Assembly: GCA_013821605.1 (NCBI GenBank)
Contig: JACDGP010000051.1
Coordinates: forward strand, 1 to 36,263
Length of the DNA: 36,263 nt
Direction: 5' to 3'
From: Herpetosiphonaceae bacterium
GTDB lineage: Bacteria; Chloroflexota; Chloroflexia; Chloroflexales; Kallotenuaceae
The position numbers and the translations under genes are program-made. Under the pieces are notes generated by a model, which was not told where the DNA came from, ran no database searches, and worked only from the letters and a program-made list of their open reading frames with translations. This document shows positions 1 to 36,263 of the stretch, one piece after another (positions within the stretch are counted from its first letter, which is position 1; every line of letters starts with the position of its first letter).

Positions 1-567
1 TTGCGGGAACATGTCGCCGAAATCGGGGTTCTTCGTGCGGCTGCGGTAGCTTGTCCACCAACTGGTGTCCACCGTGAGCTGCATAAGGTTGGTGAGCCGT
101 CCGATCTGCTGGGCACCGGTCGCTTGGCTACTCGGCAATGTGCGAAACTGATCTAGATTGACGGGAGCTGCGCCCTTGGAAACCAGGTACGCGTTGATGA
201 ACGAGAAGTGGCTGATCTCATCCTCGGTATTGTCGTGGATATACTGGTCCATATCCTCATCCAGCGTTGCAAGGGCCTCGGTGTAGGCTGGGTTCCCACT
301 GCCGCCTGGGACTTCGCTGTCTTGGATGCCTCCCAGTTCGTTGTATTGTTGCCACAGATCGCTTTCGAGAATTTCGGCTGCGGCCAGAAACCTGAGAATG
401 TCGATGTCTCCTCGTTTAAGACTGCCACTCTCGCCTTCAGCGAAGGCCGGTAGTCCGTTGGCCAAGAGCGCGGCACCGATGGCTCCTGCTCCTGCTGCCG
501 CGACGCCCGTGCGTAAAAAGGAACGGCGGCTGACCGACGTTTGCGGTGATTGCCCGTTGTCTTTCAT
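1..567 (-). CDS. Tat-exported ferritin-like domain protein (partial, C-terminus outside window)
   Basis: This open frame reads leftwards from ATG at 567 and is still open at base 1, so at least 189 residues are visible. A strong ribosome site (AGGAGG, complement of 571-579) precedes the start. The N-terminus carries a twin-arginine signal (SRRSFLRTG, residues 13-21) followed by an Ala/Gly-rich hydrophobic stretch, so export by Tat is likely. After the signal come helices of ferritin-like character with an acidic residue in AEILESDLW and an ExxH-type motif in DEISHF, the usual di-iron ligands of this fold. Proteins of this kind are often annotated as ferritin-like or desiccation-related; the substrate is unknown. 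It is divergent from the DoxX gene. Family call is from motif recognition; the exact role is not claimed. Confidence 0.8.
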   Translation of the reverse strand, partial: MKDNGQSPQTSVSRRSFLRTGVAAAGAGAIGAALLANGLPAFAEGESGSLKRGDIDILRFLAAAEILESDLWQQYNELGGIQDSEVPGGSGNPAYTEALATLDEDMDQYIHDNTEDEISHFSFINAYLVSKGAAPVNLDQFRTLPSSQATGAQQIGRLTNLMQLTVDTSWWTSYRSRTKNPDFGDMFPQ

Positions 568-655
568 GGGGATCCTCCTTACCTGGTGGTTGGGTCACAT
601 CCTGATCCTTTTTCAGTTTGGATGCACCGCGCCGGTTATACAAGAGGCCATAGTC

Positions 656-692
656 GCGCAGGCGAGGAGACCATAGTCTCTTGCGCCTGCGC
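656..692. repeat. Long imperfect inverted repeat in divergent intergenic region
   Basis: Arms 656-671 and 676-692 pair almost fully: GCGCAGGCG with its complement on the outside, GAGAC/GTCTC on the inside, and a small internal loop, with a 4-base apical loop. It lies between two divergent genes, so it is in neither gene's 3' end and is unlikely to be an ordinary terminator. It could be a 5' UTR structure of the ferritin-like gene or a dispersed palindrome. Confidence 0.5.
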
Positions 693-758
693 CATTAGTC
701 GATGGTGCACGGAATATCCGAGTGGGGAATATTTTTGGGCAGTTTGCGGTATAGGTAG

Positions 759-773
759 GTGAAGTCACTTCAC
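759..773. promoter_or_regulatory. 15-bp perfect palindrome, candidate operator upstream of doxX-like gene
   Basis: GTGAAGT-C-ACTTCAC is a perfect 7-bp inverted repeat around one central base, about 85 bp before the DoxX start. Just upstream are two copies of GGAATAT (711-717 and 726-732) 15 bp apart. The symmetry suggests a dimeric repressor site; the binding protein is unknown. Confidence 0.35.
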
Positions 774-859
774 AGGGCACTGCATGGAGACCAGTGTCCC
801 AACCACACCGCACAGTATTGGCCGGCACACGCCATTCAATCGCATACAGGAGATCGATC

Positions 860-1402
860 ATGAACATGAACGCGCTTGTCCAGCGGCTGCTCCATCCCCC
901 CGTGAACGCACCCGCTGCGGTGATTCTGCTGCGCCTTATGGCCGGCGGCATCTTTCTGTCGGAAGGGATCCTCAAATTCGTGTATCCGAATCAGGGCGTG
1001 GGACGCTTCACCAAGCTCGGGTTTCCGGCCCCGTATCTTACGGCCACCTTTGTTGCCTGGCTAGAGATCATCGGTGGCATCCTTTTGATTCTGGGGTTGT
1101 TCACGAGCCTTATCACGATCCCTTTCATTATTGAGATGATAGTTGCGACTCTATCGACCAAGATCACTCTCTTCTTGGGCACGTACCCGCTCGCACTGCC
1201 GTCGTCACCTCCAACAGTGGGCTTTTGGGCCGTGATGCATGAGGCACGCTCGGAGTATGGGCAGCTCATGACCGTCATCTTTTTGCTGATCGTCGGTCCG
1301 GGCCTCTGGTCGGTGGATGCATATTTGGAACGTAGAAGGAAACCGGAAACGCGGCCGGTCATGAGGTCCGTACCAAGTACTGCGTCGGAGCACGCCCGAT
1401 GA
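860..1402 (+). CDS. DoxX family integral membrane protein
   Basis: I place the start at ATG 860 because AGGAG (848-852) lies seven bases upstream; an in-frame GTG at 794 lacks such a site. The 180-residue product has the DoxX layout: a first helix with LLRLMAGGIFLSEGILKF, the loop GFPAPYLTATFVAWLEIIGG, and further hydrophobic helices, ending in a basic cytoplasmic tail. DoxX-like proteins are small four-helix inner-membrane proteins linked to redox or thiol stress; no substrate can be read from the sequence. The ECF sigma/anti-sigma pair follows on the same strand 137 bp later, so co-regulation is possible. A weak hairpin lies in that gap. Confidence 0.85.
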   Translation: MNMNALVQRLLHPPVNAPAAVILLRLMAGGIFLSEGILKFVYPNQGVGRFTKLGFPAPYLTATFVAWLEIIGGILLILGLFTSLITIPFIIEMIVATLSTKITLFLGTYPLALPSSPPTVGFWAVMHEARSEYGQLMTVIFLLIVGPGLWSVDAYLERRRKPETRPVMRSVPSTASEHAR

Positions 1403-1441
1403 TTGGGGAATAGGCTATATTGCATGCGGGAATACAATGGT

Positions 1442-1473
1442 AAGCGACGCGTCTTTAACGGGATGCGCCGCTT
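1442..1473 (+). terminator. Possible weak hairpin terminator after the DoxX gene
   Basis: Arms AAGCG-n-CGCGTC (1442-1453) and GATGCG-n-CGCTT (1462-1473) pair with one internal mismatch and one G-T wobble around an 8-base loop. No T-run follows, so it may only be a processing or pausing structure. Confidence 0.3.
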
Positions 1474-1539
1474 ATCTCAATGTCAAGGTTCGGCTTTTGG
1501 TTCGGAGCATGATAACCCACCAGCGGCGAGCACAAACGG

Positions 1540-2070
1540 ATGCAGGAACGCACGAAACAGGCACGGTTTGAGGAAGCGGTCTTGCCGCATCTGGATGCTG
1601 CGTACAATGTGGCACGCTGGCTGGTGCGCAATGACCAGGACGCGGAAGATATGGTCCAGGAAGCGGTGATCCGCGCCTTGAAATCATTTGGCGGCTTCTA
1701 TGGCCTGGACGGTAGGGCATGGTTGCTGACGATTGTGCGTAATACCTGCTATACCTGGCTGCAGCGCAACCGTGTGCATGAGCTGGTGACGACACCGTTT
1801 GAAGACGAGATGTATAACCAGGATTGTGACGCTGCTAATCCGGAAACACTGCTGCTGCACAGCGCCAACACGCTGCTGGTCCGGCAGGCCGTGGAAGGCT
1901 TGCCGCTTGCCTTTCGCGAGGTGATCGTCTTGCGCGAACTAGAGGGACTATCGTACAAGGATATTGCGACGGTTACCGGCATTCCCCTAGGGACAGTGAT
2001 GTCGCGGCTGGCCCGTGCTCGGCAGCGGCTGTTGGAGCAGCTGTCGCTGCCCGTGAACAAGGAGTATTAG
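1540..2070 (+). CDS. ECF-type RNA polymerase sigma factor (sigma-70 family)
   Basis: The 176-residue protein has the two-domain ECF layout. Sigma region 2 is seen in AAYNVARWLVRNDQDAEDMV followed by RALKSFGGF and WLLTIVRNTCYTWLQRNR. Region 4 is seen in LPLAFREVIVLRELEGLSYKDIA and GIPLGTVMSRLARARQRL, the helix-turn-helix that reads the -35 element. It directs RNA polymerase to a small regulon, released when its partner anti-sigma factor is inactivated. The anti-sigma gene starts two bases after this stop codon, which suggests translational coupling. The ribosome site is weak. The stimulus is not evident, although the upstream DoxX and ferritin-like genes hint at oxidative stress (inference). 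Confidence 0.93.
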   Translation: MQERTKQARFEEAVLPHLDAAYNVARWLVRNDQDAEDMVQEAVIRALKSFGGFYGLDGRAWLLTIVRNTCYTWLQRNRVHELVTTPFEDEMYNQDCDAANPETLLLHSANTLLVRQAVEGLPLAFREVIVLRELEGLSYKDIATVTGIPLGTVMSRLARARQRLLEQLSLPVNKEY

Positions 2071-2071
2071 C

Positions 2072-2857
2072 GTGAACTGTCAGGATACCCGCATGCTCCT
2101 CGACGGGTATGTCGATGGTGAACTCGATCTTGTCCGGCATCTCGAGATCGAACGCCACCTTCAAACCTGCACAGGATGCGCGCAACGCTATGCCAACTAC
2201 CAAACGTTGCGGAACGCGGTCCGCGGGAGCAGTCTGTATGTCTCAGCACCGCCAGCCTTGCACAAACGTATTCAGGGGTTAGTGGCGCAGAGCAGCGAAC
2301 CTGCACCAAAGCCGCGTAGGCTGTCGCCACGGCTATTGAGGCCGTGGCTCACTGGTGCCATTGCACTGGCTGCGGCGGTACTCTTGGTCTGGGGTACAGT
2401 TCACGGCTGGTCCTGGCCCTTCGTCGATGACCGCGTCACGCAGGACGTTATTGAGGGGCACGTGCGCTCATTAATGGTGACCCATATTGCAGACGTTGCC
2501 TCGTCCGACCAGCATACAGTCAAACCATGGTTTGATGGGAAGCTCGACTTTTCACCACCCGTGGAAGATTTGGCGGATCAGGGCTACCCGCTGGTAGGTG
2601 GACGTCTGGATTACCTAGACAGCCGGTCGGTCGCGGCGTTGGTATACCAGCGCCGGAAGCATGTCATTAATCTCTTTATCTGGCCGTCAGGTGACGGCGA
2701 TCGAGCGACAACGAGCGTGACGCGCCAGGGCTATTATCTGGTGCATTGGACCCGATCAGGAATGACCTATTGGGCGGTATCCGATCTTAACATCGACGAG
2801 CTCCAAGCATTCAGCCACCTCATTCAACAGCGCGTAGCACCAAGCTCCACGCCTTAA
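2072..2857 (+). CDS. Membrane anti-sigma factor with N-terminal zinc-finger (zf-HC2/ZAS) domain
   Basis: The start is GTG 2072, one base after the sigma factor stop. Residues 1-45 hold the ZAS motif: an early Cys (MNCQD), then His and CxxC in HLEIERHLQTCTGCAQRY. A single hydrophobic helix near residues 88-112 (LTGAIALAAAVLLVWGTV) predicts a cytoplasmic sigma-binding head and an exported C-terminal domain of about 150 residues. That C-terminal part resembles the sensor part of other transmembrane anti-sigma factors of this type. It should sequester the upstream ECF factor at the membrane. Length (261 aa) is usual for this group. Confidence 0.88.
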   Translation: MNCQDTRMLLDGYVDGELDLVRHLEIERHLQTCTGCAQRYANYQTLRNAVRGSSLYVSAPPALHKRIQGLVAQSSEPAPKPRRLSPRLLRPWLTGAIALAAAVLLVWGTVHGWSWPFVDDRVTQDVIEGHVRSLMVTHIADVASSDQHTVKPWFDGKLDFSPPVEDLADQGYPLVGGRLDYLDSRSVAALVYQRRKHVINLFIWPSGDGDRATTSVTRQGYYLVHWTRSGMTYWAVSDLNIDELQAFSHLIQQRVAPSSTP

Positions 2858-2895
2858 ACAGAACAGGACGGCTCAGCACATTGATCGTCTTGGCA

Positions 2896-2922
2896 TCGGA
2901 AGCCGATCTGGTCGGCTTCCGA
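2896..2922. terminator. Bidirectional hairpin between convergent genes
   Basis: An 11-bp perfect stem (TCGGAAGCCGA, 2896-2906, with 2912-2922) and a 5-base loop sit between the convergent anti-sigma gene and the maleylpyruvate-isomerase-like gene. No clear T-run follows on either strand, but position and stem strength fit a shared transcription end. Confidence 0.5.
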
Positions 2923-2940
2923 CTGCACGGAGTACATGTT

Positions 2941-3531
2941 TTATGGCTGCCGACCGGTTAATCCCAGTAATCGGGATTGTAAATCGGCATCTTCCGGGAC
3001 TTCAACTTTGGGACCAAACACACCGATGGCGCGCCACTCCTCGGCATGCGGGCTTATTTCATCCCATAAGCCGTGCACCAAATCGTGCGGCAGCCTAGTG
3101 TCGGCACCGATCACCTTGGCAATATCATGAGCGCGCAGACCCCGGAATCCGTTGATCTGCCAAAAATACTCGCGCGCGGGATAGTCACCGAACGAGCAGT
3201 GGACGGTACGCTCGGGGTCGTCGAGCGCCTGCGCCGCAGCACACGCTGCTGCCACAAGCTTGGCAAAACTGCCTTTGGGATCGTCGCCCAAGAGATCACC
3301 TTTAAAGTTGTCCTGGCCGGCCTCGTCCATCGTTTTCCCGGCCAGCATGTCCGGCACCCAGGCATCGTCGTAGGCGTGGTAGTTAATGATCTCCCGCAAC
3401 GTTACTTTGCGGCTTGGGTCGCGCGTAGCAAACTCTGGCGGCATCTCCATAGCCCATTGATCATCTCGAATCTGATCAACGACCTTGTTTAAGGTGCGAT
3501 CGGCCAACACAAAGACGTCTGATTCTTTCAT
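2941..3531 (-). CDS. DinB/mycothiol maleylpyruvate isomerase-like (MDMPI_N, TIGR03086-like) protein
   Basis: The 196-residue protein begins at ATG 3531 with AGGAG six bases upstream. Its N-terminal half resembles the MDMPI N-terminal/DinB four-helix fold: a D-x-x-W segment (RDDQWAMEMPP), the LREIINYHAYDDAWVPDMLAG helix carrying a candidate metal-binding His, and LPHDLVHGLWDEI near residue 150 with further His residues. Members bind a divalent metal and many are annotated only as metal-binding proteins. The thiol cofactor and substrate are unknown. It stands alone, convergent with the anti-sigma gene and divergent from the xisHI region. The superfamily call is fairly sure; enzymatic function is not claimed. 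Confidence 0.7.
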   Translation of the reverse strand: MKESDVFVLADRTLNKVVDQIRDDQWAMEMPPEFATRDPSRKVTLREIINYHAYDDAWVPDMLAGKTMDEAGQDNFKGDLLGDDPKGSFAKLVAAACAAAQALDDPERTVHCSFGDYPAREYFWQINGFRGLRAHDIAKVIGADTRLPHDLVHGLWDEISPHAEEWRAIGVFGPKVEVPEDADLQSRLLGLTGRQP

Positions 3532-3718
3532 CAGTTGCTCCTTACCTAACGCGGCATTCAGTCACTCCTAGCGCCGACGACTGGGACCGGAAAGATGAGC
3601 CTATAATGAGGCGGCGGCACAACCCTACATTAGCATAGATGTTCTTGCGAATCAAGCTCTCTCCGCGACTTTGCATTAGCTGTGGAACTTTGTTTAGGGC
3701 CATACCTGCTTCTCCACC

Positions 3719-3729
3719 TGGTATATAAT
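3719..3729 (+). promoter_or_regulatory. Candidate -10/extended -10 promoter for xisHI
   Basis: TATAAT matches consensus at 3724-3729, and an overlapping TGG-TATATA (3719-3727) fits an extended -10. No convincing -35 lies 16-18 bp upstream. It is 40 bp before the xisH GTG. Confidence 0.4.
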
Positions 3730-3768
3730 TGCCTCCTAGCGATACTATCAACATGCGAGGTAAGCGTT

Positions 3769-3960
3769 GTGCCTGCGAGAGATGTCTACCACGACGCGGT
3801 AAAATCAGCGCTTGTGAAAGATGGGTGGACGATCACGCACGATCCCTATACGATAGCCTTTGGGCAGAGGGCAGTCTTTGTCGATCTTGGAGCCGAACGA
3901 GTGCTTGCTGCTGAGAAAGGCAGTGAGAAAATTGAGGAAATTGTGATATGGAAACGCTAA
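3769..3960 (+). pseudogene. xisH: xisH remnant, internally deleted
   Basis: From GTG 3769 the frame encodes only 63 residues. The start (PARDVYHDAVKSALVKDGWT, then FVDLGAERVLAAEKG) is a clear XisH N-terminus. XisH proteins are normally about 135-140 residues. Here the match breaks off just before the segment that usually carries the AVEIKSF-like motif of the restriction-endonuclease-like core, and resumes with EEIVIWKR, which looks like the family's C-terminal end. The simplest reading is an in-frame internal deletion of about 70 codons that removed the core. XisH and XisI were first named as excision-controlling factors of the cyanobacterial fdxN element and occur widely in Chloroflexota and Cyanobacteria. 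The last codons overlap the xisI start by 13 bases, the usual arrangement. Confidence 0.75.
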
Positions 3961-4283
3961 CAACGTACCGCACCATTATCCGCAAGTTACTGCAACACTA
4001 TGCTACCTACCAACCGGCACGTGGCGAGATCGAGATTGAAACGATTCTTGATGAAACGAATGACCATTATGAACTAATGTATACGGGATGGAATGGTCCA
4101 TACCGTCTCCACGGCAGCGTCCTGCACCTTGATATCCGCAATGGGAAAGTTTGGATTCAATACGATGGAACCGAGGAAGGCATTGCGGAAGAACTGGTCG
4201 CGGCTGGCATTCCGCGTGACCAGATTGTGCTGGCGTTTAAGGCCCCAGACATTCGCCCCTACACAGATTTTGCAGTGGCATAG
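3948..4283 (+). CDS. xisI: XisI family protein
   Basis: The 111-residue product has the full XisI length and signature: YRTIIRKLLQHYA at the N-terminus, LMYTGWNGPYRLHGSVLHLDI, KVWIQYDGTEEGIAEELVAAG and the ending IPRDQIVLAFKAPDIRPYTDFAVA. XisI is the usual partner of XisH, and the ATG at 3948 lies inside the last codons of xisH. Since xisH here has lost its centre, xisI may be an orphan. Molecular function is not established for the family beyond its association with element excision in heterocystous cyanobacteria. Confidence 0.9.
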   Translation: METLTTYRTIIRKLLQHYATYQPARGEIEIETILDETNDHYELMYTGWNGPYRLHGSVLHLDIRNGKVWIQYDGTEEGIAEELVAAGIPRDQIVLAFKAPDIRPYTDFAVA

Positions 4284-4423
4284 GAACGATTCACGCTCGG
4301 TACAGCTGATGTTTACCCACATCCCTATGGGCCCTCGAAGGTGTGGTGGGGTATTGAGGTGACGCTGAACACTCCCGCTGTGTGCTAGCATCGTTGTATG
4401 AGACTGTCGATTGAGGAAACGGT

Positions 4424-4975
4424 ATGAGTGCAGTAGCGCAACAGGTGATGACTGCGGAGGCTTTCTGGCAGATGCAAGAGACCGATTTGCAGCGCGATTT
4501 GATACGTGGGGAGATGATTGAGCGTATGCCACCGGGCGGACAACATGGCGCCATTGCGTCGGAATTGAATGCACAGTTACGGACATGGGCAAAGACTGGC
4601 GCAAAAGGCTGTGTCGGTGTTGAGTCAGGATTTATTTTGGCACGCAATCCAGATACGGTTCGTTCGCCCGACATCTTTTATGTCCGTGCGGATCGTATTC
4701 CAGAAACAGGTATTCCTGAAGGTTTTTGGGAACTTGCACCTGATCTGGCAGTCGAAGTTGTATCGCCAAGTGAAAGCGCTGCGGATGTACGTGACAAAGT
4801 CCGAGATTATTTAGCTGCTGGAACACAACTGATGTGGGTGATCTATCCGCGCAGTCGCGAAGTGATTGTACATACGCCGGATGGACTAGCAAAAACGTAC
4901 AGCCAACATGATGAGTTGACAGGCGCTGAGGTTTTACCAAACTTTATGTGTGTGGTTGCAAGCCTCTTTGAGTAA
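4424..4975 (+). CDS. Uma2 family (DUF820) restriction-endonuclease-like protein
   Basis: The 183-residue protein is a typical Uma2 protein. It shows MTAEAFWQMQETD at the N-terminus, the GEMIERMPPGGQHGAIASELNAQL block, a V-G-V-E-S-G-F core strand, the RSPDIFYVRADRIP strand with catalytic-type Asp, and EVVSPSESAADVRDKVRDYLAAG followed by MWVIYPRSREVIVHTP. These correspond to the PD-(D/E)XK nuclease fold (the E-V-V acidic residue and the downstream K in the helix). Uma2 proteins are very numerous in Chloroflexota and Cyanobacteria and are associated with mobile elements, but no biological target is established. It ends 34 bp before DGR target 1 on the same strand and could share a transcript with it. 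Confidence 0.9.
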   Translation: MSAVAQQVMTAEAFWQMQETDLQRDLIRGEMIERMPPGGQHGAIASELNAQLRTWAKTGAKGCVGVESGFILARNPDTVRSPDIFYVRADRIPETGIPEGFWELAPDLAVEVVSPSESAADVRDKVRDYLAAGTQLMWVIYPRSREVIVHTPDGLAKTYSQHDELTGAEVLPNFMCVVASLFE

Positions 4976-5009
4976 TCAGTCCTATCGCGTCATTGTCTGG
5001 GGAACCCAT

Positions 5010-7978
5010 ATGTCTGATGACCTCGCACGTCGCATCCAACGCCAGCTTGAGTCGTTCACCGAAGGCGATACCGATGCCGATGGCTTTGCCCGGTCCATCG
5101 TCAACCTGCGCTCGAAGTTCAGTGTCGAGGCGGTGGATGCTGCGCTGCGGGCCAAGCAGGAGGCTGCCAGCGACCCTGCTGTACGCGACCTCCTAGCTTC
5201 GGTCCTCACTGCGCCAACTGCTGCCGCACGGACAAACGGCCAGCACATCGGCGGCCACGCCCAGATCGGGGTTGCAGTCGGGAATTCGGTTGATGGCAAT
5301 GTGATCGCGCCGCTCTTCAGTGGCGCCGGCCAGGGCAACTACATGGCGGGTGTGATCAATGTGTACGGCGCGCCACCCGGCCAACAGGCCAACTATGGCG
5401 CCGCGCTCCGCCGGTACCTGGAACATCTGTATGCGAGCCATGCGACGCTTGACTTGCGCGGCATCGACGACCGGCCCATGGATATGCCGCTGAGCGAACT
5501 CTTCGTCTCGCTCGATCTGCATGAGCCGCCGATCGAGGAACTGCGGGGACGCGGTGCGCTGCGGCAATTCATAGAAAAGGTTCGCCAGGTGGTGACGCAC
5601 GAGGCGAGGGAGCCAGTTGAGCCGCGAGAGCGACAGAAGGCCGTCACGTGGTCGTATGCCCTGCGTCAGCCGCGGCTCGCGGTGATTGGCACCCCCGGCA
5701 GCGGAAAAACGACACTGTTGCATTACACCACAATCCGTTTAGCCGAGGCGCTCGCGCGCGACGAGGATGATCGGCTGGCCGATTTGGGATTATTGGGCGC
5801 TCCCCCGGTGCCGCTGCTGCTGCCGCTGCGTGAACTAGGTGCATACCTTCAGGAAGGCACGTTGCGCGAAACCAGCGCACCCCGCCCACGCCTGCTGCTG
5901 ATTGCCTGGCGAACTACTACGCGGGCTTCGATCTCGATCTGCCCGCCGACTTCTTCAATCGCCTGTGCGACGCGGGTCGGGCGATCCTGCTGCTCGATGG
6001 CTTGGACGAAGTCGCACGCAAAACGGATCGCGCGTTTGTTAGTGGTATCGTACGGGAGTTTGTGCAGCGCTACCGGCAGTGCCGCTGCGTCGTGACTTCG
6101 CGCATCGCAGCGTATCAGGATGATGCACGCATCGAGGCCGATTTTCGTGTCTGCACCGTCGCCGATTTGAGTGCCGACCAGCAGCAGCGCTTCATCGCCA
6201 ACTGGAGTCGTAGTCTGTACCGCCTGATCAAGCCGCAGGCTACTGCCGATCAGCAGCGTCAGGAGGCCGAACGCTACACGCGTGAACTCTGGGAGGCACT
6301 CGAACAGAACGAGCAGGTGCGAGGGTTGGCCGTCAATCCGCTGCTCCTGACCGTGATCTGTGTGATCTACTATAACAATTATGTGTTGCCGGAAGACCGG
6401 GCGGCGCTGTACGAAGAGTGTGTCGAGGTGCTGCTGCGTGGCGGTCGCGGCAAGGCCGACCGAGCCGGTCAACAGCGGCTGGAGTACGCCGGAACATCCG
6501 GCCTTAGCATGGGCCTCAATCCCAAGCGCGAACTGCTGGCGGCGGTCGCGTATACGATGCATCAACGTGGTGAGGACGGTCAACTTGTGAGCCGTGATGA
6601 GTTGATTGCGATGGTCGCCGACCACCTCCACCACCAGAGTGATGCGCGTGACGCCGCACGCAGCTTTGTTGATGAGCTTCCCGTCCATATTGGCCTGCTC
6701 GACGAGCGCGAGCCTGATCGCTTCGCCTTCAGCCACCTGTCATTTCAAGAGTTTCTAGCAGCGCGCCACGTCGCTGAGACGGATCGCTGGTCGGAATTGC
6801 TCGATCACTACAGCGACCCACGCTGGCGCGAGGTGATCCTCCTGTGTGCGGGGCATCTCAGCCGCGAGCGCTGCTGGCGCTTTCTTGGGCAGTTGATCGA
6901 TCGTGGTTCGACGCCGAGCGAGCATGCCGTGGCGCTTGAACTGGCGACGGCGGCACTGGTGGAATTGGAGCGCTTCAAAGGCCAGGGACCGCTCGCGGAT
7001 CGTCTGCGCGCCGATGCCCTCGCGATTGTGGAAGCGCCGGACCCTGCTGTGACTGCACGTGCGCGCGTGACGGGCGGGATTGTCCTGGCGCGCGTCGGTG
7101 ATCCCCGTCCGGGCGTGTACACATTGCCGCCGTCAATGATCGAGGTTGGCGGTGGAGCGTTCGTGATCGGCCTGACCGCGCAGGAAGTGGCACGGCTGCC
7201 GAAGGATGAGCAGGAGTATTTTGGTGGTGCCGTAAATGAGCAGCCGGTGACGGTCAGGTCCTTCGCACTTGCCAGGTATCCGGTGACCAATGCGCAGTTC
7301 AAGCTGTTTATGGAGGACCATGGCTACGATCCGGATGCCCCGTGGTGGGAGCGGGCCGGACGAGCTTGGCGACAACGTGATGATGCGGCAGATCCACGCC
7401 TGCAGGTGTGGCAGCAGCGCAGGCGCAAAGATCAACCGGAGTTTTGGGAGGACCAGCGCTTCGGGAGCGCACGGCCCAACCATCCGGTGGTGGGGATCAG
7501 TTGGTATGAGGCACAGGCCTTCTGCCGGTGGCTGACGCAGCAGCGGAGGTACAATCCGAACGGGATCGTCTACCGCTTGCCGACGGAAGCCGAGTGGGAG
7601 TGGGCGGCGCGTGGACCTGAGCGACGGATGTACCCGTGGGGGCGGGAGGAACCGGAGGGGGACCGAGCGAACTACGGGCAGACCTCCAGCGGCACGACGG
7701 CAGTGGGATGTTTCCCTGGGGGTGCGACGCCGGAAGGTGTGCTGGACCTAGCGGGGAATGTCTGGGAGTGGACGTGCAGCGTGTATGGGTCGTATCCATA
7801 TGATCCGGGTGATGGGCGCGAGCAGCCGACAGAGATTGCGCAAAAACACTTTACACTTCGCGGCGGTTCCTGGTTCGACGATCCGATCGACCTCCGCTCG
7901 GCCTACCGTCTCCTCAACTCGCCCGGTTTCCGGTTCTACTATGTTGGTTTTCGGCTTGCCACGCACCTTCCAGTGTAA
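5010..7978 (+). CDS. DGR target 1: NACHT NTPase with C-terminal FGE-like (C-type lectin fold) variable domain, frameshifted
   Basis: The start is ATG 5010 (MSDDLARRIQRQ), matching the start of target 2. A full product would be about 989 residues: helical N-terminus (1-60), a Gly/Val-rich motif (HAQIGVAVGNSVDGNV, about 85-100), a conserved YLEHLYASHATLDLRGI block, Walker A GTPGSGKT (227-234), Walker [10 protein letters not shown], a STAND-type helical region, and an FGE-sulfatase-like domain ([35 protein letters not shown]) ending in the variable repeat. The frame breaks near 5892-5902. Upstream (from 5010) and downstream (to 7978) halves lie in different frames, both open, and one base inserted around CTGCTGCTGATT restores LLDCLANYY. 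NACHT proteins are oligomerising NTPases of conflict and signalling systems. The FGE-like end is expected to be a ligand-binding display domain rather than a sulfatase activator, because it holds VR1. The break may be a real mutation or a sequence error. Confidence 0.88.
7859..7967 (+). repeat. DGR variable repeat VR1 (3' end of target 1)
   Basis: This 109-bp stretch aligns without gaps to the template repeat at 9571-9679. I count 18 differences: 17 fall at template adenines, and one is G to T at 7898. The first 15 bp and the last 25 bp (GTTGGTTTTCGGCTTGCCAC and following) are identical in template and both variable repeats. In the protein, Asn-rich template codons read as W-F-D-D-P-I-D-L, A-Y-R-L-L-N and G-F-R-F-Y-Y, followed by the constant VGFRLATH end. 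Adenine-directed change is the signature of DGR mutagenic homing, so VR1 has been diversified by the adjacent retroelement. Confidence 0.96.
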
Positions 7979-8012
7979 AGTGTTCTGCGTTCTGAAACCC
8001 TGTGTCCTGATC
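7968..8012 (+). repeat. Direct repeat flanking VR1 on the 3' side (copy 1)
   Basis: The 45 bp after VR1, including the last codons and stop of target 1, match 12915-12959 after VR2 with two mismatches. The template repeat lacks this flank. The homology therefore marks duplication of the target genes, or a conserved 3' element needed at the variable sites. Confidence 0.8.
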
Positions 8013-8075
8013 TGTAGATCGGTTGCGGTTACGTGTTGAGCAATATCCAGGATAGAATAGTGGCCGTATGGTCGC

Positions 8076-8104
8076 CGCGCCGAAGGCGCGATCCGCGATT
8101 TTTT
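8076..8104 (+). terminator. Hairpin plus T6 between target 1 and the reverse transcriptase
   Basis: Stem CGCGCC (8076-8081) pairs with GGCGCG (8085-8090) across a GAA loop. Nine bases later comes a run of six T (8099-8104). The T-run abuts the ribosome site of the reverse transcriptase. A near-copy lies after target 2 at 13022-13048. The distance between stem and T-run is longer than in a standard intrinsic terminator, so activity is uncertain. Confidence 0.5.
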
Positions 8105-8114
8105 GGTGGAGTGG

Positions 8115-9173
8115 ATGAAAACATATCGGCAGCTATGGGACCACGTTCATACCTTCGATAATCTATGGCTGGCGTTTCACCGCGCCCGGCGCGGCAAACG
8201 TGGTAACGGGCATGTCGCGGCGTTTGAATACAATCTGGAGCGCAATCTGTTCGAGCTCCAGCATGACCTTCAAGCTGGCACATACCGGCCGAGTGGTTAC
8301 CGCCACTTCTATATTTGGGAGCCCAAGCAGCGTAAAATCAGCGCCGCGCCATTCCGGGATCGCGTCGTGCATCACGCGCTGTGCAACATCATCGAGCCGA
8401 TCTGGGAACGCCGTTTTATCCATAATAGTTATGCGTGTCGCATCGGGAAGGGCACGCACGCCGCGTTGGACCGTGCCCAGGAGTATGCGCGGCGCTATCG
8501 CTACGTCCTCCAAGGCGACATCGTGCAGTTTTTTCCGTCGATCGATCACGCGATTTTACGTAGCCTGCTGACACGACGTATCGCTGACGATCAGGTATTG
8601 GGCTTGATCGATCTCCTGCTGGCTAGTGGTGCCGGCGTGCTTGACAGCGAGTATACGCCGCAGTGGTTCCCCGGCGACGATCTGCTAACCCCTTTTGAAC
8701 GCGCGCGTGGTCTTCCGATCGGCAACTTGACCTCACAGTTCTGGGGCAACGTGTATCTCCACGAACTTGATACCTTTGTTACGCAGACCTTACGCTGTGG
8801 TGCTTACGTGCGCTATGCCGACGATTGGCTCGTCTTCGCCGATGACAAACAAACGCTCCACGGATGGCGCGACGACATTGCACAGTTCCTGCACGGATTA
8901 CGCCTCCTGCTCCATGAACGCAAAACCCAGATCTATCCGGTGGCGACGGGTATTCCGTTTCTTGGCTTCCGACTGTACCCGACGCATCGTCGTCTCAAGC
9001 GGCCCAACCTGGTGCGTTTTAAGCGACGGATGCGCGCCCTCATGCAGGAGTACCATAGCGGGCATCTTCCGCTCGATCGTGTGACGGCGAGTGTGCGAGG
9101 CTGGGTCGCGCATGCTGTACATGGCGATACGTACCGCCTGCGGAGTCGGGTGCTAAATGATATTGTCCTGTGA
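8115..9173 (+). CDS. DGR reverse transcriptase
   Basis: I choose ATG 8115 because GGTGGAG (8105-8111) lies just upstream; an in-frame TTG at 8103 is less likely. The 352-residue protein has reverse transcriptase motifs in order: YRHFYIWEPKQRKISAAPFRDRVV split over motif 1-2, then LQGDIVQFFPSIDH with the first catalytic Asp, IGNLTSQ at 202-208, YADD at 234-237, and FLGFRLYP. The (I/L/V)GxxxSQ form of motif 4, in place of the QGxxxSP common in retroviral and group II intron enzymes, marks DGR reverse transcriptases. There is no maturase or endonuclease domain. It copies the template RNA with error at adenines and, with Avd, drives transfer into the variable repeats. avd begins seven bases after its stop. 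Confidence 0.97.
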   Translation: MKTYRQLWDHVHTFDNLWLAFHRARRGKRGNGHVAAFEYNLERNLFELQHDLQAGTYRPSGYRHFYIWEPKQRKISAAPFRDRVVHHALCNIIEPIWERRFIHNSYACRIGKGTHAALDRAQEYARRYRYVLQGDIVQFFPSIDHAILRSLLTRRIADDQVLGLIDLLLASGAGVLDSEYTPQWFPGDDLLTPFERARGLPIGNLTSQFWGNVYLHELDTFVTQTLRCGAYVRYADDWLVFADDKQTLHGWRDDIAQFLHGLRLLLHERKTQIYPVATGIPFLGFRLYPTHRRLKRPNLVRFKRRMRALMQEYHSGHLPLDRVTASVRGWVAHAVHGDTYRLRSRVLNDIVL

Positions 9174-9179
9174 CCGGCC

Positions 9180-9530
9180 ATGAGTTTTGAGCCGTCACCG
9201 ATCTTCGCCAAAACCTACGATTTGCTAGCGTGGCTTGTGCCGCAGACGATGCAGTTTCCCAAAAGCCAGCGCTTTGTCCTCGCCAAACGCGTGCAGGACG
9301 CAGCCCTCGATCTCCACGAACTCTTGATCCGGGCCGGCAAAAGTCGCGGTGGTGAGCGGCGACGCGCGCTGCTGGAGGCCGATATTCGCCTGGAGCAACT
9401 GCGGCTACACTGGCGCCTGTGTGTTACCCTTGAGTTGATTACGCCTAATCGCTACGAGCACGGCGCGCGCTTGATCGACGAGATCGGCCGCTTGCTGGGC
9501 GGCTGGTTGAGCAGTCCACCTACAACGTAG
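9180..9530 (+). CDS. avd: DGR accessory variability determinant (Avd), four-helix bundle
   Basis: The 116-residue protein has the Avd/bAvd sequence pattern: [58 protein letters not shown], and the ending [12 protein letters not shown]. In the Bordetella phage DGR, Avd forms a basic pentameric barrel that binds the reverse transcriptase and template RNA and is required for mutagenic homing. Many basic residues here (KSRGGERRR) fit RNA binding. It starts seven bases after the reverse transcriptase stop and ends 40 bp before the template repeat, the usual order of avd, TR and rt elements being variable among DGRs. Confidence 0.93.
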
Positions 9531-9570
9531 CGCCAGATCGTGCTACACTATCGGCGGATCGAGGCGCAAA

Positions 9571-9679
9571 CGCGGCGGTTCCTGGAACAACAATCCGATC
9601 AACCTCCGCGCGGCCAACCGTAACAACAACTCGCCCGATAACCGGAACAACAATGTTGGTTTTCGGCTTGCCACGCACC
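9571..9679 (+). repeat. DGR template repeat (TR)
   Basis: This non-coding 109-bp segment, 40 bp after avd, is the invariant donor for VR1 and VR2. It contains 28 adenines, 26 of them before the final 25-bp invariant block. They are arranged as 12 AAC/AAT codons in the reading frame of the targets, in groups such as AACAACAAT. Every adenine lies in a codon ending in C, T or CG, so no adenine substitution can produce a stop codon. The 3' block shared with the variable repeats is the counterpart of the IMH site where homing begins. The whole stretch 9531-9868 has no gene; the remainder holds a 13-bp direct repeat and the start region of target 2. Confidence 0.96.
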
Positions 9680-9683
9680 CGGC

Positions 9684-9780
9684 TTGCCCGGCCAAATGCC
9701 ACATCGCCACGTGCGAGGTGGTCCCGCCGAACCTGGAAAGGTGCGAGCTTCGATCCCGGTCGTGGCGTTGCCCGGCCAAA
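9684..9780. repeat. Pair of 13-bp direct repeats downstream of TR
   Basis: TTGCCCGGCCAAA occurs at 9684-9696 and again at 9768-9780, both in the non-coding stretch between the template repeat and target 2. The intervening DNA is GC-rich. DGR template RNAs need sequence downstream of TR for priming and Avd/RT binding in the Bordetella phage system; whether these repeats have such a role is unknown. Confidence 0.6.
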
Positions 9781-9868
9781 GAACCCCGCGCCGTGCTCGG
9801 GCCAGTAGCACACGTGAACATCAGGGCACGGCGCAACCTATCTCCCTTTCACGTTCAGGATAAGCGCG

Positions 9869-12800
9869 ATGACGGATGACCTGGCACAACGTATCCAAAG
9901 GCAACAGGCGGCGTTACGAGATGGTGATATCGAGACTGCCGATTTTGCGCGCTTCCTTGCGCGGATGCGGGCACAGTTTGGGGAGCAGCAGGTTGATGCT
10001 GTGCTCCAGGTGGAGGCGGCTACCACTGCCGGTGGCACCACTCAGGTCGTCACGGAGTCGGCGCGCGTTGGCGTGGCAGTGGCTGGCTCGCTCTACGGCG
10101 ATGTTTTTATCAACGGGCAATGGACCCGCGACGAATCAGCCCTCCTCCACCAATATCTCGAGCACCTGATTGCACGGTGTGCGATGCTCCCTTTGCAGGG
10201 TATTCGGGAGCAAAAATCCAGCACCGATCTCCTGGCGATCAAGCTCGATCAGGTCTATACCCAGCTGGCTACCGCAGGAATGGTCCAACGCGAGGTCTTT
10301 GATCGAGCATCGTTGGCACAGTTCGATGCATCGGCGTATCTCGCTGCACATCGTGGCACTGAACTGTTGCCGGCGCAGCAGCGTTCGCGCGTACGAGTTG
10401 CGGGTCAAGCAGGAGCTGATAGGAGGCCCATTTCCATTGTTGCTGGGGGCCGCACACTGTTAAGTGGTGTAATCGACGCCAATTCGGACTTTTACAGCGA
10501 ACAGGATCTGGTGCAGTGGACGCCTCAAGAACTAGCCGCAGCCACCCAACAGGGTGACGAGCTGATTTTCTACGGTCCTCAACTGGTCACTGAGGCAATT
10601 GCCGACAGCAGTCATATAGTGGTGCTTGGGGAGCCGGGAAGCGGCAAGAGCACGCTGCTGCGCTATCTGGCGCTGACGTTGGCCGAGGCCGGTCTGGACG
10701 AGCACGTCGATCTCCAGGAGCGCTTGCAGGGTTGGTCAAGGCTAGGCGCGCACTATCGCCCGCTGCCCATCTATTATCCGCTGCTCACCTTTGCCCAGCG
10801 GCTGGCAAAAGACCCCGGACTGGCCGGCACGGCCCATGATCTCTGGAATGCCCTCGCCGACTTTATCGATCCCGCGACGAGCAGCACGGGCCTCGCAACC
10901 GTCGTCCGTGATCGAATCAACCGTGGCGCGGTGATCTTGTTGCTTGATGGGTTGGACGAAGTGGCGACGGTCGAGTCGCGCCGCAAGGTCGTGCAGGCCG
11001 TCGCGCAATTTGCTACCGAACACCCGCTGTGCCGCATCATCGTGACCTGTCGCGTTCGCGCCTATGAAGGCGAACGCAACGCTGCATGGCAACTCCCAGG
11101 ATGGCCCACGGTGACATTAGCCGATTGGACGCGTGGGCAGATGGCACATTTTATTGCGGCCTGGTATCACGAGGCAGCGCGGGCGAACGACCGCACGGCT
11201 GAGTGGCGCGGGGAACGGGTGACGGCCTTGCAGACAGCCCTTGGGCGGCGTCCGGACCTGCAACGGCTGGGCGTGCGGCCCTTGCTGCTAACGATCATGG
11301 CGGTGGTGCATTTCAATGATGGCCGCCTGCCTGAAGACAGTGTATCGCTGTACCACCGGTGTATCGAGATTTTGCTCGGTCAATGGGAGCTTGGCCGGGC
11401 CGATGGGACTGCCTATGGGACGCTGATGGCCTACATTAGCTTACCCAACAGCGGTGTCGAGGCGTTCCGTCCGTTGCTTGAAGTGGCTGCATTTCGGGCC
11501 CACGAAGCACAGCGCGGCACCGATCAGGGGTCGCTCGGGTGCGAGCAGTTGCGCCTCCTGGTGATGGACGCGCTCAAAGAACGTGGCCATACCAACCCCT
11601 ACGATGGCGCCGAGAAGTTTCTTGACTATACGGATAAGCGTGCGGGTTTATTGCAGGCCAGTGATGCGGGAGATGCCTACGTCTTTCCGCATCTGACATT
11701 CCAGGAATACCTGGCGGGTGTCCATCTGGTCAGCGGTCTCCATGTGGTGGACAAAATCATGGCACGGCGCAACGACGACCGATGGCGCGTCCCGATCATG
11801 CTGGGAGTTGGCGATCATGTCAGTGGCAACAAACTGGAAATGCCATACCGCCTCTTCCAGGAATTGCTCACGTGCGAGGAGCGTTCGGTGGAGCAAACGG
11901 AGCGCGACCTCCTCTTCGCCGCCGATCTGGGTCAGGAGCTTGGCTGGGATCGTTTGGAACAGGGCGATACGGCGTTTAAGCGTGTGCGTCGGGATCTTGC
12001 ACAGCAGTTGGGAAGCGTTGTCGAAGGTCGGGTGCTACCGGCTACCGAACGGGTGCGCGCGGGCAGCTTGCTTGGCACACTAGGCGATCCCCGTCCTGGC
12101 GTGTGCGCATTACCGCCTTCACTCATCACTATTGGCGGTGGAGCGTTCGTGATCGGTCTGACAGCGCAGGAAGTTGGACGGCTGCCGAAGGATGAGCAGC
12201 CGTATTATAGTCATGTAGTGAATGACCAGCCAGTGAGCGTCAGGTCCTTCGCGCTTGCTAAGTATCCGGTGACCAACGGGCAGTTCAAGCTGTTTATGGA
12301 CGATGCGGGCTACGACCGGGTGGTGCCGTGGTGGGAGGGCAGGGGACGGGAGTGGCTCGATGCACAAGACAATCGCCGTGCTCCCAACTATTGGGGGGAC
12401 GAGAGGTGGGGCATGGCGCGGGCCAACCATCCGGTGGTGGGGGTTAGTTGGTACGAGGCGCAGGCGTTCTGTAGGTGGCTGACGCAACAGCGGAGGTACA
12501 ATCCGGTAGGCATCGTCTACCGCTTGCCGACGGAGGCCGAGTGGGAGTGGGCGGCACGGGGTGTGGAGCGGCGGATGTACGCGTGGGGGTGGGAGGAACC
12601 GGATGGGGACCGGGCGAACTACGATGGGACATACAACGGCATGACGGCAGTGGGATGTTTCCCTGGTGGTGGGACGCCGGAAGGGGTGCTGGACCTAGCG
12701 GGGAATGTCTTGGAGTGGACGGGCAGCGTCTATGGGCCGTATCCGTATGATGCGGACGATGGGCGCGAGCAGCCGACAGAGGTTGCGCGAAAACGCTTTA

Positions 12801-12925
12801 CACTTCGCGGCGGTTCCTGGAACTTCAATCCGATCTTCCTCCGCGCGGCCAACCGTGACTTCGGCTCGCCCGATGACCGGATCGGCAATGTTGGTTTTCG
12901 GCTTGCCACGCACCTTCCAGTGTAA
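9869..12925 (+). CDS. DGR target 2: intact NACHT NTPase with C-terminal FGE-like (C-type lectin fold) variable domain
   Basis: This 1018-residue protein is the intact paralogue of target 1. Residues 1-60 are helical ([20 protein letters not shown]). A Gly/Val motif ([19 protein letters not shown]) is followed by the block [17 protein letters not shown]. The NACHT domain has Walker A GEPGSGKS (254-261) and Walker [11 protein letters not shown] (355-364). After it come [10 protein letters not shown] (sensor-like), [24 protein letters not shown], and [15 protein letters not shown], typical of bacterial NACHT proteins. The FGE-like domain runs from about 745 to the end, with [26 protein letters not shown] and [16 protein letters not shown], closing with VR2. 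Compared with target 1 there is a 20-30 residue longer insert before the NTPase. The protein probably senses a ligand through the diversified surface and signals by NTP-dependent assembly (inference from the STAND family). AGGA lies nine bases before the start. Confidence 0.95.
12806..12914 (+). repeat. DGR variable repeat VR2 (3' end of target 2)
   Basis: Gap-free alignment with the template repeat gives 13 differences, every one at a template adenine. Changed codons turn template Asn into Phe (three times), Asp (twice), Gly (twice) and Ile. The terminal 25-bp block is identical to that in TR and VR1. The absence of any non-adenine change suggests recent homing from this template. Confidence 0.97.
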
Positions 12926-12959
12926 AGTGTTCTGCGTCCTGAAACCCTGCGTCCTGATC
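12915..12959 (+). repeat. Direct repeat flanking VR2 on the 3' side (copy 2)
   Basis: This is the second copy of the 45-bp element after VR1 (7968-8012), with two mismatches. It spans the last codons and stop of target 2 and about 34 bp of non-coding DNA. Confidence 0.8.
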
Positions 12960-13021
12960 CGGTGAGATGTATGGCCTATCACATGGGACCACCTCTGCCG
13001 ACCGGTACATACTACCCACTC

Positions 13022-13048
13022 CGCGCCGGAGGCGCGATCCGGTTTTTT
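13022..13048 (+). terminator. Hairpin plus T6 downstream of target 2
   Basis: CGCGCC (13022-13027) pairs with GGCGCG (13031-13036) around GGA, followed by ATCCGG and six T. It closely resembles 8076-8104 after target 1. It probably ends the DGR transcript before the 217-aa gene. The rest of 12960-13146 shows nothing else clear apart from the ribosome site at 13137-13141. Confidence 0.55.
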
Positions 13049-13146
13049 GGCAATTGATAGAACGGCTTATGAGCAAATACCTGTTGGAAGGAGCACACAC
13101 AGCAGGAAGTCGGCAATAGGTCAACCGAATACGAATGGAGGTACAC

Positions 13147-13800
13147 ATGAGTCTCACCATTGCGGCGATTAGTGGTGTGGTGTCGGCAGCCGTTAAGTAT
13201 CTGCTGACGAGCAAGGGGTTGGATACGGCGGCGCAAAAAGCGACCGAGAAGATCGGCACCATGGGTGGCGAGGCACTCATCAACGTGGGCAAGAACGCGT
13301 TAACCAAGTTGCGCGAGGCCCTTGGCCAGCGTGGTGATGCAGCCAAAAAAGCGCAGAAAGCGCTGGCCGATGTCGAAGACGATCCGGCGGACGTGGATTA
13401 TCAACAGAAGCTTGCTACCGAGCTCGACAAGCTGGCAGCAGCGGATGGGCAATTGCGTACCCTGCTGGAGCAACTCAGCGCGGAGGTCGAGAAGGTCAAT
13501 GGGAAGAACGATGTCCGGATGCATCATCAGCAGATCAGTGGATATGCCCAGGTCGGTGCCGCTGTGGCGGGCGACGTCCACGGCGGCATCCACCTCGGCC
13601 CAATGAACTTCGGCGAGCGGCGTACGGTCAACATGAGTGATGGTGATTATGCAGAAGGGTCGCTTGACAAGCGCGAGGGTGCTTTTGTAGAGGGCGGCAC
13701 CGTCAATGGTCCTGTGGCCGGCTCTAATTCCGGCACCATATCGTCCTCGTCCGGTCAACCAGGCTCGACGCAGCCGGATGGAACCACCTCCAAACCCTAG
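13147..13800 (+). CDS. Unrecognised 217-aa protein sharing the Gly/Val-rich motif of the DGR targets
   Basis: ATG 13147 is preceded by GGAGG (13137-13141), which favours it over the in-frame ATG at 13135. Residues 1-55 are hydrophobic and helical (MSLTIAAISGVVSAAVKYLL). Residues 55-120 are charged helices with coiled-coil character. At about 125-145 comes QISGYAQVGAAVAGDVHGGI, which resembles HAQIGVAVGNSVDGNV in target 1 and [15 protein letters not shown] in target 2. The remaining 75 residues are Gly/Ser/Thr-rich with short valine repeats (YAEGSLDKREGAFVEGGTVN) that suggest a beta-stacked or beta-helical tail, ending in a disordered Ser/Pro stretch. I do not recognise the family. Shared motif and position suggest a partner of the NACHT proteins, perhaps by homotypic beta contacts (inference). 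The stop codon overlaps that of the convergent gene in CTAG. Confidence 0.75.
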   Translation: MSLTIAAISGVVSAAVKYLLTSKGLDTAAQKATEKIGTMGGEALINVGKNALTKLREALGQRGDAAKKAQKALADVEDDPADVDYQQKLATELDKLAAADGQLRTLLEQLSAEVEKVNGKNDVRMHHQQISGYAQVGAAVAGDVHGGIHLGPMNFGERRTVNMSDGDYAEGSLDKREGAFVEGGTVNGPVAGSNSGTISSSSGQPGSTQPDGTTSKP

Positions 13801-14207
13801 GCTTGCGGCGGGCTACTTCTGTCAATGTATACGAACCATTGCATCAGTTGTTGTATGAGTTTGGCTGGGTCAGTCGACAAGGCGGGATGGACCGGTGAGG
13901 TTTGAATCATTGTGCTGCGCGGCGCAACCAGCCAGTGAAAGCGTTCTTGGAGCGGCAAAGCACCGATCGGTCCTGCCTCTTGGCCGCCGCGACAGATGGT
14001 CCCCATACTGGCTAGATGGGCCGCAATCAGCGTGGTATCCGCATAGGGTGCCAGAGCACGTAAGCGCTCCGTATCAAGGGCGATTTCGGCTTGGAGAAAG
14101 CGGCGTGGCCGGCAGAAGACGATCAAACCGGCATTGATGAACTCACCCCGTTCGACAGCGGGCACGACGCGGATGATGGCGTAATCACAGGGACTAGCGG
14201 TGGGCAC
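13797..14207 (-). CDS. DUF3037 family protein
   Basis: I place the start at GTG 14207, which has GGAGG a few bases upstream and lies inside the end of the HipA-like gene (14-base overlap). The 136-residue product opens with CDYAIIRVVPAVERGEFINAG and LIVFCRPRRFLQAEIALD, the DUF3037 signature. DUF3037 genes are commonly found next to HipA-like genes, as here. Function is unknown; the pairing implies a joint role, possibly toxin-antitoxin-like. Confidence 0.85.
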   Translation of the reverse strand: MPTASPCDYAIIRVVPAVERGEFINAGLIVFCRPRRFLQAEIALDTERLRALAPYADTTLIAAHLASMGTICRGGQEAGPIGALPLQERFHWLVAPRSTMIQTSPVHPALSTDPAKLIQQLMQWFVYIDRSSPPQA

Positions 14208-14973
14208 TGATCGCCTCCGACACAAAGGCTCGGGGTGCAGCCAGTCTGCTCACAAGGTAGTCCCGATATGCTCGGCGATGTTCGTCGGGGGTCGCGAACT
14301 GGGGCTCGTCGCGTAGCCATTCGTCCGGAATCAGATCAACAATCTCCCCAATGGTTGGCGGCAGCAGCCGTGGCACAAGCGCAGTATCTGCCGCCAGGAG
14401 ATCGCCCGCGAACGGCAAAAGCACATGATCGCGGATGTACCGAAACGGACTCTTACTGCTGGCGAGGTAATTATCCCAGCCATGGTGAAAGAACAACGCT
14501 GCACCATGATCGATCAGCCATAACTTGTTCTGCCACACCAGGAGATTGGTATTACGGGGCGTCCGATCAACGTTGGTCAAATATGCGTCACACCACACGA
14601 TCTCGGCTGCCAGCGCCGGGTCTGGGGCATCGCGCAGAGGATCAAATGCCAAGGCACCAGGTAAATAAGCCAGTGCTAGGTTCAACCCCGTACTGGCCAG
14701 CAGTAACGCCTGAATTTCCGGATCTGGTTCGGCACGGCCCAGTGCAGCATCAAGTTCCACAAACACCAACTCCGGCACCAACAGACCGAGGGCTCGTGCA
14801 ATTTCACCACCTAGGAGTTCCGCGATCAAGGCGCGTTGTCCCTGACCGGCGCCACGAAACTTGACTACATACAGGGCGTCATCGTCGCCAGCCATAATTG
14901 CGGGTAGGGAACCGCCTTCGCGGAGCGGCTGGATATATGCTGTTGCTTGCACGGTCCGTAACGTCCTGCTCAT
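14194..14973 (-). CDS. HipA-like kinase-fold protein (HipA_2 type)
   Basis: The 259-residue protein resembles the compact HipA-like family that pairs with DUF3037. It has an N-terminal lobe with ALYVVKFRGAGQ and LIAELLGGEIARALGLLVPE, a middle segment DAYLTNVDRTPRNTNLLV that resembles the kinase catalytic loop (D, then N), and LWLIDHGAALFFHHGW, which provides the metal-binding Asp. HipA proteins phosphorylate protein substrates in persistence modules. In this short branch the substrate is unknown. The downstream DUF3037 gene overlaps it, so the two are co-translated. No HipB-like antitoxin is nearby. Confidence 0.8.
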   Translation of the reverse strand: MSRTLRTVQATAYIQPLREGGSLPAIMAGDDDALYVVKFRGAGQGQRALIAELLGGEIARALGLLVPELVFVELDAALGRAEPDPEIQALLLASTGLNLALAYLPGALAFDPLRDAPDPALAAEIVWCDAYLTNVDRTPRNTNLLVWQNKLWLIDHGAALFFHHGWDNYLASSKSPFRYIRDHVLLPFAGDLLAADTALVPRLLPPTIGEIVDLIPDEWLRDEPQFATPDEHRRAYRDYLVSRLAAPRAFVSEAISAHR

Positions 14974-15054
14974 TACCTGTCGCCTCTTGCGCTATGAACG
15001 GCTCATGCTCAGCGTAGCAAAAGCAGAATACGAGTGCAAGTGCGGGCAAGACGG

Positions 15055-15097
15055 CCCTCACCCCTAGCCCCTCTCCCAGTGCGCGGGCGAGGGGAAA
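15055..15097. repeat. Dispersed palindromic repeat (CCCTCACCCC...GGGCGAGGGG type)
   Basis: The stretch contains CCCTCACCCCTAGCCC and the hairpin arms CCCCTCTCCC (15068-15077) and GGGCGAGGGG (15085-15094), with one mismatch. Repeats of this kind are scattered through many Chloroflexota and proteobacterial genomes. Lying 20 bp after the last lysine gene, it may also act as its transcription end. Confidence 0.6.
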
Positions 15098-15115
15098 GAA
15101 GACGACAGGGTTTCG

Positions 15116-16205
15116 CTAGACTGCCGACGCAGCGAGCAATGCAGTGAGCGTATGCTCTAGCACCCGGATTGAGCGGAGATAATCTGCAAGCAGAATATGC
15201 TCATCCGGCGTGTGGTCAAGGCTTGCGTCACCAGGACCATAAGTGATGATCGGGCAGCCCCATGCCAGGCCGACGAGATTCATATCTGATGTGCCGGTCT
15301 TGACGATGAAGCGTGGCACCAGCCCTTCACGCTTGAAACCGCCGATCAAGGCCCGTGCCACCGGCGAACTCCGTGAGGTACGAAAGGCATCAACGCCGCC
15401 CAGAATTTCGAGCGACCCCTCGCCTACAAGTTCACGCAGCCATGCTGCTGCTGCCGACGGTCCAATATCTTCTGGCAGTCTAATGCTGAGCTCCAACTCG
15501 CACCAGTCCTGGAGACCATCGCTGCCACTCCGAATCCCAACCAAAGCAGGAATAAGTTGATCCCAAGATCGTTCGCGGCCAACGTTGATCCTTGCACTCC
15601 AACGACGAAGCTGTTGCCACAGGTCGCTGCCTTGCTCGGCTACCGTCAAGCGATCATGGGCAGAGTGACCGCTGGGCTGGCTGAGATGAATCCGCGCCCG
15701 GAGGCTGCCTTTGTAGCCGACCGTGATCGCGCCCGTACCGCTTGGCTCGCCCACGATACAGTAATCTGGGCGATAGGCATCGAGGACACCATGCGCGCCG
15801 CGCGATGAAGGTGCCTCCTCCTCGACACAGCCGATGACGGTCACACGCCCACCGCTCGCCACTGCACCGCAGCGTGCAGCGGCCGCTACGAAGGCCGCAA
15901 GCGGTCCTTTCGCGTCCACAGCGCCCCGACCATAGAGCTTGCCGTCCTCGATGCGGACCGGCACCGAGCCAGGGACAGTATCGATGTGCCCCAGGAGCAC
16001 GACCTCGGGCCGGCCTTGCCCAATGTGGCCGACAGCATTCCCCGTCTGATCGACATATGCTTCAAAGCCCAGACGTTGCATAACGTCTACGAGATAGTGA
16101 ACGGCATCATGCTCGCGCCCCGAAACACTGGGGAGTGCTACAAGGCGATGCAGCAGGTCAACTGCGGCGGCATCGCTTAGCTGTGACACAGCGAGAGGAG
16201 GGACT

Positions 16206-16216
<11 letters not shown>
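15116..16216 (-). CDS. lysK: [LysW]-lysine hydrolase (LysK), M20 peptidase family
   Basis: This 366-residue enzyme releases lysine from the C-terminal glutamate of the carrier protein LysW, the final step of the pathway. It has the M20 metal site: LLGHIDTVPG (H77, D79), GRGAVDAKGP (D101), CVEEEAPSSRG (E132-E134), IVGEPSG, and a terminal His in LDHTPDEHILL. It overlaps lysJ by 11 bases and is the last gene of the lysine operon. ArgE and DapE belong to the same superfamily, but length and operon place this as LysK. Confidence 0.95.
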
Positions 16217-17411
<1,195 letters not shown>

Positions 17412-17442
17412 CGGTTGCTCGTCCTTCTTTCATCATTTCGTG

Positions 17443-18285
17443 TTATGAAACTTCTGCCAGGACCGGCGCACCGATCACGGTGCCAATGCCCATCAATGCA
17501 TCGCCGACCGGCTGTGCGCGGCGCGCATCACCAATAATGACCCGTTCGACGCCACGAGCCAAGGCTTCATGGGCGCCGAGCAACTTCTTTTTCATCCGGC
17601 CGTGGGCAAACTCCATAGCCGCGGGCAGTGTTTCAAGATCGATGGCCGAGAGCAGCGATGCTTCATCCGGGTAAGCACGCAGTAAACCGGCCACGTTTGA
17701 CAGCAATAGGAGCGTTTCGGCTCCAAGTGCGGCTGCGATGACTGCTGCTGCCCGGTCGCCGTCTACATTCAGCATCTCGCCATGGTCCCCGGCGGCCAAT
17801 GGTGCGAGCACCAGCAAAAAGCCGCCGTGGAGGAGCATACGCAGCGCGTCACCATTGGCCGACTCGACGGTACCGGTCCAGTCATCGCGTAGCACGCGGA
17901 CCCGCCCATCTTCGATCACCCGAATCGCCGCTTTGCGCCGTGCACGCAGGACGTTGCCATCGATACCGGAGAGACCCCAGCCCGGTACGCCTAGCCCCTG
18001 AAGACGCTCAACGAGCGCACGGTTGATGCCAGCGGTCGCCATGGCAAAGATTTCAAGCGTGCGCCGGTCGGTGTAGCGGCTGGTGTGGCCAGAAGGCGAT
18101 ACGACCATGCGCGGCGGATGGCCAAGCTGTTCGGCCAGGATGTTCGTCGCGTCGGAGCCGCCGTGAACCAACACGAAGCGTTCGCCCGCATGCCAGCGCT
18201 GTGCAAGGTCGTCACATAGATTTTCTAAACCAATTCCTGCCGCGCCGCCGATCTTGACGACGGTTATGTGCTCACAATGTTGCAT
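17443..18285 (-). CDS. lysZ: [LysW]-aminoadipate kinase (LysZ)
   Basis: Start at ATG 18285 gives MQHCEHITVVKIGGAAG and a 280-residue protein; the frame extends upstream to 18363, but that stretch is inside lysY's end and is not kinase-like. It phosphorylates the side-chain carboxylate of LysW-bound aminoadipate. Visible are FVLVHGGSDATNILAEQLG, the SPSGHTSRYTDRRTLEIF segment typical of LysZ as opposed to ArgB, and VDGDRAAAVIAAALGAETLL near the nucleotide site. It belongs to the amino acid kinase family and is 25 bp after lysY. Confidence 0.95.
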   Translation of the reverse strand: MQHCEHITVVKIGGAAGIGLENLCDDLAQRWHAGERFVLVHGGSDATNILAEQLGHPPRMVVSPSGHTSRYTDRRTLEIFAMATAGINRALVERLQGLGVPGWGLSGIDGNVLRARRKAAIRVIEDGRVRVLRDDWTGTVESANGDALRMLLHGGFLLVLAPLAAGDHGEMLNVDGDRAAAVIAAALGAETLLLLSNVAGLLRAYPDEASLLSAIDLETLPAAMEFAHGRMKKKLLGAHEALARGVERVIIGDARRAQPVGDALMGIGTVIGAPVLAEVS

Positions 18286-18310
18286 AGTTAACCTATAGCA
18301 TAAACGTGTG

Positions 18311-19345
18311 CTAGGCCGGATGGAGGCCCCAAAAGCCAAGTCCGGTTGTTTCGTCCCAGCCATGCATCAGGTTGATACATTGCACGGCGCTGCCTGCGGC
18401 ACCCTTGCCAAGATTGTCAATCGCACATAGAGCCACGATGCGGCCGGTTTCCTCGTCAAGCGCCCAACCGACGTCGGCATAGTTCGTACCCGCAAGGATC
18501 TTAGGCTCTGGGTGACGGTAGACACCGGCGCGTTGGTGCACGATGCGGACGAAGGGCTCATCGTTGTACGTGGCCCGGTATGCTTTCCAGAGGGCACGAT
18601 CATCGATGGGTTCACGTACGAAGGCGTGGCAGGTGGCGAGTGCGCCACGGACCAACTCGACGGCGGTGATCGACAGATGCAGATCTGAGAGGGCCGTCGC
18701 CTGCCGAATCTCGGCGGTATGGCGGTGGCCGACCGGGGCAAACGAGCGGATAACACCACTACGCTCGGCATGATGGCTGGCGCTCGTGGCCTCGTTGCCG
18801 CCTTCCGACGATCCCACTTTGACTTCGGCGATCACCGGTCGCTGCGGATCAAGCAGCCCGGCGCGGACGAGGGGTCGTAGCGCTAGATTCACTGCCGTCG
18901 CATTACAGCCGACGCCACTTACGTAGTACGCCTGGCGGATTGCTTCGCGGTTGAGTTCGGGCAGGCCATAGACAAAGCGATCCAGCCATGCCGGGGCAGG
19001 ATGTTCGCTCCCGTACCAGCGGCGGTACTCAGCTGTGTCGCGTAGCCGGAAATCGGCCGAGCAGTCGACGATGCGCGGCGCAAGCTCGATCCAACGCTCG
19101 ATCGACTTAGCTGCCGAACCATGCGGGAGAGCCAGGAGCAACAGGTCGCAAGGCTCAAGTGCAGCTAATGGGCTGAAGCGCAGGGTCGTATGGCCACGGA
19201 GATTCGGATGCGCTGTATGGACGAACTGCCCTGCCAGCCGCTCCGATGTCGCCTGGACAACTTCCACCTGTGGGTGCTGCAGCAACAAGCGTAGCAGCTC
19301 ACCGCCCACATAGCCCGACGCCCCGGCAATTGCTATTCGTATCAC
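18311..19345 (-). CDS. lysY: [LysW]-L-2-aminoadipate 6-phosphate reductase (LysY)
   Basis: A 344-residue ArgC-type NADPH-dependent reductase making LysW-aminoadipate semialdehyde. It has the nucleotide-binding start IRIAIAGASGYVGGELLRLL, the catalytic cysteine in VSGVGCNATA (C147), and a late His region (LATCHAFVREP). The next gene upstream is lysX and the next downstream lysZ, so steps follow pathway order with the kinase after the reductase. Assignment as LysY and not ArgC rests on the operon. Confidence 0.95.
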   Translation of the reverse strand: MIRIAIAGASGYVGGELLRLLLQHPQVEVVQATSERLAGQFVHTAHPNLRGHTTLRFSPLAALEPCDLLLLALPHGSAAKSIERWIELAPRIVDCSADFRLRDTAEYRRWYGSEHPAPAWLDRFVYGLPELNREAIRQAYYVSGVGCNATAVNLALRPLVRAGLLDPQRPVIAEVKVGSSEGGNEATSASHHAERSGVIRSFAPVGHRHTAEIRQATALSDLHLSITAVELVRGALATCHAFVREPIDDRALWKAYRATYNDEPFVRIVHQRAGVYRHPEPKILAGTNYADVGWALDEETGRIVALCAIDNLGKGAAGSAVQCINLMHGWDETTGLGFWGLHPA

Positions 19346-19364
19346 TCTTTGCTCCTAACCCCGC

Positions 19365-20198
19365 TCACTGCGCCAGCACGTAATCCACGATACGGCCGGG
19401 AATATCCACACCGGTAGTATCGATGCTATTACGAAACTCCATGGTATGGTTGACTTCGTTGACCAGCAAGCGACCATCGGTCGTCTCCAGCAGGTCAACG
19501 GCGACGATGCCACCGCCCACGGCTTGCGCCGCGCGCAATGCCAGTTCACCAACGGCACCCGTCACGGGACAATTGCTCGCCTTGCCGCCACGTGCTGTAT
19601 TGGTAATCCAGTGCTCGCTGCTGCGGTAGATGGCACAGATTGTCTCATCGCCTATAACGAAGGCGCGGATATCGCGCCCTGGCTTTTCAACATGCTCCTG
19701 GATATAAAAGATGTGCTGTTGCCATGAACCCAGCACCTCAAGATGCTCTAGGATCGCTTCGGCAGCGTCGCGGTCGTTGACGCGTGATACCAGGCGGCCC
19801 CACGAGCCGACGACCGGCTTGAGCACGACGGGATAACCAAGCGTCTCGATTGCGCGCAGCGCTGCTTCCGGAGTGAAGGCGGCGAGGGCACGCGGTTGCG
19901 GCACTCCGGACCGCGTTAGGGCAGCGCTCGTCAACAGCTTATCGCCGCAGGTCGCGACGACGTCGTACCGATTAATGCAGCGGACGCCGCGGTCTTCGAG
20001 CAGCTTGAGCGCGTAGAGCGAGCGACCAAAAGAGATCGACCGTTCGAGCACCACATCATATGGTCGCTCGCGGTCCTGCACATCCCAGATGACCTCGCCG
20101 TCGTCGATCCGCTCGAAGCTCACCCCGCGTCGCTCGAAAGCGCTAAACAGCAGCTTTTCTTCGACCCGGATGCGCGAGCACAGAATGCCGAGTCGCAT
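19365..20198 (-). CDS. lysX: Alpha-aminoadipate-LysW ligase (LysX), ATP-grasp
   Basis: A 277-residue RimK-like ATP-grasp enzyme that joins alpha-aminoadipate to the C-terminal glutamate of LysW. Evidence: the start [20 protein letters not shown], the ATP-grasp strands [19 protein letters not shown] and IYQ-type [19 protein letters not shown], and the metal-binding end [17 protein letters not shown]. Its ATG directly abuts the LysW stop (TAAATG), so carrier and ligase are translated together. Length equals that of the Thermus enzyme. Confidence 0.96.
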
Positions 20199-20360
20199 TT
20201 ATTCGCCCCAGTCTTCTTCAACCATGGGCGCAAGCTGAAGCTGGACCGGCGATGTGCTGGTGACTTCAAGCTCCGCGCCACAATCCGGGCAGGGGACGAT
20301 CTCACCTTCGATCAAATCCGCAGGCAAGGTCAGGGTGGCTTCACATTCTGGACAAGTCAT
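20199..20360 (-). CDS. lysW: Lysine biosynthesis carrier protein LysW (continuous in frame with homoisocitrate dehydrogenase)
   Basis: From ATG 20360 the frame encodes a complete 53-residue LysW: zinc-binding MTCPECEATL and IVPCPDCGAELEV (two CxxC pairs), an acidic body, and the obligatory C-terminus EDWGE, whose last Glu carries the pathway intermediates. GAGGAG lies nine bases before the ATG, so it can be translated on its own. No stop separates it from the preceding homoisocitrate dehydrogenase, however, so a fusion protein is also predicted from the upstream start. Confidence 0.93.
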   Translation of the reverse strand: MTCPECEATLTLPADLIEGEIVPCPDCGAELEVTSTSPVQLQLAPMVEEDWGE

Positions 20361-21392
20361 AGCACTATTCTCCTCAGTAAGATGAGTAATAACGAAAGCA
20401 AGGACCTCGGCAGTAGTTGCAGCTCCGCCCAGGTCGGGCGTATGGATACCGGCGCGCAGGGCAGCGTCAACGGCCGTACGTAGCCGGTCACCTCGGCTCG
20501 TTTCGCCCAGGTAATCGAGCAGCAATGCGGCGGCACTGATCGCAGCGAGCGGATTGGCGATGCCGCGCCCCGCGATATCGGGAGCTGAGCCATGTACGGG
20601 CTCGAAGACGGCGCGCTCCGCGCCAATATTGGCCGAAGCAGCGAGGCCCAATCCACCCCCCCAAGCACTGGCTGCATCCGACAAAATGTCGCCAAAGAGG
20701 TTGGTGGTTACGATCACGTCAAAGCGCTCGGGTGAGCGCACCATATGATAGGCGGCGGTATCAACCAGCAGTTCGTCGACTACCACAGGGTTGGTACCGA
20801 CCTGCCCGGCAAAGACGGCCAGGACTGTCTCACGAAACAGGCCACAACTTTCACGTAGTACGTTGGCTTTATGAACGAGCGTGACACGCTGCCGCCGATG
20901 GTGCTGCGCATAATCGAGCGCGAACTGAGCAATGCGCCGGCTACCGTGACTGGTGATGATGCGATGGGCAACTGCTCGCCGGTCATCGGGCGCACCCGTT
21001 ACCTCTTCGCCACCGGCGTAGAGCCCCTCGCTATTTTCCCGAATAACGACCATGTCGATGCCAGGGCGCTGCCCTTCGAGCGGTGGTGTACGAACAGGTC
21101 GGACACAGGCATATAAGTCCAGTGCCTGGCGTAGGCCCACGACCGGACTGCGATAGCCAGTGACGCGGTGCGACGGCGAACCAACGGCACCTAGCAAAGT
21201 TACATCTGCCTGCCGCACCGCCGTAAGCGTTTCGTTGGGAAGGGCAGTGCCCCGACGCTGGAAGCAAGCCCAGCCGATATCGGCCTCGACGAAGCGGCAG
21301 CGCAAACCGGTCGCGATCAGCGCAGCGCGGGCCGCCGGAATGACCTCTTGGCCGATGCCGTCGCCGGGCAGCAGGCAGATGATGTAGCTCAT
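20199..21392 (-). CDS. hicdh: Homoisocitrate dehydrogenase, reading in frame into LysW
   Basis: The frame from ATG 21392 runs 397 residues. Residues 1-344 are an isocitrate/isopropylmalate dehydrogenase-family enzyme: LLPGDGIGQEVIPAARAAL, substrate loop VVIRENSEGLYAGGEE, HKANVLRESCGLF, VDTAAYHMVRSPERFDVIV, NLFGDILSDAASAWGGGLG and FEPVHGSAPDIAG. In this operon it should oxidise homoisocitrate to 2-oxoadipate with NAD+. The family normally ends about 335-345 residues, close to where LysW begins (HLTEENSA, then MTCPEC). The remaining 53 residues are LysW. This is either a true fusion or two overlapping products with lost stop; internal GAGGAG supports separate LysW synthesis as well. It starts two bases after lysU ends. 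Confidence 0.93.
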   Translation of the reverse strand: MSYIICLLPGDGIGQEVIPAARAALIATGLRCRFVEADIGWACFQRRGTALPNETLTAVRQADVTLLGAVGSPSHRVTGYRSPVVGLRQALDLYACVRPVRTPPLEGQRPGIDMVVIRENSEGLYAGGEEVTGAPDDRRAVAHRIITSHGSRRIAQFALDYAQHHRRQRVTLVHKANVLRESCGLFRETVLAVFAGQVGTNPVVVDELLVDTAAYHMVRSPERFDVIVTTNLFGDILSDAASAWGGGLGLAASANIGAERAVFEPVHGSAPDIAGRGIANPLAAISAAALLLDYLGETSRGDRLRTAVDAALRAGIHTPDLGGAATTAEVLAFVITHLTEENSAMTCPECEATLTLPADLIEGEIVPCPDCGAELEVTSTSPVQLQLAPMVEEDWGE

Positions 21393-21394
21393 GG

Positions 21395-21889
21395 CTAGTT
21401 GCCTGCCTGGCCTGGGAAGTGGCCGTGTGTGCGGAAATAGGGCACAATGCCGCCGGCTTCCCAGACTTCACGGATCCAGGCGGCCGGTGGTGGCAGCGTG
21501 ATTGTTTCGCCTCCGCTGGTCACGATACCAGTCGCACGGTCCAGGGTCGCCGTCGCACCATCGGCCAGATGAGTTAGGTCCGCCTCGAAGAGAGGAATAC
21601 CGAGGTTAAGGGCGTTGCGAAAGAAGATGCGCGCGAAGCTGGGGGCGATGATGGCGCCTACACCGAGCAGCTTCAGGGCAAGGGGGGCGTACTCCCGTGA
21701 TGAGCCACAACCGAAGTTTCGACCGGCGACGATCAGATCGCCCCGTTGCATCGTCTTGGCGAACTCAGGCCGCGCTTCGATAAAAGCGAAGGTCGGCAGT
21801 TCCGCCTCCGATGTCATGTAGGGAGCATAGCGCCCCGGTACGATCTGATCGGTATTTACATCCGCCCCAAAACGCCATATGGTTGCCAT
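21395..21889 (-). CDS. lysU: Homoaconitase small subunit (LysU)
   Basis: A 164-residue swivel-domain subunit of the aconitase family. It has GADVNTDQIVPGRY at the N-terminus and the strongly conserved GRNFGCGSSREYAPLALK, followed by IIAPSFARIFFRNALNLGIP. With the large subunit encoded just upstream it isomerises homocitrate through homoaconitate to homoisocitrate. LeuD is the paralogue; context assigns it to lysine synthesis. Confidence 0.94.
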   Translation of the reverse strand: MATIWRFGADVNTDQIVPGRYAPYMTSEAELPTFAFIEARPEFAKTMQRGDLIVAGRNFGCGSSREYAPLALKLLGVGAIIAPSFARIFFRNALNLGIPLFEADLTHLADGATATLDRATGIVTSGGETITLPPPAAWIREVWEAGGIVPYFRTHGHFPGQAGN

Positions 21890-21930
21890 AGTTAATCGTT
21901 TCCTTTCTGTGATGCTGCTTGCTGCGTGGG

Positions 21931-23205
21931 TTACGCGAAGAGTGCTTCTGCCTCGTCCACGGCTTCGAGCTCGCGTGGGTCGGTGATGTAACCGGTGACG
22001 GCAGTAGCCGCTGCGACTGCTGGTGATCCAAGGTAGATTTGGGACTCGGGCGAGCCCATACGACCCCGGAAATTGCGATTACCGGTGAACAAGCAGACTT
22101 CGCCCGGCGCGAGCACACCCATGTGCCGGCCGATGCAGGCACCACAACCGGGTGTACCAATCGTCGCACCAGCTTGGAGTAAGGTTGTAAGCGTGCCATC
22201 GGCGATGGCGAGTTCGAGGGCCTGGCTGGAAGCCGGCACAACCAGCATACGGACCCCGGGTGCCAAGCGACGACCCCGCAAAATGCGCGCAGCCGTCGCC
22301 ATATCTTCGTGGCGGCCGTTAGTGCAAGTGCCGAGGTAGACGACATCAACGGCTACCCGGCCCACGTCTGCCAGGTCGGCCACATTGTCGACATAGCTCG
22401 GCATTGCGATTTGCGGGGTGAGCAGTGCGAGATCAACATCCAGCGTTTGCTCATAGTGGGCACCTTCCTCGACACGGAGCCAGTTGGGGACATCAAGGTC
22501 GGCGGCGGCGGGACCGGTGGGCGGGATCAGGCCGGCCTTGCCACCGACTTCAATCGACAGTGTTGCCAGCGTCATGCGGTCACCGATCGAGAGGAAGTCA
22601 ACGCCATGCCATTCCACCGAGCGGTAGGTCGCACCGTCGGCACGCAGCATACGGGCAACATACAGGCCGAGGTCCTTCGCGCCGACACCCGGCTGCAAGC
22701 GTCCAGTTGCGCGAATTCGGACGGTTTCGGGAACGCGCAGCCAGGTCTGCCCCGTGGCCAGCGCGAGTGCGATATCGGTCGTGCCCATGCCGGTGCCGAA
22801 GGCGCCCACCGCGCCATAGGCGGTCGAATGCGAGTCCGAACCGACGATCAGCATGCCCGGACGGGCGAGGCGTTCCTCGATCAGCACCTGATGGGAAATG
22901 CCGCGCCCGACGTCAAAAAGATGGCCGATACCTTCTTCACGAGCGAAGCGTCGCAGGCGCGCCTGGGCTTCCGCCGTCTGGATACTCGATGCGGGTGCGA
23001 CATGGTCAACTACCAGCGCAACGCGCTCCGGATCCCACACGCGCGGTGCTTGAAGCTCCTCGCGCAAGACCTTGATGATACTGGGCGAAATACTATCGTG
23101 CGCCATCACCAAGTCAACCGACGCCGTAATCACATCCTCGGCCTGCACGCTATAGCCGGCCGCATGTGAGAGAATCTGCTCTGCAAGTGTCTGTGCCACG
23201 TTCAC
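21931..23205 (-). CDS. lysT: Homoaconitase large subunit (LysT)
   Basis: A 424-residue aconitase-family catalytic subunit. Iron-sulfur cluster ligands are C294 in YLGTCTNGRHED and C354/C357 in TPGCGACIGRHMG. The GSDSHSTAYGAVGAFGTGMG block and GTTDIALALATGQTW are typical of LeuC/HacA enzymes. It pairs with LysU. The ending EAEALFA is unremarkable. Homocitrate synthase lies 23 bp upstream. Confidence 0.95.
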   Translation of the reverse strand: MNVAQTLAEQILSHAAGYSVQAEDVITASVDLVMAHDSISPSIIKVLREELQAPRVWDPERVALVVDHVAPASSIQTAEAQARLRRFAREEGIGHLFDVGRGISHQVLIEERLARPGMLIVGSDSHSTAYGAVGAFGTGMGTTDIALALATGQTWLRVPETVRIRATGRLQPGVGAKDLGLYVARMLRADGATYRSVEWHGVDFLSIGDRMTLATLSIEVGGKAGLIPPTGPAAADLDVPNWLRVEEGAHYEQTLDVDLALLTPQIAMPSYVDNVADLADVGRVAVDVVYLGTCTNGRHEDMATAARILRGRRLAPGVRMLVVPASSQALELAIADGTLTTLLQAGATIGTPGCGACIGRHMGVLAPGEVCLFTGNRNFRGRMGSPESQIYLGSPAVAAATAVTGYITDPRELEAVDEAEALFA

Positions 23206-23228
23206 TTCTCCTAACGTATACGAAACGC

Positions 23229-24392
23229 CTAGGCGTTTGCCCTAATGTCTGATAGTTGACGACGTAGATCTGCATTCTGTGCAAGCAACAGTGAGTCGAC
23301 CTCTAAGGCCGAAAGGGGGACGTTATCGGCACGGGTCTTAATCTCGTGGGTGATGGACTGCAAGGCGTCACCACCGAGCTCGATGCCAAGCTCACGCGCA
23401 CGCTGCGCAACCGCGTGGCGTCCGGTCAGGCGGTGGCCGATCAGGACCGACCGTTCGCGGCCAAAAATCGCTGGATCGAGCGCCTCGTAGGTTGTAGGTT
23501 GCTTGAGCACCGCGTTGGTATGGAGGCCGGCCTTGTGCGTAAATGCTGTCTCACCGGTAATGCAGGAGTTGAAGGGAATATCGATGCCCAGGAACTCCGC
23601 GACCATGCGGTCCAGCGCCGGAAGTTGTTGCAGCCGGTAATGGGTAACAAGCTGGGGGGCCGAAAGGTAGAGCCGTGCGATCAAGCCTGATAGTGAGGTA
23701 ATGCCATTGCGCTCACCGATGCCGAGCACCGTCGTGTCAAGGTGTGTCGCGCCCGTTTCCAGGGCAGCGAAGGCATTGGCAATCGCACAGCCGCCATCAT
23801 TATGGCCGTGGAATTCGATATCGCAACGGACGTTGGCGCGCACATCCCGCACCAGCGCCTCGACTTCGCGGGGCGTCGCGATACCAACGGTATCAGCGAT
23901 GCCGACACGTTGGACTCCGCAGGCGTCCACGGCTCGAAAGATTTGGAGCAAATCGGCCCGCTCGGTGCGGAAGGCGTCTTCGCAGGAAAAGCGTACTTCG
24001 ACGTCGCAGGCCTGCAGGAAGCGGATGACGGTGATCGCCTCAGCGATAATCTGATCCACAGTGCGACCGTGGCTATGCTCACGCAGCAGTTGCGATGCGC
24101 CGAAGAGCAGGTTGACACCACCGACGTGGCAGTCAACGGCCCGGCGGGCGTCTTCAATGGTACAGCGGGTGTGGGTCAGAATACGTGCATGGAGGGGAAG
24201 TGCGGTCAGGGTCCGTAGGTCGTGCTCGCTCTGGGGTGATGCGACGGGCGAGGTAGCTTCGATATATTCGACACCGAATGCATCAAGGGCTTCGGCAATC
24301 GCGACTTTTTGTGCAGTCGTGAAGCGGGCGCGAGCAAATTGCTCGCCTTCGCGCAGAGTCGAATCAATGATCGAAAATCTGTCTAGGGTCAT
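23229..24392 (-). CDS. hcs: Homocitrate synthase
   Basis: A 387-residue member of the DRE-TIM/homocitrate synthase family, condensing acetyl-CoA with 2-oxoglutarate as the first step of the pathway. It carries STLREGEQFARARF with the metal-binding Asp at D10, FSCEDAFRTERADLL, FHGHNDGG (H195, H197), GIGERNGITSLSGL, and TGETAFTHKAGLHTNA. It is the first enzyme gene of the operon and the usual feedback-inhibited step. GAGGAG lies eight bases before ATG 24392. A small open frame (24364-24498) overlaps its start. Confidence 0.95.
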   Translation of the reverse strand: MTLDRFSIIDSTLREGEQFARARFTTAQKVAIAEALDAFGVEYIEATSPVASPQSEHDLRTLTALPLHARILTHTRCTIEDARRAVDCHVGGVNLLFGASQLLREHSHGRTVDQIIAEAITVIRFLQACDVEVRFSCEDAFRTERADLLQIFRAVDACGVQRVGIADTVGIATPREVEALVRDVRANVRCDIEFHGHNDGGCAIANAFAALETGATHLDTTVLGIGERNGITSLSGLIARLYLSAPQLVTHYRLQQLPALDRMVAEFLGIDIPFNSCITGETAFTHKAGLHTNAVLKQPTTYEALDPAIFGRERSVLIGHRLTGRHAVAQRARELGIELGGDALQSITHEIKTRADNVPLSALEVDSLLLAQNADLRRQLSDIRANA

Positions 24393-24498
24393 GACTACTG
24401 CTCCTCAAACGTTGCCAAAAGGCGGCATAGATGGCGGCGATGGCGAATTCGACGTTGCGTTTCGAAGCAGGGCGTTTAGTGCATTTGGTAATAGTCAT
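24364..24498 (-). CDS. Possible 44-aa small protein between attenuator and homocitrate synthase
   Basis: ATG 24498 has AGAAGGA eight bases upstream and opens a 44-codon frame beginning MTITKCTKRPASKRNVEFAI and including the hydrophobic stretch IAAIYAAFW. It lies after the leader terminator and ends 29 bases inside the homocitrate synthase gene in another frame. It could couple translation into that gene, or be chance. No family is recognised. Confidence 0.35.
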   Translation of the reverse strand: MTITKCTKRPASKRNVEFAIAAIYAAFWQRLRSSSHDPRQIFDH

Positions 24499-24544
24499 GA
24501 CTGCATTCCTTCTGTACATTGTGATGAAACCGGTAAACGAACGC

Positions 24545-24579
24545 AAAAAAACCGCCAGACCCATTCAGAGGTCTGGCGG
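24545..24579 (-). terminator. Strong intrinsic terminator of the lysine attenuator
   Basis: Read on the - strand, CCGCCAGACC (24579-24570) and GGTCTGGCGG (24561-24552) form a perfect 10-bp GC-rich stem with an 8-base loop, immediately followed by seven U (24551-24545). It lies before the lysine genes, so it must be bypassed for their expression. Confidence 0.93.
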
Positions 24580-24628
24580 CGATTTGTCATTTTCTGACGA
24601 AGCGCGACTAGCCAGACCTCCGGTCCGG
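24568..24628 (-). promoter_or_regulatory. Competing antiterminator segments of the lysine attenuator
   Basis: Segment 0 (CCGGACC, 24628-24622) can pair with GGTCTGG in segment 1. Segment 1 (GAGGTCTGGC, 24620-24611) is a perfect 10-base complement of segment 2 (GCCAGACCTC, 24577-24568). Segment 2 is also the 5' arm of the terminator. Thus 0:1 protects the terminator, and 1:2 prevents it. Lys codons of the leader end one base before segment 0, and the leader stop codon abuts segment 1, so ribosome position decides which hairpin forms. Confidence 0.88.
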
Positions 24629-24682
24629 TTTTTTCGCGCCTTTTTTGGCCGAGTAGTTAAGTTGTGCCGTATAGTGGGCCAT
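24608..24682 (-). CDS. Lysine operon leader peptide (24 aa, four Lys codons)
   Basis: From ATG 24682, with AAGGTG at 24692-24687 as ribosome site, 24 codons run to TAG at 24610-24608. The peptide contains Lys-Lys-Gly-Ala-Lys-Lys at residues 13-18 (AAA AAA GGC GCG AAA AAA). A ribosome stalled there would cover segment 0 and free segment 1 to form the antiterminator. A ribosome that reaches the stop codon covers segment 1 and lets the terminator form. This is the trp/his-type design keyed to lysine. Leader-peptide attenuation of lysine genes has been reported in Thermus thermophilus. The peptide itself probably has no other role. Confidence 0.9.
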   Translation of the reverse strand: MAHYTAQLNYSAKKGAKKPDRRSG

Positions 24683-24707
24683 TCGTCACCTTCTAAGACT
24701 GTTGCTC

Positions 24708-24736
24708 ATCCTACAGGACAGAGGGGAGGCTGTCAA
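24708..24736 (-). promoter_or_regulatory. Sigma-70-type promoter of the lysine operon
   Basis: On the - strand, TTGACA (24736-24731) matches the -35 consensus exactly, followed by a 17-bp spacer and TAGGAT (24713-24708) as -10. The predicted start near 24701 leaves about 19 bases before the leader peptide ATG. Confidence 0.8.
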
Positions 24737-24885
24737 GGGCCAATTTTGCTTCGTCTTACCGATCAAACCAACCTCAAAGCATACCAGTTTGCTGTGTACG
24801 GCTTGGTGATCTACGGCCCCACGAACAGCATCCCGGTGCGGATGATTATGCTCGCCGTTGACATGGTGATCCATGGAGTCATAAT

Positions 24886-25893
24886 GTGGCCGATAGGCAG
24901 GAGCATGCTTTGAACCGACCGGGTAGTGATGTGACGGTTATGACCTACAATCTGTATCTGGGAGCCGACCTTACGCCCGTGTTGCTGGCGGAGAGTTCCA
25001 CAGCATTTCGTAGTGCACTCCGAGCAACCTTGCGGCGAGTTGCAGGAACAAACTTTGCGGCACGTGCGCAAGCCCTGGCCCGGGAGATCGCAGCCGTAGG
25101 ACCCGACATCTTTGGACTGCAGGAGGTGGTCGTGTGGGAGTGCCATGCCGCTGGTGACTTGCCATTCGATCGCTCCGGCGTAAACCTTGATTTCTTAGCC
25201 GTCCTGCTACATACGCTTGAGAGCCTAGGCGCTCATTACAAAGCGGTGGTCGTCGGACCGGGTGTGGCTTTTGGAACGCCGCCTGGTGAGGACGTGATCG
25301 CTGCATTTACTAATCGCAATGTGATCCTGATGCGTGATATGTCTGAAAGCGATACGACTAGCATCAGCGGCTCCCACGCTGGGACGTTTGCCACGAACAT
25401 TGTGGTCCCGAGCCCGCAGCTCGGTGTCGTTACTATCACTCGAGGGTGGGCTTACGCCATGGTCCAGTTGCACGGTGTGCAGTTTTGCTTTGTCACGGTG
25501 CACCTTGAAGATAGCCATGTAGGCGTGCAGGAGGCTCAAGCGGAGGAACTCGTGCAGATTCTCCGAGAAATTGATGGACCGCTCGTGCTCGTTGGCGATT
25601 TCAACGCCGATGCCGGCAGCCATCCGCCAACCTATACGAAGCTTATCGCTGCCGGTTTTCGTGATGGCTGGGAGGCGGCTGCTCCCACCACACCTGGAGC
25701 GACATGCTGTCAAGACGAGGAGTTGCGAAACGCCGTTTCCAAGCTGGGAAGGCGCATCGATTGGATCATGGTGCGCAATGCCATAACTGTCCTTGACGCA
25801 TTCACGGCGGGCAACGAGGAGCATAGTCGCACGTCCGAAGGATTATGGCCATCGGACCATGCGGGCGTCGTTGCACGGCTGCATATTGGGTGA
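24886..25893 (+). CDS. Endonuclease/exonuclease/phosphatase (EEP) family hydrolase
   Basis: The 335-residue protein has EEP superfamily motifs: VMTYNLYLGA (metal-site Asn), IFGLQEVVVW (Glu), CFVTVHLEDS, LVGDFNADAGS, RIDWIMVRN and PSDHAGVVARL with the terminal catalytic His. No signal peptide or membrane helix is apparent. Substrate could be DNA, a phosphodiester lipid or an inositol phosphate; the sequence does not decide it. Start is uncertain: GTG 24886, or TTG 24910 with AGGAG six bases upstream. It is divergent from the lysine operon and convergent with the glycosyltransferase gene. Confidence 0.88.
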   Translation: MADRQEHALNRPGSDVTVMTYNLYLGADLTPVLLAESSTAFRSALRATLRRVAGTNFAARAQALAREIAAVGPDIFGLQEVVVWECHAAGDLPFDRSGVNLDFLAVLLHTLESLGAHYKAVVVGPGVAFGTPPGEDVIAAFTNRNVILMRDMSESDTTSISGSHAGTFATNIVVPSPQLGVVTITRGWAYAMVQLHGVQFCFVTVHLEDSHVGVQEAQAEELVQILREIDGPLVLVGDFNADAGSHPPTYTKLIAAGFRDGWEAAAPTTPGATCCQDEELRNAVSKLGRRIDWIMVRNAITVLDAFTAGNEEHSRTSEGLWPSDHAGVVARLHIG

Positions 25894-25987
25894 TGGAGGA
25901 TTGAGCTCTATTTGGAGCACCAAGCGGTATTTTAACTGCGATGAATGCGCTCAGCGGCACTTGATTTATCACATGCGGATTGAGCCG

Positions 25988-27457
25988 CTAGCCGAAGATC
26001 TCAAAATGGCCGATTTGTGTCAGGCGAACAAGGCCACGGCGAGTCACGACCTGGTCAAAGCCGCTGGGATAGGCACCGGCGTAGACGACAACTATGCCCG
26101 GCGGTGTGCGCTGAAGCTCGGTTTGCAAGCCGCCGCCCAACTCGGGGAAGAGGACCAGCGGATAATCATACACATAGCGCGAGGCCGGCTGTCGTTGGGC
26201 AAGCACATAGATCTCCGGCTCCGATGCCCAGATAAACAGTCGTGTGCTGGGGGCAGAGTGGGCTTGGATATAGGCCGCAACCCGTTCCGCGTCCGCAAAC
26301 AACTGGCCATCATCGCTATACAAGCTCACGCTTTGCTCCGCCGGAGTCTGGCTACCCGCCCGCAGGTTACCCGTTACAAGCGGCACGAGGAGTAGGGCCA
26401 GCAAGGACAGCGGTGCAGTCCAATGGGCAACGCGTTGGAGGTAGCCTGAACCATGTGGCTGCCGGACGAGCCACAGGAGTGTGGGTGCAGCCAGCAGTGC
26501 TAGGCCGGGCAACATGGGATAATAGTAATGGATATACGCGCGTAAGCTGGCCAAGGCAGCGATGGCAAAGGCGAAGGTCCAGCCGACCAGCGCTAGACGT
26601 TGACGAGTTTTCCCATCTATACGTCGCCCAGTAGGAAGTGCCAGTGCCAAGCCGCCGAGTGCAGCCAGCGCCAGAGGTGCAAAGGGTGCTGCCATGTTCG
26701 CAAGTTCAGCGGTGCTCCACTGGCCTTGCGATACGCGGAGGTAGCGGCCATTGTAGGTGATGAGAGCGAATATCATTGCTTGCCAAGCACGTTGCAAGAG
26801 TAAGTAGAATGCGAACGGCAGTATGACGATCACCGCGCCGCCCGTCAGCGCAACTGCTGACACGAGGAGCGGTTGTCGCCGCCAGCCCAGCAACAGCAAG
26901 GGCAATAGCAGCGGTACCGCCGTCGGTTTGATCAGGGCAACGGCGGCCAGAGACACGCCGAGCCAGATTGCCGCTTGCCAGCGACCCGCTTCGATCCAGC
27001 GTAGTAAACACCAGAGTGCTGCTAAGGCCGGTACGACCAGCGCTTGCTCGGTATTCAGCACCAGACCTTGCAGCACAAACGCACTACCTGCCACGGCATA
27101 CAACAATGTGGCCACGGTCGCCGTTGGACGATCCCAAAGCTGACGCCCGATCCAATACACTAGGAGCAGACCCAGCATAAAGTAGGCTGTGCCCCAGGTG
27201 CGGAGTGTCCAGGCACTGGTAGCGCCACCTAGCGGCAGCAGGCGATACAGGAGATAGATCAACGGGGGCTTGTGATCCCAGACATCGCGGTAAGGGACAG
27301 CGCCCTGCCGCCACAAGGTCGCCACCGTGGCATAGGCGCCTTCGTCCCGTTCCAAAGGCACATGCAGGAGTGGCCAGCGCAATAAAAGGGCGATTAGGAC
27401 AGCAGCAAGGAGACTGAGGAGCATGCCACTCCGGCGACGCACTGAGGAGTTATTCAT
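25988..27457 (-). CDS. GT39/ArnT-like membrane glycosyltransferase
   Basis: I place the start at ATG 27457 (MNNSSVRRRSGMLLSLL), since upstream codons overlap the kinase gene end and look non-coding. The 489-residue product begins with a transmembrane helix and then the signature LERDEGAYATVATLWRQGAVPYRDVWDHKPPL, whose Asp-Glu pair is the catalytic acidic motif of PMT/ArnT-type enzymes using polyprenyl-phosphate sugars. About ten further hydrophobic helices follow, then a soluble C-terminal domain of about 130 residues. Acceptor (lipid, protein or glycan) is unknown. It lies 34 bp after a Ser/Thr kinase gene on the same strand. Confidence 0.87.
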   Translation of the reverse strand: MNNSSVRRRSGMLLSLLAAVLIALLLRWPLLHVPLERDEGAYATVATLWRQGAVPYRDVWDHKPPLIYLLYRLLPLGGATSAWTLRTWGTAYFMLGLLLVYWIGRQLWDRPTATVATLLYAVAGSAFVLQGLVLNTEQALVVPALAALWCLLRWIEAGRWQAAIWLGVSLAAVALIKPTAVPLLLPLLLLGWRRQPLLVSAVALTGGAVIVILPFAFYLLLQRAWQAMIFALITYNGRYLRVSQGQWSTAELANMAAPFAPLALAALGGLALALPTGRRIDGKTRQRLALVGWTFAFAIAALASLRAYIHYYYPMLPGLALLAAPTLLWLVRQPHGSGYLQRVAHWTAPLSLLALLLVPLVTGNLRAGSQTPAEQSVSLYSDDGQLFADAERVAAYIQAHSAPSTRLFIWASEPEIYVLAQRQPASRYVYDYPLVLFPELGGGLQTELQRTPPGIVVVYAGAYPSGFDQVVTRRGLVRLTQIGHFEIFG

Positions 27458-27491
27458 CCCGCTGAAGCTTGTTTCTGAACATCGGGCGTGG

Positions 27492-28832
27492 CTACTTTTT
27501 GCCCTTGCCTCTGCCCGGTCGTAGGAAGGGCAGTCGTCTGGCCGGAGGCAATGGGGGCTGAGCGACTGGCCCACCAGCTTGTGGGGCCACCGGTGGCTGA
27601 GCGACCGGCGGAGCATCTTGCTGAGGCGGCGGTGAAGGCGCGACCGGCACCTGAAGGCCGAGCATCTGAGGCGGGGTGGCGATCGCTGTTGCCGTTTGGT
27701 TAGTGAGATCGGGCACGACTACGAAGTTTGCGGTAGCTACTGGCGACGCAACCGGCATAATTTGTGACTGTGGGCTTGGGGTGATGCGCTGAAGAGCTCG
27801 CGCGCGGCGTCCAAGCGTAAGCACCACAAGGCAGAGGAGCAAAAGTAGCAGCAAGAGCGGTAGCCAGCAAGAGCGACGGCGAGGCAGTGCCGGTGACCCT
27901 CCAGTGGCTGCGGTAGGCAGTGGAAAGGCAGCAGGCAGCGCCGCGCTAGGGACAGCAGGCTCGCCGGACGGGGCAGGCTGACGGGGTGGGGCTACCACGA
28001 GTGTCGGCTGCCCTTGTTGCTCCAACATCCGTCCATTAGCCGCTCTGACGACCTGCAGGTCATGCTGCAGGGCTGCCGCCGAGGGATAACGCTCCGCCGG
28101 GACTTTCGCCATCAGTCGCGCGATGATCCGATCCAGCGGGGGTGCTTTGGGCTCAGCAATGCCAAGTGGTGGCACCGGCGTACTACGCTGAGCGGCGAGG
28201 ATCGCTTGCAACTCCGGCCCGTCGAAGGGCAACCGTCCAGTCAGCAGCTGATACAACACGGCGCCAAGCGCATAAAGATCTGAGGCGGCGGTAGGGGGAC
28301 CCCCGTCGAGTCGTTCGGGTGCCAGGTATTGCGGCGTAGCGATCAGCGTCGTGGTATGGGTTCCTTCGACGCGCGCGATACCGAAGTCGAGCAGCACGGC
28401 CTCGCCGTTAGGTCGCAGCCAGATGTTTTGGGGCTTGACGTCACAATGGATATAGCCATGTTCGTGGAGTGCCCCCAGCGCGTCCGCGATGTTGGCGACG
28501 ACATCAATAGACTGGTCCACGGGCAATGGGAGCGCCTGGTCTAGCGAACGTCCTTGCAGCAACTCCTGCACCAGAAACGGTCCCTCTGGCGCATCACCGG
28601 CATCGTAGGTACGCACGATATGGGGATGAACGACCTGCGCTGCGATCTGACCCTCGTTCAAGAAGCGCTGGTGCTCCTGAGGTTGAGCGGCCAGATCAGG
28701 ACGTAGTAGCTTGATCGCGACATCACGGCCCAAGCGCTCGTCACGCGCCGCATAGACGGTACCCATGCCACCCGTGCCAACCATGTCTTGGATACGGTAA
28801 CGTCCGGCCAGCAGTGTTTCCGGCTGCAACAT
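27492..28832 (-). CDS. Transmembrane Ser/Thr protein kinase with one PASTA-like segment
   Basis: A 446-residue PknB-type kinase. The kinase domain (about 10-270) has the glycine loop VGTGGMGTVYAAR, Lys K41 in VAIKLLRP, catalytic loop IHCDVKPQN (D131; HCD instead of the usual HRD), and DFGIARV at 149. A Pro/Ala-rich linker leads to a transmembrane helix (WLPLLLLLLLLCLVVLTLG, about 325-345). The outer part contains VVPDLTNQTATAIATPPQML, which resembles a single PASTA repeat, and then a Pro/Gln-rich tail ending in basic residues. HCD is found in kinases lacking the Arg that contacts the activation-loop phosphate, implying that activation-loop phosphorylation may not be needed. Substrates are unknown. 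Confidence 0.92.
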   Translation of the reverse strand: MLQPETLLAGRYRIQDMVGTGGMGTVYAARDERLGRDVAIKLLRPDLAAQPQEHQRFLNEGQIAAQVVHPHIVRTYDAGDAPEGPFLVQELLQGRSLDQALPLPVDQSIDVVANIADALGALHEHGYIHCDVKPQNIWLRPNGEAVLLDFGIARVEGTHTTTLIATPQYLAPERLDGGPPTAASDLYALGAVLYQLLTGRLPFDGPELQAILAAQRSTPVPPLGIAEPKAPPLDRIIARLMAKVPAERYPSAAALQHDLQVVRAANGRMLEQQGQPTLVVAPPRQPAPSGEPAVPSAALPAAFPLPTAATGGSPALPRRRSCWLPLLLLLLLLCLVVLTLGRRARALQRITPSPQSQIMPVASPVATANFVVVPDLTNQTATAIATPPQMLGLQVPVAPSPPPQQDAPPVAQPPVAPQAGGPVAQPPLPPARRLPFLRPGRGKGKK

Positions 28833-28842
28833 CGTGCCTGTC

Positions 28843-29058
28843 CTATAGCCCTAACAAGTCTTTGAATTGTTTATCATATTGGTCGCTTTGTCCTTGCGCC
28901 CAGACACGGACTTCGGGATCGCTGGGCTTGCGCAGGAGCAGTTCGCGCTCCGTAAAGACCAATTCGACCAGTTCCGCTTCGGCTAGGCCGATCGCTTTAA
29001 GCCAGCCTTGTACAACCAGCGGTAAGTTTTCACGCTCAATGATCAATGATTTCGCCAT
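28843..29058 (-). CDS. Small 71-aa protein, possibly AbrB-like
   Basis: The frame starts inside the last codons of lysS (23-base overlap) and ends 10 bases before the kinase start, so it is placed as a linked gene. The sequence [20 protein letters not shown], then [18 protein letters not shown], has a short strand-helix-strand look reminiscent of AbrB/MazE swapped-hairpin domains. The similarity is weak and I do not claim DNA binding. No toxin partner is seen. Confidence 0.55.
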
Positions 29059-30559
29059 CAGTTTGCTCTACCTCCGTAGCTTCACTCTGTGTGTCACTAA
29101 GACGCCGCAGATGGGGGAAAAGTATCACTTCACGAATTGTACTTTGATTGGTTAAGAGCATGACGACGCGATCTATGCCGATTCCCAGGCCACCGGTCGG
29201 TGGCAGGCCAGTCATTAACGCCTGCAAATAATCGACATCCATCTGCATCGCGTCGTCATCGCCAGCCGCATAGTCACGCCCTTGTTCCAAGAAGCGCTGC
29301 TCCTGATCGAGTGGGTCGTTGAGCTCCGAGAAGGCATTACCAAGCTCCGAGCCGAGCACGAAGATCTCGAAACGCTCGACATAGTCGGGATCGCTAGCAA
29401 TGCGCTTGGCCAAAGGCGATAAGGGCTGCGGATAATCGATAATGAAGGTCGGCTGCTGTAGGCGGGGCTGCACATATTCGCTGAATAGCTCATCGACCAG
29501 CTTCGCCCACGTCGGCTTGGTGTCGACGTGCAGATGTCGTGCTCGGATCTCGCTCGTTAGTTGCTCAAGTGTCGCAGCCATCTTGATGTCGATGCCGGTA
29601 GATTCATCAATCGCATCGCGCATGGTAATGCGAGGCCACGGAGCATCAAGCTTTACGACCTCGCCAGCATATTCGATGGTCGTCGTCCCCAAGACCTGGC
29701 GGGCAACATAGGTGATCATCTCCTCGGTCAGGCGCATCATATCGTGGTAGTCGGCAAAGGCCTGGTAGCACTCCATCATGGTGAATTCGGTGTTATGGGA
29801 GCGATCAACGCCTTCGTTGCGAAAGTCCTTGCCGATTTCGTAGACGCGCTCGAAGCCACCGACGATCAAGCGCTTCAAATAGAGCTCGGAGGCAATGCGC
29901 AAATACAAATCTTGGTGCAACTGGTTATGATGTGTCAGGAAGGGTCGCGCTGCGGCACCGCCATAGACCGGATGCAACATCGGCGTTTCGACCTCAACGA
30001 AGCCCTGGCCATCAAGATAATCGCGGAAGGCTTTGACGATTTGGGCACGCAGCCGGAAACGTTCACGCACGTCGTCGTTGACCAGCAGATCGACATAGCG
30101 CCGGCGGAGGCGAGCCTCGGTATCCTGTAAGCCAGCATGCTTGTCGGGCAATGGGGTCAGCGCCTTGGCGGCCATCTGCCAGTGTTGCACGAAGAGGGTT
30201 GCCTCGCCAGTCTTGGTATGAAAGGGATAGCCCTCGACTGCAATGATATCGCCTAAATCAGTCGTATCGACAAAGAGCTTGTAGGCCGCGGGGCCGACAT
30301 CTTTTTTTGACAGGAAAAGCTGTATGCGCCCGGTTTCATCGACAAGCTGCGCGAAGGTGGAACCGCCAGTTGGACGACGCAGCATCAGACGGCCCACGAT
30401 TTCGACCGTGGTGTGCTCAGCTTCCAGGGTCGAAAATCGGTCACGTAAAGCAGCGATGGTATGGCTCCGCTTGACACGTGGGGGGAAAGGGTCATGACCT
30501 ACTGCCCGCAGTTGTTCGAGCTTTTGGGCGCGCGCTTGTTGTAAATCGTTGAGTTCCAT
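29036..30559 (-). CDS. lysS: Lysyl-tRNA synthetase, class II
   Basis: A 507-residue class II enzyme charging tRNA-Lys. The N-terminal OB-fold domain includes [21 protein letters not shown]. The catalytic domain has motif 1 ([17 protein letters not shown]), motif 2 ([20 protein letters not shown]), and motif 3 ([20 protein letters not shown]). AGGAG precedes ATG 30559. It is not in the lysine operon, but its product is the sensor in the proposed attenuator because charging level sets ribosome stalling. The deoR-type gene lies 51 bp upstream on the same strand. Confidence 0.97.
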
Positions 30560-30610
30560 CCGGGCTCCTGCATCACCTGTTATTATGCCATACTTGCCGG
30601 TAGTGGACTT

Positions 30611-31393
30611 TTAGGCTCGAACAACTGTGAGGCCGAGCGCACGATACGGAGCCAGCGTTTCTTCGGACACGCTTGCCTCGGTCACGAGGTGGGTCAAAGC
30701 AGCGGCCGGTGCTACCACAAAGGGCGCCACCGTTCCCAGCTTCGCAGCGGGAGTGGGAACGACGACATCGGCGGACACCTCGATCATGACGCGCTTGACG
30801 GCTGCCTCCTCATAGTCAAGCACACTCAGACCTACTTCGGGGTCAAGCGCGAGCACCCCAATGACGCACAGGTCGGCGCGTAGCTCGCGTAGTCCAGCGA
30901 TGGTTGCTGCACCAACGTTCACGAGTGGGTACCTATACAATCGACCGCCGATGGTGATGACCTCGATGTTGGTGTGTTCTGCCAAGGCGACCGCAACAGG
31001 AGGACTGGTTGTGACGACGGTAGCCGCGAGATCGCGTGGGAGGTAGCGGGCAACTGCCAATGTTGTCGTACCACCGTCCAAAATGATGACTTGACCCGGA
31101 CGGATGAGTGCGGCAGTGGCTCTCGCAACGGCTTCCTTGGCGGCCACGCCCTCCCCTTGTCGTGCCACGTAGTCCGTATTCACGGGTGGTGTCCGGAGTG
31201 CGCCGCTGTAGACGCGGCGGAGTAGACCCCGTGCGGCCAATGCGTCTAGGTCGCGGCGGATCGTGTCATCCGAGACGTGGAGGGCGCGGCTCAGGTCCGC
31301 AGCAAGCACTTTGCCGGTACGTTGCAACTCGTCCAGGATGCGCTCACGCCGCTCTTCTGTCAGCAGTGCGCGTTTCTCATCGTCTTCTTTCAT
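30611..31393 (-). CDS. DeoR/GlpR family transcriptional regulator
   Basis: A 260-residue regulator with an N-terminal winged helix-turn-helix (RRERILDELQRTGKVLAADL, then HVSDDTIRRDLDALAARGLL) and a DeoR-type sugar-phosphate-isomerase-like effector domain (VIILDGGTTTLAVARYL, TIGGRLYRYPLVNVG). Members usually repress sugar catabolism genes and are released by a phosphorylated sugar. No sugar operon is next to it, so its target is not evident. It is divergent from the DUF4406 gene. Confidence 0.92.
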   Translation of the reverse strand: MKEDDEKRALLTEERRERILDELQRTGKVLAADLSRALHVSDDTIRRDLDALAARGLLRRVYSGALRTPPVNTDYVARQGEGVAAKEAVARATAALIRPGQVIILDGGTTTLAVARYLPRDLAATVVTTSPPVAVALAEHTNIEVITIGGRLYRYPLVNVGAATIAGLRELRADLCVIGVLALDPEVGLSVLDYEEAAVKRVMIEVSADVVVPTPAAKLGTVAPFVVAPAAALTHLVTEASVSEETLAPYRALGLTVVRA

Positions 31394-31403
31394 AAATTAC
31401 CCC

Positions 31404-31432
31404 TTGACTTTGCGTTTCTATGCGGTTATCAT
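31404..31432 (+). promoter_or_regulatory. Promoter of the DUF4406 gene in the deoR divergent region
   Basis: TTGACT (31404-31409), a 17-bp spacer and TATCAT (31427-31432) fit a sigma-70 promoter. Just after it, CGGTA and TACCG arms (31433-31453) form a short inverted repeat that might be an operator for the adjacent DeoR protein. Confidence 0.55.
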
Positions 31433-31495
31433 CGGTAATGTACTACAATACCGGTGCCAGCACAACGATCACCGGGCTTAGGAGAGAATGGAGCT

Positions 31496-31873
31496 ATGAC
31501 CGAAGCAACTTCTTCGCTGATGATTCTGGTCGCCGGTCCGTACCGCTCAGGCACAAACGACGACCCCGGTTTGATCGAGGCTAATTTACGGGCTATGCAT
31601 GCGGCTGCTTTGCGCCTGTTCCGGGCCGTCCATCTCCCGGTGACTGGCGAAGATTTGGCATTGCCACTGGTGGAGATCGCGGGTTCGCGCCAGATTGGCG
31701 ACGCCGCCTGGGATGAGATCATGCATCCGATTGGTGGCCTCCTGGCTGAGCGCTGTGACGCGACACTACGGATTGGTGGTCCTTCGAAAGGCGCGGACCA
31801 GATGGTCGAACTGGCCCGCCAGCATGGAAAACTCGTCTTCGACCGGATCGATGATGTGCCGGGGGTACGGTAG
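31496..31873 (+). CDS. DUF4406 / nucleoside 2-deoxyribosyltransferase-like protein
   Basis: Start at ATG 31496 gives 125 residues. The start LMILVAGPYRSGTNDDPGLI has the beta-strand followed by a glycine-loop (AGPYRSGT) of the nucleoside deoxyribosyltransferase-like fold. ATLRIGGPSKGADQMVELAR near residue 100 is the second conserved block of DUF4406 proteins. Many are found next to Nudix hydrolases, and here a nudK fragment begins two bases after the stop, which supports a nucleotide-related role. No catalytic activity is asserted. Confidence 0.8.
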   Translation: MTEATSSLMILVAGPYRSGTNDDPGLIEANLRAMHAAALRLFRAVHLPVTGEDLALPLVEIAGSRQIGDAAWDEIMHPIGGLLAERCDATLRIGGPSKGADQMVELARQHGKLVFDRIDDVPGVR

Positions 31874-31875
31874 CC

Positions 31876-32112
31876 ATGGACAAGTGCATCGAGATTAAGA
31901 AGGTGCAACTCCTTGCCGACGATTGGGGCGTGCTCAAGAAGACCACCTTTGCGTACCGACGGCGAGACGGTCAGTGGGAAACCCAGAGCCGCGAGACGTA
32001 CGACCGAGGCAACGGAGCGACAATCCTGCTTTATAACCGGGAGTGCAAGACGATCATGTTGCTCCAGTATGCGAAGCTGCACTGTCTGGTTGATGGGCCA
32101 CCATCTGGATAA
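31876..32112 (+). pseudogene. nudK: Truncated NudK-like Nudix hydrolase (N-terminal fragment)
   Basis: The first about 60 residues match the NudK (GDP-mannose pyrophosphatase) N-terminus: EIKKVQLLADDWGVLKK, then QSRETYDRGNGATILLYN. After TIMLLQ the similarity stops and the frame runs out in LHCLVDGPPSG at 32112, before any Nudix box (GX5EX7REUXEEXGU). Full NudK is about 190 residues. The 3' part of the gene has been replaced by the tail of the convergent GNAT gene, so this is very probably a deletion remnant with no hydrolase activity. Confidence 0.82.
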
Positions 32113-32584
32113 AGCGCTGTGGGGCAGGACCTGAAGATAAAAAGCGATAGGTCGTGCGAAAGCCGGCGCGTTCATAGACCCGGATCGCACGGGTGTTGAA
32201 GGCAGCAACGGTCATGCGGAAGTGCGGTGGTGCCCACTGCTGCTGAGCAAACGCGAGGGTGGCTTGGACGACCATCAGGCCCAGGCCTTTGCCCGTTAGC
32301 TCCGGCTGGAGGCCAAGTCCTATATCCAAGGTCGCTCGGTCGGTATAATCGCCACCGGGTACCTGGGCATTGGCACCAAAGGAACAGAAGCCGACTAACT
32401 GCGTATTAGCGTCCCGGATGGCATAGAAGCGATTCGCCAGGTTCATGAGGTAGCTCAGGACAGCTTCCGCATCGGTGGAGGTCGCACTATATTGCTCGTA
32501 GGGTGGCGGATAGTGCCATTTGAGCATAGAGCGGGAAGTTGCTTCATCCATGGGGGCAAAGTTCAATGGCAGAGTGGTCTTCAC
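32054..32584 (-). CDS. GNAT family N-acetyltransferase
   Basis: A 176-residue GNAT protein. The acetyl-CoA site is in LGLQPELTGKGLGLMVVQAT (QxxGxG/A-like), followed by RMTVAAFNTRAIRVYERAGF, the typical N-x-R-A-x-x-x-Y motif. The middle segment FYAIRDANTQLVGFCSFG is beta strands 2-3. Its last dozen codons overlap the nudK fragment on the other strand, so its natural C-terminus may have been altered by the same rearrangement. Its start overlaps the mutS end by four bases. Substrate is unknown. Confidence 0.9.
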   Translation of the reverse strand: MKTTLPLNFAPMDEATSRSMLKWHYPPPYEQYSATSTDAEAVLSYLMNLANRFYAIRDANTQLVGFCSFGANAQVPGGDYTDRATLDIGLGLQPELTGKGLGLMVVQATLAFAQQQWAPPHFRMTVAAFNTRAIRVYERAGFRTTYRFLSSGPAPQRFIQMVAHQPDSAASHTGAT

Positions 32585-35301
32585 GATGCAGTCTCCAAGT
32601 CTGCTGCTAGGGCCTGCAGCTCGTAGAGTTTGTTCAAGGCCGCGAGCGGTGTAAGCTCATCGAGCTTGATGCCGAGGAGTTGCCGCAGGGCGGGATGAAC
32701 CGGCGTGGCGATGATCTGCGGCGCGGGATGGGAGACGGTCGTTGATACGTGCCCCTGGGCGCGCACTTCGTCCGAATGCGTTTCTAGCAACGCGAGCACC
32801 TCTGCGGCGCGGCGTACAACCGGACGTGGCAGGCCGGCTAGGCCGGCCACATGAATACCATAGGAGCGGTCGGCTTTGCCGGGCAGGACTTTGCGCAAGA
32901 AGACGATCTGGTCATCATGATCGGCGACCGTGACATGGTAGTTCCGCACACGGGGTAAGGTGTCAGCGAGCGCGGTCAACTCGTGGTAGTGGGTCGCGAA
33001 CAGCGTGCGGCAGCCTAGTTGCGGGTTGCCGTGAAGCCACTCGATGACTGCGCGGGCAATGCTCAGGCCATCATAGGTGCTGGTACCACGTCCCAGCTCA
33101 TCAAGCACGATTAATGAGCGAGGTGTCGCGGTGTGGAGGATGCTGGCAGTCTCGGCCATCTCGACCATGAACGTCGACTGGCCCGTCGCAATGTCGTCTT
33201 GGGCACCAATGCGCGTAAAGATGCGGTCGACCAGCCCGATCCGTGCCGCGTCGGCCGGGACATACGAGCCGATCTGGGCCAGCAGGGTGATCAGGGCTAC
33301 CTGGCGCAGATAGGTGCTTTTGCCGGCCATGTTCGGCCCGGTCACGACCAGGATTTGGGCGTCCTCGGCATCCAGCGTCGTGTCGTTGGGCATGAAGGGC
33401 TCGTGCATCGTGGACTCGACGATGGGGTGGCGTCCGTTGACAATCTCCAGCTCCACGCCCTCGGTTAGGAGCGGGCGAACATAGCGACGACGTACCGCGA
33501 CTTCTGCTAGCCCGACGAAGACGTCTAGCTCAGCCACCGTACGTGCCGTGGCAAGCAAGCGCTGGCCATGCGTGGCGACTTCGGCAATGACGCGCCCGAG
33601 CGCAGCACGCTCTAGTTCACGCAAGCGCAGCTGGTTGCCTTGGAGCAATGTTTCATGCGCCTGCAGTTCGGCAGTCGTGTAACGATCGTTGGAACCGGCA
33701 CCCGGCTTACGTTCATAGGCCGCCGGGATGAGGTATGCTGGAGTGGCTCTGGGGAGTTCAATGAACCAGCCGGTCTTCGGGTTATAGGTGAGCTTGAGCA
33801 GCCGTATGCCAGTGCGTGCGATCTCGCGGGTCTCGAAGGTTCGTAGCCAGTCATGCTCTAGACGTACGGCAGCCACTACACGGTCGAGCTCGGGGTCAAA
33901 GCCGTGACGGATCTTGAGCAGATCGCCACGTTCAACGCCGTCGCCGGTCGCATCCGCTTCATCGTTCAACGCACGCTCTAACAGACAAAGCGAATCGGCG
34001 CAGACGTCAAGGATAGCGTCAGCCGGGAGGAGAGGTGCGGTGTTGCAGAGTGCGGCGGGTGTTGCATTGTGGACGAGCGCAGCGACGGAGGGTAGCGCCC
34101 GCAAGCTATCGCGCAGCCGGTGCACATCCTCGATGCCGGCGACGCCCTGGATGACGCGATTCGCAACACGCTCAAGGTCGCCGACGCCCTTGAGTGCATT
34201 ACGGACGTTGGCGCGCAGGAGCGTTGCTTCGACATAGCGTGTGACGGCGTCTTGCCGGGCTTCGAGCGGCGCAAGGTCAGTGAGGGGTTGCGCGATCCAA
34301 CGCCGTAGCAGGCGACCACCCATGGGAGTGAGGGTTTGGTCAAGCAGGTCTACCAGAGCGCCGCGCTTTCGTGCACCGATGGGGGCCAGCAGTTCCAGAT
34401 TGCGCTGGGTTTGGGGATCGAGCAGCATGGCTGCATCGTGGTGCATGGTGCGGATGTGGTCGATCTGTGCAACCGAGGCACGGTGGGTTTCGCGCAGATA
34501 CTGGATGACGACACCGGCAGCACGGGTTGCTTGGGGCAGACCGGTAAGTCCGAAGCCGGCGAGCGAAGCGGTGTTGAACTGCTGGGTGAGCGACTCGGTG
34601 GCATTTGTGAGATCCCAGTGCCAGGCAGGCCAGATCGTGAGGTTGCCGCGGGTCCACGCCGTGGGGCGCGCAGCTTCGGCCACTCCTTGGCTGGAGCCGT
34701 GCAGCGGCAACGGGATGGTCGAAGTACCGGCATGATCATCAGTGACCAGAATTTCGGCCGGTTGCAAGCGTATTAGTTCGGCTTCGAGGCGTGAGCGTGC
34801 CTGTGGACCATGGAACTCGGTCGCAGCAAATTCGGCGGTCGATACATCACAGTAGGATAGGCCAAAAACGCCGTGATCAACGATCACGGCTGCCAGGTAG
34901 TTGTTGGTACCCCGGTCCAGCAGATCCAGCTCGACGAGCGTGCCGGGCGTAAATACGCGTACGACGGCACGCTTGATAGTCTTTTTGGGCAGCACGCCAG
35001 CCATTGCAGGCTCATCGACCTGCTCGACCAGCACTACACGGTAGCCGCGTTGTAGTAGACGATGGACGGCGTCGCGGCCATTGGCGAGCGGTACCCCGGT
35101 AAAATCGACGGTCTCCTTGCCGAACGGGCGTGGCTTCACACGCAGATTCAGCTCGGTGCCCAGCAAGCGGGCCGTTTCGAAATAAACCTCGAAAAACTCG
35201 CCGTTGCGCCAGAGGACGACCGCGCCCGGATGTTCAGCCTGGGTCTGGCGATATTCGCGCAGCATGGGCGAGAGGGGTGAATTAGTTTCTGCCTCGGTCA
35301 T
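32581..35301 (-). CDS. mutS: DNA mismatch repair protein MutS
   Basis: A 906-residue MutS (a GTG three bases earlier is an alternative start). The mismatch-reading domain has WRNGEFFEVYFETARLLG, holding the F-x-E motif that wedges at mismatches, then the connector, lever and clamp regions. The ATPase has TGPNMAGKSTYLRQ (Walker A, near residue 645), FTRIGAQDDIATGQSTFMVE, LIVLDELGRGTSTYDGLSIA (Walker B and signature) and FATHYHELTAL. It recognises base mispairs after replication. No mutL is in the window. The gene is transcribed towards the GNAT gene. Confidence 0.98.
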   Translation of the reverse strand: MTEAETNSPLSPMLREYRQTQAEHPGAVVLWRNGEFFEVYFETARLLGTELNLRVKPRPFGKETVDFTGVPLANGRDAVHRLLQRGYRVVLVEQVDEPAMAGVLPKKTIKRAVVRVFTPGTLVELDLLDRGTNNYLAAVIVDHGVFGLSYCDVSTAEFAATEFHGPQARSRLEAELIRLQPAEILVTDDHAGTSTIPLPLHGSSQGVAEAARPTAWTRGNLTIWPAWHWDLTNATESLTQQFNTASLAGFGLTGLPQATRAAGVVIQYLRETHRASVAQIDHIRTMHHDAAMLLDPQTQRNLELLAPIGARKRGALVDLLDQTLTPMGGRLLRRWIAQPLTDLAPLEARQDAVTRYVEATLLRANVRNALKGVGDLERVANRVIQGVAGIEDVHRLRDSLRALPSVAALVHNATPAALCNTAPLLPADAILDVCADSLCLLERALNDEADATGDGVERGDLLKIRHGFDPELDRVVAAVRLEHDWLRTFETREIARTGIRLLKLTYNPKTGWFIELPRATPAYLIPAAYERKPGAGSNDRYTTAELQAHETLLQGNQLRLRELERAALGRVIAEVATHGQRLLATARTVAELDVFVGLAEVAVRRRYVRPLLTEGVELEIVNGRHPIVESTMHEPFMPNDTTLDAEDAQILVVTGPNMAGKSTYLRQVALITLLAQIGSYVPADAARIGLVDRIFTRIGAQDDIATGQSTFMVEMAETASILHTATPRSLIVLDELGRGTSTYDGLSIARAVIEWLHGNPQLGCRTLFATHYHELTALADTLPRVRNYHVTVADHDDQIVFLRKVLPGKADRSYGIHVAGLAGLPRPVVRRAAEVLALLETHSDEVRAQGHVSTTVSHPAPQIIATPVHPALRQLLGIKLDELTPLAALNKLYELQALAADLETAS

Positions 35302-35416
35302 CACGCCTAACGTTTTTATCTAGAACAGTTCAAAGAACTGGTCGGTCCCCAGCACTCGCAGCACGTCCTGGGCCAGCTGCTCGATAGGTCCGGTTCGGAA
35401 GACATTGATCCAACCC

Positions 35417-35445
35417 ATGCTACTATCTCTCTATCTAGCAGTCAA
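35417..35445 (-). promoter_or_regulatory. Candidate promoter of mutS
   Basis: On the - strand, TTGACT (35445-35440), a 17-bp spacer and TAGCAT (35422-35417) are well placed about 115 bp before mutS. The region up to the mutS start has no other clear signal. Confidence 0.45.
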
Positions 35446-35461
35446 TAAAGGGAGGTAATCC

Positions 35462-35617
35462 ATGCGACGAAAGAAGCACGCACTTGCGCTGGTGGCGGCG
35501 GTGCTCACCGTTGGCGCCTTGCTGTTCGGGGCTCATTCTGTGACCCATGCTGATCCGACCCCGACTCCAACGCCTAATATACCCAATGGTGTTGGACCCG
35601 GCGGACACGGCGGGTAA
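35462..35617 (+). CDS. Small secreted Pro/Gly-rich peptide (51 aa)
   Basis: ATG 35462 is preceded by GGGAGG, a very strong ribosome site. The 51 codons give a basic start (MRRKKHALA), a hydrophobic core (LVAAVLTVGALLFGA) and a likely signal peptidase site (HSVTHA before DPT). The mature part would be about 20 residues: DPTPTPTPNIPNGVGPGGHG. No homologous family is recognised. Signal and ribosome site make coding likely despite the size; function is unknown. Confidence 0.7.
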   Translation: MRRKKHALALVAAVLTVGALLFGAHSVTHADPTPTPTPNIPNGVGPGGHGG

Positions 35618-35723
35618 GCGTTAGCGGGTTTTGCAAATGGTGTGGGTCATCCAAAAAATCACACATTTGGGGGATCAACAAGGTGGCCGTGGTCGTGTAC
35701 ACTGAGGGCAATGGAAGGTAGTA

Positions 35724-36119
35724 ATGGGCAGTATCTGTCTCCTGGTGGCACATGAGCATCGCTCGTCGCGGGATGTGCTGACGGCAGCAATCAAGATGCT
35801 CCGGCCGGCAATCGAGGTGATTAATCTGGAGCCAGAGTTGCTCGACGAGGCGGTGCTGCGTTGGCAGCCCAAACTGGTGGTTTGTAGCCGCTTGACGCAG
35901 GGGGTAGAGGCGAGCCAGAGCGATTGGATTTTGTTGTATCCGGAGGGCGAACGGCGGGTTGAGCAGCGGATAGCGGGTCATCGGGCGACGGCCGAGGATT
36001 TGGACTTCGGTGTGCTCCTGGCGTATCTGGACCGGCTGGTAGGACTGGCACGCTACGGTAGGGGTGAGCAGAGCCGGGGCCGGCAGCGATCTTCGGAGAC
36101 GGCCGGCTGCTTGCGGTAG
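35724..36119 (+). CDS. Conserved-looking hypothetical protein (131 aa)
   Basis: The frame has GAAGG shortly before ATG 35724. The N-terminal half, ICLLVAHEHRSSRDVLTAAI and then PKLVVCSRLTQGVEASQSDW, looks like alternating strands and helices in a response-regulator-like or Rossmann-type pattern, but the usual phosphoacceptor Asp cluster is not obvious. LLYPEGERRVEQRIAG and LDFGVLLAYLDRLVGLA follow. The C-terminal 20 residues are polar. I recall similar proteins in other Chloroflexota without assigned function, so I leave it unassigned. Confidence 0.65.
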   Translation: MGSICLLVAHEHRSSRDVLTAAIKMLRPAIEVINLEPELLDEAVLRWQPKLVVCSRLTQGVEASQSDWILLYPEGERRVEQRIAGHRATAEDLDFGVLLAYLDRLVGLARYGRGEQSRGRQRSSETAGCLR

Positions 36120-36153
36120 AAGTGGGTCCCCAGTATGGAGGGTATGAACACGC

Positions 36154-36188
36154 AACACCCCCCTAGCCAGGTAGCTAGGGGCGGTGTT
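36154..36188 (+). terminator. Hairpin terminator after the 131-aa gene
   Basis: Arms 36154-36167 (AACACCCCCCTAGC) and 36174-36188 pair over 14 bp with one bulged base, around a 6-base loop. Only a weak pyrimidine stretch (TTCTGTT) follows. The remaining bases to 36263 show no gene. Confidence 0.6.
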
Positions 36189-36263
36189 CTGTTGCCGGTG
36201 GGATTATTTGACCGGTTGGGGTTTGTGGGTGGCGGGGATTGAGTGATGGACGGGAGTTGGGGG

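What the first reader, a model, noticed from the sequence alone, without database searches (positions are those of the whole stretch)
5010..12925. Complete diversity-generating retroelement with two NACHT-FGE targets and one template
The sequence shows a DGR-type reverse transcriptase (IGNLTSQ, YADD), an Avd homologue, a 109-bp template repeat and two variable repeats. Gap-free hand alignment gives 17 adenine-position changes plus one G-to-T in VR1, and 13 adenine-position changes with no other change in VR2. Both variable repeats are the last segment of FGE/C-type-lectin-fold domains on NACHT NTPases. DGRs on NTPase conflict proteins have been described as a class, so the novelty here lies in the arrangement: one TR and one RT between two paralogous targets, so one template diversifies the ligand surfaces of two STAND receptors.
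Basis: partly seen in the sequence, partly recalled or inferred. Interest (0 to 1): 0.95.

Follow-up and report, generated by a model that had tools for sequence, protein, structure and literature searches.

The report
Retroelement diversifying two bacterial immune-type receptors
A genuine gene-diversifying retroelement in a Chloroflexales bacterium uses one template to rewrite the sensor tips of two immune-type receptor genes; that layout is already known, but each rewritten patch is bracketed by an inverted repeat that appears undescribed and may mark where the element writes.

Summary
The diversity-generating retroelement (DGR) is real. By program, TR (9571-9679) differs from VR1 at 17 of 28 adenines plus one G>T, and from VR2 at 13 adenines with no other change. 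RT and Avd are confirmed, and both VRs end FGE/C-type-lectin domains on NACHT proteins.

Two corrections. (1) Target 1 is not an intact ORF: a 1-base deletion near 5900, between Walker A and Walker B, breaks it; relatives are intact. (2) One TR serving two STAND targets is not new. Dore et al. 2024 (PMC10907252) report it as common in clade 5D DGRs, and I find it repeatedly in Chloroflexales.

What looks new. (a) A 13-bp inverted repeat (AACACTTTACACT/AGTGTAAAGTGTT) brackets VR1, and 12/13 VR2, but not TR. CTTTACA/TGTAAAG occur four times in this 36-kb contig, all at the arms. In 82 order genomes, CTTTACAC-N105-135-GTGTAAAG gives 12 places, 10 of them at DGR VRs. The upstream arm is constrained at DNA level (28/29 targets use AAA-N-TTT-ACA; 0.7% expected). 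(b) The two sensor domains evolve in concert while their NACHTs stay anciently distinct. (c) A neighbouring helical protein shares an N-terminal receptor motif.

The bracket's function is inferred, not shown.

The parts
5010..7978 (+). Target 1: NACHT-FGE STAND receptor gene, broken by one single-base deletion near 5899-5901 (between Walker A GTPGSGKTT and Walker [10 protein letters not shown])
   Evidence: tblastn of five intact homologues switches from frame +1 to +3 at 5900 with no residue lost; FGE-sulfatase PF03781 E=7e-49
7097..8013 (+). Sensor cassette 1 (FGE domain, VR1, stop and about 35 nt beyond), homogenised with cassette 2
   Evidence: about 80-90% nt identity to 12083-12960 over most of its length, dropping to about 45-55% upstream and 41% just downstream
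7845..7857 (+). Upstream arm of the VR1-bracketing inverted repeat (AACACTTTACACT)
   Evidence: 13/13 complementary to 7972-7984; synonymous-site constraint; genome-wide rarity
7859..7967 (+). VR1
   Evidence: 17 adenine-site changes and one other against TR
7972..7984 (+). Downstream arm of the VR1-bracketing inverted repeat (AGTGTAAAGTGTT), containing the stop codon
8103..9173 (+). DGR reverse transcriptase (likely ATG at 8115)
   Evidence: RVT_1; 36% identity to BPP-1 Brt, 44-49% to cyanobacterial and other DGR RTs next to avd; IGNLTSQ and YADD
9180..9530 (+). Avd accessory protein
   Evidence: NF033474 DivGenRetAVD 102 bits, above the curated cut-off of 80; bAvd PF22296 E=1e-20
9571..9679 (+). 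TR: 12 AAY codons, none of its variable codons can become a stop, about 10^16.5 possible peptides
   Evidence: no bracket motif at its flanks
9869..12925 (+). Target 2: intact 1018-aa NACHT-FGE STAND receptor
   Evidence: PF05729 NACHT above cut-off, PF03781 E=5e-46; AlphaFold2 model of the FGE domain, pLDDT 92.7
12083..12960 (+). Sensor cassette 2 (FGE domain, VR2, stop and about 35 nt beyond)
12792..12804 (+). Upstream arm of the VR2-bracketing inverted repeat (AACGCTTTACACT)
   Evidence: 12/13 complementary to 12919-12931, the exception being a G-T pair
12806..12914 (+). VR2
   Evidence: 13 adenine-site changes, none other
12919..12931 (+). Downstream arm of the VR2-bracketing inverted repeat
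13147..13800 (+). Candidate effector or partner: 217-aa protein, helical N-terminal half, C-terminal motif QQISGYAQVGAAVAGDVHG shared with receptor N-termini
   Evidence: tblastn with the motif hits NACHT-FGE N-termini and a caspase-like gene in relatives; low-confidence helical model

Best explanation
This is a chromosomal DGR of the kind that diversifies STAND (NACHT) receptors in multicellular bacteria. Avd and the error-prone RT copy the TR transcript, randomising adenines. The cDNA replaces the VR at the 3' end of either target, changing about 12 residues in the variable loops of a C-type-lectin/FGE sensor domain (shown: adenine-specific TR-VR differences, all components, the fold; inferred: retrohoming, ligand binding). 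Ligand binding would trigger NACHT oligomerisation and recruit a partner through the N-terminal motif shared with the neighbouring 217-aa gene, with cell death or dormancy as output (inferred). Target 1 is broken by one base in this assembly, so only target 2 is certainly intact. The two targets are old, separate NACHT receptors whose sensor cassettes keep being homogenised so that both still fit one TR (phylogeny shown, mechanism inferred). Each VR is bracketed by an inverted repeat with consensus about AAAACNCTTTACAC that is absent from TR. I propose it is the target-site element that tells the machinery which copy to rewrite, taking the place of the short stem-loop 3' of VR known from BPP-1, either by holding the VR open as a single-stranded loop or as paired protein-binding sites. 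The confidence given is for the DGR, its targets and the existence of the bracket; for the bracket acting in target recognition I put about 0.5.
For: DGR. Same kind in relatives: 31 of the fetched loci carry NACHT+FGE+RT. The Chloroploca TR (G047) matches VRs in two other genomes with 9 A/0 other and 15 A/0 other (G045) and 6 A/1 other (G038), which is adenine-specific variation between species. Fold: FGE model pLDDT 92.7; best PDB matches EgtB/FGE family; TvpA, a DGR variable protein, is found by sequence profile (2y3c, E=2e-20). Concerted evolution: FGE domains 76% identical and sisters with 100% support, NACHTs 32%; the same in Chloroploca (89% v 31%); AU test rejects both congruent alternatives (dlnL 282 and 323). 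Bracket: 13/13, 12/13; unbiased 7-mer count: CTTTACA upstream of 15/45 VRs, 0.15 expected; TGTAAAG downstream of 13/45, 0.35 expected; 16 of 45 VRs carry both arms, at most 2 of 45 TR flanks reach the same score; same motif read in codon phase 0 as KxFT and phase 1 as SLYT; 28/29 use AAA-N-TTT-ACA, own-gene usage predicts 0.7%; 4 of 5 genomic copies of AACNCTTTACACT are these arms; 10 of 12 bracket matches in 82 genomes are DGR VRs; bracket stem in predicted ssDNA folds of VR1 and VR2, not TR. Partner motif.
Against: No population data for this species, so activity is not shown. Target 1 is frameshifted. Arm complementarity within a locus is only slightly better than between loci (13.0 v 12.5 of 19 positions, p=0.013), which favours a sequence signal over a pure cruciform. 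ssDNA folding is unusual only for VR1 (z -2.4), not VR2 (z -0.4). In BPP-1, sequence upstream of VR is dispensable (PMC3240598). Many DGRs, including those of other Chloroflexota, cyanobacteria and Chlorobi, lack the bracket, so it cannot be a general requirement. Loci are related by descent, so p-values across loci are optimistic. No defence assay exists for these receptors.
Confidence: 0.85

Rival explanations
1. A recently decaying DGR: target 1 is a pseudogene and the element now serves only target 2, or neither.
For: Single-base frameshift in target 1 between Walker A and Walker B. Several relatives carry orphan FGE targets without RT or with a truncated RT (L061 RT stops at residue 205).
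Against: The rest of target 1 is open for about 700 codons; VR1 holds 17 adenine changes and no stop. RT, Avd and target 2 are intact. The genome is a 259-contig draft, so an assembly error is possible.
Confidence: 0.2
2. The VR-bracketing inverted repeat is not a DGR target signal but the remnant of transposon or MITE ends, or recombination sites that move sensor cassettes between receptors.
For: The arms look like terminal inverted repeats. Dore 2024 reports MITE-like inverted repeats at DGR loci. Sensor cassettes are homogenised, and their 3' limit lies about 30 nt past the downstream arm. A similar 16-mer is part of an interspersed repeat in G059 and G077.
Against: In this genome the motif is not repeated elsewhere. 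The G059/G077 repeat has almost no inverted partners. The arms sit at a defined place around VRs in families with different reading frames and spacings. The cassette's 5' limit is about 750 nt upstream of the upstream arm.
Confidence: 0.2
3. The inverted repeat acts in the mRNA (a hairpin closing the 3' end of the message, or a decay or termination signal).
For: The downstream arm spans the stop codon in both window targets; stem formation tolerates a G-T pair at VR2.
Against: The loop is over 110 nt, no U-tract follows, and the arm lies 50-116 nt past the VR in other families. The conserved feature is the sequence more than the pairing.
Confidence: 0.15
4. VR1 and VR2 differ from TR by ordinary drift after duplication, not by DGR activity.
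For: The cassettes around the VRs also differ by about 10-20%.
Against: 30 of 31 TR-VR differences are at adenines. VR1 and VR2 differ at 21 sites, 20 of them TR adenines, while the adjacent 109 nt show ordinary differences.
Confidence: 0.01

Closest known systems
Clade 5D DGRs diversifying STAND NTPase sensors in multicellular bacteria (Thiohalocapsa PB-PSB1 DGR 3 and DGR 6; Dore et al. 2024, PMC10907252)
   Same: RT + Avd + one TR, two targets with central STAND NTPase and C-terminal FGE/CLec domain with VR, multicellular hosts including filamentous Chloroflexi, CLec domains of one DGR class closely related while N-termini differ
   Different: Here the VRs carry a conserved bracketing inverted repeat that the paper's main text does not mention; the receptor-slot v sensor-cassette discordance is tested explicitly; target 1 is frameshifted
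BPP-1 DGR target site (IMH plus short stem-loop 3' of VR; Guo et al. 2011, PMC3240598; PLoS Genet 2026, PMC12875486)
   Same: An inverted repeat outside the TR-homologous region, near the VR 3' end, absent from TR
   Different: BPP-1: 8-bp GC-rich stem with 4-nt GRNA loop wholly downstream, stem sequence free, upstream sequence dispensable. Here: A/T-rich arms with conserved sequence on both sides of the VR, 114-nt loop containing the VR, and no GRNA-type hairpin found
TvpA of Treponema denticola (PDB 2y3c)
   Same: FGE-type C-type lectin variable protein of a DGR; profile match E=2e-20
   Different: TvpA is not fused to a NACHT NTPase (general knowledge)
Bacterial amyloid signalling (BASS) motif pairs of NLR and Bell/CHAT/TIR proteins (Dyrka et al. 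2020, as described in PMC7889193)
   Same: Short motif at the N-terminus of an NLR and towards the C-terminus of an adjacent small helical protein; in relatives on a caspase-like protein
   Different: The motif was not compared with BASS profiles; no amyloid evidence; Bell homology untested

Membership tests
Diversity-generating retroelement | DGR-type reverse transcriptase | tested here: met
   IGNLTSQ/YADD; full-length matches to BPP-1 Brt and avd-linked DGR RTs
Diversity-generating retroelement | TR-VR pair differing almost only at TR adenines | tested here: met
   17+1 and 13+0
Diversity-generating retroelement | Avd or equivalent accessory protein | tested here: met
   NF033474 above cut-off
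Diversity-generating retroelement | VR at the C-terminus of a C-type-lectin/FGE-fold protein | tested here: met
Diversity-generating retroelement | Short GC-rich stem-loop (7-10 bp, 4-nt GRNA loop) 4-34 bp 3' of VR, as in BPP-1-type phage DGRs | tested here: not met
   Best short hairpin within 140 nt is 6 bp with a 3-nt loop at about +107; a VR-bracketing repeat is present instead. Not required of all DGRs
Diversity-generating retroelement | Demonstrated adenine mutagenesis and retrohoming | not testable with these tools
   Only indirect: cross-species VR variation at adenines in Chloroploca
Clade 5D STAND-target DGRs (Dore 2024) | RT falls in clade 5D | not tested
   No reference RT set was available; architecture matches the published description
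Clade 5D STAND-target DGRs (Dore 2024) | Two targets with central STAND NTPase and single C-terminal CLec domain | tested here: met
   target 1 split by a frameshift
Anti-phage bNACHT/Avs STAND proteins | Central STAND NTPase with Walker A/B | tested here: met
   Target 2: GEPGSGKST and [11 protein letters not shown]05729 above cut-off
Anti-phage bNACHT/Avs STAND proteins | Match to a characterised defence profile | tested here: not met
   PADLOC gives only P-loop-level hits; NCBIfam EruA 44 bits against a cut-off of 1000
Anti-phage bNACHT/Avs STAND proteins | Protection from phage | not testable with these tools
   Needs an assay
BASS amyloid-signalling NLR/effector pair | Shared short motif at NLR N-terminus and C-terminal part of an adjacent gene | tested here: met
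BASS amyloid-signalling NLR/effector pair | Match to a BASS1-10 profile; amyloid formation | not testable with these tools
   Profiles not held; no assay

The most novel reading that the evidence does not exclude
The VR-bracketing inverted repeat is a distinct target-site architecture of a DGR lineage: sequence-conserved arms on both sides of the VR, embedded in coding sequence on the 5' side, that define what the machinery rewrites and stand in for the BPP-1 stem-loop. Combined with sensor-cassette homogenisation, it would let one template keep several receptors diversifiable.
Probability: 0.4. Interest if true: 0.8.

Novelty: new variant of a known kind. Interest (0 to 1): 0.6.

Why it matters
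How a DGR recognises and opens its target is still incompletely understood (stated in PMC12875486). A rare, sequence-conserved repeat that brackets VRs and not the TR, and that overrides codon choice, is a concrete candidate for that signal. It can be tested by recoding codons without changing the protein, and it can be used to find VRs without a nearby RT (as at G038:C85). The concerted evolution of sensor cassettes on anciently separate NACHT receptors indicates that sharing one template constrains receptor evolution, a bacterial counterpart of shared-repertoire immune receptors.

Tried and rejected
Rfam scan of the window: nothing. tRNA: none. More VR copies of this TR elsewhere in the genome: none. 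Scan of viral contigs with the bracket pattern: at least 120 matches, capped, in contigs not examined further and judged chance in A/T-rich DNA. Programmed frameshift in target 1: no slippery heptamer seen by eye, homologues are continuous, so rejected in favour of deletion or assembly error. Transposon-end origin of the bracket: searched; the only multicopy relative of the motif is a different repeat in G059/G077. Classical short hairpin downstream of VR: not found. Bracket in cyanobacterial, Chlorobi and Ideonella DGRs: absent. CTG heptads downstream of VRs looked striking (17/45 v 0.07 expected), but heptad arrays are common genome-wide in the order, so not claimed as DGR-specific. Structure of the 217-aa neighbour: helical but too low in confidence to search (pLDDT 54).
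Full report
WHERE IT IS. The window is a complete 36-kb contig (C156) of a 5.9-Mb, 259-contig draft genome. The closest relatives of the locus in named records are Chloroploca and Oscillochloris, so the host is a member of the Chloroflexales.

TR 9571-9679, VR1 7859-7967 and VR2 12806-12914 align without gaps. VR1 departs from TR at 17 adenines and one G. VR2 departs at 13 adenines only. The template is well designed for its role: 12 AAY codons, no variable codon can mutate to a stop, and about 10^16.5 peptides are possible. The RT matches DGR RTs of BPP-1 and cyanobacteria over its whole length, and Avd passes the curated NCBIfam cut-off. Both VRs end PF03781 domains. The AlphaFold2 model of the target-2 domain (pLDDT 92.7) is an FGE/EgtB-type C-type-lectin fold, and the profile also finds TvpA, a DGR variable protein. 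In the model the VR begins near residue 235. By its DSSP string, the variable codons fall mainly in loops and a short helix between strands; solvent exposure was not computed.

ONE CORRECTION TO THE ANATOMY. Target 1 is not an intact gene in this assembly. Five intact homologues align in frame +1 up to window 5900 and in frame +3 from 5900 on, with no residue lost. One base is therefore missing, between the Walker A and Walker B motifs. The downstream 700 codons, including VR1, are open, so this is either a very recent mutation or an assembly error.

THE ARRANGEMENT IS NOT NOVEL. Dore et al. [quoted passage not shown] In my own sample, 31 loci combine NACHT, FGE and RT. One TR serves two or three NACHT-FGE VRs at L042, L080, L082 and L084, and two to four NACHT-FGE genes flank the RT at L037, L048, L059 and L061. 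Cyanobacterial plasmid DGRs likewise have up to three VRs per TR. There is cross-species evidence of activity in this kind of DGR: the Chloroploca TR of genome G047 fits VRs of another species (G045) with 9 and 15 adenine changes and none elsewhere.

CONCERTED EVOLUTION OF THE SENSORS. The two targets share about 80-90% of nucleotides over most of a 0.9-kb cassette running from the NACHT-FGE junction to about 45 nt past the VR. Identity falls to about 45-55% upstream and 41% just downstream. Excluding the VR, the FGE domains are 76% identical and each other's closest relatives, while the NACHT domains are 32% identical and belong to two receptor lineages each shared with other genera. Trees confirm this. 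FGE: window pair 100% support, receptor-slot monophyly rejected (dlnL 282). NACHT: pair monophyly rejected (dlnL 323). Chloroploca L061 shows the same pattern independently (FGE 89%, NACHT 31%). The simplest reading is repeated gene conversion or replacement of the sensor cassette, favoured because both VRs must keep matching one TR. Dore et al. noted that CLec domains of one DGR class are closely related and mentioned domain shuffling; the formal discordance test is added here.

AN INVERTED REPEAT BRACKETS THE VRs. AACACTTTACACT (7845-7857) and AGTGTAAAGTGTT (7972-7984) are perfect complements flanking VR1; the VR2 arms pair 12 of 13, the exception being a G-T pair. The arms begin where TR homology ends (1 nt upstream, 4 nt downstream) and are absent from TR. 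The heptamers CTTTACA and TGTAAAG occur exactly four times in the whole contig, all at these arms, and four of the five copies of AACNCTTTACACT in the genome are these arms. Across 45 VRs from 38 loci an unbiased 7-mer count finds CTTTACA upstream in 15 (0.15 expected) and TGTAAAG, its reverse complement, downstream in 13 (0.35 expected). Sixteen VRs carry both arms at 10 or more of 14 consensus positions, against 1 and 2 for the TR flanks. In 82 genomes of the order the pattern CTTTACAC-N(105-135)-GTGTAAAG occurs at 12 places, 10 of which are DGR-type VRs, against one for the reversed control.

THE UPSTREAM ARM IS A NUCLEIC-ACID SIGNAL, NOT ONLY A PROTEIN MOTIF. Among 29 targets with K-x-F-T before the VR, 28 use exactly AAA-NNN-TTT-ACA, although the same genes use AAA, TTT and ACA in 31%, 36% and 7% of cases (expected 0.7%). 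In a second target family the same nucleotides are read in another frame, as S-L-Y-T. Codon conservation in this segment is 0.80-0.82 against 0.50 +/- 0.07 elsewhere in the domain. Loci are related, so these probabilities are nominal, but the frame change is hard to explain otherwise.

WHAT THE BRACKET MIGHT DO. In BPP-1 a short stem-loop 3' of the VR promotes homing, its sequence is free and upstream sequence is dispensable (PMC3240598). [quoted passage not shown] No comparable hairpin lies near these VRs. A bracketing stem would present the VR as a 114-nt loop, and predicted ssDNA folds contain that stem at VR1 and VR2 but not at TR, though only VR1 folds better than shuffles. On the other hand arm sequence is conserved more than arm pairing (own-locus match 13.0 v 12.5), which fits protein-binding sites as well. 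I rate a target-recognition role at about 0.5, with transposon remnant or recombination site (0.2) and mRNA structure (0.15) as the main rivals. The bracket is confined to Chloroflexales DGRs in my sample. My library searches found no description of it; most subscription papers and all preprints were outside the library.

OUTPUT SIDE. The next gene, 13147-13800, encodes a 217-aa protein with a helical N-terminal half (low-confidence model) and the motif QQISGYAQVGAAVAGDVHG. The same motif lies in the N-termini of NACHT-FGE receptors here and in relatives. In genome G038 (L045) it also lies on a caspase-domain protein (PF00656) close to a NACHT-FGE gene, and on a similar protein at L057. This resembles the published pairing of NLRs with Bell, CHAT or TIR effectors through amyloid signalling motifs (PMC7889193), but it was not tested against those profiles.

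VERDICT. A true DGR of a published kind, with one broken target in this assembly. The new elements are the VR-bracketing repeat and the tested discordance between receptor and sensor histories.

Noticed in passing
G000:C245 (L053) 50-4882: A second DGR in the same genome (RT 59% identical, FGE target upstream, Avd, TR 2602-2679, NACHT gene downstream); TR-VR differ at 9 A and 1 other. It lacks the bracketing repeat.
   Followed up: partly
downstream of VRs, e.g. L053:965-995, L080, L042, L050; degenerate at window 7980-8015: Arrays of CTG every 7 nt follow 17 of 45 VRs (0.07 expected) and no TR. In the window's own genome the five-unit pattern occurs once, just after the other DGR's VR, but such heptad arrays are common in many genomes of the order.
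   Followed up: partly
L045:1-1491 (G038), L057 about 15200-15630 (G032): Caspase-domain (PF00656, L045) or caspase-like protein near NACHT-FGE loci carries the same QxIxGxAxxGAAxAGDVHG motif as the receptors' N-termini: a probable receptor-protease pair.
   Followed up: partly
L061 3916-4518 (G045): RT truncated after residue 205, yet both flanking VRs carry only adenine changes against a sister species' TR: a DGR that diversified its targets and then lost its RT, or uses one in trans (the genome has another RT).
   Followed up: no
G038:C85:66811-66942: The bracket pattern alone found an extra VR-like sequence (CGTGGCGGCTCGTG...) on a contig that had shown only a short weak match in the 5-kb DNA search: the motif may serve to find remote VRs.
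   Followed up: no
window 4424-4975 (+) and 14194-14973 (-): The locus is flanked by a Uma2-type putative endonuclease (PF05685; PADLOC candidate PDC-S03) and a HipA-like kinase (PF20613; PDC-M66A), both matching candidate defence genes.
   Followed up: no
L251-L256, L258-L261 (G059, G077): An interspersed repeat beginning GTGTAAAGNGTTTTTG, similar to the downstream arm but in another context and almost always without an inverted partner.
   Followed up: partly
NACHT-FGE N-termini and neighbours (L045, L061, L062, L063; window 13640-13700): A second shared motif, GGDYAEGSLDKRxGTFVxG, occurs both in receptor N-termini and in neighbouring small proteins.
   Followed up: no
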